Below, piece by piece: positions 1 through 64,000 of a DNA stretch of 64,000 nucleotides (within the stretch, counting starts at the first letter, position 1; every line of letters begins with the position of its first letter). A model generated the notes under the pieces. The model searched no databases and was not told the origin of the DNA. It was given only the letters and a program-made list of their open reading frames with translations. Both the position numbers and the translations under genes were made by a program. The stretch is from Carettochelys insculpta (Eukaryota; Chordata; Testudines; Carettochelyidae). The stretch spans positions 2,554,001-2,618,000 of the forward strand of contig NC_134138.1 of assembly GCF_033958435.1 (NCBI RefSeq), in the 5' to 3' direction.

Positions 1-954
1 GGAGTAGAACTAAGGTGCACAGATATCCATCGATGAGCGTAATTAACCATTAAAACAACTTAACTAGGGATGTCAACTTTACATCAGGATTTGTTCTTTC
101 TAAAAGTTATGTCCTTAACTGTAACGTAAGGTACGGGCTTGGTTTAGGAATCACTTGGTGAATTCTATTGCCCGTGTTCTACAGGGGGTCAAAGTAGAAT
201 CTATGCTACTTTGTTTTAATGCCATAAAAATCTATGGAAGGTAAGCCAACACCGGGCCTTCTGCGTCAGCCAGTTTCTTGTGTTTTATTCAGATTGTGGA
301 TGTCTTGTCTCGTTTCATGTCTGAAGTGCTTACTGACCACAGGTCATGCATTTGTTCAGTATGAGGTCGTTGTTAGGCGTTCGGTTTTTTTGGGAGACTT
401 ACTAGCAGGTGACTCATTCTAAATTGCTTGTTGCTTGTGAGAATTAATAGGGAAGTTTTATCAAACATGAGCAGTTTTCTTTGTAAATTGGTTTCCAACT
501 CATCTGTTGAAGTGGAAATGATGCGACTTACATGTCCAGATCTGGAGAAAAGTTCTGACAAAGGATACAGATGGCAGATCTGTCCTTAACTGGTGGTTAG
601 GTTTAGTGTGTGGGTGCAAGTGGAAGCTGCTTGAGTTCATATGGATCAGACTACATGATCTATTTGGTCTCATCACTCCTTAATTTCTAACTTGTTGGTG
701 TTACCTGTGAGACCTCCTTGACTCAGCTTCTCTAGAACACCTTTCCACCACTTCTCTGGGATCCAGTAAACTCAGTTTGACTCCAGACTTCATCACTCAG
801 GTTTCTTTATTTAGCATGCAGCAAAGAAATGCTGAGTTGATCAGATTCAAACATAGAAGGTGAGTATAGGGCATATCACATGTCCAAGATTAAACAGAAA
901 ACCTCTGTCTTTATGTGCGTGTGTACACTGCATCAGATGTTTTTGGATGGCTTG

Positions 955-2164
955 GTTACTTTGCATGAACCACCCTTTTGTTCAGTAAGCTCTGTCCAGG
1001 CATTGTCCACACACAACGTAGTGGTTGCCTCATCTCTACATTCCAGAACATAGTGGATGATTTTGCTGTGATGGGGTTCCCTAATAGTGGCAGGGTGATC
1101 GGTGGAATGCACATCCTTATATTAGCACCAGACCAACTTGCCACAAATTACATAAACCGCAAGGGATACTTCTACATGGTTCTGCAGGCGTTGATGGATC
1201 ACAAGGACCATTTCACCAACATCAGTGGAGGATGGTCAGGAAAGGTGTGTAACACATACATCTGTAGGAACTCTGGTCTGTTCAGAAAGCTGCAGAATGG
1301 AACTTTCTTCCCAGACCAGAAACTCACCATTGGAGGTGCCAATAGTGATCCTGGGAGATGCAACTTATCCCTCGCTCCCTTGGCTCTTGAGAGGAACCTG
1401 AATCACAGTTAAGGAGCTTTTCAGCTACAGGCTGAGCAAGTGCAGAATGGTAGTGGAATGTGCATTTGTGATGGGGTTCAGGGGTCCCCCTGCACTGCAC
1501 CCCGTCCGCTGGCAGGAGAGACTCTCACTCAGCAGGTACAACAGCAGGTTTATTAGGCAACAGATGTCCAGTTTCTCACAGAAGCAACAGCATAGCAGCC
1601 AGAGACAGTCCTTCCAACCTGTCCTGGGGAGAAGACCCCGAGGGGTGCCCCTCTGGGGTGTAGCTTCCCCCTCCTCAGGCTGGCTGCCTTCCAGCTCTCC
1701 CTTTTCCTAGCCTCTAACTGCCGCCCCCCGATTCAAAACCCCAGCTCAGCTCCTCCCTGCTCTTTGTTCAGGCAGAGGTGTCACCTGCCAGTTGTAGCCC
1801 CAGGGTCATCCTTAGCCACTGGGAGCTGCTGCTTGCCTCAGACATCCAGCCTGACTCACACATGCACTCCCCCCACTCCATTACATCATTTCACTATTTA
1901 GAAGCCAGGTTCAGGAGCCTCGTGATGGGGTTAGACCTCAGCAAAAGCAACATTCCCTGTGTAGTGGTAGCCTGCTGTGTGCTCCATAACTTATGTGAGA
2001 ACAAGGGGGAAAATTTGACCCTCCAGCTTGGCATGAAGGCAGATCACCTGGCCACTAATTGTGAGCAGCGAAACGCCAGGGCAATAAGGAGAACACAGCA
2101 TAGGGCGCTGCCAATCAAGGAGGCTTTGAAAAACATTTTTATGAATGACCAGACATCAATATAA
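955..2164 (+). mobile_element. Harbinger-type DNA transposon relic, transposase fragments
   Basis: Broken pieces of a PIF/Harbinger (DDE) transposase. Around 978-1412 the translation contains VMGFPNSGRVIGGMHI, where transposases of this family have a GVIDGTHI-like motif with the first catalytic Asp; here that Asp is Gly. It continues with YINRKGYFYMVLQALMDH and GWSGKV. The C-terminal part resumes after an inserted solo LTR at about 1891 with YLEARFRSL, then VVVACCVLHNLCENKGE, and ends at 2164. The family would use this enzyme to cut and paste its own DNA; frameshifts, the lost Asp and the insertion make it inactive. Terminal repeats were not identified. Confidence in the family is good, in the ends poor. 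Confidence 0.8.
1467..1885 (-). mobile_element. Solo LTR, family B copy 1 (inside Harbinger relic)
   Basis: A 419-bp block starting TGTGATGG and ending CCATTACA, flanked by a near-matching 5-bp duplication (GCATT at 1462-1466, TCATT at 1886-1890). A second copy lies at 39121-39537. The TG...CA ends, 5-bp duplication and an AATAAA on the - strand (within TTTATTAG near 1551) fit a retrotransposon or retrovirus-like solo LTR in reverse orientation. The short inverted ends also allow a MITE. It splits the transposase frame exactly at its ECAF motif, so it is younger than the Harbinger copy. Confidence 0.7.
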
Positions 2165-2383
2165 AAGTCATGTCTGTTGCTGTAAAGGAGGTGCCCCCAG
2201 TATGATGTGTGCTGTCCTGCGATAACACCCTGCCCCATGCAACGCAAGCAGTAAAGATACTTTTTGAGAGTGTAATCATTTTCATTTCAGGGAAAAAACA
2301 TAACACATAGTAAAGGAGTTCATGACAGTGGCTTTGAAGGTGGGTAAACAAGGACAAGAGGTGTTTTGTCATCACAGGTGGGA

Positions 2384-2818
2384 AGGGGTCTGCAACTAAA
2401 ATAGTGAGAAGAGACATTTTTTCAAATTCAGTTAGGAAATTAATACTTGAGCCACAATGCATGTGAATATGAGACGGTCCTTAACACATAATGTCAAACC
2501 ATACTTTTTGTAACCCCTATTTTAAGAACAGTGCACACACAATGAATTGTCAGAAAGTTTACTTTCACCCCCTGTCCCCAGGTCCCAAAAACACCCTGTC
2601 CCCCTTTCAGCCCCAGATGCCCCCTCCCAAGTCCTTAGGCTTAAACCAGCTCAGTCTCAGACCTGCCCCTCCATCCCCAGTATTAACCCCTCTTAGCCCC
2701 AAACCCAGGCTCAACCTGCCTCAACTCTCACGTTCCTCCAGCTGCGCGCTTGTGCTGCTGCTGCTCCTTCCTTTCTCCTCCTCAGCAGGGGCTGTGTGGC
2801 TCCAGCAGGGACAGGCTC
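2384..2818 (+). mobile_element. hAT-like element fragment
   Basis: It starts with an AGGGGTCTGCAACTAAA terminal-repeat-like sequence, then AT-rich sequence related to 49830-49970 (shared runs around GACGGTCCTTAA / GACAGTCCTTAA and CTTTTTGTAACCCC), followed by a C-rich tract. The right part is cut by a CR1 at about 2819; the far end was not found on the other side. Confidence 0.5.
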
Positions 2819-4320
2819 ATAAGAACATAAGAACGGCCATACTGGGTCAGACCAAAGGTCCATCCAGCCCAGTAGCCTGTCTGCCGACAGTGGCCAGTGC
2901 CAGGTACCCCAGAGGGGGTGGACCGAAGACAATAATCAAGCGATTTGTCTCCTGCCATCCTTCTCAGCCTCTGACAATCAGAGGCCAGGGACACCATTCC
3001 TTCCCTTGGCTAATAGCCTTTTATGGACCTAACCTTCATGAATTTATCTAGCTCTTTCTTAAGTTCTGTTACAGTCCTAGCCTTCACAGCCTCCTCTGGC
3101 AAGGAGTTCCACAGGTTAACTATGTGCTGAGTGAAGAAGAACTTTTATTAGTTTTAAACCTGCTACCCATTAATTTCATTTGGTATTCTCTAGTTCTTGT
3201 ATTGTGGGCACAAGTAAATAACTTCTTCTTATTCACCCTGTCCACACCTGTCATCATTTTATATACCTCTATCATGTCCCCCCTCAGTCTCCTCTTTTCT
3301 AAACTGAGAAGTCCTAATCTTTTTAGCCTCTCCTCATACGGGATCTGTTCCAAACCCCTAATTATTTTAGTTGCCCTTTTCTGAACCTTTTCCAGTGCCA
3401 GGTTATCGTTTTTTAGGTGAGGAGACCACACCTGTATGCAGTATTTAAGATGTGGGCGTACCATAGATTTGTATAGGGGCAGAAAGATACTCCTTGTCTT
3501 ATTGTCTATCCCTTTTTTAATAATGCCTCACATCCTTTTTGCCTGCCTCTCCACACTGTGTGGATGTTTTCAAGGAGCTGTCCATGATAACTCCAAGATC
3601 TTTCCTGATTAGTTATAGCTAAATTAGCCCCCTGATTAGTTATAGCTAAAATAACCTATACTATGCTAAGTATAGTTGGGGTTATTTTTTCCAATGTGCA
3701 TGACCTTACACTTATGCACCTTAAATTTAATTTGCCATTTTGTTGCCCAGTCACTCAGTTTGGTGAGATGTTTTTGAAACTCTTCACAGTCTGCCTTTGT
3801 CTTGACTATCTTGAACTGTTTAGTGTCATCTGCAAACTTTGCCACCTCACTGCTCACCCCCTTCTCCAGACCATTTATGAATAAATTGAACAGGGTTGGT
3901 CCTAGGACTGACCCTGGGGGGACACCACTAGTTACCCCTCTCCATTTGGAAAATTTACCATTTATGCCTACCCTCTGTTTCCTGTCTTTTAACCAGGTCT
4001 CAGTCCATGAAAGGACCTTTCCTCTTATCCCACGACAACTTAATTTACATAAGAGCCTTTGATGAGGTACCTTGTCAGAGGCTTTCTAGAAATCTAAGTA
4101 TACTATATCCACTGGATCTCCCTGGTCTGCATGTTTAACCCCGCCAAAGAGCTCTAACAGATTAGTAAGACATGATTTCCCTCTGCAGAAACCATGTTGA
4201 CTTTTGCCCATCAAATTATGTTCTTCTAGGTGCCTGACAGTTTTATTCTTTTCTGTTGTTTCAACTAATTTGCCTGGAACTGATGTTAGACTTACCGGTC
4301 TGTAATTGCCAGGGTCACCT
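2819..4320 (-). mobile_element. CR1 LINE, 5'-truncated
   Basis: A CR1 non-LTR retrotransposon on the - strand. The characteristic 3' end is at 2819-2880 and reverse-transcriptase fragments lie upstream: about 4086-4320 (GNYRPVSLTSVPGK, then GKSQHGFCRGKSCL and DIVYLDF), 3666-3857 (EVAKFADDTK with the catalytic FADD) and 3120-3464 (MVRPHLKYCIQVWSPHL, EKVQKRATKIIRGL). The frame is broken several times. Truncation at GDPGNYRP leaves only the second half of ORF2. Confidence 0.93.
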
Positions 4321-4383
4321 ATAGAGCCCTCAGCCACCCCTCTCTCCTGCTCATTTTCCCCACCTGCAGTGTGGGTGATGCCC

Positions 4384-4497
4384 TGCCCTGCCATGCTGAA
4401 ATAATGGAACTAAATTCAATTGGTTTAATGGCCAGATCCCTCATGCTGGCCATTAAACCAATTAAATTTAATTGTGTTATTTCAGCCCGGCAGGGCA
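4384..4497. repeat. Large hairpin: 52-bp inverted arms, 10-nt loop
   Basis: Positions 4384-4435 are nearly the exact reverse complement of 4446-4497, with a 10-nt spacer and only a handful of mismatches, from TGCCCTGCC at the outer end to TTTAATGGCCAG at the inner end. No transposase lies near it. It may be a fold-back MITE or a template-switch product. Confidence 0.85.
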
Positions 4498-5240
4498 AGG
4501 AGCTGCAAATGACTCTTTAAAGAGGTGCAGGTAGGTGACTGTCAGAATTCCACTCTGAGAAGCATCCCTGGGAGTGGAATGCAAGGCTACCCTTGACACA
4601 CACAGCCCTCGTTCTGGGGCACTGGTGGGAGAAGGGTGTAAAACAGGCTGAGAAGGGCGTGTGATTCAACATGGACTTCCACAAGTTTCTGTGCTCCTCT
4701 GCCAGGCACCTCAAGAACAACGTGTGCTGCACCATCAGCTTCACCATCGCCTGGGTCTGGACTTCATGCTCTCTGAGCACTCTCCAGTTCTTCAGTGTGT
4801 TTCTCCTCCAGGCATTTAACTGTGTCTTGTCTGTGCAGGCTGCTTGCATGTGCTCTGGCAATGTATCTTCCGATGTTCATTTTCTCCAGATCTGTACTGG
4901 TCTAACAGTTGGGGGTGGGGGAAGCAGTGTTCAAAGAGCTTGCTGTTCAGCATATGTTGACAAAATGTAAGTAAAAGCCAGACATTAGGGCGATGCATTA
5001 GTGTAAATGAGAAGTTTCACAACACACACAGAAATTTCATGTGAGAGCCTCTGTGATAAACAATAAGGATGTGTTACGTACAAGGACAAACTTTGTTTTT
5101 TTAGCATCCTCTGTGCACCCTGTACTTAACAGATCATAAGACTCTTGCTTGACTCTGTTCATTTCCAGTTATGGTAAGGCACACATTGGGACATGCTTTT
5201 GAGATGGTGAGTCTGCAGTTGTGCACATTGCAAGCACGAG

Positions 5241-5290
5241 GAGGGCGTGGTGTCTTTTGGGGCAGGAGGGCGTGGTGTCTTTTGGGGCAG
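5241..5290. repeat. Perfect 25-bp tandem duplication
   Basis: The 25-bp unit beginning GAGGGCGTGGTG occurs twice in direct succession (5241-5265 and 5266-5290) without mismatch. Confidence 0.9.
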
Positions 5291-5812
5291 TGGCAGTCAT
5301 GGTCACCGTGTGGTATTCCTCCCCACTTTGCTGGGGCATTGAGAGATTCGCATTCCCCCAGGAGCCCAGGGAAATGGGTGAGGGTAGGCATGGCAGTGCA
5401 TTTTGCACTATTGGGGCTGTGTGGCTGTCACGGTCACCCCGTGCTTCTCCTTCCTGCTTTGCCGGGACAATGGAAGTTTCCCCTTCCCCCAGCACCCCCG
5501 GAAAGGGGAGGAAGGAAATTGATCCTCCAGGCATGTTGGAGCAGCTTGTGCTAGCATAGCTTAATGCTCCTTCCCTTGTTTCCTGTGGAGCTGATAGTGG
5601 TGGCTAGAGTGGTCACATTGGAGTACTGTGGAGACCTCCAGGAGGTTAAGAAGGTTGAATTTCACAATGTTCCAACTGCAGTACCCTAAAATTGAACATG
5701 CATGGTCGATCTTTGACATTGCTTCTCGGGAGAAGCAGGCGTATCAATGTGTACAGTAGGAGCCCTTAAAGTCAGTGGAACGCACCCTTTAGTGTGGACT
5801 GACTGCTTAGAA

Positions 5813-6061
5813 CAGTGGTGTCCAAAAGAAATTTCACAAGCACCACAGCCACCCGCCTCCCCCAGAGATGGCACCAGAGCCGTGCCAGGCAGCGGGTCGC
5901 AGGAGCCCACAGCTCGGAGCTGCCTCCATCGCCAATACCAGGCACTTGTCCCACCACGTGGTGGAGCACATGTACAGAGCTGGCGAAGGGCTCTCCAGGC
6001 ATGTGGCTCCTCTTCGCCACATGACGGTGTCCCATTTGCCAAAGCACACTGGACAACACAG
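5813..6061 (+). mobile_element. Short non-autonomous hAT element
   Basis: A 249-bp element starting CAGTGGTGTCCA and ending TGGACAACACAG, flanked by the perfect 8-bp target duplication GCTTAGAA (5805-5812 and 6062-6069). Inverted ends of this type with an 8-bp duplication define hAT transposons. It has no coding sequence, so it would need transposase in trans. A related, inverted copy is at 14122-14454. Confidence 0.9.
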
Positions 6062-6177
6062 GCTTAGAAATTTGACCTAAGTCAATGAAGTTCAATCTAA
6101 CAGCCTAATGTAGGCCAGGCCTTACTTAGCACAAATGTTGTCTTCAAGCCTAATGATCTGTTTAATGCTGCTGCCCC

Positions 6178-6846
6178 TTTATAAAACTATGGTACGCCCA
6201 CATCTTGAATACTGCGTACAGGTGTGGTCTCCTCACCTCAAATAAGATATTTTGGCATTAGAAAAGGTTCAGAAAAGGGTAACTAAAACTATTAGGGGCT
6301 TGCACCGGGTCCCCTATGAGGAGAGGTTAAGGAGACTGAGACTTTGCAGTTTAGAAAAGAGGAGACTGAGGTGGGAGATGATAGAGGTATATAAAATCAT
6401 GAGTGGTGTGGAGAGGTTGATAAAGAAAAGTTACTTACTTGTTCGTATAATGTAAGAACTAGAGGACATCAAATGAGATTAATGGGGAGCAGGTTTAAAA
6501 CTAGTCAGGGTTCTTTTTCACACAGCACACAGTCAACTTGTGGAACTCCTTGCCAGAGGAGGCTGTGAAGGCTAGGACTAAATGGCAGTTCAAGGAAGAG
6601 CTAGATACATTCATGGAGGTTAGGTCCATAAAAGGCTATTAGCCAGGGGGGAGGAATGGTGTCCCTGGCCCTTTGTCAGAGGCTGGAAATGGATGGCGAG
6701 AGACAAGTTGCTTGATCATTGTCTTTGGTGCCCCCCCCGCCCCCGGTGCACCTGGCACTGACCAGCTGTCAGCAGCTGGGATGCTGAGCTAGATGGACCT
6801 TTGGTCTGACCCACTAATGGCCATTATGATGATGTTCTGTTCTTCG
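6178..6846 (+). mobile_element. CR1 LINE, 3' part
   Basis: CR1 in + orientation, truncated just before the ATGGTACGCCCACATCTTGA region. The reading frame (6252-6455) shows ALEKVQKRVTKTIRGL and EKRRLRWEMIEVYKIMSG, the conserved C-terminal part of ORF2, with a frameshift afterwards. The 3' UTR ends near 6840 with the GGTCTGACCCA...TTCTGTTCTT signature. Confidence 0.92.
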
Positions 6847-7964
6847 ATAAAGAGGACCCCCCCATATGCTAATTACATGACTGTGAACCCTGCAATGGTT
6901 TCAGAACTCCTTGTGAGAACACCTAGGAACAAAAAGTTTCAAAAATATTCCCAGTCTACAAGAGTCTGTTTTCCTTAAAACTAAATCCCTTGGCACTGAA
7001 AATCTCTGCCAGGGTTCTGAGGCGGGGTGGTGTGTCCCTCTTTTACATATTGGGGTCCAAAATGGAGGGAAGGAGCGTTTCTGGTTTCCAACCGTGCTGG
7101 AGTCTACACAGTTGGGCTTGGTGGCTCTGTAGATTAAGTTCTTTTGTGCGTCTTCAAGTAAGAACTGTGGAAAACTTTTCCATTTCTAGCCTACACATCA
7201 GATATGCGCTGGGTAGTGATTCCTGTGTTCTGGATTTGAAATGCTTGCTCCAGAAGGTGGGGGCTTAGAGAGGTGCCTTTTTAACCATTTCATGCCTTCA
7301 GGCTCTTCGTGATCCAAAACCACTAAAGTTGGATTGAATCCTAATATTTTTTTTATTTCAGGAGGAAGCATTTTCACCTGTTTTTACCATACAGTGATTA
7401 AAAACACCCCCACACACCTGGGACAGGTGATCTAGTGTTGGTCTGTGCCAGCACTGCCTGCAGGGGAAGGGTGAGGCACTCGACCACCACGATCCGTGCA
7501 TTTATCACCTCCTAGTGTTTCTGAAGCTGAATGTGAAGACTGCACCGGTAGGAGCCCATGCACTAAATGTAGCTGCTTAACTTCTCTGCAACTGAGGCAG
7601 AAAAGCAAGGGTGTCCTCAGTGGACTCCACGGATCTGATCTGCACTGTGATTACATCCTTGCAGCCAGCCAGCCGTAGTGCCGTGTACATGAGTGCGCTG
7701 GCGTGGGCTGGCGTCAGGTGTCTAACTGCAGTGGAGACACACCCTCAGGGGGGCTTCCCAAACTTTTCGGCATCATGCCCCACTTTTGATTTTTGAGAAA
7801 CTGACGCCCCCCGCCAACCTCTTCTTTACCATCATCCAACCCCACTGTTAACAACAACTTCAATTTGTGATTTAAAATAAACACAAACTTGATATAAAAA
7901 TGTTATTTAAAATTAAAAATAAGCACAAATAGTTTCTCTTGCACCCTTATGGGTGCCTGGTGCC

Positions 7965-8300
7965 ACCCTAGCTGGCCAGCTGCCTGAGCCCCGTGCCAGC
8001 TTCCAGAGTTGCCTGCACCAGCCACCTACCCATCCAAGTCCTGTGCTGCCAGAGCTGCCCACCTTAGTCAACTGAGCCCTGTGCTTCTGGGGCCAGCCGC
8101 CCATCAGCCACCCGAGCTGCACTGCCAGGGCCAGCTGGCCACCCACCAACCACTCGCATTCTGCACTGCTGGGGCCAGCTGCCCTCCCAAGCCACGGGCC
8201 AGCTGCCTGAGCCCCCACACTGCCAGGGCCAGCCTCCCACCTGCCAGCCTGAGCCCTGGGCTGCTAGGGCCAGCTGCCCAAGCTGTGAGGTGCCTGCCTG
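7965..8300. repeat. GC-rich minisatellite
   Basis: Degenerate tandem units of roughly 30-45 bp built on GAGCCC, CTGC and GGGCCAGCTGCC. They give long but meaningless proline- and glycine-rich open frames on both strands. Confidence 0.7.
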
Positions 8301-8400
8301 AGCCCCTCCCCTCCCCCAAAGCCAGGCACCAACAGTCCCCCATCGAAACCCCTTCTCCCCTCAACAGCCACACACTCACCTTTGCAGGAGACAGCTAGCT

Positions 8401-9662
8401 TGTTAGCCGATGGCCAAGGATGTTTGGTGAGGTGCCAGCTATGCCCGTTTTATACCATCCGTGACTTTAACCGCTAGGACGCACTGTCCCTTCGCGGCGG
8501 GCAGCCCGGGCTAGGCTGACGGATGCCCCAAGGTCCTAACCACCCGTGACTTTAACTGCTAGAGCTCAGAGCTCCTTCGCAGTGGGCAGTCAACACTGAC
8601 TGACAGGTGCCCCAATGGCAGCACTAAGAGCCTTTCCACACCCGTGACTTTAACTGCTAGAGCTCAGAGCTCCTTCGCAGTGGGCAGTCAGGATTGACTG
8701 ACAGGCGCCCCAAGAGTTTGCCCCGTGGAGGCGGCACAACTCAACGCTAGGCTCTTAGTACTCTCACCTAATGGCCAGGCTTTATAGCCAAAACGGCTGA
8801 GGTTCTTTAATTGTGTTGGCTGCTTTACAGTAAACCAGAGAAACAAGTTAGGCTTATGCACAAATGGTTACCAAAAATTTATTAAACTAGATTCTAATCA
8901 TGTGGTTACAAAATTGCTAGTGCCTACTTATTTAAATGTATAGATGTTACACACACAAACAAGTTACAAAGCTGAAGCCACAATCCCAAAGAAAGACAAC
9001 AAAGTATAGAGCTCTATTTCAAAATATGTGTACACTAAAGATAGGAGATCAGGTGTGGATGCTTCTTACCCTCCTTGCATCTCTCGATTCCAGCGGTGCC
9101 AAGCCAGGATCGGTCACTCAATTCCACGGAAAGACGAATAAGGGACAAGGCTCAGGGACCCTCTTAGCTGCAGAAGCCTTGGGAGGCTGTCACTTATCTG
9201 ACCAGCAGATAGTGAAAAGCACTCAAAAATCATGGTGCTGTAGGTCCCATACTTATACCTCTGTAATCCTTTATTCTCTTTCTCCTTTCTTATGCCAAAT
9301 TGGGGCTGGTCTGTCTGGGTGACGCCAGCTCTCGCAAGAGTAGTTTACACTTGCAAGGGAGAGAAACAATAAGTTTCGACTACTGGACATTCTTTTATTA
9401 GGGTAAATATTTTCCCACCTAGGATGTGGGTGTGTGTGCATCACGTTATTTAGTAGGGGCTAAGAGCCATGTCTGTCACAGCTTCTCTGTCTGCTGTGAG
9501 CCTAATCGTTGTATATGTTCCCAGAGGCACATTGCAGCAGCACACCTGTGCTTCTCACAGCTTCAAAGGCTGTGCTGGAATTTATGTTAAGTGCCCTGTT
9601 GTTTTGGCTCCCTTGTGTTCCCAGCAATGCTGGTCTGAGAGGGGGCTGGCTGTCTGGCTACA
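8401..9662 (-). mobile_element. Solo LTR, family A copy 1
   Basis: A 1,262-bp TG...CA block flanked by the perfect 5-bp target duplication TAGCT (8396-8400 and 9663-9667). A near-identical copy with a different 5-bp duplication is at 17599-18863, so both are independent insertions. The - strand carries AATAAA at 8878-8883, so the LTR reads in reverse. Three tandem units beginning CCGTGACTTTAAC start at 8459, 8544 and 8642. No internal retroviral or Gypsy genes flank it: it is a solo LTR left by LTR-LTR recombination. A 5-bp duplication is compatible with Gypsy or some endogenous retrovirus lineages. Confidence 0.9.
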
Positions 9663-10311
9663 TAGCTCCACATGGAACTTGGCCAGCTGCGTGCTTTTTA
9701 TAGCGGGTGTGCCAGGTCGCCCACGTTGAATGGCAGGGGCTGAGAGCTGGAAGCAAAGGCCAGCTCTTTCTTGGGGTAGGGGGAACTAAGGGGATGGGGG
9801 CCTGGCTTGTGTCAGGGCCCCCCCTTGAATTTCTTCATGCCCCCCCAGTTTGGGAAACCATACCCTAAGGACTTCAGCAATGCGTGATTTGAAGTGGCAG
9901 ACACTCAATACTACAGTGCTGGAGAGCAGCATAACACTGTTTGGATTTCACACTGTGAACTCCTCCCAGGTATCACTTGGAAATGCAGTCCTATGTCCTT
10001 TATGTCCAGCTGAGAGTACAGACCCCCATGTGGATCTTATTGATGGAGGACATGGGTGGTCATTTCAAAGCTGCTCTACGCAACAGGGGTCCCAGGTTCG
10101 CATGGCTCAAAGTGAAAAGTAATCTGATATGAAATAAAGCTAGTTCCATTGCGTTCTGTCTTCGTACTATTTTTAGCATGCTTCCGTTGTAGTTGCCAAT
10201 CTTTTCCAATAACTTTCTGAGTACGTCTCCATCTTAATTTCTCTTCCTAAGATGTACAAAGTTTATCTTGTGTGGAACTTCTTAGTATGTGGGGGGAACA
10301 GTATTTTATTG

Positions 10312-10398
10312 CCAAAAATGAGTCCTGTGGTACCTTACAGACTAACAGACATTTTGAAGCATAAGCTTTCCTGGGCAAAGACTCATCTTGTCAGATGC
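10312..10398 (-). mobile_element. Short Penelope-end unit
   Basis: An 87-bp insertion flanked by the 9-bp duplication ATTTTATTG (10303-10311 and 10399-10407). It matches the terminal unit of the Penelope element at 27 kb (ACAGACTAACAGACATTTTG, GCATAAGCTTTC). The ribozyme-like core on the - strand is decayed (CTGACAA and GGAAAGC). Confidence 0.8.
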
Positions 10399-11779
10399 AT
10401 TTTATTGTGTTTTATTGAGTTTTATTGTGTGATCTTTGTAAGTTTCAATATGTTCTTTCTTCTTTTGATCTAGTGACTATTTGCATATCTTACATCTTCT
10501 GAAGAACTATCTAATCAATACTTAGAATTGCTAAGTTTTTATAAAAGATTTACACTTCAACTGTTTGGGCTTAAAGGTGGTTATGATTTTTTTTAATGTA
10601 GGCCAGCTGCTTGTGTGTATTGCAGATCTCATCTGTGTGCTTGTTTTGGCAAATTCATGTAGAAAAAACTACTTCTTCAGAAACACGGCATGTATGGGAA
10701 AATGAATTATAGCAGAGTCATTTGTCATTTAAAAAGTCTAGGTACTCAAGTTCACTTGCTGACTTGAATGGTCTGGAAACATCATGGGAGGAGTTTGGGA
10801 TAGGATTAATGATCCTTGTGTAGCTTAAGTTTGAATTTCCTGTTTTTCAGAGGTTTCTCTTTGGCCACTGAGGATTGTGAGGCATCATGGGGGAATCTTA
10901 GCTCTGTGTTAACGAAGTTTTAAGACATTTAGTTACTTTCTGGCTTGCATATCGACAGTGATGATGAAGTGGGAGCCAGAAAGAGCTGTTGGATTTTTGG
11001 ATCCCAGGTAATATGCATATAGCTAGCAATTACAAAAAGGAATTTTTACTTATAACTTCCAGACTATATCTGACCAATTTATATAACCACACTAAATTTT
11101 AATAGTTTCATGCAGTTTCAAATGACTGCCTTGATTTAATCAATTTCTCTTTTATTCAGATCAGGCTTGACTGCATGGTATCATTCGCAAGTGGTAGTGC
11201 AGTTAAGTGTGTTTACTTATTTAGTTTTGCTTTTGTTGACATCTGTGACTTCATCACCTTGGGCTAATCTTAATGTAGTGACACACAGTACCATTCAGAG
11301 TGAAAAACAAAAATGGGCCAGTTGCTGTTACTTCACAGCTGCAAATAATTAAGAAAAGTGATCAAATTTTAATTTTTCAAATCAAAATCTAGGAAAAAGT
11401 TTCACTGCTCGTGTGTTTCATAAGATGGCTATTAATCTCTCATTCTGAAAGTCCAGTATTGAAAAGGTGTTTCTCGTAAACGAGCAAAAAGAAAACTGCA
11501 TTTCTGAAAGACCCTGATACAATAGTAGATGACCTAGATTCTAAAGAACAGCAGTCCTTCTCAAGCTAAAACTAGCCCAGTGTTAAAATAACCCTGCGCA
11601 CCAGAGCTTTCTGCCTTTTGTCACTTTCCCCATTAATGGTTGGGTGTTTTTTTGTGGAACACTCTTATGCCATGCAGAATATTTAGGTTTAGAATGTACA
11701 TTGTCAAATAACTTATGCTTGGAAGCACTCAACCAGATCTTCATCTGTAATGAGGACTGCATGCTAATCAAAGCAGGTG

Positions 11780-12282
11780 TGTCACGGAGTGTAGGGGGGT
11801 CACCAGGCCCTGCACCCCATCTGCAGTCAGATGGGACTTTCGTTCCGCAATGAGAAGAGAGGGTTTTATCAGTCGACAGGGACACAGTGTAGAACTGACT
11901 TAAAAGTACGGAAATCAGAAGCAATGAGTTTTGGGAGGTGGAGTCCCCAAGCTAGGGCCCTGGCCCTCCTTCCTTCCCCCTCCAGCCAGACAAGTCTGGC
12001 CCCACTCAGCAGCCCAGTTCCAAATCAAACCAACCAGGCCTCGCCTTGCGCCTTTGTTCTGTTTCCCTGGGAGGCAGGGTGAGAGGTGTTGCCTGGCTGC
12101 CGAATTTCCAAAGGGCGTGGCCTATGTGTGAGAAGTCATCACGCCAAAACTCCCCTCACCGCTATGCACTGATGCTGTGCCGAGGGAAACTGATGCACCC
12201 ACCTCCGGTTACTGCTGGACAGTAGGAAACACATGCAAGCTAACCAGAGGAATAAAATCCTCTCACACCCCACTTTGTCACA
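11780..12282. mobile_element. TG...CA element, possible LTR or MITE
   Basis: A block of about 503 bp starting TGTCACGGAGTG and ending CTTTGTCACA. The ends are partial inverted repeats and the layout (G-rich start, TTTTATCAG near the left, C-rich middle) resembles solo LTR family B, but no matching target duplication was found. Confidence 0.45.
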
Positions 12283-12465
12283 GTATAAAACTGACCCATT
12301 TTGTGTAATTCTCCAACCATTGGGATTGGTTCAGATTATGTTAAATTCTGAGATTTCTTTTCAAAATGTTTCTTATTCAGCTACCCTGGATGTGAAAACA
12401 ATGTAATTTTGTCTCAACCTGAAACATCTTTAAGAGGTACCTAATATGCACGTGTACTTTCTGCA

Positions 12466-12653
12466 ACAGAGAGGGAGCTGTGCTAGTCTACATACTATCA
12501 AAACAAAAAAGCAGTCAAGGAGCACTTTAAAGACTAACAAAATAATTTATTAGGTGAGCTTTGGTGGGACAGACCCACTTCCCATGAAAGCTCACCTAAT
12601 AAATTATTTTGTTAGTCTTTAAAGTGCTACTTGACTGTTTTTTTGTTTTGATA
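12466..12653 (-). mobile_element. Fold-back pair of Penelope-end units
   Basis: A 188-bp insertion flanked by the perfect 12-bp target duplication GTACTTTCTGCA (12454-12465 and 12654-12665). The left part is a full unit (head GCTGTGCTAGTC, then GACTAACAAAATAATTTATT); the right part is the same unit inverted, without the last roughly 30 bp of the head. The two form 77-bp arms (12493-12569 and 12580-12656) with a 10-nt loop. The hammerhead-like core is damaged at the centre of symmetry. Confidence 0.88.
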
Positions 12654-13216
12654 GTACTTTCTGCAGTTATATGCATGTCTAATATTGATTAGGCAAGTAA
12701 AGTGAAGGTAGAAATAGCAATGATCTTAAATACCCTACCTGATTTCTCCTAGCTGAGCCATGCTGAATTCAATAGTAACTTCTAACAGGTTAGTAACTAC
12801 AGAAGGGATATATTCTACACTTTTTTGGGGGGAGTGTCAGCCCCTCTGGATCCAGACGAGTGTTTGCCCCCAGATTTGTAATGCAGGTCCACAAACAATG
12901 ATAGAAAACAATTTGAACAACTCCACAGAGTAAGTTGTCTGTATTTTGAAATTAAAGCTTGAGGCATATGTACAAATTTGAGATCGTAGTTCTGTTTTTC
13001 CTCCTCCTGCCTTCAGCATCTGGGTGAGGGTGGGAGTTGGTGGATCCATTAGGTCTGTGCTGGGACCAGGACACACATGCTTGGTACATGCCTAGAGCAT
13101 GCAGTGCTGATGCTGGGTCAGGAGAGCTTAAAACAATCCCGTGTGGCACTAGTACCCAGAATTAGAATGGAGCGGGCTGTTCCGAACAGTGCTGACAATG
13201 GGAGAGGGCAAGCTTA

Positions 13217-13238
13217 ACTAACCCTAACCCTAACCTAA
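13217..13238. repeat. Short interstitial telomere-like repeat
   Basis: About three CCCTAA-type units (TAACCCTAACCCTAACCTAA) in otherwise ordinary intron. Too short to suggest a fusion site. Confidence 0.6.
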
Positions 13239-13369
13239 ACTCAACCCTGCTTCCTAGATGCAGCAACACCCCTTCCCTGAAATACCACAGTTGGCACCCT
13301 CTCGTTGTCCTAAATAATCCTCCTGGAATATCCCTTTCAGTTGCTTCCACTGAGCCCAGTTGTGCACAG

Positions 13370-13455
13370 TCAAATTTGATGTTGGTAAGTGCAAAGTAAT
13401 GGACTTCAGAAAAATGTAATCCCAACTATAAGTACAAAATATTAGCCAGGATGTT
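13370..13455 (+). mobile_element. CR1 fragment
   Basis: Sequence matching the CR1 ORF2 region with AAGTGCAAAGTAATGGACTT and CCAACTATAAGTACAAAAT, as in the better preserved copy at 31750-31820. Cut off by a MITE about 70 bp downstream. Confidence 0.7.
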
Positions 13456-13523
13456 AAGGGGTGCAGCCTCGTGCTCTGCGGGTCCCTAAATTGACTGTCA
13501 GGTGCTGGAACTGGACAGTCGGG

Positions 13524-13846
13524 CTGGGTCTACACATGCCCCTTCCTTTAGAAAGGGGCGTGTTAATGAGCGGGTTCAAAAATGCTAATGAGGCACTGCA
13601 ATGAATATGCAGTGCCTCATTAGCATAATCGCGGCCACGGCAATTTGAAAGTGCGGCTTTTCGAATTGCGTGCTGCCTGTGAAGATGGGACCTTCCGAAA
13701 AGTTTTCGAACACCCTTCTTCCGAATCACCGTGGCCACCAATATGCTAATGAGGTGCTGCATGTTCATTGCAGCACCTCATCAGCCTCTTTCGAACCCGC
13801 TCATTAACATGCCCCTTTCGAAAGGAAGGGGCATGTGTAGATACAG
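13524..13846. mobile_element. Palindromic MITE
   Basis: Inverted ends of roughly 75 bp: CTGGGTCTACACATGCCCC at the left and its near reverse complement at the right, ending at 13846. Each half also carries its own hairpin with 17-bp arms and a 7-nt loop: 13584-13600/13608-13624 (perfect) and 13745-13761/13769-13785 (one mismatch). There is no coding sequence. Confidence 0.85.
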
Positions 13847-13852
13847 GGCAGG

Positions 13853-14101
13853 GGAGGGAGCAATGATCTTGTTGCAGATGGAGGTGTAGGTCAGATATTA
13901 GGACAGACTATTTCATCAGGAGGGTGGTGAGGCACTGGAATGCATTACCTAGGGACGTGGTGCAATCTCCATCCCTAGAGGTTGAGTCCTGGCTGGACAA
14001 AGCCCTGGCTGGGGTGATTTCGATAGGTTTGATCCTGCTTTAGGCAGGGGTCTGGACTCGACTTCTTGAGGTTCCTTCCAGCTTTAGGAGTCTGATTCCA
14101 T
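13853..14101 (+). mobile_element. CR1 3' end, second subfamily
   Basis: It carries the CR1 3' terminal region with GGTGGTGAGGCACTGGAATG and TGGACAAAGCCCTGG, and ends GGTTCCTTCCAGC...GTCTGATTCCA, a subfamily different from the CATAAGAACATAAG-ending copies. It abuts the MITE. Confidence 0.8.
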
Positions 14102-14121
14102 GAGCTTTGAGTGTTAAACCA

Positions 14122-14454
14122 CAGTGTCCGACATACTCTTCCTTCGCCACATGTGGCAAACTGGACAGCACGGTGTGGCGAAGCGGCTCATTAGAGCCGC
14201 ACACATGGAGCACCCTCTGCCCTTCCATGCATGCACCCCGCCACATGATGGGACAAGCGTATGGTGGCAGAGGTGGCTCCTTCTGCCGCACGCTCGGCTC
14301 CAGTGCTGGCTTGGGCAGGGTGGTTCCCATGGCAGCTCCAGCAAGTCACCAGCAGTTTGTGGAGGGGGCTGTGCCTGGGTGTGTGGATAGGGTGCCTGGC
14401 TGTGCCGGGGGGGGTGCTCTGTGGGAATTGTTAAGTTTCTTTTGGACACCACTG
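14122..14454 (-). mobile_element. hAT element, inverted relative of 5813-6061
   Basis: It starts near CAGTGTCCGACA and ends TTTTGGACACCACTG, the reverse complement of the left end of the element at 5813. It shares TTCGCCACATG and GGAGCAC blocks. The 8-bp duplication is no longer recognisable. Confidence 0.75.
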
Positions 14455-14947
14455 ATCTAAAGCAAGCAAGATAATTTGATAACTGCCCTGTTCTTTCATT
14501 CCCTCTGAAGCATTGGTCCCTGGCTGCTGGCGGAAGACAGGTTACTGGGCTAGCTGGATCATTATCAGCCACAGTGCAACACAGAGGTTGTGAGGTTCTG
14601 GTGGGCCCTGAAAATTATGCAAGGGGTGGCTGGAGTGGGGTGAAGTACTCTGAGGCCTTGCATAGTCTGAGGTTAAAAAATGTTATTTAATGTCTTTGGA
14701 AATTCTAGTGGAGATGTGTGCTGCCTTGACCTCGTGCTGTGCAACTCATGGAAACCTAGACCTTGAGTCGCTCAGCATGGCCCTTGCTGAAATATATATG
14801 CCACCTTGCCTAATCTAGGCTCTTAGAGCATGTTAATGAAAATTCTGCGCAGATCTTAATTCTGCATATTTTATTTGTCAGCTCTGGCCCTCCCTCTTAC
14901 TGGGACCCCACTCTTTAAATACCCCTCTGAAACTACCCCCCCTCCCC

Positions 14948-15045
14948 ACTCATGCATGTGATGAAGCAGGTCTTTGCCCACAAAAGCTTATGTTCCAAAA
15001 TATCCTTTAACCCATAAGGTGCCACAGGACTACTTGTTCTCGACA
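14948..15045 (+). mobile_element. Penelope-end unit
   Basis: Single unit in + orientation of the core: GTGATGA, then GCAGG...CCCAC hairpin remnants, AAAAGCTTATG, and the conserved ATAAGGTGCCACAGGACT stretch. First core base changed. Confidence 0.75.
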
Positions 15046-15246
15046 CAACAACAAAATTACTTGTCAGTGAGTGTGTCTGTAACAACACTGACCATAAGAT
15101 TCAGGAAACTTTTTTGCCAAAATTCCATACTAGAAATATTAGCACCTCTGTATGGCTACCAAGTGAGCAAGAGAGAGAGCCCTGCCCTCGACTCCCCTTC
15201 CCCCTGACCCGGGTGTGGAGTAAGCAGGCTCAGTCTGCATGTCAAG

Positions 15247-15647
15247 CAGTGGTGGGTAACCTGTGGCCCTTGCAGGCTCTGTCTGTGGTCCATAAGTCGC
15301 TCTGTTAATTGTTGCTCACAGGATTGCTAGATTCTGCTGGTTTCCATCCATGTGGGTTTTTTCCTGCTGGTATTACGAAAGTGACAGCCACACGAAGCAG
15401 AGGTACGTGAAGGGTGGTGCCTGCTGATTGCACACAACTTTGGCTGTGAGAGCCACCTGCTCCCTCTGCACCCCAGCAAAGCAGTACTGGGGTTCAGTCA
15501 GCCCATCCCACAAACTCTAGGTATGCAAGTGCCATTAGCCAAATTCCCTTGTCCCAGGAGACTGCCTTGGTTATAACAATCTTGTGGCCCACTGACATGG
15601 AGGTCTACTCATGCAGCCCACTCGCTAGCCTAGGTTGCCCAGCGCTA
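15247..15647. mobile_element. hAT-like element
   Basis: Inverted ends CAGTGGTGGGTAACCT and AGGTTGCCCAGCGCTA enclose about 400 bp of non-coding sequence. The duplication at the borders is only partly preserved. Confidence 0.6.
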
Positions 15648-15664
15648 GTGTAAGGGGTCTTATT

Positions 15665-16375
15665 GGCTACGTCTACACATGAAGCCTACATCGAAGTAGC
15701 CTATTTCGATGTGGCGACATCGAAATAGGCTATTTGGATGAATAACGTCTACACGTCCTCCAGGGCTGGCAACATCGATGTTCAACATCGACGTTGTGCA
15801 GCACCACATCGAAATAGGCGCAGCGAGGGAACGTCTACACGCCACAGTAGCACACATCGAAATAAGGGTGCCAGGCACAGCTGCAGACAGGGTCACACGG
15901 CGGACTCAACAGCCAGCTGCTCCCTTAAAGGGCCCCTCCCAGACACACTTGCACTAAACACCACAAGATCCACAGAGCCGACAACGAGTTGCAGACCCTG
16001 TGCATGCAGCATGAATCCCCCGCTGCAGCAGCAGCAGCCAGAAGCCCTGGGCTAAGGGCTGCTGCACACGGTGACCATAGAGCCCCGCACGGGCTGGAGA
16101 GACAGCGTCTCTCAACCCCCCAGCTGATGGCTGCCATGGAGGACCCCACAATTTCGACGTTGTGGGACGCGGATCGTCTATACGGTCCCTACTTCGACGT
16201 TGAACGTCGAAGTAGGGCGCTATTCTGATCCCCTCATGAGGTTAGCGACTTCGACGTCTCGCCGCCTAACGTCGAAGTTAACTTCGAAATAGCGCCCGAC
16301 GCGTGTAGCCACGACGGGCACTATTTCGAAGTTAGTGCCGCTACTTCGAAGTAGCATGCACGTGTAGACACAGCT
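15665..16375. mobile_element. Palindrome-rich MITE, Harbinger-like
   Basis: The ends GGCTACGTCTACAC and GTGTAGACACAGCT are inverted and flanked by ATT on both sides (15662-15664, 16376-16378), matching the 3-bp duplications of Harbinger elements. The outer 150-200 bp on each side are dense with TTCGA palindromes, for example 16-bp arms at 15697-15712/15717-15732 with a 4-nt loop. The middle is GC-rich and unrelated to the palindromes. Confidence 0.75.
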
Positions 16376-16991
16376 ATTGTGTGTGGAGGATCAAGGTGTG
16401 GGGTGAGGGTTCTGTGTGGGACAGTCTTGGTGTGGGCAGCTCAGTGGAGGTCCCAGGTGCAGTGGGAGATCTCTGCACAGGAGCTTGCTGGGCTCCAGGT
16501 GCAGATGAAGTGGGACTCTGTGGGAGGTTCATGGTGAAGGCGGGTGGGGCTGTGTGTGGGGTGGGAGGGATCAGGATTGGTGGAGAGGTTGCAGGTGGCT
16601 CAGCAGGAGGTGAGGGGGCGGTCCTTGAGGTGGGGGCGTGGGACTTGGCGGCAGGCGGTCTTGAGGCAGCTGGTTGGGAGTCAGTGGTCCAGGTGCGGGG
16701 GGCTCAGCATGCTGGGGTGTGGTGTAGAGCTTTCTGCAGCAGGGGCTGGTTCCTGTATGCTGGTGTTGCCTGGCCTGTGCAAGGGAAGAAGTGCTCTCAC
16801 TTCCCCTTGTCTTCTTCCAGCCCAGCCGGGACTGACAGTTGGAATCTGGCTACCATGCACCCTCAGCTGAAGCGCCCCGGCTGAGCTCTTCTCTGGCTGC
16901 TGGTTCACTGCCACAGCAAGTATGAGGGGCAGAAGGAGCCCAGCCCTGCCCCAGGAGGTGGTGATTTATGTCTTCCCAGCTGCCGTAGATT

Positions 16992-17501
16992 GTGGATGTT
17001 GAAGAGCAAGTAATCTGGTAACCGACTAACCGCCACCATTTCTGTCGGTTACTTGGTTAACTGCCTCCCCCCACACACACACCCTGCTGCTCTGCATTTA
17101 AAAGGCAGAGCTGGCACACAGGCTGGCTCAGCTTCTCCCCTGCTGTGGGGAATGGGCTCTTCCCTCCCCTGTCATGCTCCATTTTTTAAATCGGTTCTGG
17201 GGCTAGAGGCTGGCTCAGCATTTTAAATGCAGAGCAGCAGGGGTGTGTGGGGAGGGGAGACAGAAGCTGAGCCAGCAGTGGCAGGGGTGTGGAGGGTGTC
17301 CAGAAGCTGAGCCTTTTAAATGCAGAGCAGCAGTGGGGGAAACTAGCTGATCCCAGTGCAAGCAGGGCCAGAGGCTAAGCCAGCCCCTCCCTATTTGCTG
17401 GGGGCGATGGGGGGCAGTGAGTGACCAGTAGCACCAATCGCCAAGCAGATGCTTATTGATTAGTCGTGTAAGCAGATACTCTACTACATCCCCACCTCAG
17501 A
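16992..17501. mobile_element. Possible TIR element
   Basis: Partly inverted ends (GTGGATGTTGAAGAG at the left, CTCTACTACATCCCC at the right) enclose repeats of TTTTAAATGCAGAGCAGCAG and GAAGCTGAGCC. Probably a non-autonomous hAT-like element; borders uncertain. Confidence 0.45.
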
Positions 17502-17598
17502 TGGCCAGTAGTGGGTCACTATTTGAGTGCTGGTGGAGGTGGTGGTGAGGCTAAACCTGTCCACCCAGGATCATCCCCCAGCCTAGCAGGAGTGACTG

Positions 17599-18863
17599 TG
17601 TTAGCCTATGGCCAAGGATGTTTGGTGAGGTGCCAGCTATGCCCGTTTTATACCATCCGTGACTTTAACCGCTAGGACGCACTGTCCCTTCGCGGCGGGC
17701 AGCCCGGGCTAGGCTGACGGATGCCCCAAGGTCCTAACCACCCGTGACTTTAACTGCTAGAGCTCAGAGCCCCTTCGCAGTGGGCAGTCAACACTGACTG
17801 ACAGGTGCCCCAATGGCAGCACTAAGAGCCTTTCCACACCCGTGACTTTAACTGCTAGAGCTCAGAGCTCCTTCGCAGTGGGCAGTCAGGATTGACTGAC
17901 AGGCGCCCCAAGAGTTTGCCCCGTGGAGGCGGCACAACTCAACGCTAGGCTCTTAGTACTCTCACCTAATGGCCAGGCTTTATAGCCAAAACGGCTGAGA
18001 TTCTTCAATTGTGTTGGCTGCTTTACAGTAAACCAGAGAAACAAGTCAGGCTTATGCACAAATGGTTACCAAAATTTATTAAACTAGATTCTAATCATGT
18101 GGCTACAAAATTGCTAGTGCCTACTTATTTAAATGTATAGATGTTACACACACAAACAAGTTACAAAGCTGAAGCCACGATCCCAAAGAAAGAAAACAAA
18201 GTATAGAGCTCTATTTCAAAATATGTGTACACTAAAGATAGGAGATCAGGTGTGGGTGCTTCTTACCCTCCTTGCATCTCTCGATTCCAGCGGTGCCAAG
18301 CCAGGATCGGTCACTCAATTCCGCGGAAAGACGAATAAGGGACAAGGCTCAGGGACCCTCTTAGCTGCAGAAGCCTTGGGAGGCTGTCACTTATCTGACC
18401 AGCAGATAGATAGTGAAAAGCACTCAAAAATCATGGTGCTGTAGGTCCCATACTTATACCTCTGTACTCCTTTATTCTCTTTCTCCTTTCTTATGCCAAA
18501 TTGGGGCTGGTCTGTGTGGGCGACGCCAGCTCTCGCAAGAGTAGTTTACACTTGCAAGGGAGAGAAACAATAAGTTTCGACTACTGGACATTCTTTTATT
18601 AGAGTAAATATTTTCCCACCTAGGATGTGGGTGTGTGTGCATCACGTTATTTAGTAGGGGCTAAGAGCCATGTCTGTCACAGCTTCTCTGTCTGCTGTGA
18701 GCCTAATCGTTGTATATGTTCCCAGAGGCACATTGCAGCAGCACACCTGTGCTTCTCACAGCTTCAAAGGCTGTGCTGGAATTTATGTTAAGTGCCCTGT
18801 TGTTTTGGCTCCCTTGTGTTCCCAGCAACGCTGGTCTGAGAGGTGGCTGGCTGTCTGGCTACA
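17599..18863 (-). mobile_element. Solo LTR, family A copy 2
   Basis: A 1,265-bp TG...CA block flanked by the perfect 5-bp duplication GACTG (17594-17598 and 18864-18868). By eye it differs from copy 1 at roughly twenty positions, including a 4-bp GATA repeat gain near 18408, so the two are about 98% alike. Same tandem units, same - strand AATAAA. It lies at the edge of a LINE fragment. Confidence 0.9.
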
Positions 18864-18929
18864 GACTGCTGGGCCCAGACTGAATTGAGTACTTGGGACA
18901 AATCAAAAGAAACCAGGGACGGGTGGTGA

Positions 18930-19275
18930 GGGTCACAGGTGTAAAACGAGGGAACCGGAAGGGGACACCAAGCAGAGAACCCTGGACAGCGCCCACTGCT
19001 CCTCGAAGATGGCTAAGGAGCCAGTGGACATGGCCGAGGAGAACTCTGCCCAGATGCGTGAGATAAGGGAGGAATGGAAGTAGGCCCCACAGTCGCAGCG
19101 CACCCCTCGTCCACTATCCTCTGGCTGGTGTGACAAATCGTGGCTTTGGTGAGGTCCAGGAGGAGGTAGAGGAGGTCTCGCAACTTTGTGGGCCCACGGA
19201 TCGGGTGTGCGAAGAGGACCAGGTGTGGGGAGAAGTGGGCCTCGGGGTTAAGGTGGAATACAAGCTGGCCCACCA
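18930..19275 (-). mobile_element. LINE ORF2 C-terminal fragment (L1/Tx1-like)
   Basis: The - strand translation contains FHLNPEAHFSPHLVLFAHPI, KLRDLLYLLLDLTKATICHT and, after a frameshift near 19080, AEFSSAMSTGSLAIFEEQWA. These resemble the C-terminal tail of vertebrate LINE ORF2 proteins. The family is assigned from memory of such tails; the reverse-transcriptase core is absent. Confidence 0.5.
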
Positions 19276-19293
19276 GGGCTCCTCACTCTCCCT

Positions 19294-20725
19294 AGGTGGG
19301 GCGGAGCAGCCACTCCGCTCCCTGGAAGGAGAGGAACCCTTCCAGGAGCCATTTTGTAGTGAGCCTGGCCCCTCCCAGTCACCTCACTGGAAGTCAGGAG
19401 GCAGGGCCAGGACTCAAAAAGCCCAGCCTGAGGACTAAGTTTGGACTGCGCCGCCGGGGGAGCCAGAGGACTGCTCTGGGCTCCCAGCCTGGGAGGTTGA
19501 GGAGCGGCTGAGTGAGGCCAAGGCCTGGTTGGGCCTTCTGGGCCCTTGCCGATCCTGACGCCCTGGAGACCCCAGCGGAACCTGCATGCTGAGCACAGCC
19601 AGCCAGACCTACAGGACCGACCAGTGGACCGGCCTGAGCCTGCGCTCTGAGGCAGCACAGCTCATAGGCGATGCAGGCCTGGATCAGGCCACCCGGACCC
19701 CAGCTGGACCTGGAGCCCTGTGAGCCCCGAGAAGTCAGCCAAATGCTGGGTGTGTGCCGGGGAGGGCAGGGTGGAGACCAGAAGTGGCCCAGGGTAAGAG
19801 GACTGTTAAAGGGCCTCAGGTTGGCGTGTTGCCAGCTGAATTCCCCGCTGACCACGCTGCTGCGACCAGGGCCCCGGGGCTGGGGAGCAGTGGAGTGTGC
19901 AGACCCATGTCTCCCTGCCACCCACCTGCTGGGCGGCTGTCTCCCCCCTGCTTTGCCAAGGCAGGTGAAGCACCTGAGGAGACATCTTGAGCTAGGGCCA
20001 GGGCCTCCTGGGAACTGCTTGCTTGCTGCCCCATCCTGCCCTGCCCCGCACCAGTGCCTGGGCCTGCCCCACCTTGCACCAGGGCGTGGGCTCTTTTGGT
20101 TGTTCTGCTGCCCTGCCCTGAGCTAGGGCCTGGCCCTTCTATGAACTGTTGAGTTTGTTGTCTCACCCTGGGCCTGGGCCTGGGCCTGCCCTGCCTTGCA
20201 GTAAGGCTTGGGCTCTTGTATTTTGCTGCCCCTCCCTGAGTTAGGGCCTGGGCTCCCTTATAAGACTTTTTATTGCCCTGCCTTGCCTTACACCAGGGCT
20301 TGGGCTCCCATTTGGTATGTGCTGCCCTGCCTTGCAACAGGGTTTGGGCTCTTCTGAGTGCTGCCCCACCCTGAGAGAGGGCCTGGGCTTTCTAAAGACT
20401 GGTTGATTTATCGTCCCGCTCTGCACCAGGGCCTGGGCCTGCCCTGCCTTACTCCAGGACATGGGCTCCTTGTGGCTGTTTGCCGCCCTACCCTGAGCTA
20501 GGGCCGGGGGCCTTCTAAGACTGTGGGCTTGCTGTTGCTCTGATGGGAGCTAAATTTCCCCAGTGTCTGTTTGAAGCAAGGCCAGCCTTTGACTGTTGCT
20601 TCTCACCCACTTGAGCAAGGTGGGGACCCCTGAACTAATGACTTGGGGGTGTTGTGATACCCGTGGCAGTGGGGCGGAGTGGCTACCCACAGACCCGGAA
20701 GGGGAGGATCCCTTCCGGGAGCCTA
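19294..20725 (+). repeat. Gypsy-like element, left long repeat (LTR-like)
   Basis: This stretch aligns with 21578-22652: both share a GGGGCGGAG...CCTTCCAGGAGCC start, AGCCATTTTGTAGTGA, AGGCAGGGCCAGGACTC, ACTCTTAAAGGGCCTC-type middle blocks, and the end block with GACTTGGGGGTGTTGTG. The left copy is longer because of a minisatellite. Direct repeats flanking gag remnants are read as LTRs; exact ends are uncertain because a 55-bp GC-rich motif occurs at both ends of each repeat. Confidence 0.6.
20080..20540. repeat. Minisatellite inside the left long repeat
   Basis: About eight degenerate units of 45-60 bp built on GCTGCCCTGCC, AGGGCCTGGGCT and TTCTAAGACT. The right long repeat has only two to three units (22290-22470), so copy number changed after or during insertion. 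Confidence 0.75.
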
Positions 20726-21577
20726 AACCAGATACACATGGTGGATAATGGGGGTGCACCGATCCAACCCCTGACGTAAGCGGGCTGAGTGTGGGTCTCA
20801 ATAGCTGGAGGTTAAAAAAGAGAGACGAGAATTTTTTCCCCCTCCCCTGGAGCCGAAATGGACTGGGAAAACGTGTAAGTTTAAGCTCCTCCAGCAATTG
20901 AGTGCCATGGTGGTAGAGAGTAGAGAAGAAAGAGAAGGCCCGGCAGAGAGGGCTGTGTCCAGCTTCTGGCCACTGGGCAGCAAAGTGGGCTACTTTTGGA
21001 GGGCTTGGGCGGCCCAGCTTGCTGAAGAGCAGAAGAGACTGGTCTGTCTGCTGCAGGGGTGGTGCCCAAGCCTGGTTTGAAGCCTGAGTTGAGGCCAGGC
21101 ACCAAGGGTGAGAGGCCTGCGCTGAGGCCAAGGCACTGTTATGCCTGTGGGCACAGGGGACACTTGAAAAGGGAGTGCCCCTTGTGGGAGGGAAGGCGGA
21201 GGCCCCGCCCAGAAACTAAGGACAGTGAGAGAGCGCCCCTGTGAAGGTAACAGGGGGGTCCCCAACATTGTGGGCCTGTGGGAAGCCTGGGCACCTGCGC
21301 AGGGAGTGTCCTAAAAGACCCTGCAAGGCCCTGGATAGCCCTGAGGGAAGGGCTAAGCCAAAGGGGACAAGGGGAAGGCACAGGAGGTGTTTTCAGTGCC
21401 ACTCCCAAGGCCTTGTAATGAGACCCTGCCCGAGAGACAGGACAGGGGCGTACCAGAGAAGCAGCGAGAAAGGAGGGGGAAGCCTGAGGCCTGCCCAAGG
21501 GCAGAGGTGCTGTCTCACAATAGGGGGGGACCAAGGGCCCAGTCGCTATAACTGGGAACTGGACTTAAGTGGGGGGT
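20726..21577 (+). mobile_element. Gag nucleocapsid remnant with three zinc knuckles
   Basis: The internal part of the Gypsy-like element. A short QLAEEQKRLVCLLQ segment (about 21013-21054) resembles the start of Gag; then CCHC zinc knuckles follow. The first, CYACGHRGHLKREC (about 21139-21180), is intact. In the second, LWACGKPGHLRREC, the first Cys is Leu. In the third, CFQCHSQGLVMRPC, the His is Leu. Knuckle 1 is in a different frame from knuckles 2 and 3. Capsid, protease, reverse transcriptase and integrase are missing, so the copy is a heavily deleted relic. In an intact element these knuckles would bind the element RNA. Confidence 0.65.
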
Positions 21578-22652
21578 GTAGTGGAGTGGAGCGGCCACCC
21601 CACTACTGGGAAGGGGAGGGCCCCTTCCAGGAGCCATTTTGTAGTGAACCTGGCACCTCCCAGTCGTCTGACCAGCAGTCAGGAGGCAGGGCCAGGACTC
21701 GAAAAGCCCAGCCTGAGGATTCAGTCCGGACTGCGCCTCCAGGGGAGCCAGAGGACGGCTCTGGGCTACCTGCCTGGGTGAGGCCAAGGCGTGGGTTGAG
21801 GGGCCTGGGCCCTTGCTGATCCAGATGCCCTGGGGACCCCAGAGGAACCTGCATGCTGAAGACGACTAGCTGGACCCAGAGGACCAACCTGCAGACTGGC
21901 CTCAGCCTGCACCCCAAGCCAGCCTGAGGCAGCACCATCAGCCTCACAGGCCTCGATCGGGCCACCCAGACCCCAGCCGCACCTGGAACCCCGTGAGCCC
22001 CGAGAAGTCAGCCAGACACTGGGTATGTGCTGGGGGGGCAGAGAGCAGTAGTGGCCCAGGGGGTAAGAGGACTATTAAAGGGCCTCGGGTTGGCATGTTG
22101 CGGGCTGGATTCCGCGCTAACCTGCGCAGCAAACCATGCTGCTGCAACCAGGGCCCCTGGGCCAGGACATGGAAGAGCGGGTGGGCCCGCCGCCCCCCAG
22201 CACTCACCTGCTGGGTGGCCATCTCCCCCTGCTCTGCCAAGGCAGGTGAAGTGCCTGAGATCTCCTGAGTGAGGAGACAACCTGAACTGTTGTTTGCTAC
22301 CCCACCCTGAGCTTAGAGCCTGAGCAGTCTGTGAACTGTTGGTGTGCTGCCCTGTGCCTGGGCCTGGCCCTGCCCCGCCTTGCACCAGGGCTTGGGCTCC
22401 CTTTGGCTGTTTGCCACCCTGCTCTGAGCTAGGGCCTGGACCTTCTAAGACTGGGCTTGCTGTTGCCCTGACGTGACCTAAATTCCCCCAGTGCCCGTCT
22501 GAAGCAAGGCCAGGCTTTGACTGTTGCCTCTCACCTACCTGGGCAAAGTGGGGACCCCCCAAACTAGTGACTTGGGGGTGTTGTGGTACCCAAGGCAGTG
22601 GGGTGGAGTGGCCGCCTACTGACCCGGAATGGTAGGATCCCTTCCGGGATCT
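21578..22652 (+). repeat. Gypsy-like element, right long repeat (LTR-like)
   Basis: Direct-repeat partner of 19294-20725, with the same order of blocks and fewer minisatellite units. It follows the zinc-knuckle remnant, as a 3' LTR would. Confidence 0.6.
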
Positions 22653-23057
22653 CGAGCTGAGTACGTGGCCCCAACAGTCCGTTGCAGAGAAGGGAGTTGT
22701 GAATCTATTTTTCTATGGGTAAAGAATAAAACCTTCAGAGGACATTTATTCTGCACTTGTGCAGTGGCACAGAATTCCATCAGGAGTGAACTGCTAACAT
22801 ACTTCTCATCCTTGCAGAGGCCTTTACATCCCTTTTCTTCACAATCCTAGTGGAATGTCAGCCTCTGTAGGGGAGCTGTGCTGATGGCCATAAAATCCTC
22901 CCCAGATCAGTACTGCCAGACATAACGTAATGTCTGACAGTCTGTGTGCCCCCCCATTTTACAATGGCCACCGTCCTCTCCTTATTCTTCCACATAAGCA
23001 CTGATCTCCACCAAAATTTCTCCAGAAAACCCTGGCCAGTGACTCCTATAATTAGTT

Positions 23058-23321
23058 GGTATGTCTACACTAGAGTTTTGTAGACAAAAGTAGGGTTTTG
23101 TTGACAAAACTCTGGGAGCATTTACACAAAATGTGTTTTATCAACAGAAACTGTTGACAAAAAAGCAGTGTAAATGCTCCAAGAGGCCCTTTTGTCGACT
23201 GAGCGGATCAAAAGATTGATCCGCTTTTATGCGTAGACACAATCTGTCAACAGAAGTTTTGTGGGAATATCTGTTCCAACAGTAATTTCTGTAGACAAAT
23301 GCTTCTAGTGTGGACGTGGCC
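23058..23321. mobile_element. MITE with GTCTACACTAG ends
   Basis: The inverted ends GGTATGTCTACACTAG and CTAGTGTGGACGTGGCC enclose 264 bp with internal complementary GTTTTGT/ACAAAAC blocks. Non-coding; perhaps Mariner- or Harbinger-derived. Confidence 0.7.
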
Positions 23322-24296
23322 ATTGAGTCTGATATCATCACTTGTCATCTTCATGTGTTGTATGTTCAGGGTATGCTCAGGAATAGTGGAAATATCCTGT
23401 ATCTTTCACCCTTGTGTTTTCTCACTTTGTCCATTCCTGCCTGGCACTTGTGCGCAGTGTTACGTGGCACTTGGGTTATAAGCCATTCCGGACAAGGAGC
23501 ATGTCTTCATCCACTAGGGCGCCCATCCTACTGAGACTTTGGACTCTAAAATAAAGGTTAATGGCATATGCTCAAACAGGACACGCTTATGCCAGGGCTG
23601 GGCCAAGTGTTGAAGTGTTGGGCATAACAGCTGCCCTTCATTCAGGATAAACCTAAGAAACAATTAAGCACCTCTGGAATAAATAGTGGAAAGAGTAGAA
23701 ACTTGTCTAAAACACTGGCCGTATGATAGGTTGGTTGGAATCAGCTGCGGGGAGCAGAGGGTGACGGAGCTTGAATGCAAGCAGGACTGGGTATTCCTTT
23801 GGCGTGTGAAAGTGTGGCACAGCAGAAACACTAGAGTGCAGTGCAGAAATAATAGAGCGGGCAGAGTTGCTTGTAGTGTGACCTTGCAAAAAATTACAAG
23901 CTTTTGGATAGTGCACTGGCTAAAATGAGCTTTGGCACTGAGTGAAAACACTCTTGTTGTGACTCCTGCCAAGTCAAGGACACAGACTCAGTATGCATTT
24001 TTGTAAACAATCAGGGTTACACTAAAGACATACCCGACCGTCACCTTCTCCTAATGGAAGTAACCACAAGACCCCCAGCATCGGCTAACCTGCTGCCTCA
24101 GAAGATTAACAGTGTCTGTCTAATATGTAAGTAAAAGTCCGAAGGTGACTGAGTACTCTTCCGAAGAGCAAGGAAATTGATTCATTCACTAAAAGGACAC
24201 AGAGTGAGTACTTCAAACTGGGGTTCCAATTAGGTGGTCTAGAGCCTAATAGCTCAAAGCTTTCCTGAAATCATCAACAACAAATAGGGGCTCAGT

Positions 24297-25757
24297 GCTC
24301 ATTGGTGTCTGATGCCTCCCTCGATATTTCCCTCCATCTTTCCCTGTCCAGTACAGAGTGGCTTAGTTTCTGTAGACCAGCTTCTCTTCAATCTACTATG
24401 TCATCTACCCATTCTCTGTGGGGTCTGCCTCTCCTCTTCAAACCGTCCATTATGCTGAATACTAGGGTCGTGATTTTTTGTTCATCATTCATTCGGCAGA
24501 TATGCCCAGATAGCAGCTGTAACTTCCATTGCATAACCTTCTGCAGTAGGTTCTCCTTCAGCCTGTATCTTGCTATATAATTCCTCATTGGTGACCTGCT
24601 GCATCCATCCTGTTCTCAGTATCTTTCTATATTTCCCTCCAATGCCAGTATCCTTCTCTTTAAATCTTTCATTATCACACGTCTCACATTCATATAACAT
24701 GCTGCTGAATACGCATGTTTTCAGGACACTCAGCTTCATTCTTAAGCTAATCACTTTCCTTTTCTAGAAATTATCCATTGCCTTCAAACTCGCTCTTGCT
24801 TTTGCTATTCCTGTCGCTATTTCCTTCATAAAGTTTGATCATACTTCATGTTGCTTCCCAGATATGTGAACTTCTCTACCTTCTCTAGTTCGATCCCATC
24901 CACACTGATCTTCCTTCCTATTTCCGTATCTCTAAATACCATTGTGTTTGTTTATCAATGTTCATAATCAGTCTGTACTGCTTCCCTTCTTCGTTTAGCA
25001 CCTGCACCATCCTTGGTAGCTTCTCTTCATCTTCAATAACTACATCATCCACGAACATCAATTTGTTGATTCTCATCTTGTGCACCTATATGCCTACTAC
25101 CTCTTCCTTGATCTTGTCCATTGCTCTCTCCAGATGCGTGATGAAGATACTTGGCGATATCAGATCTCCTTGTCTCATACCGCTACTCCTTCTAAACCAA
25201 TTTTGATTCTCTGCACATTCTCATGGCTGCCTCCTCATTGTTGTTGATATCCTTCAACAACCGTATCAGTCTGCTATCTACTCTGTATGACTCCAACACC
25301 ATCCAAGTCCCTTTCTGATCTATACTCTCAAATGCCTTCTGAAAATCAGCTAAACAGTTGTAGATTTTTCTGGTTCTTTCATTGAGCTTTCTCCACTCTC
25401 GATCTTATTGCCAGTGTTAGCTGTATGGTAGTTATTTCTTTCCTGAATCCCGCTTGCTCCTCTGCTAGACGTTCTTCTATCTGTGATCTCAGTCTCTCTG
25501 CCAATATCATCAGCAGCCCTTTGCCTAGATGACTGGTTAGGGCAATCCTTCTGTAGTTCTTGCACTCCGATGTACTTCCTTTCTTGTGTATTGTCACTAG
25601 CACGGATCTTGTCCATTGGTTAGGCGCCTTCCCTTCTTTCCACACTATATTACATAGTTGATGTATTTCCTGAATCACACTTTCTTTGCCGTATTTGATC
25701 ATCTCTCCCATGATCGTATCATTTCCAGGGCTTTTGTTGTTTCTGTAAGCCTTCATT
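24297..25757 (-). mobile_element. RTE-like LINE, 5'-truncated
   Basis: The - strand holds ORF2 pieces in order: NNKSPGNDTIMGEMIKYG, then APNQWTRSVLVTIHKKG and CKNYRRIALTSHLGKGL (25379-25756), an AEEQAGFRK motif, then SSMLYECETC (24485-24754), LLQKVMQWKLQLLSGHICRM, GRPHREWVDDIVD (to about 24388), and beyond an in-frame stop LSHSVLDRERWREI. These are hallmarks of RTE/BovB-like reverse transcriptases and their C-terminus. The stretch 24760-25380 contains the degraded palm domain. Several frameshifts and stops; inactive. Confidence 0.8.
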
Positions 25758-26341
25758 TGAAAACTCCCCCATCTAAGTCATTGGGGTTGCTGCATAGACC
25801 CTAGCCAAGATATGAAAAGTGAGCATCTGTTCTTAGGAAATCAGGCTCTTCCAAGGGTCTTTGAGCAGCCACAATCACTGGTTCTGTAACTGTTGGCTGT
25901 TTGTTTGTAAGGAAGGTAAGTGTTTGGGCTTACATGGGTTGACCACTTCTGCATGAGCTGTTGGTCTGAGGCTTGATTTGACTCAAGCTTGTGTGACCTG
26001 ATGCTGCACTAAGCAGCCCTGATCCTTTTAAGCGGGAGTTTATTGTGCTAAGCAGCAAACATCTGTTTCTCAGGGTAACAGACAGGTGGCTTTGCTGGTT
26101 GGCTAATGGTTGTGACGTGTGCTTTAAAATAGTATGCCAAGATAGGTTGTCCTGCAGAGCATAAAGAGCATGACTTAACTGAGTTTTAAAGTAGCAGATC
26201 CCGACTTTTTTAAATGACTTTAATTTAACTATTGCACTAACTGAAATTGGTTCATAGAAAATCAGAACTCTCTCCTTTTTGTATCTCTGTTTGGATGGTG
26301 CAGCGTGAAGTGCATTTATTCCTTTGAATTAGGAAGGCTGA

Positions 26342-26365
26342 TTTTTTTTTTTTTTTTTTTTTTTT
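26342..26365. repeat. Homopolymer T24
   Basis: Twenty-four consecutive T, possibly the reverse of a retroposon poly-A tail, but no element body was recognised beside it. Length is likely variable or error-prone. Confidence 0.9.
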
Positions 26366-27329
26366 ACTGTGTAATGATTTGTCAGCAACTTGGTTTCCAT
26401 CTGGCATTACATTTAGATCTTGTACTTCCCAACGGGTGGAGTTTCGCAACAAAAAGGTGGATCAGTGGTAGATTTCTCTTTCATGACAAAATTCTAAGTC
26501 ATAAAAATATTGTGATGTTCTCTCATTCTGCCAGAATGAAATTTGTTTCTCTTCCTGTTTTTGTAGCTAGTGTACTATGGTATTTTGACACTGTCATTCC
26601 TGCCTCATGTGCCAAAAAAGTAATGAAACTTTACTCAGTTAAAAGTGTTCCATGTTTTTCATACCAAATGGTAGAAATGTTACATTATTGGGACTAGCTA
26701 ATTTTGTGGCAGGGTGTGGTTTTATTGGTGATGAACTTATTCTTCAAAACTTCACGCCAAAAATGGCTGAAGGTTCGGAAGGGAACAACAACATTCTGGA
26801 TGTTTTGCTCATGCCTCATTTTAAATAAACACGTACAAACTTACTGGTCTCTCTGAAAAATTAACCTTAAGTCTCGGTGCCTCCTTTTCCCTGCCGGGAG
26901 TGACAGGCAATACAGCAGTTCTGGCCCCTGGTTTTACAAAATATCATGCAAGTCCTTTATTTCCAGGCAAGTTGAATAGTAACAGAGGTAGCTGTGTTAG
27001 TCTGTGTTCTAACAAAACAAATCAGCTGTCATGTAGGACTTGAAAGATTAACAAAATAATTTACAAGGTGATGCGCTTTTGTGGTACAGACCCACTTCTT
27101 CAGATCAGTAGCATTTCCAGTACAGACTGACAGTATATAGCACACAGGTCCAAAATTAAATAAAAACTGACAAATCAGCTACATGGAACTGAAGGGGTGG
27201 GGCGGGGGGAATACAGATTATCTTGCCTCAGATCATTACACATACCAAAGGAAAGGAAACAGTGTGAGATAATTGCTGTCTCTATTGAGACCAAGTGATA
27301 ATGTGTCAAATCTGAGCCTGAACTCCAGT

Positions 27330-27545
27330 TCATGCGTCTCCCTTTATAATCTGCTGTTGAAGTCTCTTTGCTGTAGGACACAGTCCCAGGTGTTTAACAG
27401 GATGGCCCACTCCAGTGAAATGCTCACTGACAGGTTTGTGTGTATTCAGATTCCTGATGTCTGCTCTGTGCCCATTCGTTCTTTGGCGAAACGTTTGCCC
27501 AATGTATGTATTACAGGCACATTGCTGGCAGATGATGACACACAT
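27330..27545 (-). pseudogene. Penelope GIY-YIG endonuclease, sense copy
   Basis: The translation has CQQCACNTYIGQTFRQRTNG, HRADIRNLNTHKPVSEHFTG and VKHLGLC. YIG and the RxNGHR block match the GIY-YIG nuclease that nicks the target DNA in Penelope elements. A frameshift after LGLC ends similarity. Confidence 0.88.
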
Positions 27546-27567
27546 AACAGTGGTTGAGGTACAGGAG

Positions 27568-28214
27568 CACGAGCCCTGATCTTTTGATTAATATGGTTAA
27601 GTCCAGTGATGGTATTTCCAGAATAAATATCTGGACAAAGGTGACAACGGGATTTGTTGCAAGGAAAAGTTCCAGGATTAGTATTACTGTGAAATGACCC
27701 GTGAAAATTGGTAGTGAAAATTTACAAGTGAAAATTTTCCTTAGGTTAGGAGATTTTCTAGAGGAGAGATCAGGCCTCTCACCTAGGGCCTGCCAGACTG
27801 TAGTATCATGTTCTAGTGGGTAATTAAGTTTTACAAACGCTTGGTAGAGATCTTGAAGTTTTTGGTCTCTGTCAGTAGGATCAGAGCAGATATGGTTGTA
27901 TCTAAGGGCTTTACTATAAATGATGGTGTGGTGTGTGCTGGATGGAAGGTGGAAGCATGGAGGTAAGTGTCACAGTCAGTGGGTTTCTGGTGGAGAGTGG
28001 TCTTGATCCAGCCATCAGTGATCTGTACTGCGGAGTCCAGGAAATGGCTTTCTCGTGTGCAATGGTCAAGGCTGAGATTGGTAGGGTGCAGTTTGTTAAA
28101 ATCTCTGGACTTTTTCCAGAGCCTCTTTACTATGGGTCCAAATGATAATGTCATCAGTGTAATATAAGTAAAGGAGAGGTGATAGGAGATGAAAGCTGAG
28201 GAAACGTTCTCATT
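27568..28214 (-). pseudogene. Penelope reverse-transcriptase fragment
   Basis: Only the C-terminal palm, thumb and linker of the RT are left. The catalytic motif YTDD is encoded at 28150-28161 (- strand) in the context YLYYTDDIII, one frame away from the following segment, so there is a frameshift. Downstream FLDSAVQITDGWIKTTLHQK, PTDCDTYLHASTFHPAHT match conserved Penelope sequence. The N-terminal half is missing. Confidence 0.85.
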
Positions 28215-28238
28215 CTCCTGTACCTCAACCAATGTTAT

Positions 28239-28505
28239 ATGAGCCAGCAGTGCCGCTCTAATATGTACATTGGGCAAACGGGTCAAACACTGTGCCAGAG
28301 AATGAATGGGCACAGAACAGACATCAGGAACCTTAATACACACAAACCTGTCAGTGAGCATTTCACTGGAGTGGGCCATTCTGTTAAACACCTGGGACTA
28401 TGCATCCCACAACAAAGAGACTTTAACAGCAGATTACAAAGGGCAATGCGTGAATTGGATGTAGCTCAGGCTCAAATTCGATACATTATCACTTGGTCTC
28501 AATAG
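28239..28505 (+). pseudogene. Penelope GIY-YIG endonuclease, inverted second copy
   Basis: Same domain on the + strand: CRSNMYIGQTGQTLCQRMNG, then SEHFTGVGHSVKHLGLCIPQ and QRDFNSRLQRAMREL. It stays open to 28505, better preserved than the - strand copy, and contains the C-terminal segment the other has lost to frameshift. It is separated from any RT in its own orientation. Confidence 0.88.
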
Positions 28506-28692
28506 AGACAGCAATTATCTCACACTACAAGGACTATTGCCAGTCCTTTTTGTATTTGTAATGATTTCAAACAAGGCATTTAGTATCTCTCTCCTCCCCT
28601 TCAGTTCCATGTAGCTGATTGGTCAGTTTTTATTTAATTGTTTTGGACCTGTGTGCTATATACTGTCAGTCTGTACTGGAAATGCTACTGAT

Positions 28693-28728
28693 CTGACGAA
28701 GTGGGTCTGCCCCACAAAAACTCATCAC
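28693..28728 (+). ncRNA. Hammerhead-ribozyme-like core, decayed (PLE right arm)
   Basis: CTGACGA at 28693-28699 fits the hammerhead CUGANGA box. One A follows, then a GTGGG/CCCAC stem (28701-28705/28711-28715), then AAAA where GAAA is required. The matching - strand core in the left arm has CTGAAGA at 27097-27103 and also AAAA. Both have probably lost activity. Confidence 0.55.
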
Positions 28729-29389
28729 CTTATAAATTATTTTGTTAATCTTTAAAGTGCTACGTGACTTCTGGTTTATTTCCAGGCAGCTGTGCTAGAG
28801 CATCACCTTGAGGACTGTCTGAACATGATGTCTTTTTCGGGACGGGCAGAAAGCAGCATGGTTTGAATTTGCTCTGTGGCTGTTGAAGACCGAAGTAGGC
28901 CCTTAGCTAACTCTCTGCATGGCCCTGCCCTTCACCCAGAGGTTCTTTTACTGCAGCTACAAATGAGAGAAGAGTGGCTAGAGTGGGACAAGTTGTAGAC
29001 TGTTACAGTCTGCAAGAGACAAGTCTGTATGATCATAGCCTGGAGAGGAGTCAGCACCTGAGAATACCAAGACACAATCTAGTGTATGAAAGTTGAAGAA
29101 TTGCTGGCCTATGGGATGTATCCTCTCCCCTACTTGGCCACTCTTCTTGTCCCCACTACCTTGTGTGTTGCTCCTGCGTAGTGGGAAGCACTGCTTCTGT
29201 AGTGTGCTCGTCTCCAGCCAGTCCCCAGAGTGATCCTGATGAAAAATGGAGTCGGTGTGTGACTAAGCGGAAGGTCCCCACAGGGCCTACCTCTAAAATT
29301 TACATGGGAAACGAGAGACATTGAGAGGGGCTCTAGCCTTTGATGCTGTGTCGCTCGTAATGAATCCCTTTCATGTTGTGTTTTGACAG

Positions 29390-29498
29390 AGTGGAAGCAG
29401 CTTCCATGTGTTTGACCAAGGCCAGTTCGCCAAGGAGGTGCTTCCAAAGTACTTCAAACATAACAACATGGCCAGCTTCGTACGGCAGCTCAACATGT
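29390..29498 (+). CDS. HSF1: HSF1 coding exon 2 (DNA-binding domain, recognition helix)
   Basis: This exon encodes 36 codons plus one base of heat shock factor 1, the nuclear transcription factor that trimerises on stress and binds nGAAn elements of chaperone-gene promoters. The translation starts [20 protein letters not shown] and ends FVRQLNM, which is the middle of the winged-helix domain including recognition helix 3. An AG acceptor lies at 29388-29389 and a GTAAGT donor follows at 29499. The exon begins in phase 0 and leaves one base (T), which joins AT at the start of the next exon to give Tyr. Aligned to human HSF1 it covers residues 40-75. It is HSF1 rather than HSF2 because HSF2 has a different HVFDQGQF segment. 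Exon 1 should lie upstream and was not found. No frame damage is visible. Confidence 0.97.
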
Positions 29499-30530
29499 GT
29501 AAGTACCTTTCTGACAACTTTAGAAGTCAGAGCGTTAGGCCTACGCCTTGCTATGACGGTCACTTCTTCTGCCTGCATCTTTACTTAGCTGAAAGGGCAG
29601 TACAGGAGCATTCTGGGTAGCATTGGTTTAAAAGCATGGTAGCTTTGAAGCATCTTGTTGTCAGATGGCGGGGGCAGAGGATGGCTGAGAGAGCAGTCAT
29701 AAAGTTAGCCTTTGGTGGTGAGAGAGGACCTTCCATCCTCAAGCTTTGCAGATAAAGCAGCTGCTAACTGGCTTCTCTCAGTAGGCCTTGTTCACATTTT
29801 GATAGTGTTTCAGTGCAATCACCCATCCCTGCCTTGTGCCCTGTAGCCAAGAAGGGGAGAGGCATTTCCCTAAATCTCGTTCTTGCTCTTTTCTTCTTTC
29901 CTGCTTATGATGACCCAGCCTTAGAAGGGCAATGGAAGGCAGCACATGTCTGCATATGGTACCTGGTGCTGCTGCTGGAGGCAGCAATGCTGTGAGAATG
30001 GGTGACTACGAAGGGAGGTAAAGGCTCCTTGAAGAGAGCTGATTGTCAGAGAGGATCGGAGAAGCATCCCCAAAGAAATCCAAGCTTGCCATGGGCAGAA
30101 AGATATCCACGAGATAGCAAATATAGTTGGTTACAACTGAAAGCTGAATTCCTGTTGAACATCTGCCTGCATGCCTGCATTTTGTTTTGCTATTGAAAGT
30201 GGAGTGGACTTTCTGGTCCTCAGGAAGCAGAGCTCTGCTCTCACCTTTTGCTGGCTGGCAGGGGAATGGAGGTTTTGTAAGACCTTTTTCGCAGGGAGGA
30301 GAGCTCATCCATCTGGCTTGATTTCATACAGCCAGCCTATTGACCCCTGCTGGTCCCCTTACTGCAACTGACTCTAATGGAGCTGGGGGTACAGTTTACC
30401 TTTAGTGGAGTGGCCATAAATATGGATAATTTTGGCATAGGTTTGGCCTAAACATTGGTGTTTGTTAAGGCAGATGCTCCCCGTGGGTGGGAAAGGACTG
30501 CATGGGCTCAGAGCAAACAAGGAGACAGAA

Positions 30531-30631
30531 TTTCTGGATATGGTCTGAAGAAGTGGGTCTGTCCCACGAAAGCTCACCTAATAAACTATTTTGCTAGTCT
30601 TTAAAGTGCTACTTGACTGCTTTTTGTTTTG
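30531..30631 (+). mobile_element. Short Penelope-end unit with 12-bp duplication
   Basis: A 101-bp insertion flanked by the perfect duplication AAGGAGACAGAA (30519-30530 and 30632-30643). It carries the best preserved hammerhead-like core of the window. Confidence 0.85.
30545..30580 (+). ncRNA. Hammerhead-ribozyme-like core, conserved
   Basis: CTGAAGA (30545-30551), one A, stem GTGGG/CCCAC (30553-30557/30563-30567) with a TCTGT loop, then GAAA (30568-30571) and a weak stem III. The invariant CUGANGA and GAAA boxes are both intact. Hammerhead motifs are known from the terminal repeats of Penelope elements. The extra A before stem II and the very short stem III mean activity as a monomer is doubtful. 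Confidence 0.6.
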
Positions 30632-30651
30632 AAGGAGACAGAAGTCTGGGT

Positions 30652-30860
30652 ACAAAACAAAACAGCAGTTATGTGGCACTTTAAGACACTAACAGAATAA
30701 TTTATTAGGTGATGAGCTTTTGTGGGACAGACTCACTTTGTCAGGCAGTGGCTCTGTCCCACGAAAGCTTATCACCTAATAAACGATTTTGTTAGTCTTT
30801 CCAGTGCTACATGACTGCTTTTTTGTTTTGGTAGAATACAGACTAACAGGGCTAATTTAT
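30652..30860. mobile_element. Inverted pair of Penelope-end units
   Basis: The left unit (about 30652-30748, head first) and right unit (about 30750-30848, inverted) meet at a short spacer. Shared blocks are AATAATTTATTAGGTGATGAGC / its complement and GTCTGTCCCAC. On the + strand the right unit keeps GAAAGCTTATCACC but its CUGANGA box is changed. About 20 bp past 30848 another partial head-like piece follows. Confidence 0.75.
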
Positions 30861-31150
30861 TAAGTGATGAGCTTTCCTGGGGCTGTTGCACTTCCCAGAA
30901 GTAGGGGTGTTACCTACTTGTCTGCATTTAAGATCACAATAGCAAATCTGATTGCCAGGACATTGACACTTAGCAGCTAATACCCCAGAGGGATGCAGAT
31001 TTCCTCACCTCACCGGGAAGCTGGGCGCCATTCCCCTGGTGGAGTACAAAACACTGGGGGTTGGGAGTGTGTTAAGTGTTAGCTGCTGAAAGGAGTTGGG
31101 TCTCTCCACTGGTGTCTGTCCAGGAGGGTCAAAGAGCTTGAAACAAGGGG

Positions 31151-31243
31151 TCTGAAGAAGTTGGCTCTGTTCCACAAAAGCTCTTCACTGAATAAATCAT
31201 TTTGTTAGTCTTTAAGGTGCTACATTTCTGCTGCTTTGTTTTG
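31151..31243 (+). mobile_element. Short Penelope-end unit with 13-bp duplication
   Basis: A 93-bp insertion between TTGAAACAAGGGG (31138-31150) and TTGAAGCAAGGGG (31244-31256), one mismatch. CTGAAGA at 31152-31158 is intact; the GAAA box reads AAAA. Confidence 0.8.
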
Positions 31244-31729
31244 TTGAAGCAAGGGGTTCGCTACAGGTTGGCTGGCTTAACAGAATGGACTGTGCTTTAA
31301 CCTTCAGTTCTCTAGACTATAGTGAGGACTTACTCTGCTGGTTTCCAGTTAACTGATAAATCGTGTTTTGATGACCGTGTGGGGGTGCCAGTACTTGGTG
31401 TGGTGCATTCGTCCCTGAAGAGTGTACAAATCTCCCTCAGGTGACTGTCTCAGGGACTTGCAGAAGAGAGCTCTGAGCATGGTGCGTGAGTGCTGAAGGC
31501 CTAGAGTTCTAGTTTAAGAAGGCATTGGAGTCATTTGGCTTTCCTGGAGGAAGAGTGAGACTCATAGCAGGTCTGGCATCCTGAGGGGTTCCTCCTGTCA
31601 TCTGTTCCAAAGCTAGCAGCATGGCGCCGATCCTATGGATGAACGCCGCCTCATCTGTAACAGCAGCCCTTCCCAGAGTTCTCTAGCGGTCTTAACCCAA
31701 ACAGGGTTACCCCATAAACACAGCAACCT

Positions 31730-32860
31730 CGAACAAAATGGCAAATAAAATTTAATGTGGATAAATGTAAAGTAATGCACAGTGGAAAAAAATAACTCCA
31801 ACTATACATACAATATGATGGGGGTTAATTTAACTACAGCTAATCAGGGAAGAGATCTTGGAATCATTGGGACAAGTATGAGAGGGGTAGCAAAGCTAGG
31901 CTGTAGCTTCAAAAACAACAAGAAGTCTTGTTGTTTAGACTTATAGACTAATAGATATTTTGGAGCATAAGCTTTCATGGGCAAAGACCCACTTCACCAG
32001 ATGCAGGAAACCCCCACTCACACATCTGACGAAGCGGGTCTTTCCCAACAAAAGCTTATGTTTCAAAATATCTGTTAGTCTGTAGGGTGCCACAGGGCTT
32101 CTTGTTGTCTTGGAATCATTATGGATAGTCCTCTGAAAACATCCACACTGTGTGGAGCGGCAGTCTAGGAATCATTTAAAAAAGAGAATAAGATAGAGAT
32201 TATCTTATTGCTTTTATATAAAAGCATGGTACGCCCACATCTTGAATAGTGCATACAGATGTGGTCACCTCATCTCAAAAAAGATACACTGGCATTAGAA
32301 ACGGTTCAGAAAAGGGCAACTGAAATGATTAGGGGTTTGGAACAGGTCCCATATGAAGAGAAATTAGAGAGACTGGGACTTTTCAGCTTAGAAAAGAGGA
32401 GACTGGGGAGATATGATAGAGGTTTATAAAATGAGTGGTGTGGAAAAATGCACAAGGAAAAATTATTTACTTGTTTCTGTAATATAAGAACTAGGGGGCA
32501 CCAAATGAAATTAATGCACAGCAGGTTTAAAACAAAGAAAAGGAAATTCTTCTTCACACAACGCACAGTCAACCTGTGGAACTCCTTACCAGGGGAGGCT
32601 GTGAAGGCCAGGACTGTAACAGGGTTTAAAAAAGAGCTGGATGAATTCATGGAGGTTAGGTCTGTTAATGACTATTAGTCAGGCTGGGTAAGGAACGGTG
32701 GCCCTAGCCTCTGTTTGTCAGAAACTGGAGATGAATGGCAGGGCAGAGATCGTTACCTGTTTGATTCACTCCCTCTGGGGCACCTGGTATTGGCCACATT
32801 CGGCAGACAGTATACTGGGCTAGATGGACCTTTTGGTCTGACCCAGTATGGGATGGGACA
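31730..32860 (+). mobile_element. CR1 LINE, 3' part, with nested Penelope units
   Basis: CR1 in + orientation starting near AAATGGCAAATAAAATTTAA, with ORF2 C-terminal sequence (32448-32678: TRGHQMKLMHSRFKTKKRKF, FFTQRTVNLWNSLPGEAVKA) and the 3' end GGTCTGACCCAGTATGGGA near 32850. Interrupted at 31869-32108. Confidence 0.92.
31869..32108 (-). mobile_element. Fold-back pair of Penelope-end units nested in CR1
   Basis: A 240-bp insertion flanked by the perfect 12-bp duplication CTTGGAATCATT (31857-31868 and 32109-32120), which rejoins the CR1 when removed. The left unit has the full head (GAGGGGTAGC...CTTCAAAAACAACAAG); the right one is inverted and stops before the head. The + strand core has CTGACGA (32026-32032); the - strand core has CTGGTGA (complement of 31994-32000) and GAAA. 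Confidence 0.9.
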
Positions 32861-35287
32861 TTCTTGTGAACAAAAGATGAAAAGAATCCAGTTCTCAAAA
32901 TAAAGTTCCTAGCCTGCATGAGATGCTCCTTAACCTAAGTGACTTTTTTTAAACAGTTTCCAGAGCTCCAAGGCAAATATGCCATAGGCCTGAAATCCAT
33001 ACCCCTTTCATATAGAGAGGGCATGTAAGGTCAGTTAGTCTAATACCCTTTAGTCACTACATTTTGTCCTTAGGGTGAAGATTAGGCTCTCATACTTTTA
33101 GTAAGATATGTTGTAACCCTCTCAAGATGCACTGCCTGCGAGACAGTTCATATAGAGAAATACCCATACAAGTAGCTTTCTAATTCACTGTGATTATACT
33201 CCCAATTTACTTCTCCAAAAATAGCTAGTGCTTGAATGTATTTTCTTGTAAATTCATCTACATTTTTGGGTCTGTCTCTTGATATGGTGCAGGAAAGTAA
33301 GGTACTGAATAAGTTCCAGGGGGTGAAATCTTGACAAGGCTTTAAATGCAGTGCTCTTCCTGAGAAAAGTTCCTTGCTGAAATCTCTCACAGCAGACCTG
33401 AGAACAGGCACAAATAACTTCTTGCTTTAGATGGTGGGAAATGTTAATTAATTGTCAAAAGTACAATCTTTGCTAACATTGGTTTAAGTAAATTAAGACT
33501 CCTCCAAACTTTTCTTAGCTTGTATTTTTAACCTTGCCCTTGTTCTTTCTGCTGTCTGTTGCAACAGGAATTGATTCACTTGGGGGCTTACAGTAGGTGG
33601 CTGTTCAGTTCTTGAATATATTTTAGTTAGTTTGGACAAATCCAGACTGAAGTGGTTTGAGTGTCACTAGACCAACTAGTCCAGTGTGCTGGAAGAAAAG
33701 TTACCAGTTTGTTGTTGCTTAGCAAAGGATGTGCACTGAGTTTATTGGAATCTGCTTTGGTTTTCATATTGCAGGCAGATATATCTATTTCAATAATGTC
33801 TCCCTTGAGTTGTTTGGTGCTTATTCCTCCCTCGGAACATTTCAGTATAAAAGGAATTTTGGCCCACAGTGCAACTTGGCAAATTTAGAGTTATCCTGGT
33901 TAGATCACTAATCTGATTAGTTCTTGGAGTTGTGGTGACATGACTAGTTTAGCTTCTTTTTCTGACATGAGGGCAGTAAATCCAGTTATCTGTGTAAGTA
34001 ATCTCCTGTAAGCCATAAAATAAACTTCCCCGAAGAACCCTACGGAAACTTGCAGTTTTTAGTGCAAGCTGCTGTGCTGGCACATGGATATTTTAGTGAA
34101 ATATTCCAGACTAAGGAGCTACTATTCTGGGACAGAGGAATAGGCAGTACGGTCTGTTCAGAATCTGAAAACCATTTACCCCGATCTCATGGAATCTCTC
34201 TATTGCTATGATAATGTTAGTTCAATGCTCTCTATAAATGCATTGTGCTCTCTCTTGTGGGGCCGGGCCCTAACTTGTGTTTCTCAGGGCTACTTTTACT
34301 CTGAGAACATGCAAGGAAATGCAGAACTGATAAGGTTTTGTGAGTGAATGGTAGCACTTCTCAGAGATCTCTGGGTGACTTTGACTACTCTTGCCTGCTG
34401 CCAGCTCAGCAAAGCAGAAAAGTGCTGGGATTATCCTAGAGACTTTGCTTCAAGGCAGTCTGCTCAGCTTCCTCTCAGCACACAAATACTTATATTTACC
34501 TTTTGGCTTTAAATTCTTATGATAGGCAGGAACATAAAGGATGCCTTTCATATACCCTGCACCTACAGGGTATATCAAGGATTAGCCTTAATACTCCAGA
34601 TGTGGGCTTTAGAAAGTATTCCAGTGCTGTTAGAAAGGATGACAGTTTCATTGCCTTTCAGCACTAGGCCTTTGAATAACTGTGGGGCATGATGTCTCCA
34701 TGGTTCATGACCAAGAGCTTTGGTTTCTAAGGATCACTTGAAAAGCAGAAACTGGTTAATGTCACTCAGTTTCTCTAAATCATTTACTAGGTGCTCCAGT
34801 GCAGGAAGCTCTTTTCAACCACAGCTGGGGTCTGATTTACATAACACTTCAGAGCCACCCTTCTTGATTTATCCTACTGCTTTGCAAAACTGGCACATTC
34901 AAAAAATAGTTTGCAGAGGATTTGTGTGCTGTTGAGTGTTTTCTAGATGTTCTAAGAGTGTCTGAAGTTTTGAGTACATCCTTGTTGCCTAAACTGCTCA
35001 GAAAGCACTTTTCAGCATGTCACTTCTTCCCTTCTCCCATCAAGTAGTGAATTGTGTAAGATCAACTTTTTTACCAGCAGATCATATAACATCCCTATCA
35101 AAAGCTCCTTTTAAAACACGTCGGTTGTAACAAACCGCTCAAAGCCAGGAAGTTCCTAGCCGAGGGCTCAATTTCAAACCAAGGGTCTGGACCAGCTGTG
35201 CTTGTTTATAGTTATTTTAACCCTGCTGTTTTTGTGAGGCGAGGGGGCAGGGGCGTAAAAACCATTTCTGAGTTGAATGCAGTGGAC

Positions 35288-35604
35288 CGCGGTCAGCAAC
35301 CTTCCCAAGGCAGAGTACCAAAACCAGACCTTTTCACCTCTGCGATCCGAGTGCTGGTGATACTTTGTGAAGTCAGTAATAGTCCTTCTTACAACAGCTT
35401 TATTAATAAATAAATGAAGATGCAGAGATTTACCATTTAGGTGGCGGTTGGTAGCATTAGCTGATCCTTTGTTAATCTACAGGCATTCAGCAAGGTCCAG
35501 GCTGCATGGGGGGTGGGGGGGAGGCTGAGGTCCTGCTTTGCATGTCAGTGAAAATCAGCTGTCGTGCCGCTCTTGGCATCAGTGCTGGAGGTTGCTGACT
35601 CCTG
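35288..35604. mobile_element. Non-autonomous hAT element
   Basis: Inverted ends with GGTCAGCAACC and GGTTGCTGACTCCTG enclose 317 bp. The flanking 8-bp duplication is CAGTGGAC (35280-35287) and CAGTAGAC (35605-35612), one mismatch. Non-coding. Confidence 0.85.
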
Positions 35605-38600
35605 CAGTAGACCATCTAATACTTGTAGCTTTCTTCTGAGAAGTAAACCCTCCTCATCAGTCCTCACTGTTTACACCGTGTTTGCGGTTGCTCCCTGGAG
35701 TTCCTTCCTAGATCCTCTCCAGTCCAGCAGCTTCTGTCTGCGCTCCACTGGAAGCACTCTCGCCAAAGTCATTAATGTTCTGTTCCTAGGCAAAGCGCAG
35801 AATCTGAAGGCGGCCATCCTCAGCCTATCGCCCCAACCCCGCTTGACATGACTGACCAGGTTACCTGAACTCTTGGACTCGCTTGACTTCCATGATTCTG
35901 TCCTCTGCTGGGCTGCCTCCTGCTCCTGATTGCTCCTTCACAAGTCCTCCCCTCTCCTGGTGTCAGTGTTGGTTCCACAGCACTCTGTCCTAGGTCTCCT
36001 TCTTTTCTCCTGTTGCACCTTCTCCAGGCAACCTCATCTGCAAGCATCAAACTGTCGACTGTATGTTGATTTGCAAATCTACCACTCTCCTCCTTGTCAC
36101 ACTGTCTAGAGTGGCTCACCACCATGAGGGCCTCCCTCAGGGGACACACCCCAGGCTGGTGGTGTGTTCTGTAGTGAGATTTCACTAACCCGGCAACAAG
36201 TGTGGACTCCTGGACCACTGTAGATCTTACCATGAAGTGACAGAGTCTCCTTAGGTAAGGGATGGAAACTACTGCCCACATCCAGCCCCCTGACTTAATC
36301 TGCTCTGGCCCACAGCACGTCTCTATGCTATGAACTGGAAGCCCCTAGCGTTGGCACCCTCCTGCAGGGCCAGAATGGCAAGCCCAGTTAAGTGTGAACT
36401 GGGGGGAGTTGGGTTGGCTTGGTTGTGTTTGGAGGGTGTTGGCTTCCCATGTTGAGAGCGGCAGAGTAGTGATGTGGTGTGTTATTTGGGTGGGGCGGGG
36501 GAGGGGTTTGCTTTGTGCCTCTGACTGATTTTTTTCTGTGGCTCCTGGCTGAAAAAATGTTCCACACCCTGTCTCGGACCATCTTGCCATGTTCGTTTAT
36601 TTTTGGAGGCTCATCCAAACATCACACTGCATGCAGGTTGCTTCCAGCCCCAACAGACCAGTCACTTACCCCAAGGCAACTGGTACTTTAGATCCTGCAC
36701 CAAAGACAATGCCTGCAGCCAATTCTGTAATAAACCATCTGCAGAGCTAGTAACAGGGAGAGGGAGTAAGGTGTTTAGGGGTTAGAGCAAGTGCACAGAC
36801 ACACCAGTGAGCTGCCATGAAAGCCTAAGAGCAGCTGAGTTGTAGTGCTCTGTCTCTGCACAGGGTTGTTCAGGGCAGACCCAGCATGCAGCACCTGTGG
36901 GTCTCTTGCTTGAGTTTTGTGCCTGGGTGTACAGAGCTCAAACAGCCAGAGAGATGCACTTTTTTCGTGTCAGGAACTTCGGTTCTCACGGTTCACTTGT
37001 TATGGGGGAGAGGGCCAGCAGTGGAAGGCTTTTATTCTCTGCTGTACAATGGTTTGACTGGTGTCTGTGGGCTTCCTTTTGTTGGGGAGGCAATAAGCCT
37101 TCCGTGGTGTGCTCCCCGGCTCTGAGGTGCATAGTTCAGCCTGGTCAGGAGCTGGCTTCTGGCCTGCCAGCCTCAGCCATCTGTCCAAGTAGAAATCTCA
37201 GCCCGCCTCTGACATCTCGTGGAAGATGAGCTGTAAGCCCAAGTGCAGCCTGGCTGTGACAGCCTTTCCCTGCCTGTCGTGTGGCTGTGCCCCTCTGCTC
37301 TCTGCTCAGAACGCTGTTGCAGGGGTCACTCTCCCGGTCGCTTTGGCCATGTCACCCTCTGTTTGCATCCCTCGTTTGGCTGCCTCTTCTGTCCTGTTAA
37401 ACACACTTCTTCACTTGCAAGCCCGCCTGGCCTGCCACTTCACTTTTGGTAGTGAAAGGTTCTCTGGGCTTCCCGCCAGCCATGGTGCCCACCGGCTTTG
37501 CCTCTTTGTTAATTGTCAGACCCCTTTCTGCTTTCTCACAGGCTTCCCCACGCATGTGGGAGGAGCTCAGTGTAAACCACCTCAAAACTGCTGTCCTGGG
37601 TTGGATCACAGAAGTCCCCTGGGGATAGTTACCCCCGTGTTGATTGAACTACTGAGCCTGTCTTCCCGTCCTGCTGGGCCGGATCCTCTGGTCTCCCCCA
37701 GCCAAGGCACCCAAGTGGGGTAATCACCCTGCAGCAGGGAAACACAGACACAAACCAGATCAGCTGGGGAGGGCTCTGCTATAAGGTCTTTGACAACACC
37801 CAGGAGCACAGCCCCAAAGGGGACCAAAATCCCAAATCAGTCTGTCTTGCTCCATATAACAGTTCTGCACAGTGAGACAAGCCCCGGGTCAGCCCCCGAG
37901 GGTCCTGTGCTGCTTGGCAGAATGTTACTGTGTGCCTTAGACTCTTGGTGGCCTTTCCACTGCCAGAGGCAAGGGTCTCTGTTTACCCCACCGTGTCCCA
38001 AGGCAAGGGGGGCAGGGTGCAAACCCTGTCCAGAAGATTGTTGCCCTGCCCTTCCTCTAGAGTGGCACTCCAGCTGTAGGGTGGGGGAAACCCTACTCTG
38101 GGAAACCTTTTATAACAAGCCAGGAGGCCTTAACTGGCAACAGGTGTCTGAATAGCCCTTTTCTTCTGCAGCCTGCCCCGGTGGCTGGCCCACACTGAGC
38201 CTAGGTGGGGAACAAAAAGGCACTGCCCCAGCTCCCAATAGATTTACCTCCCCCCAGGCTCCTGGAGGGTGCTGCCTGTGGCCTGCCACAACAGAGGAAG
38301 CATATAGGTTTGACCTTTGTCAGCCAAAGTAAGAGCCGCACAGTGGCTGCTCCCCTCCCCCAGGTAACAGTTGTTTACACTTGGCTTCATGATGGACAAA
38401 GGCGTTTTTGTGAAGTATAAAAAGGAGAATTTAAGTGATTGCAGGTGAAAACAGACCACTGAAGTGGTGCTGCATGTGGATTCCAACAGGGGGGTGTGCG
38501 CTCCGGGTGCGTGTACGTGATCTTAGGAGAATTTTTCCCTTGGGGTACCCGTTGGGTTGGCAGTGGAAACCCCAGCTGTGGCACCACTCAGGCACAGTAT

Positions 38601-39120
38601 ATACACTCCTGTCACATTGATGCTTCTTAGCCTCTTGGATTGCAAGTGTTTCGTTATCCATTTATCATATGGTTGTTCAAATAGCTCAGGTCTTGCTAGA
38701 GTAGTTAACTTGGGGTGGGCAGGTGTTTCTCTGCACTTTACAGTTCCATTGACATGGGCATGCCACGGCCTGAGATTTAACACATGCAAGGACTGTGGGA
38801 AGCCTGTGCCCACGGGTGAGCTGCATTCTCCCTGCTGTAAGCACCAGGGTGAAGGCCATCAAACATGTCAGGGCCCTATTTGCAGAAGCTTTAGGCCTTG
38901 CGCTGAAAAGGAAAGGAGCCATGTCCTAAAGCTCCTGCTCCTGGAGGCGGCTCTACATCCTCAACCCACGCCCGAGTCAACGCTGGCTCCAGGGATGAGC
39001 AGTGCACTGGCTTTTGTGCAAGGGCAGCCGCAGAAGGAGGCCCCAAAGGACCGGGTGAGCATTAGCTCATGGCACTGTTCCCCCTCTCCAGTGCTGCGTA
39101 AGAAGCCAGCTAGGGGATGG

Positions 39121-39537
39121 TGTGATGGGGTTCAGGGGTCCCCCTGCACTGCACCCCGTCCGCTGGCAGGAGTGACTCTCACTCAGCAGGTACAACAGAT
39201 GGTTTATTAGGCAACAGGTGCCCAGTTTCTCACAGAAGCGACAGCATAGCAGCCAGAGACAGTCCTTCCAACCTGTCCTGGGGAGAAGACCCCGAGGGGT
39301 GCCCCTCTGGGGTGTAGCTTTCCCCCTCCTCAGGCTGGCTGCCTTCCAGCTCTCCCTTTTCCTAGCCTCTAACTGCCACCCCCGATTCAAACCCCTCTCA
39401 GCTCCTCCCTGCTCTTTGTTCAGGCAGAGGTGTTACCTGCCAGTTGTAGCCCCAGGGTCATCCTTAGCCACTGGGAGCTGCTGCTTGCCTCAGACATCCA
39501 GCCTGACTCACACATGCACTCCCCCCACTCCATCACA
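39121..39537 (-). mobile_element. Solo LTR, family B copy 2 (inside DIRS relic)
   Basis: A 417-bp block TGTGATGG...CCATCACA with the perfect 5-bp duplication GATGG (39116-39120 and 39538-39542). It is very close to copy 1 at 1467-1885 apart from a few substitutions and 1-2-bp indels. The - strand carries AATAAA near the left end. Confidence 0.8.
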
Positions 39538-40571
39538 GATGGTCTCCAGGTGGGTGTCCTGAAAAGGCGCAAGCCTGGGCGCCCCAAGGCCGCAGCATCG
39601 TCAGCTCCAGCCCCACCGGGGGCTCATCGAGTCTGTTACTTCTTCTCTCCCATGGCGAAGTTGGACTCTTCCTCCACTCCTGATACTGTTGAGGTTGCGA
39701 GGGACTTGATTGCCATGGTGGCAGTCTCCATCTTGGCAGATTCAGCTGCAGCGCTCTCATTGCCAGTGCTAGACCTGGGACTGGCAGCTTTCAACAGAGA
39801 CCCCAGTGACCGCACCATCTCTGCCTGCCTCCTCAGTGCCATAGGCATCACAAGTGGGCCAGCCTCGTGGCAAGCCCATGATGGTGCAGTGCCAATCAAA
39901 TCGCTCCAGTCCCATTCTCCAGCAGCCTTGGCACCACCACGGTCGGGATCTGACAGCTCGTGAGACTCTGGACCAGTCCTCAATGTTGAAGGAACAAGCA
40001 CGGCTCCTGCTGGCAGCACTGCAGCCCTTGGGACATGGCAGCATCACTGCCAGCCTGGCAGCTTCAGTGGCAATTGCCAGTCCTGTGTCTGTTTGGGACC
40101 CCGTGGGCCTCCCCCTAAGGCCCTGTGTAGTGTAAGAACTGCAAACCCAGCCATTGGCCATCCCTGACAGATGCCCTTCTCCAGGGGACTGAGAGTATGC
40201 ACCTGCTCATGGCACTCAGGTCCCCTTTGGGTGTGCAGAGCCTGGCACCAAGACTCCCCCATGATGTGCCCGCCCACCCCCAGTTAGCTACGGCACTGAG
40301 CTTGGCCCTGGAGGTTTCAGATGGTCGAGCAGCTCTGGAGTCTCCATTTGGGAGCTATAAGCCCAGGAAATGCAGTCACGGCTGGCAGAGGTGTACAGGC
40401 CAGGCAGACACGCCACAGACAGACTGGTGACCCTCCCGAACACCCTCCACCAGTCCCTGCCCTGGGGGGTGCAGCCTCACCTGCTCCAAGCCAGGTTGTC
40501 CTTTCACCAACCACAGCCTGTGCTCTCGCCCGCCACAGCCCCTTCAGCGATGGGACCTTGGGCGCCTAGGC

Positions 40572-40616
40572 ACGCTCTGGATTCACAGAATCCTAGGGCA
40601 GGAAGGGGCCTCAGGA
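40572..40616 (-). mobile_element. CR1 3' tip
   Basis: About 45 bp (CACAGAATCCTAGGGCAGGA, GGGGCCTCAGGA) match the 3' terminus of a CR1 in reverse. Very short fragment within the DIRS relic. Confidence 0.6.
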
Positions 40617-42812
40617 CCTGCTTCGGGGCAGGTGGGTCCAAGATAGAGCTTTCCCCTCATGTCAGCATTGGACAGCTGCAGGTTGTGTGCCTAGCCTGCG
40701 AAGAGCTACAGCTGGGATGGCTGTGCCAGTGCTAACAGACAGTACCTTGTTGATGCCCTATGTAAACAGAGTGGTGCTCATTCTTCTGCCCTGTGCCACA
40801 AAGCCCTGCTCCTGGGGGATCGCCCTGCCCATCGCATTCACCTGTCGTAGCCCTCATGCCTACCCAGGGTGCAGAACGCCCTAGCAGACAGCCTCAGCCG
40901 CTCATTCGGCACCCACCAGTGGTCACTTCAGGTGGATTTCATCCCCTCTATCTTCTTTAAGTGGGGTTCACAATCAGGATCAACTGGAAGTGCCACCTAT
41001 TCTGCTCCTTTCAAAACCAGAGCCCCAGTTCTCTAGTGGATGCCTTTCACCTGTCCTGGACTGTGCTGTCCCCCTTCCCGCACTTCCCCCTCACATGCAA
41101 GGTCCTACTCCAACAGGATGGGCCACCCCTCATACCAGTAGCTCCAGCATGGCCCAAACATTACTGGTCCCTAGCTGTGCATGCACAGCTGCTGCTCCCC
41201 ACAAGTCCAGGAATTCAGTATTTCCTGTCTGCAGCAGGCAGGAGTGCATTGGCTGCATAGAGCTGGCATGGTCAGCTGGCAGCTGCATGCAATAAGAGAG
41301 AGTTGTTAGGTGCGCTCACCAGGTGAGTAATCAGGAAAAGTCATTTCAGAAATAGAATGGGAGTTTTAACAAGCAGGGGAGGATGGCCTTCAGGTGTTTA
41401 GGAGCCTGGAGCACATTAAAATTGCAGCCAGAGCAATCGCTCTCCCAGAGAATGAGGCATTATGAGGCAGCTCGTAGAGAACCTTGAGCTGACACAGGTT
41501 ATTCAGTTTCTGCAGTTGCGCTTTGGCAGTCTCAGTAGTACAACCCCAGCGGTGTCCTGTTTGGGGAGCTGGTTTTACTGCGCCGTACTAATAGGCCATT
41601 TCCATTGCCAGAAACGGATTCGTGGGCAGTCCCGTGCGCAAATGTGTCATCACGGGACCTACGTCAGCCTAACTGTGTGGTGGAGATACAGCCTTACTCA
41701 GCCGAGGCTCTTTGTCTCACAAAGAGAGATACTGCTCTCCCTCCTCTGGCACTGAGAGGTACTTGGAGAGACACTAAATCAGGTGGACGGAGCTCGTCCA
41801 ACACCTCCCCCAGAGAAGGGCTAGCAGTGCAGGTAGCACAATGCCTCTTTTTGGTGAGATGCAGAACTGAGATTCTAATCACTTGGCTTCATTACAGATT
41901 CCGTGGGTATCTTGAGTGTCAACCCCATTTTCTCAGGCAAATTCCCACTCTGCTAATTACATTCTGCCTCCTTACATTCCCTTCCCCATTGCACTGAGCC
42001 ATGCTAGTGTTCCCATTCTGCTCTTAAGGATTGCTGTGGTGTTGCTGGTTGGAATGACTCCTGGGAATCCTCTCAAAACTGCTGGTGTGTCAGTTGTGGA
42101 CGAAGAGATGAGGCAGGTGTTTGTGTCTCCTGTGTGTCAGTGCTGCTGGTTCTCTGAGACCATCTCCTCCCCCAAGCCAGATAAATTCCAGGCTCTTTGG
42201 TGTCATGAGAATTGCCCATGTTTGTTTCAAAAGTCCTTTGTCGGCATTGATCTTTAAAGAAAACCTGTTGCTGACGAATCTGTCCTTCTGCTGCCTTGTA
42301 CAGAACAGACAAGTCAGGTTGTTTCCTAAGGCCCAGATGCTTTGGTGCCAGTAGGGATCCCTGTTTCTAGGAAATGCTCTGCTGTGTTTCTCTCTTAGAC
42401 GTATAGCAAGGCTGGGGCTCTTGTCTGAGATGAGCCCCAAAAACTCCCATTCCTCTGTCCTTCCTCTGCCCTGTTCTCCCCACATGCTGTACCACTGCCT
42501 TGGGATGGCGTGAGCATGTGGAAAATAAGAGTGCACTGGCTGAGAAGCTGTCAGCCTGGCAGAAGGTTAGCACAGGCGGTGGTGTCATGTCTGCTGGTTG
42601 GAGAGAGCTGGGGTGAGGGAGGCTCTTAGAAAAGTCACGAGGAAGCAGCAGAAGACACCCACTCAAGGGGTTAATGACTCCAAAGGCAGCTGAACTAGTC
42701 AGGCACTCTCTCTCTTTGCCCTTGGCAAACAATGCTAGATTCATGCTTGCAGTCACACGCTCGGTCTTTAGATTGCTCTGCTTTGCTCTCACTGTCCACC
42801 TCTGACTTTCAG

Positions 42813-42949
42813 ATGGCTTTCGAAAGGTTGTCCACATTGAGCAGGGAGGTTTGGTGAAGCCAGAGAAGGACGATACTGAATTTCAGCACCCATACTTCAT
42901 CCGAGGCCAGGAGCAGCTGCTGGAGAACATCAAGAGGAAAGTAACCAGC
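42813..42949 (+). CDS. HSF1: HSF1 coding exon 3 (wing and linker)
   Basis: The exon completes Tyr76 and continues [20 protein letters not shown] to the segment ending IKRKVTS, covering human-equivalent residues 76-121. This is the wing of the DNA-binding domain and the linker. The acceptor is TTTCAG (AG at 42811-42812) and the donor is GTAAGT at 42950; the exon ends in phase 0. Regulatory residues known in human HSF1 are in place: Lys80 and Lys118 (acetylation sites) and Ser121 (phosphorylation site), which is the last codon. The position of human Cys103, a redox-sensitive cysteine, is Tyr here. The QGGLVKPE wing and the LLENIKRK linker are specific to HSF1 rather than HSF2. Confidence 0.97.
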
Positions 42950-43097
42950 GTAAGTGCACGTAACAGATATTCCAGTCCAGCCCATAAATGAGCCACTCTG
43001 ACACGAAGGGGCTGTCTGGCTCTCCTGAGTCAGAAAAGCAGCAGCATGCTCTGGATGCAAATGGGATATTGGCTCTGTCCTTTTCCCTCTCTGTCAA

Positions 43098-43190
43098 GTG
43101 GCATCTGACGCAGCGGGTCTTTGCCCACGAAAGCTGATGTTCCAAAAAATCTGTTAGCCTATAAGGTGCCACAGGACTTCTCGTTTTTAA
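43098..43190 (+). mobile_element. HSF1: Penelope-end unit in intron 3
   Basis: A single unit with CTGACGC (43105-43111, last core base changed), stem remnants GCGGG/CCCAC, an intact GAAA box, then CTGTTAGCCTATAAGGTGCC. It lies about 150 bp after the exon 3 donor. Only a short AAGTGG repeat flanks it. Confidence 0.8.
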
Positions 43191-44544
43191 GTGGTTTTGT
43201 AGTTGAGTCTCCGCATCACATTGGCACTTGTGCTCACCTCGCGTCTCGCTTCTTTGTGGTGCTGTCTGGGACACCCTGAAAACAACTGGGAATTTGGCCT
43301 GTAACATGGAAGCCAAATTCACTTGGCCGTGGCAAACTGTGGGCCGAGTTCACTTCTGGATTAATCTCCTTTTCCTGTTACGGTGCCAGCTGTGTGGGGC
43401 TGGCCTAATGGAGGCTATAGTACATTTGCACCTCTCAGAAGGAGGTGTCAGTGCAATTGGACCTTTGCCCCAGGACATGGAGGAGCAACGCACTCATTCA
43501 CTTGGGATGATTTTCAGCCTAACGGGAAAAAGTTGTGACAGGTTTTTTGAAGATGATACTCCATATTTTTGTCCTTAACACATTGGTTCCGTAGTAAGGG
43601 GAGCAGCAAGAAGCAGAGGCATTCATGGCACCTAAAAAGTTATTTTAACCTTGTGACCCTCCCACATACGCATTGCTCTACTTTCCCAGTGTTTTGGGGT
43701 ATCCCAGACTCATCACTAACCTTCGTTTTTAATAGCTGTGTGGCCTGCCTGGGGGAGGGGGCCTCTCTGTGCAGCTTATCCCTTTATCCTGTGCCATTCC
43801 CCATGAGCTGTTTGTCAGGAAGGTAAAACAGGCCTCGCAGAAGCTTCCCTTCGGTGGTTTAAACTCTTGCTGTGGGAACGATGAGGCCAGCTGACTCTGA
43901 CAGCCCCATCTCCACGCCTGTGCCCTGGTCTTGCGCTTTCCTTGCACTGAAGAGTGAGCTTTGGCTGAGGGTGTTCTTCTTTTGAGTGGTCGCTGGCTTG
44001 GTTCTTCACAGCAATGTTCAGGATCAAAATTCGGCTGTGAGAGCTGTATCCTCTGCTGCACACAAGAGGCACTCCTGCGCTTCCTAGCCCCTCCGCTCCC
44101 TGTCTGGTGGAGGCTGGTCTTTGCTGAATTGCTAGGTCAAGGATAACTCCAACTGTGCCGCTAACGCATCTCTGGCTTGAGTTCAATGGTGCTTTAAACT
44201 GGAGCTAGCTGACCCATCCCGAGGTGAGGACGTGGGGTGGCATTTTAGTGCTGCTCATCCTGGAGTTACTAAAGAGAAGGGATGCAGTAGCTTGAGTTAC
44301 TGCTTCTCAGCTGCTGCATTATTTACTCTGTGTGATCGCAGTGGTCGTGTTCACTGCTTTCGCTCCAGTGGACTAGCTCATAAGCACCCTTGAATTTAAC
44401 CTTTGCAGTTTGTCTTCAGAGTGGTGCATTGTAAGACTGTACACCAAATCAGAAATGCCAACAGCTGTTGGACACTTCCACAGCAGACTTTGAATTTGTT
44501 CCTGACTCGGAAAGATGCTGCTCCTTCAGGGAAGGGAAGATGAC

Positions 44545-44625
44545 TTAGTTGGGATTGATCCTGCCTGAAGCAGGGGGCTGGACTGATGGCCTCCTGAGGT
44601 CCCTTCCAGCCCTGTGATTCTATGG
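44545..44625 (+). mobile_element. CR1 3' end fragment
   Basis: It matches the CR1 3' terminus with GGGGGCTGGACTGATGGCCT, CCTGAGGTCCCTTCCAGCCC and TGATTCTATGG. Confidence 0.85.
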
Positions 44626-44816
44626 AGGGTCTGCAGATAGCCTCATAGAAAACTTGCATAGTAGACTGCTGATCTGAGCCTGTTTGGTTCTTTATGTGGT
44701 TAGGCCAGTGAACGTGGGGAAGGGGAGGGACGTGAATCTGTATTGCCACCTTCGATGCTGAGAGAACTGTTTTACCGGGTGAAACCTCACTGTCCTCTCT
44801 TCCTTTCGGTCTCCAG

Positions 44817-44941
44817 GTATCCAGTGTAAAGAATGAGGATATAAAGGTTCGTCAAGACAGCGTAACCAAGTTACTGACAGATGTCCAGATGATGAAAGGA
44901 AAGCAGGAGAGCATGGACTCCAAACTGATAGCAATGAAACA
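44817..44941 (+). CDS. HSF1: HSF1 coding exon 4 (start of HR-A coiled coil)
   Basis: Forty-one codons plus two bases encode human-equivalent residues 122-162: [20 protein letters not shown], then a segment ending DSKLIAMK. This is the first part of the HR-A leucine-zipper coiled coil that drives trimerisation. The acceptor is CTCCAG (AG at 44815-44816) and the donor is GTATGT at 44942. The two leftover bases (CA) would give His or Gln with the next exon. Thr142, a known phosphorylation site in human HSF1, is conserved. The next exon, expected to begin with an ENEALWREV-like sequence, was looked for through 64000 and not found, so intron 4 probably runs past the window. Confidence 0.96.
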
Positions 44942-45204
44942 GTATGTGTGTGGGCAGGGCAGGGGGTGTGAAATAACGTGCTCACTCACTTCCCTCTGAA
45001 GTATTGCATTGAAGACGCCTTTTCGGGGGAGTAGAACTGCTTTGCATTACTCTCCACTCTCGTCTTTTTGCCGGAATCCTAGAGGGCTCAGGAGTGTAAC
45101 AAGCACTGCGAGGCTTTCTCTGCGAGGGAGGGAGGGAGGAGCTGGGGTTCGGGAGGGCTTCTGAACACCGTTAAGCCCTCTTAAGGACCTTTGTGTCTCA
45201 TGGA

Positions 45205-45500
45205 GCTTTAGGGTGTGTGCTAGACCCTAAAGTCCATCTGAGATACCCAGTTCCGGCTACGTCGGTTGCTTAACTGGAATCAACGTATCTACGATTGTCT
45301 TATGTGACCATCCCCACTGAGGGAGGTTGACGGGAGAAACTCTTCCATCGATCTCCCTCGCTCCTCATTATCATGAGTACCGGGATGGACTGTCAACCCC
45401 TATAGTTCAATTTTGTGCGTCGCCACTAGGCTCATGAAATTGAACCTGGGAAGATTGACCCCGATTAGGTCAGTCTCCTGGTAAGCGTGGATTTAGGCCT
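45205..45500. mobile_element. Possible MITE in intron 4
   Basis: It begins TTTAGGGTGTGTGCTAGACC, contains GATCTCC/GATTGACCCCGAT blocks and ends near GTAAGCGTGGATTTAGGCC. The ends are only loosely inverted, so the call is weak. Confidence 0.4.
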
Positions 45501-47566
45501 AGCAACCAACCCTGCAATCCTCTGCGCAGTAAGGCTGTGCTGACTTCTCTCTGCGATCCAGCACAGATGGCAGCCAGAGAGGATGGTAAGAACAGGGAGA
45601 TGTCTTCCTGCCTGTCTGGTGTCTGCACCAGCCCTAACACTGCATGGGGCTAGATCTTTCTCTCAGTTCTCTTCCATCAGAATGCGGATGTTCTGGTCTC
45701 CGTGTTCTTACACTATACCTATCACCTTGATGTTCAAATGACAGGATAATTCCTACTCCTCTCTTCTAATAATGCAGCCTGCTTCCAGCCTTAAGTCCGC
45801 CATTTAAATCTGTACTTGTCACTAGCAACTCAACACTTTTCCCTTGCATGAGAGCATACAGCATATGATCTTGTGTAGTCCGTTAATGCTCTTTGGGGGT
45901 CATGACAGAGTGCTGTTGATCATCCTTTTTATGAGACTAAGCCTGCCCCCCCCGCACGCGTGAAGGGAGATTTCAGACATAAGTAGCCACTTCACATTGG
46001 GGTCTCTATCCATGCAGCAGCGGCTGGTTTTCTTGCCGGTTAGGAAATTTACTCTGGGAGTTTTCGGAGCCACCTAAGATTGAAAGACCCGATTTCCCTG
46101 GGAAATGGGCATACAGATCCCTGGGGAGTATTTGTACATCTCATCAGGCTGAACTAGGTCAATCATTCTGAACGTTGTGATCTCCTCTGTGAGATTTGAT
46201 CAAGGTCAATGAGGCTAAATGTCCAAAGTTTGTGTTGAGGAGTCCTGCTAAGGGTTGTACTGCTGTGGCTTATGAACAGCAAAGGAGGCTGTCTGGTGCA
46301 GCTCTAGCCTTCAGCTCACTTGCGGAACAGAGCAGTAAGGCTGACTCTGTCCATGCCCAATGGAGAGCACCTTGTACATAGAGCTCATGCCGTAGTGCTG
46401 GTCACATGCGTGGAAGTGGAGAGAACCTGCTTTGTCTCCAAGTTCTAGATGCGTCTCTTGAGCTTCTGTGTGCCCAGCCAGTGGTGTAAAATGCAGTTCT
46501 CTTTGGGCTCTTAGGTGCCAGGTGAGGAGGAAAAGTAGATCTTCCTGACCTCTCCCATAAGCAAAGATGTCTTGTAAAATGCCTCTGTACAATGCGCAGT
46601 GTCTGCTTTTCCTGCGCTCCAGTATGTGCAGGGGGCTATTGAGCTTCCTTTTGCCTTCTGGCAGATCATGATTTTTCCAGCGGGACTTTGAATAAGAACT
46701 CTCCTGTGCAGTCACCATTAACGATACCCAAGATCTTTCTTGGTGCAGGCCATTGCAGCAAGCTTGTAGCCTGCTGGGAAGTTTTGTTCCTCAGAGAGGA
46801 TGTCTTTACCACTCATCTGAAACTTACAAGTTACAGCTGATCAATTGTCAATAATGGAAACTGTGCTAAATCTGTACTAGGACAACCCAGTATCCCTGAG
46901 GTGGAAGCTAATTTTCATCCCACTTCTGGAAAATGTATCAGCTGCCTACAACCATCTGAGGCTGCTGCTTGGGCTAAGGCAGGGCTTCTGTCGCCTGCCG
47001 GTGCTAGACCCATCTGCTCGGTCTCAGTCCGTTGCACAGTTCTTTCCTTGTTTGTTCTTACCCTAGGGGATACAGAGCTTGAGGGCGTGCAGCAGTCATA
47101 CTGGTTCCCACTGGCCAGTCTTACAGTCCTACGTTGCTTCCGAGCTGTATTTTTGTCCCGCCATTGGTTGGTGTGCATGCACACAGCCTCTGACTTCTTG
47201 CTGGTGTGACAGCAACAGAAACTGGAGAAACCTAAACAAGAGCTCTGGGTAAGCTCAAAAGCTTCTCTCTCCCCAGCAGAAGCTGGTCCACTAAATGATA
47301 TTATCTCCTTTATCATGGCTTAGCAGTAGAAAGTGGTGTCCTGCTTTATTAGAAGAGCAGCCATCCTGATGCCATCTCTTTGGCAGAGGATTGGGTACTG
47401 TTCAGACAGATAACTGGTCTGTGCAATGTCTAGTGTAGTGGGGCCCCAGGCAGACTAGGGACTTGTAGGTGCCACTGTAATTACAAATAACTCTTCCCTG
47501 GGAGGCAGAAGGGCACATCTAATTTGCATAGAAGTAGTTTGCTGCAGAGTTTATCTGTCCCAGATA

Positions 47567-47684
47567 TCTGAGGGGTAGCCGTGTTAGTCTGGATCTGTAA
47601 CAGCAACGAAGGGTCCTGTGGCACCTTATAGACTAACAGAAAAGTTTTGAGCATGAGCTTTCGTAAGCACAGACTCACTTCATC
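47567..47684 (-). mobile_element. Penelope 3' terminal unit (left of the CR1)
   Basis: The head GAGGGGTAGCCGTGTTAGTC begins near 47567 and the unit ends CACTTCATC at 47684, inside the complement of the CUGAUGA box. On the - strand it keeps a GTGAG/CTTAC stem, GAAA (complement of 47659-47662) and GCTCATGCTC as stem III. It continues beyond the CR1 at 49131. Confidence 0.85.
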
Positions 47685-49130
47685 ATAAGAACATAAGAAT
47701 GGCCATACTGGGTCAGACCAAAGGTCCATCCAGCCCAGTATCCCGTCTGCCGACAGTGGCCAATGCCAGGTGCCCCAGAGAAGGAGAACAGAAGACACTG
47801 ATCAAGTGATTTATCTCCTGCCCTTGTACTGAAGGCCAGGGCACCATACTGTACCCCTGGCTAATAGCCATTTATGGACCTAACCTGCAAAAATTTATCA
47901 AGCTCTTTTTTAAACCCTAATAGAGTCCTGGCCTTCACAGCCTCCTCCGGCAAGGAGTTCCACAGGTTGACTGCGCGCTGTGTGAAGAAAAAATTCCTTT
48001 TATTAGTTTTGAACCTGCTACCCATCAATTTCATTTGGTGTCCCCTAGTTCTTGTATTACGGGAAAAGGTAAATACTTTTTCTATATTCACTTTCTCCAC
48101 ACCATTCATGATTTTATATACCTCTATCATATCGCCCCTCAATCGCCTCTTTTCCAGACTGAAAAGTCCCAGTCTCTCTAGCCTCTCCCCATATGGGACC
48201 CGTTCCAAACCCCTAATCATCTTAGTCGCCCTTTTCTGAATCTTTTCTAATGCCAATATATCTTTTTTGAGGTGAGGAGACCACATCTGCACGCAGTACT
48301 CAAGATGTGGGCGTACCATAGTTTTATAGAGGGGAAGTATGATATCTTTTGTCTTATTATCTATCCCTTTTTTAATAATTCCTAACATCCTAGTTGCTTT
48401 ACTAACTGCCGCTGCACACTGCGTGGATGTCTTCAGAGAACTATCCACTATAACTCCAAGATCCCTTTCCTGATCTGTCGTAGCTAAATTTGACCCCATC
48501 ATGTTGTACGTGTAATTTGGGTTATTTTTTCCAATGTGCGTTACCTTACACTTACCCACATTAAATTTCATTTGCCATTTTGCTGCCCAATCACTCAGTT
48601 TGCTGAGATCTTTTTGTAGTTCTTCACCATCCCTTTTGGTTTTGACTGTCCTGAACAACTTGGTGTCATCTGCAAACTTTGCCACCTCACTGCTTACCTC
48701 ATTTTCTAGATCATTGATGAACAAGTTGAACAGGATCGATCCCAGGACTGACCCCTGGGGAACACCACTAGTTACCCCCCTCCATTGTGAAAATTTACCA
48801 TTTATTCCAACCCTTTGTTTTCTGTCTTTTAACCAATTCCCGATCCATGAAAGGATCTTTCCTCCTATCCCATGACCGCCTAATTTACATAAAAGCCTTT
48901 GGTGTGGGACCGTGTCAAAGGCTTTCTGGAAATCTAGGTATATTATGTCCACTGGGTGCCCCTTGTCCGCATGTTTATTAACCCCTTCAAAGAATTCTAA
49001 TAGATTAGACAGACACGACTTCCCTCTGCAGAAACCATGCTGACTTTTGCCCAACAATTCGTGCTCTTCTACGTGCCTTGCAATTTTATTCTTTACTATT
49101 GTTTCTACTAATTTGCCTGGTACTGATGTT
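47685..49130 (-). mobile_element. CR1 LINE inserted inside the Penelope end
   Basis: A 1,446-bp CR1 on the - strand with its 3' end at 47685 (ATAAGAACATAAGAATGGCC) and truncated at about 49130. It contains one long open frame (next entry). The flanks 47684 and 49131 rejoin to a continuous Penelope sequence when it is removed; no clear target duplication, as is usual for CR1. Confidence 0.92.
47861..49057 (-). pseudogene. CR1 ORF2 C-terminal part, 398 codons open
   Basis: The longest open frame of the window. It starts within RT (GKSQHGFCRGKSCLSNLLEF), has DIIYLDFQKAFD with the first catalytic Asp (residue 43), SGVPQGSVLG (97-106), the FADD catalytic motif (128-131) and the CR1 thumb and C-terminal region ending EVRSINGY-like. 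The endonuclease and the first RT motifs are missing through 5' truncation, so it cannot act alone. Absence of stops over 1.2 kb marks it as one of the youngest CR1 copies here. No HSF1 relation. Confidence 0.93.
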
Positions 49131-49500
49131 AGATGCTGGTCTTGGAAATCTGCAGGGCCAGGTATAAATAAGCCAGAGCAAGGGTGGGGATAACAAGGTT
49201 AGCTCAGTCAGCAAGGGTGAAGCTTACTACCAGCAGTTGATCTGGAGGTGTGAACACCAAGGGAGGGGCAGCTGCTTTTGTATTTAGCCAGCCATTCAGA
49301 GTCTTTAAGCCTGAGCCAACGGCGTCGAATTTGCAGATGAATTGCAGCTCAGAAATTTCTCTTTGGAGTCTGGTCCTGAAATTTCTTTGCTGTAGGATAG
49401 CTGTCCCAGATAGTAACTGGCTAGAGAAGTCCTGGCATGCCGTGCTCATCTCTGGCTATTTTTTGGATGAAGTGCGTTATTTGTGACTGAGTGTCTGGGA
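49131..49500 (-). mobile_element. Penelope C-terminus and 3' UTR (right of the CR1)
   Basis: The - strand translation has SSQLLSGTAILQQRNFRTRL, QREISELQFICKFDAVGSGL, the typical end of the Penelope endonuclease ORF, followed by a 3' UTR reaching 49131. It belongs to a different Penelope subfamily from the 27-kb copy. The upstream end is unclear. Confidence 0.8.
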
Positions 49501-49785
49501 CCACACCCGCGTATTTACAGAGGAAGATGCACACGTGAAATTGCCGTCTTGTGGGAACAGACTAACATCGCTGCCTGTGAAAGGAGTGTCCTTGTAAGCC
49601 ACTAGGTGGCACGCATGCCACAATGTTCTGCACAGCAGGTGCTGCCGGGTTCCCATTACTGGTGGGAAAGGGAAGAGTTCTTCAACCACAAACAAGAGTC
49701 AAACCCCTGAAAGCTCCAGGGCTCAAGCACCCATGGACAAAGTGCTGTGGGGGCAGGGCTGGATCTCAGCACACAGGAGCCAGAG

Positions 49786-50272
49786 CAGGGCTCAGCAACC
49801 CAAACAGCAGCCAGAGCCATTTTTTTCTCGATTTGGTAAAAAATTCAATACTTCATGAGCCGCAATGCGTGTGAATTCGAGACAGTCCTTAATAAATAAT
49901 GTCAACCCGCCCTTTTTGTAACCCCCATTGTAAGAACAGAGCACACAATGATTTGTAATGCGATACACGTTTACCGCAGGACGTTCACAAACTTTTTACA
50001 TACTCTAGTTGTGTGTTTGTACCCCTGTCTTCCTGACTTTCCCTCCCAAACCTTCTGTCTTTGGAGGGCTCTGGGTTGTGCTCAGGGGAGTTACCCAACA
50101 TTTGGAGATCACACATGGTTTGCTATTTAGAGATGAGTTGTTCATTTCTGGGCTTTTAGATGTTCATCATTTATCAAAAATAATCGGGAGGTTTTTTTTG
50201 TTTTTTACTTTGGAATTACAGCATTGGGAGCCACAAAGAAGTCCTTAAAGAGCTGCAGGTTGCCGATCCCTG
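49786..50272. mobile_element. Non-autonomous hAT element
   Basis: A 487-bp element starting CAGGGCTCAGCAACC and ending GGTTGCCGATCCCTG with the perfect 8-bp duplication AGCCAGAG (49778-49785 and 50273-50280). The interior is AT-rich and non-coding; its left half is related to 2410-2540. Confidence 0.92.
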
Positions 50273-50727
50273 AGCCAGAGCTTGGGTGGGGAAATGTGAG
50301 TTGTGCGCTAACAGCAGCTTCTGCCCTTGGGGCAGGGAGTTGGTTTGTAAACAGAAGCAAAGTAATTAATATAACAAAAGGGGGTGTGCAGGAGCAGGTT
50401 GGGGATGGGGTGCCTACTGGCACTGTTTCTGGAGGCGCTGAGGTGGAAGTAGAAGGGTTATTTTACCCCTCTGCTTGGCTCTCGTGTGGCCGTTACTGGA
50501 ATACCATGTCCAGTTCTAGTGACTGCTCCAAGAAAGACTGAAAAATTGGGGTGGTCAGGGAAGACAGGAGAATGCTGAGAGGATTGTAAAGCATGCCTCA
50601 TTGTGAGATGCTCAGGAGCCCAGTCTAGTTAGCTGGTCAAAGTGAAGGAGCAGCATGAGCTGCTCAGCCTAAATACCGACATAGGGAACATGAATTTGAT
50701 AGACAGCTCTTTATTTGAATATATGTA

Positions 50728-52045
50728 GTAGGCATCCTTCAATCTGCATAGACTATGGATCACGCCCTTTAAAGTTTCAATTGAGGACTTCATTTACAGT
50801 CTCTATTGTGACTATAAAGACCCACACGAGAGTGACAGTCCTTGCTGCATCTCTCGCAGATGTAGTGGGTGTCTGACAAGTCCTTACTGTGCTTTCTGTG
50901 CGCTCGCTTCTCCTCTGCTAGCTGTCTGATCTTCATCTCGCCCTTCTTAAGGCCCTTGTGTAACCCCTGCCTCCATCTGCTGCGGTCATCTGCTAGTTCT
51001 TCCCAGTTGTCCAGCTCGATGTCTACCTCTCTGAGGTCTCTCTTGCAGACATCTTTGTAACGCAACGGGGGGCGTCCGGGAGGTCTTTTGCCAGAGGCTA
51101 GCTCACCATACAGGATGTCTTTTGGAATCCTTCCATCATTCATCCTGTGGACGTGGCCAAGCCAGCGGAGCCGACGCTGCCTGAGGAGGGTGTGCATGGT
51201 TGGGATTCCAGCTTGCTCGAGGACGGCGGTGTTGGTCACTCTGTCCTTCCATGATATTCCAAGGATGCACCTGAGGCAGCGCAAGTGGAAGACGTTCAGC
51301 CTCTTTTCCTGGCGGGCATACAGGGTCCAAGTCTTGCTGCCATAAAGGAGGGTGCTGAGGATGCAGGCTCTGTAGACTTGGTCAGCAGGGATGGACTGTT
51401 CAAACTGCTCCACAAGATAGGCTGTCCTCCATGGTTACTCAAGATGATCCAGTCGTTCCACGAAGACATGAGAGGAACCATCCAATATGACGGCGCATTA
51501 TCAGATGCTTTGAGCATCAGGAGCGGCGTCAAACAAGGATGCGTGCTTGCTCTGACATTGTTCGGGATCTTCTTTGCGCTCCTCCTGAAGCATGCCTTTG
51601 GATCTTCAACAGAGGGCATCTTGCTGCACACAAGATCTGATGGGAAACTGTTTAACCTTGCAAGGCTGAAAGCGAAGTCTAAGGTGCGAGAAGTCCTCAT
51701 CAGAGACATGCTGTTTGCAGACAATGCTGCTGTAGTGTCTCACACTGAAGGCCAGCTTCAAAAACTGCTGGATCAGTTCTCCAAAGCGTGCAAGGACTTT
51801 GGGCTTACCATCAGCCTAAAGAAGACGAATGTACTCGGTCAGGATGTTGCTGAATCCCCATCAATCAGCATTGACAACTATACATTAGAGGTCGTCCACG
51901 AGTTCGTTTATCTCGGGTCCACCATCACTGACACCCTGTCGTTGGACACTGAGCTAAATAGGAGGATCGGAAAAGCGGCCACAACTCTTTCCAGACTCAG
52001 CAAGAGTGTGGAATAACAAGCTGTACACTCACACCAAAATGAACA
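50728..52045 (-). mobile_element. LINE with inverted 5' half (twin-priming product)
   Basis: The 3' half (50790-51390, - strand) encodes YRACILSTLLYGSKTWTLYA, LRCLRCILGISWKDRVTN, GKRPPGRPPLRYKDVCKRDL and a C-terminal Cys/His finger CERCSKDCHSRVGLYSHNRD. The 5' half (51391-52045, + strand) encodes RT: SRDGLFKLLHKIGCPPWLL, SIRSGVKQGCVLALTLFGIF, MLFADNAAVVSHTEGQ (FADD-type motif with Asn), YLGSTITDTLSLDTELNRRI and, after a frameshift, VWNNKLYTHTKM. The + part stops where the - part begins in the normal protein, so one insertion has had its 5' part flipped. A candidate duplication is TGAATATATGTA/TGAACATATGTA (50716, 52040). Confidence 0.88.
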
Positions 52046-54351
52046 TATGTAATCAGACCCAAAGGCCGTAAGTTGAAGCTAGACAGTAGAAATAAGGTGC
52101 TAATTTTACAGTGAGAGTAGCTAACCATTAGAAAATTTCACCAAGGTCAGTGGTGGAATCTCAGTAAGTGGAAGCTTTAAAATCAAGATTGCGTGTTTTG
52201 TAAGGGGCTGGTTAGTTCAATCACACCAGCTGGAGTTGAAGCAGGACTTGGGCAAGGGACATCTAATGGTCTGTTGTGTACGGGTCTGATTAGACTGTCA
52301 CAAGACTTCATGGTCTTTTCTGATATTAACATTTCGATCTATTAAAAAAAAAATCACCATGACCTGCCAACATTTCCCTGACCTGCTTCCGCCTAGATTT
52401 TAAGCAGTGCAATCCCCTGGTTCCCTCTCTGAAGTCAGGACGGTAACATCTTGGGCAAGTCAAGACAGCTTCACCCAGCAGGACCTGCAGCAGATGAGTG
52501 TGTCAGCAATGCTGCTGACCCATTTCACTGCAGATCTGCCTCTGATCTGACCCAGTCAACTGCTGAGCCATGAACTGGTCAAGTGCTCTGTAACCAATGA
52601 GGAGTCACTAGTGCAAGATTGGAATAATTTGCATAGAGATGCACCAGTACTAAGCTACCTAATGTTGTCCTGTCCCAAACATTTTCCAGCCATTATGTAA
52701 ATCCTCTCATTCTCAGAAGATGGCAAGTAGTGCCTTCTCCTACAGCTCTGGACAGGTGATGCCTTACGCCCTGCTCAACCGCTCAGGTCTCTGGTCACAA
52801 AGGTGTTTCTGGTGCAGATAAATAGAGTTCAGCCTGCCCCAGGTATGTGGCAGAGCACAGTTGTTCCTAGTTATTTATCAGTAAAACTGAATGCATTTGT
52901 ATTTGCTCTAAAGCACCTTTGCCCAAAATGTGGCAAGTTGGACCACAAGCTTGGAGCCACGGTCAGAGTCTGTTACACTATATTCTTGTTTTCTTTTTGT
53001 AGGTAAAGGCCTGGATTGTGTGTTTTCACTCACCTAAAAACACCAGGTGCAGCTGATATCAAACCTTTTTGTCGACATTAGAGAGTTTATGGGTACAGCT
53101 TTTCTCCTGTTGCGAGTAGGGTCTCTGTAGCATATTGAAAATGCACGTGGCTTGGAGCCAGCAGAGAGAAGGCTGTGGAGTTTTTATTGGGTTTGACTTG
53201 GACATCATCTTGGTTAAATCCAATACAATGCTTATTGTAGCTGTCTTATTATTGTACCACTGTGAACAGACTTCCTCACATCTTTCCGCGTTGACTTGCT
53301 TAGCTCAGACAGTCTGCCAGAAAAATTGGAGAAGGCAATTAAACAAGTTCACCAGCAGAATACTGCTCACAACTGGATAATTTGCTGCTATTCTTTAGCC
53401 TTGGCATAAGTGATAGAAAATAGTAGAAGTACTAAACTTTGGGGTATGGAAATATTTATCCTTCCTTGTCAGAAGCTCCTTCAGCAGGAGTGGTGGCTGC
53501 AAGAGTTTTTTCAGGCTAGGCCGTGACTTCCCCGCAGTACATCAGACTCTCACCTGCTCCAGTTCTGAGCTCAGCTTGTGTACTCTTAATGTCAGACAAG
53601 CAAAGGTACTGATCTGATTTCTTTGGGAAGCGGGTGGTTCCTGACTTCTCTTTCCTTTTTGGGGCACTGGGGAATCTGCTGTGCTTTTGGTGGCACTCTA
53701 TGGAATGGCAGCATCCAGCAAGAAAGATGTTTGTCAGATTCCTGCCTCTGTGGCATCAAAGGCTACATCAGCTCAGGAGTCTCTGTGCAGGGAACTTAAA
53801 GACAAAGATACGCATAGAAGAGCAGATCTTCTTGTTTTGGGAAACTAAGCGCGAACACCCCCTCGAAACAAGGAGACTGCTTTCATTCTGGCATTGTGGC
53901 GGCAGCAGCAGAGACTTCAGGTGCTTTCATCTTCTCCAGCTGGCGGCAGTGATAATTTAGAATTAAGAGCATCACAACAGATATGGCACTGTACTTTTAC
54001 AGGAGAAACTTGTGAACACCAGAGTTGCAAAATGACCAGTCAACCGTACGCCTCATTTAGAACCCAAATCACACAGTCAGGCAGCAGCAGAGACCCCCAA
54101 AGAACAAATCCCATTCAGCAAACTACTAAAAAAAAAAAGCAGCATTTTTCTTCTGCACAGTAAAGTTTCAAAGCTTCAGTAGGTCAGTGTTCGTGTGTAA
54201 ACATTTGAAAGAATCACCGTGATATATGGGCTTTTTCAGTTACAAACATTACAACCCACTGCCACTCCCACAGTGTTAGTAACTCTGGGTTCTGCTGAAT
54301 TCTCTGTAGACTCAGAATTGAGTTCAATATGAAATTTGTTTGGTGCACACA

Positions 54352-54870
54352 GAGGCTATGTCTGCGCTAGACATAGAAGTTGACCACTGATGCACAATGT
54401 TAGCTACACCAATTGCATAGCTAAAAATCAATTTTTCCACGGTTACCTTCCATGTCTGTCCATGTGGCAGGTCGACCTTCCTTATTCCTCGCCTCCCGCA
54501 AAGAGCACAGGGGTCGATTGTTGACCCCCTGGAAGTGTTTTGCGCGTGTGTGAAATGAAAGTGTGGACGATCAACCCTGAGCAGGTTGCTCTTTGCTGAA
54601 GCGTGGCTCTAGCCAAAGATTCAGAAGCTCCAAGGTTACTATATAGGTGGGGTTTTTCGTGTCTATGGCTCTGTGCTGTGCTCTGCTGTAAGTTCTGTGT
54701 AGCTGTTCTTTGGTGGCAGGAGAAAAATCTCCGGTTGGTGCAACAAAACCACTCTAACAAGTGGCGGTAGCATTGTCAACAGGAGAGTGTCTCCCACCGA
54801 AGAGCATCGTTCACATCAGCATTTTGTCCATTGGGGCATGCTCCAATAGTGCGATGGAGACACAGCCTAA
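54352..54870. mobile_element. Possible MITE
   Basis: The ends GAGGCTATGTCTGCGCTAG and GATGGAGACACAGCCTAAC are loosely inverted and resemble those of other MITEs in the window. The interior contains GTCGACC/GGTCGAT-type complementary blocks. Non-coding. Confidence 0.5.
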
Positions 54871-56189
54871 CACTATAGTTGCTTTTTTATGTTCTAATTT
54901 GGATGTTTAACTTTCAAGTACCAGATTTATCTTCAATGAGGAGGAAATCGATGACATCTGGAGAAATAACTGCCCTGCTGAAGTGTGGAGATCCTGTAAG
55001 TCGGTGGGAGCAAACTTTTTATGTTGGGTCCCACTGTAATTGGCAGGGTCCCCCCACCTGACTAGTGTAATCCACATCAACAGGAAATCTCAGTTATGTT
55101 CATACGAAAAAAACCTTTCAGCACGTTAAGAAAACAAGTCTGTAGAATGTAAAAGCGTTATTGATCGGTATGTAAACGTGAGCATACAGGCTAAAACCAG
55201 TAACACATTGCAACATTTACAATGAGATGAATGAGCCTGAGCCCCATTGGCTGGTTGTGCTGTGCCCCCCTCTAAAATTTCATGCCCCACCCCCACCCTG
55301 TGCACCCCTGCTGTGTGATATTGCACAAAGAGTTTGTCCCCTTGGTGATTACACAGCCAGGGTTTTGAACAATGAAAGTTTCCAAGCAAAAATAAACCTG
55401 GTAGCTCAGTGTTATTTTTGGAGTCCTTTGCCTCTGCGATTATCTACAGCCAAGTGCTTATTATTTGTGTAATTTGCCCCCTTTTCCTCTCAGCTGTGTG
55501 TCCAATTCAAGCTCAGGTTATTGACTCACCGCCCCTACTGACTCGTGCAGCCTGTTTTAAGAAGTACATGGCGCACCGTGTTTCCCGTTTGCATCTCCTC
55601 TCGCCAGCTGCTTGTCATATTTCCTTTGCTGCAGCAGCCGGGCACGGATTTATCCTCCCAAGTCTTTGTCATGCTGAATAGAATTCTGACCTGGGCTTAA
55701 ATTAGGAAAATGGTGTTCACTTCGATATTCTCCTAGGACTGTGCTGGGGGAAGGGCACTCCTTCTAGCCCTGTCCCTGCAGGGAGGGGAGTTAGCTTCTT
55801 GAGGCATTACAAATGACTGTGGTGAGTGACCAGCAAGTAAGTTAAAATTAGACAGAGTGCCCAGTGTTGGATTGTCCCTGTTTCTGCTGGCCTTCACTCC
55901 TCCTTCCTCTGTTTTTTTGCTCCTGGATCCATCCTTCCCAATTTTAGAAGGTTCTTGAAGCCAAAAGCTTTTTTCCGGGACCGTCAGGCTGTAACTGTTG
56001 TTGGTTTGACACTGACAGCTTAAATTAAAAAGCTGCTGCCTGGTTCTTGCACGGTGCCATGTACAGCTGGGGCTCGGTGTTGCTTGTTACCTGACAACAA
56101 CGATCCGCCCAGGCCAGCTGGAGTTCTGTAACTGGTGTGCATATACGTTTGAGTCATCAGCTGGCCTGTAAAGAAGGGACAGGAGTGAC

Positions 56190-56650
56190 TTGATTTACGC
56201 AAGAGCCGTGTTCCCATACACGCGCTCATAGCTCGAGCTTCGGGTAAGTCGGGGCGTCTCTTTCCCTGGCAGAATGCACATTGTGCAGCTGGGAACGCAG
56301 CAGGAACACCTGGAGCTCCTTTTGAAAGTAAGCCTTGGGAATGGGGTGGGGGAGAGCAGCTGGGGAGGGTTAAGCCGGGCGGTGGGAGGGGAACGGGGTA
56401 TAAGCCTGGGTTGAGTTAGGGCTGCAGAGGGCATGGGGAGGTGTGGAGTTGAGCCAGAGCCCCACATGACAGGGGTGAACCAGGGCCAGGGGGTTGAGCC
56501 ACAGTCACGCGGAGGTGGTGAGCTGGAGCTATGCTGAGGTGGTCAGCTGGGCTGCAGGGGTTTGAACCAGAGCCGCATGGGAGGCTGAGGGCTGGATTTT
56601 AAGTTGCGCTTAAATTGCGTTAAATTGCGCAAGTTAAGCGCAACTTGAAA
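56190..56650. repeat. GC-rich repeat with a terminal hairpin
   Basis: GAGCC/GGGTTGAGCC-type degenerate units (56330-56590), then a hairpin with perfect 13-bp arms AAGTTGCGCTTAA (56601-56613) and its complement (56634-56646). Likely a non-autonomous element; family unknown. Confidence 0.45.
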
Positions 56651-58179
56651 TCATGCATTTTCAGGGTTTATTGTATAGTAATTCTTACCCTGGCCACAGA
56701 GTCATGCGCCAGAACCCCTTTTCAGGTGAAAGCGTGCTCCCTCTGGAGAGGCAGAATTGGCTTCTGGTCAGCAGCTGTTTTGCAAAAAAAAAAGCTACTG
56801 AAATGGTTTCACATTATTGCTTCAGCCCCAGCAAACAAAGCTCAGTCATTGATTTAGTCAGAGCCACATCAAGATGCAAACCCAGCAGACAAGAGTTAAG
56901 ATCCTGCGATTGTTGGTACTGACAGGTTTCTTTGCTGGCAGGAAGTAGGAAGGGCCGTACCTGATGACCAGTACTCCTCTCACTCTTCTAGCCATGGCCT
57001 GAGTTCGCACAGTACCCTGCATTCTTTCTCCCCAGTTTTGCTTTAGTAAGTGCTACTATGTTTGTGAAAACCCCAGAGCAGGAAGGTGAGGCAGAGAAGT
57101 TGTCACTTCCTCCTGATTCATTGGTTCTGCTTTTTGTCCAGTGGGAGCTGAAGTGTATCCAAAAGTTTAATTTTAAACAGATTGTTGAAAGCATGGGCTA
57201 GCCATGGTGTCTGCACCTGTTTTTATCGCCTTCCCCCGCATCCTTCAGGGAGCGCGTTGGCTTTTGCTTTGCCATGGAACACTGAGAGCGCTTCCTGCTG
57301 ACCAGCCTCTGTGTACAAGGGTCTGCCGCTTTTACAAGGCCCCAGTTGCTAACAGAATTTAAAAGTTAAAATTTCTCTTGATAAAAATAAATCTGCCCAG
57401 ACACCAGAAGTTGGCCTTTGCTGTACGATTCCTGTTCACCAGAATTCGTTTACCATATGCAAAACCCCTAGTAAATCATACCAAATAATTTTGACCCATG
57501 TAACTTTCTTTATCGTTTCAGGGTTCCAAAAGCAACATGATATATATTATCATTTGACATGGACCTGCGGGGATAGAATTTGCATTAGAACATTTGTTGA
57601 AAAGATTGAATCCATAAGTGTTAGGTGAGAGAAAAGCTGAGCTAGGACATAATGAAGCCAGCTAGGTGATAGCCAAGCTTTTAGTCAGTCTGCTAAGAGA
57701 ACAGAGTTAATGGAAGCCTTCCACTTTCTGGCACTAAGCACCTTCAAATCTTCTGGGGGTTTGAGTAGCTGAACAACTTTCCTAGTTCTAACCTAAAAAT
57801 GCGGGTAAAAGGTACATCTTTGCAGCTTGCTTTCTCCCTGTTATTCCTGAACAGTTGTAAAAGTGACAGTTTTGCTCTGAATTTCAGCTTCACAGGAGTG
57901 GAAAAAATGAAACTCAGTCTATATAGAAAAGGCATAAAATCTGCAAGAGGATCTGGTGTGAACCTGCTGGCTAGGTATTTTCTGAGTTTTATGCTGTGCT
58001 TTATAGGCTTGTAATCTTGTGCCCATTCCTGAGGCTTGAGCAGGAGATCTGTGCTAGAGCAATGGCAAGGTGGCTCACGGACTTTTCTCTCCAGTGAGAT
58101 TGGGTGTGGTATCTGAAACTGAGGCATAGAAGGCAAAACTGGGCTTTTGCGGTGGGGATGAACCCATCTTTGATCATCT

Positions 58180-58280
58180 GGGTATAACGCTGACAGACCT
58201 GGGTTGCCGGCACTAGGGATCAAACCTGCGATCATAGGGGCTAAAGTGCTGTGCTCTACTGCATGAGCTAAAGGCCAGCT
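58180..58280 (-). repeat. tRNA-derived SINE or tRNA pseudogene
   Basis: The - strand has a pol III A box TAGCTCATGCAGTAGAGC (complement of 58253-58270) and a B box GGTTTGATCCC (complement of 58216-58226), 26 nt apart. A D-arm can be drawn (GCTC/GAGC), but the anticodon arm does not pair, so it is not a working tRNA. The sequence downstream of the B box (58000-58180) may be the SINE body. Confidence 0.6.
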
Positions 58281-59234
58281 GGCTCTCAGCTGTGGATGTA
58301 GATCAGAGACTTCACTCGCTCTAGCAAGAGGTCTCCGTGCCTCTGGGCACTACACTCTTACTGCTATTTTGAACCATTTCCACGTACTGTTGTTGAAACC
58401 CGTCTAGAACTTACTGTGTGTTTTCTGAGCTGCAGATCTGGTGGAGCAGGACTTTCTACTTTCACACACATCCCGCACAAGCACCCAACTAACCTTTTCT
58501 TGCAGAGCACTGGAGTTGCTCCTTTGCAGAAGGCATATGGGGCCTGTGCCCCAGGCGGTCTGTCAGCTGGTGGGGAATGAGGAAGGCTGAGGGTAACGGT
58601 GGTGAGATGATGCCAGTATTCCCTTAAGGCATACGCCCATTTGCTGCATTTCCCTTCCTGTGTATGTGAGAAAGGGAGTCTCCAAGGAAGAGAGCACTAG
58701 GAGTGCCTAGTGGCTACCTGGAGGGATCCCTGGAGTAAGGTAGTTTTTTATGGGGAATTCACCCCAGGAGGAGAGGAGGGAGGAGTGTTGTGGGTAGAGG
58801 GGCCATGGAAAAAAAGAGAAGATAGTTATGGTGCAAAGTAGTAGAGCATCCCACCTGGTGTCCTGAGCCAAGGCAGGGGGTTGTGCGCTAACTAATTGGT
58901 GGTGTAAGACTCCTGGGTCATTGCACAGCATTTATATCACGCTATCCGAGTGCCTGTTGTCAGTGGAGGCTACTTTTGGCTGGTTAGAAATGCCAGGAGT
59001 GGATCCCTGGGCCATGGCCATCTTGCATCAGACATCCAGCCTTCTGTAGGGAAAGGAGGGTCATTTTCAAGAAGTAGCTGCGTCTCTTACCCTCTGCTCC
59101 CTGTTTTGTACCACAAGGATGGAGAGGCCAGTATTTAACAAGGAATGCCACTCCTTAGAGCAAATCTCTTCCACTGCTGGCAGTGTTTTAAAGAACCCTT
59201 TTTGACGGTACAGGAATATGCCATCCCAATGGAC

Positions 59235-59600
59235 AGTAAGAAAAGCACATCTGGCAGGCGGCCAGCTGGGCTTACCACTGAAACCTTTGGTGAGCTTAAA
59301 CACAAAGAGAAGCTCACAAGAGTTGGACACTTGAGCAGATTACTAGGAACGATATAAATATATTGCTCCCACCAACAGGGGTGTGATCAGGAAGGCCCAA
59401 GCACAACCGGAGTTATAGCTAGCAAGGGGTGTGAAGGGTAACCAGAAGGGTTTCCACAGGCATGTTAGCAGCAAGGGTGTGATACCCTTACTGACTGGGG
59501 AATGCAATCTAGTGACAGATGTGCAAAAAGCTGAAGTATGCAATTCTTCTTTTGCCTCTGTCTTCACGGACGAGGTCAGTTCCCAGGTGGCAGCACAGTG
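59235..59600 (+). mobile_element. CR1-like ORF2 fragment, central part
   Basis: The translation in shifting frames has SKKSTSGRRPAGLT, GELKHKEKLTR, then KGNQKGFHRHVSSK and EKAEV-like DVQKAEVCNSSFASVFTDEV, matching the region between endonuclease and RT of CR1-type ORF2. Confidence 0.7.
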
Positions 59601-60362
59601 CGAGGAGGGGGTGAGCAGCCCTCCCGTGGGGCAAGGGAAGGCCTTTGAGCTGAATCCAGGCTACAGCCTGCCCCTGTGGGAGGGAGCAGCGCTCCCTGTG
59701 GCTCTCTCTGCTGTGTGGTGAGGGCTCCGAACGCTGCCCCTGCTCCTGCCCCAGCTCCAACGGGAGCGGAGAGATTTTTCTGGGGCGTGGGTGCGTCGCA
59801 TAGGGCTCCCCCTGCAGTGCAGAGAACCACAGGGAACAGCTCCCTGCTTTGAGCAGTTGGGCTGCTGGCAGGCAGGGAAGCTTCCCTGGAGTGCTGCTGG
59901 CTGGGACCCACCTGTGTAAGTGCCTGTCAGCAGAGCCTGCCTGTGGCACACCCTCAGACACCCCTGCAGCCATCCTACATGCCTTCCCCTGGCCAGAATT
60001 CTCTTCTGCCCCCATACCACCTCCCAGACCCTGTGCTCCAATCCTCTATAGCCACCCAAACACCCATCACCCTCATCCCCCTGCCCCGGTCACAACTCCC
60101 TCTGACCCTACACCCCTTCCCCAGGCCAGAACCCCCTCCTGCCCCCACACCCTTCCCAAACCCTAAACCCAAATACCCTGTTCCAGGTCACAACGCCCTC
60201 TTGGCCCAAACTCCTCCCAGACCCAACACCCTCTCCTGCACCCCACTTCCCTACCCCAGGCTCCCTTCTGCATCTGGCCTCTCCATAGAAAAGTGTGGCC
60301 CTTGACCACTTTCCAAAATCTTGGCGTGGCCCCTCATCAAAAAGTTATTGCCCATCCTGGAT
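59600..60362. mobile_element. C-rich, probably hAT-derived insertion
   Basis: The right end (CTTGGCGTGGCCCC, TCATCAAAAAGTTATTGCCCA up to 60358) looks like a hAT terminus. The interior is C-rich with CCAGACCC, CCCCAGGC units that create spurious open frames. It separates two pieces of the CR1-like LINE in the same orientation. Confidence 0.45.
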
Positions 60363-60364
60363 TA

Positions 60365-60660
60365 AGGCCAATTTAGAGAAGTTGGACGTGTGTAGGGATG
60401 GCCCTCGTGCATTCGCGGGTGCTGAGGGCGTTGGCTGATGTGATTGACAGAGCCATTGGCCATTATCTTTGAGAACTCATGGTGATTGGTGAAGGTGCTG
60501 GGTGTTTGGAAAAAGGCAAACGCAGGGCCCGTCTTTAGAAAAAGGGAGGAGGAGAATCCAGGGAATTGCAGACCAGTCAGCCTCACCTCAGTCCCTGAAA
60601 AACCATGGAGCGCATCCTCCAGGAATGTCTTTTGAAACTCTTGGCAGACGACTCCTACCC
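60365..60660 (+). mobile_element. CR1-like ORF2 fragment, RT start
   Basis: It contains ALADVIDRAIGHYL, then frameshifted IFKKG-like and NPGNCRPVSLTSVPEK sequence, the beginning of the RT domain, downstream of the fragment at 59235-59600. The middle is lost. Confidence 0.65.
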
Positions 60661-63600
60661 CGAACCCTCCCTTCCAGACCCCGCACCCAAAACCTCTTGT
60701 ACCCTTCCACCCAGCCCCCTCTGCATCTGCTCCTGAAACCCACCCCCAGCCCAATTGTGCACCTCACTCCTGCGCAGCCTGCTCCTGGAGGCCCTCTCCT
60801 TCACTGAACTCCTCATTTTGGACCCATCCCAGAGCCTAGAGGGGCTCACAGAAAGTATTAGCCCTGGCTCCCCTTGGCTCTGCGGCTGGGGTGCAAGGGG
60901 AATGTGGGGAGTGTCATCCATCAGCGAGAAGCGAAAACCCCCTCATTTGTTTGGCCCTCGACTGATTTGTGTGTGGGTCAGAAAAGGTCCCCTCGCTGGT
61001 GGAGTACAAGCCAAGCACTGGTAAGCTGACCATGCTGTGGGGGAGCAATGACAAAGAGTGGTCCTCACCTCATTACCAGGGACGAGTAATGAGGAAACTG
61101 ACCAAGGAGGTTCTGGGTTTCCAGGATACACTTTTGATGACTGTTATTTACTCTTGGTAATTAAACGGATGTAAGTAGCTTCAGGAAGCAACCTGGATTC
61201 CTCCTTGCCTGCGGCCCCCTGGAAAGCTGGGACAGCAGCTCCGGAAAGCCTGATGCAAATCATGAACCCTGCATAAGTTAAATCAGACACACGGGTGCTG
61301 CTTCTGCTGTCTGCAGGCAGCTCGGGAGCCAGGGAGGCATTGCTGTCTACAAGTCAATTAATCCTATTCCTGCTTTGGTTGTCTACAGCCAGGGTGGCCA
61401 AAGTGCAGCCTTCCGCTCACAATCCGGGGTGAAGCCCACAGGGACTGAAGTGACCTGCGTTATCGATCATGAGCCAGCAGCCTGCCTGCTTGGATCAGGC
61501 AGAGAATTAGATGCAGGAGCCTTGACTCTCTGCAGGACCTCCTCTTCGTACTGCGGCAGAGTAACTTTAACCCGCCAGTCAAAGGGTGCTCTTGCCTGTT
61601 GCAAATATCTTGCAGTTGGTCAAAATCTATTCTAGTGCTCTTCCTGTGAGCCTGTATAGTGCAGCTCTGACCAGAGGGACTCTGGGCTGCTGCTGCCTGT
61701 GTGGAGGGGGCTGTCTACCGTTTTACCTTCAGTTTCCGAATTTTATTTAACAGATGTGGCCATCCAACAAAGGAGTTAACTCAGCAAGGTCTGGAAATGA
61801 GACATCACTGTCAAGGCCCTGGTTTCTGGTAGAGGCGCGGTAAATCTTGAAGCACAGGGATTTTTTGTTTTTATTGTGTAGCAGAAGGTCCCCGTGCTGA
61901 AAAGGACTGCGAGAGATAGTCTGAGTGTACTTGTGTGGATGAATTGGTCTTTCGTGCCTGCCAGCTGCATTCCATTAGCAGGGATTCCATCCTCCACTGC
62001 TTCATGTGCTGTGGTAATCTGCAAAACAGAATTATGGCAGTCTGCAGCCTCGCCAGAGCCCCTTTTCCCAAATTGTGTGTGAAGCAAGGCCCCTCTGTTG
62101 TCGCAAGCTGGCCCGCAGTGTTGGCTGCTGTGGCGAGGTGGAGAAAGTGGTGTTATATTGCCCGGTCTGTTCCCTCATGACCATTTCTAGGCTTTGTTGG
62201 GAAATAAATGCGATCCTGCCTAATGCAAGTGCACTATCAGCTTCATTAGTTGCAACACCCATCATTTCAGCCAGGGGCTGGTGGAAGTTATCTGTGAACG
62301 TGAGAAGGGGGCTTGTTTTCCTCTCCCAGTGGCTGTGTTGCCCACTGTGGTTCTTGTGTCATCTTAGCTGCAGGCCTGGTGTTTGTATGTGCTGTCTTTA
62401 CTACTGTTGTCGTCTTGGCTGAACTCTGGAGATTCTAGCATGATGGTGAAACTGGGGGCCGTGCTTTCCTGACCTGTAAATTAGACAGCTGTAATGTGGT
62501 GTTTTATGGCCTGTCTGTGCAAGTGCTGCATAGGATCCAGCTGTTCCAGCAGTGGGGCCAAAACATGAATTCTCTCGCCATGGCCTCTGCCTGTTTGTCC
62601 AGTCCAGAGGGAGCTGGACTGGCTCAGAATCAAACATCAGCCTGATTGTCAAGTGGCTTTGATAAAGTATAACTGTGTGTGTAATCTGCTTGTTTTATCT
62701 GTGCTGCTACTTTTTATGAGCCTAGTTGCTGCTTGAGGTAATGTGCAGTCATTTTATTGGCCATTCCGAACTACAGGTTAAAGACCTGTGGAGTCCTTGG
62801 TTTGAGAGTGTGGTGATCTGAATCTGAAAGTAGTTATCAGCCGTGATCTGATACCAATGTTAAAATAACTAAACCCAACTGGCATCTTTTGACGCTGGCT
62901 TTCGTAGCATGAACAGTTTTCTGTTCTTCTGTCCAACTTCCCTTTACACAGGAGCTCTTTGACACCAAGCTGCCCTCCTGAAGTTCATCCTGTTTGTCGT
63001 TCTCTTCACAGATGCACTTTTCAGACTGTTCTGAAGCAGGGGCTGAGTGGAGTGTTTATCAGTGACTCAGCTTTGTTCTCTGAATTGTGGTCTGAGCTCA
63101 TACCTTGGGCTTTCCTTCAGGCCTCCTACCATGGCTGGAAGTACCAGAGTACTTCGTGTTGCTTTGCAGGATCTTGTTGCTCAGGTCAAGAAGAGCAGTG
63201 ACTAGGTTGCCAGGTATCCCATCCGGCCCTGATTTAGTTACCTTTTCCCTAAATTCCTTTCACCTTCTAAGAAACCAATTCCAATTTCATTTGACTGAAT
63301 GGCGGCCGTTGTCAGGCTGTTGCTTTTATATAAACTAGCTTTCATAAATGAGCCACTCTCTTCTTCAGTCAGCCTAGCAGGAAGGAAGGGCTCAAAGACC
63401 CTGTAGTCAGACCAGGGTAATCTCTGGGTGTCAGTCCTGGTACAGAACAGCACCATCCATTACTGACTCAGTTGACATCATGGAAATGGCTTCAGCCACT
63501 GATGTGCGCGCTCTGCTGCTGGTCAAGGTGTGGCAATCTTGAGTGTATCCTGTTCAAATTAACCTTGCCCCTGAACAGTCAGTCGTTTGTTTGGTTGAAT

Positions 63601-64000
63601 CCTCAGTGTGCATGTGCAAGCAGACAGTCAGAGCACAAGTTACTTGGGAGATAAGTACGTGAAATGTACAAGTCTGTGTAATGCAGGAAGTCAAACTAGA
63701 TTGGAGTTCCTTCTGGTTTTATAATCTGTGCACCAACGATTGAGGCCAGCAGGTGCTAGGAAGGCCATGGTCTGAGTGCCTGCATAACCAGGGCGTCAGA
63801 CTGGCACCAGAGCATGGGCTCAAACAGTTTTCTGCTGGAACCAGAAACTTAATGTTGCCCATTATACCTGAGCTGCACAAAAAGGTTTCCAGATAAAGCA
63901 GAGGTTCAGCCTTTTGAAGTCCAGTATTTGAAACTACTGTGATCTCATTTGCCTCATAAAACAAGACAACACAGTCGCAAGTAAGCACCTGGTAGCGATA

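Follow-up and report, generated by a model that had tools for sequence, protein, structure and literature searches.

A 64-kb window (the whole stretch of Carettochelys insculpta DNA that was analysed) contains 15 copies of a single terminal unit of a Penelope-like element (PLE), and we consider it highly probable that these are PLE insertions whose pLTR encodes a minimal type I hammerhead, most of the copies now being dead. A preliminary description of this DNA had assigned the units to Penelope and noted a hammerhead-like core, and both points hold up. The copies were collected by searching with three units derived from the window itself; they split into two subfamilies, A and B, with mixed features of both in copy 47685. 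Four units, 12582(-), 12564(+), 30744(-) and 30895(-), were absent from the preliminary description. Among the positions that it listed, 28693, 31152, 32026 and 43105 match the core, and the rest mark real copies but lie 4-8 bases away from the true first core bases, at 27103(-), 32000(-), 47686(-), 10394(-) and 14958; the copy that it placed at 30750 has lost CTGANGA and retains most of the hairpin and GAAA. The hammerhead region is kept in 11 of the 15 units, to which our structure counts refer, the excluded units being the four truncated inside the hammerhead (12582-, 12564+, 30731+ and 30895-). A stricter structure set comprises the eight copies that also retain the 5' side of stem I.

In their anatomy the units resemble typical PLE insertions, with TSDs, inverted pLTR pairs and an optional tail of 30-40 nt (Table 1). 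TSDs of 9-14 bp occur at six insertions, three of them solo units (10312-10398, 30531-30631 and 31151-31243) and three head-to-head pairs (12466-12653, 26970-28774 and 31869-32107). All three TSD-bounded pairs carry a 3' tail extension on the inverted arm that is absent from the direct arm, and the extension is found outside these pairs on 30731+ and 47685-. Penelope insertions of Adineta vaga, as described in the available part of PMC3846280, likewise have head-to-head inverted pLTRs with a tail optional on one of them, and TSDs of 8-10 bp. Two of our three TSD-bounded pairs differ in consisting of short terminal units only, and the word hammerhead is absent from the main text of PMC3846280. 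Five PLE units lie within ~700 bp on both strands at 30531-31243, which suggests repeated insertion into or near older copies.

The arms of the long pair are 81% identical across 587 columns, and the relics within them, identified by eye from motifs in the translations, are presumably RT-like and GIY-YIG-like. One of four pieces matched Pfam GIY-YIG, at E=0.091 and with 13.5 bits, below the cut-off of 22.6; an unrelated family matched just as weakly, and the X-joined piece matched no Pfam family. A protein search gave 12 candidates, none at E<=0.001, and a solved-structure sequence search gave no match. Exact-pattern scans of viral and genome contig collections, which hold no animal genomes, returned nothing, as expected, and sequence strings sought in the literature gave two matches, both judged irrelevant from the listing. 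The minus-strand unit at 47565-47686 starts at the 3' end of a repeat at 47683-49133 in the same orientation, which we take to be CR1-like, as with the other repeat so labelled here; at this junction, either the unit would have inserted at the CR1 tail or the template would have switched from one RNA to the other.

Table 1. PLE units and related features in the 64-kb window (arms and units are named by position and strand).
Feature	Coordinates	Strand	Details
Solo PLE terminal unit, 101 bp	30531..30631	+	Only copy with intact CTGANGA and GAAA (strict motif); TSD AAGGAGACAGAA, 12 bp identical, 30519-30530 and 30632-30643
Hammerhead region of the 30531 unit	30541..30579	+	Stem I of 3 bp (GGU/ACC), core, extra A, stem II of 5 bp, GAAA, AGCU, C17; predicted cut after 30575
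Solo PLE unit, 93 bp	31151..31243	+	Starts one base ahead of core; GAAA changed to AAAA; TSD 13 bp, one mismatch
Solo PLE unit, subfamily B, 87 bp	10312..10398	-	First letters GCATCTGA; core damaged; 9-bp TSD
Solo PLE unit, subfamily B	43102..43188	+	GAAA retained; core and H17 damaged; TSD weak, 6 bp only (AAGTGG at 43096 and 43189)
PLE unit, subfamily B	14944..15041	+	Core and stem II damaged; no convincing TSD on inspection
Head-to-head PLE pair	12466..12653	.	Tail extension on 12582 minus arm, lacking on 12564 plus arm; junction within hammerhead; 12-bp identical TSD
Head-to-head PLE pair, long arms, 1.8 kb	26970..28774	.	14-bp identical TSD at 26956 and 28775; minus arm with RT-like and GIY-YIG-like relics and hammerhead 27069-27107(-); plus arm with GIY-YIG-like relic and hammerhead 28689-28727(+)
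Three short PLE units, -,+,- order	30653..30895	.	30744-, 30731+, 30895-; two truncated within hammerhead, one at first core base; no convincing TSD on inspection
Head-to-head subfamily B pair	31869..32107	.	Tail extension on 32003 minus arm; plus arm 32011; sits in CR1-like repeat; 13-bp identical TSD
PLE unit with tail extension	47565..47686	-	Directly adjoins 3' end of CR1-like repeat

The units share a layout of stem I (4 bp), CUGANGA, an extra nucleotide, stem II (5 bp), GAAA, AGCU and H17, which, as far as sequence can tell, is that of a minimal type I hammerhead of the kind reported from PLEs. The ancestral hammerhead would read UGAU-CUGAAGA-A-GUGGG-UCUGU-CCCAC-GAAA-GCUC|AUCA in subfamily A and GCAU-CUGACGA-A-GYGGG-UCUUUG-CCCAC-GAAA-GCUU|AUGC in subfamily B, where the bar marks the predicted cut; these strings are readings rather than strict majorities, and the 11-copy alignment has AAAA more often than GAAA. 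CTGANGA is intact in five of the 11 copies and GAAA in five, and a single copy has both. This is the copy at 30545, correctly described at the outset as keeping both boxes (30545-30571 (+), CTGAAGA-A-GTGGG-TCTGT-CCCAC-GAAA). Position 17 is C in six copies, U in four and G in one.

A strict motif (CTGANGA, 0-1 nt, a stem of at least 4 bp, a loop of 3-8, GAAA) has its single match in the 64 kb, counting both strands, at 30545, and occurs in 40 dinucleotide shuffles with a mean of 0.075 and a maximum of 1. With one mismatch allowed over both boxes there are eight matches, compared with a shuffle mean of 1.75 and a maximum of 4; five are PLE units and three lie outside them (33305+, 42903- and 12380-). 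Because of this background, the argument from hairpin and boxes alone is modest. Rfam hammerhead models, the search that the preliminary description had proposed as a check, gave no match across the window at gathering thresholds, and none among the matches listed at E<=5 in 26500-33000 or at E<=10 in 30525-30635 and 43085-43160. Rfam microRNA-precursor matches in 30542-30895 (MIR5638 and five other families) fell far below gathering scores and were set aside; they would arise from inverted units pairing with each other.

Stem I provides a stronger argument than the hairpin, because its pairing must span the core and the cleavage position. It differs between the subfamilies (UGAU/AUCA versus GCAU/AUGC) and is paired in both, and swapping its halves between them leaves two contiguous pairs. 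Four contiguous pairs form in seven of the eight copies that have the 5' side and three in the other, compared with four pairs in 2.3% of random window tetramers; the eight are related copies rather than independent tests, and represent only about two independent stem I states. Within this set 96.9% of stem I cells are paired, with both-sided changes at three of the four pairs. The remaining three of the 11 copies do not form stem I, their 5' side being flank or lost. The GGU/ACC variant of the 30531 unit is weak as an independent compensatory state, since the usual 3' half can pair with its 5' half as well.

These pairings bear on the idea that the resemblance is fortuitous, the ancestor of the repeat having happened to hold CTGANGA, a hairpin and GAAA. 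Such an accident would be in keeping with copies that share one ancestor and so are not independent, and with a strict motif that occurs just once against its shuffle mean. However, the two subfamilies use different bases to pair stem I on either side of the expected cleavage position, and the accessible part of PMC6155905 states that hammerhead motifs are present in all available PLE sequences. We regard mere accident as very improbable.

The preliminary description had placed covariation in the hairpin, where there is hardly any; it is found instead in stem I, between subfamilies. Stem II forms all five pairs in 4/11 copies and at least three in all 11, with uncompensated mismatches in seven, and across the eight-copy set both-sided changes occur at none of its five pairs. 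Its only compensated variant is GUGAG/CUUAC in copy 47685, which involves one pair, and its second pair is a C.A mismatch in three of five subfamily B copies. With one such pair in 1/11 copies, hairpin covariation was dropped as the main support.

Scored over the whole structure, covariation in the eight copies reaches 0.260; shuffles average 0.100, with 0/500 as high, and slid controls reach at most 0.115. For 11 copies the score is 0.233 against 0.143 when shuffled, with 2/500 as high and one slid control at 0.176. Counts of double-changed pairs and of pair types are unremarkable, as shuffles reach them in 86 and 128 of 500 cases for eight copies and in 62 and 293 of 500 for 11. We also set a covariance model trained on five subfamily B copies against a sequence-only model. 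For the four non-B copies matched end to end, the structure and sequence-only models, whose bits are only roughly comparable, gave 34.4 versus 20.8 bits (28689), 31.7 versus 24.6 (47651), 31.3 versus 21.3 (30541) and 25.5 versus 17.5 (27069). Among other non-B copies, 30744 and 12582 gained slightly from the structure model and 30731 did not, and the 31149 copy was found by neither subfamily B model. Three matches of the structure model outside PLE units, at 14131(-), 51495(-) and 500(+) with E from 0.14 to 2.3, were taken as noise.

The proposal that ribozymes survive in the short units is not borne out, as core and GAAA are both intact in only one of 11 copies and most changes at the C11.1-G12 step are those that CpG decay would give. 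The C11.1-G12 step of the 15 units is CG in four, CA in six, TG in two, GG in two and CC in one; GAAA is gone in seven units, six of which have CA. Judging by the hammerhead consensus and by the copies with TG, CG is probably the ancestral state, in which case eight of the 11 changed copies would be of CpG-deamination type. Neutral decay would explain much of what had been described as changed forms of the boxes. The C3 changes in 14944 and 47685 are not of CpG-deamination type.

In the canonical hammerhead no nucleotide lies between A9 and G10.1. All 11 copies depart from this, with an extra nucleotide between A9 and stem II that is A in ten and G in one; this nucleotide and the short stem III were both noted in the preliminary description, and recur throughout the set. 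An unpaired A directly after A9 is likewise reported, in the accessible text of PMC3705267, for the plus hammerhead of chrysanthemum chlorotic mottle viroid, which differs in being a plant viroid with reported self-cleavage during transcription. AGCU stands without a loop in the place of stem III in 9/11 copies, and GAAA is followed by GCU and then H17. As the loopless A15.1-G-C-U16.1 is self-complementary, helix III is possible only between two copies.

The 39-mer 30541-30579 has an MFE of -11.6 kcal/mol in a fold that contains stems I and II, mildly better than shuffles (z -1.31, 21/200 as good). Region 31965-32004 also beats its shuffles (z -2.29), and the whole unit 30531-30631 (z 0.18), 31151-31243 and 47651-47690 fold no better than theirs. 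By nearest-neighbour estimate, a double-hammerhead of the 30541 copy has -20.7 kcal/mol versus -23.2 for two monomers, and the two subfamily strings give -17.5 versus -20.0 and -19.9 versus -25.6 kcal/mol; the best dimer fold of 30541 (-28.1 kcal/mol) differs from the double-hammerhead. Activity as a dimer only is plausible, although these estimates do not favour the double-hammerhead.

The structure may have been conserved for another role, such as PLE protein binding or marking the RT template, without being a working ribozyme in this lineage. The extra core nucleotide and loopless stem III of all 11 copies and the unfavoured double-hammerhead in silico point in that direction, as do anole PLE hammerhead mutants reported to insert normally in vitro (PMC11167929, as far as accessible). 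Yet both subfamilies have a recognisable core and GAAA box, and the same source reports that the anole hammerhead cleaves once protein is added. We judge this other role somewhat unlikely.

Returning to PLE insertions with a pLTR-encoded hammerhead, the RNA of the living element would have been selected to fold as a hammerhead, and probably cut itself weakly. Cutting may have been aided by two copies sharing a 4-bp AGCU/AGCU stem III, by the protein of the element, as in the anole PLE, or by both. The window units would have been reverse transcribed from uncut RNA, with synthesis initiated internally, close to the tail, and continued across the ribozyme; decay would have followed insertion.

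Tail-only and hammerhead-only queries at E<=0.5 placed hammerhead sequence upstream of the tail in 15/15 units, all of which run through the predicted cleavage site, and 0/15 start there. The only other tail match, 18 nt at 43629 (E 0.29), was taken as chance. Since every unit crosses the cleavage site, none appears copied from 5'-cut RNA, and hammerhead cutting does not look like the route to insertion. For the anole PLE (Poseidon PAc, Anolis carolinensis), the accessible part of PMC11167929 reports a hammerhead that cuts only with protein, insertion in vitro that does not need cutting, uncut RNA as the main template, RT that starts internally, both target strands cut and extended, and two RT start sites that account for the tail. 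That hammerhead likewise has stem I, stem II and loop II only, and the crossing of the cleavage site by all our units agrees with its uncut main substrate in vitro (PMC11167929); activity was shown there, whereas the window units are likened to it by description, from their sequence.

In two tail-extended units, 47560-47690 (-) and 30731-30856 (+), TGTTAGTCT is predicted to pair with downstream AGACTAACA; the short 3' end would then fall in the loop and the long one past the stem, an arrangement reminiscent of the anole PLE with its two RT start sites. The other two of the four folded tail-extended units (27107- and 12582-) have a different predicted fold.

Short, apparently non-coding units with a type I hammerhead motif, in a window with PLE relics, might also be expected if they were non-autonomous elements similar to retrozymes, spreading through circular RNA that the hammerhead cuts. 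None of nine tandem-repeat rows is an array of PLE units, the hammerhead is minimal rather than canonical, and no unit starts at the cleavage site. We rejected the retrozyme reading on these grounds and hold it to be extremely unlikely.

The finding fits published PLE hammerheads; beyond these, the start points of the units are the most informative additional clue. Relative to core base C3, solo units start at -4 (10398), -14 (30531) and -1 (31151), and the 43102 unit, with its weak TSD, at -3 or -4; G at 43101, its outermost stem I base, may be target sequence. These four solo units (three good duplications, one weak) start 1-14 nt upstream of the core, the 47686 unit begins right at the core against the CR1-like 3' end, and two inverted arms, 30744 and 32003, have their ends close to the core. 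Counter to such clustering, 14944 and 32011 share ~10 nt farther upstream (CCCCACTCA), other arms break off within the hammerhead, and 26970-28774 is a long pair. We treat the clustering of solo starts at the ribozyme 5' edge, seen in three to four bounded solo units of one window, as a lead. It is doubtful that the folded hammerhead marks a 5' boundary, set either by the end of RT from the tail or by the start of the template RNA. Such a boundary would imply a PLE class of precise 85-100 nt units, ribozyme plus tail, in place of random 5' truncation, which is similarly improbable.

Minimal type I hammerheads are reported in the thousands from animal genomes, mostly dispersed and PLE-linked, lacking non-conserved helix III nucleotides and with proposed dimer action, in the accessible parts of PMC7761336 and PMC6155905, the former describing the role of the PLE class as unknown. 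The PLE hammerheads of Cervera and de la Pena 2014 and Lunse et al. 2017, so far as these sources were available, resemble ours in terminal-repeat location, stems I and II, absence of non-conserved helix III nucleotides, the dimer proposal and dispersed animal copies; the nucleotide inserted after A9 and before stem II, in 11/11 copies here, may set ours apart. Minimal hammerheads with proposed dimer action are already published for PLEs, and the novelty that the preliminary description had envisaged falls away. Our data extend this class by a PLE family whose core has an extra nucleotide and whose stem I covaries between subfamilies, and bear on the role of the ribozyme through the lack of starts at the cleavage site and the solo starts at the ribozyme 5' edge. 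Literature on hammerhead (ribozyme), Penelope and turtle held nothing relevant, judged by titles. In the Repbase name Penelope-2_CPB, CPB presumably denotes the painted turtle. That name is listed in a table of PMC9004415, in the part of the paper available.

The window also contains other repeats. Two 1.26-kb copies, 8401-9662 and 17599-18863, are 98.3% identical, have TG...CA-like ends and different short flanking repeats by eye, and look like two recent solo LTRs. A 420-bp repeat at 1467-1885 and 39121-39537 is 96.7% identical between copies, one of which has the ends TGTGATGG...CCATCACA, and is possibly a young DNA transposon. Diverged local duplications, of about 67-81% identity, occupy 19296-20720 and 21581-22649 in a GC-rich stretch.
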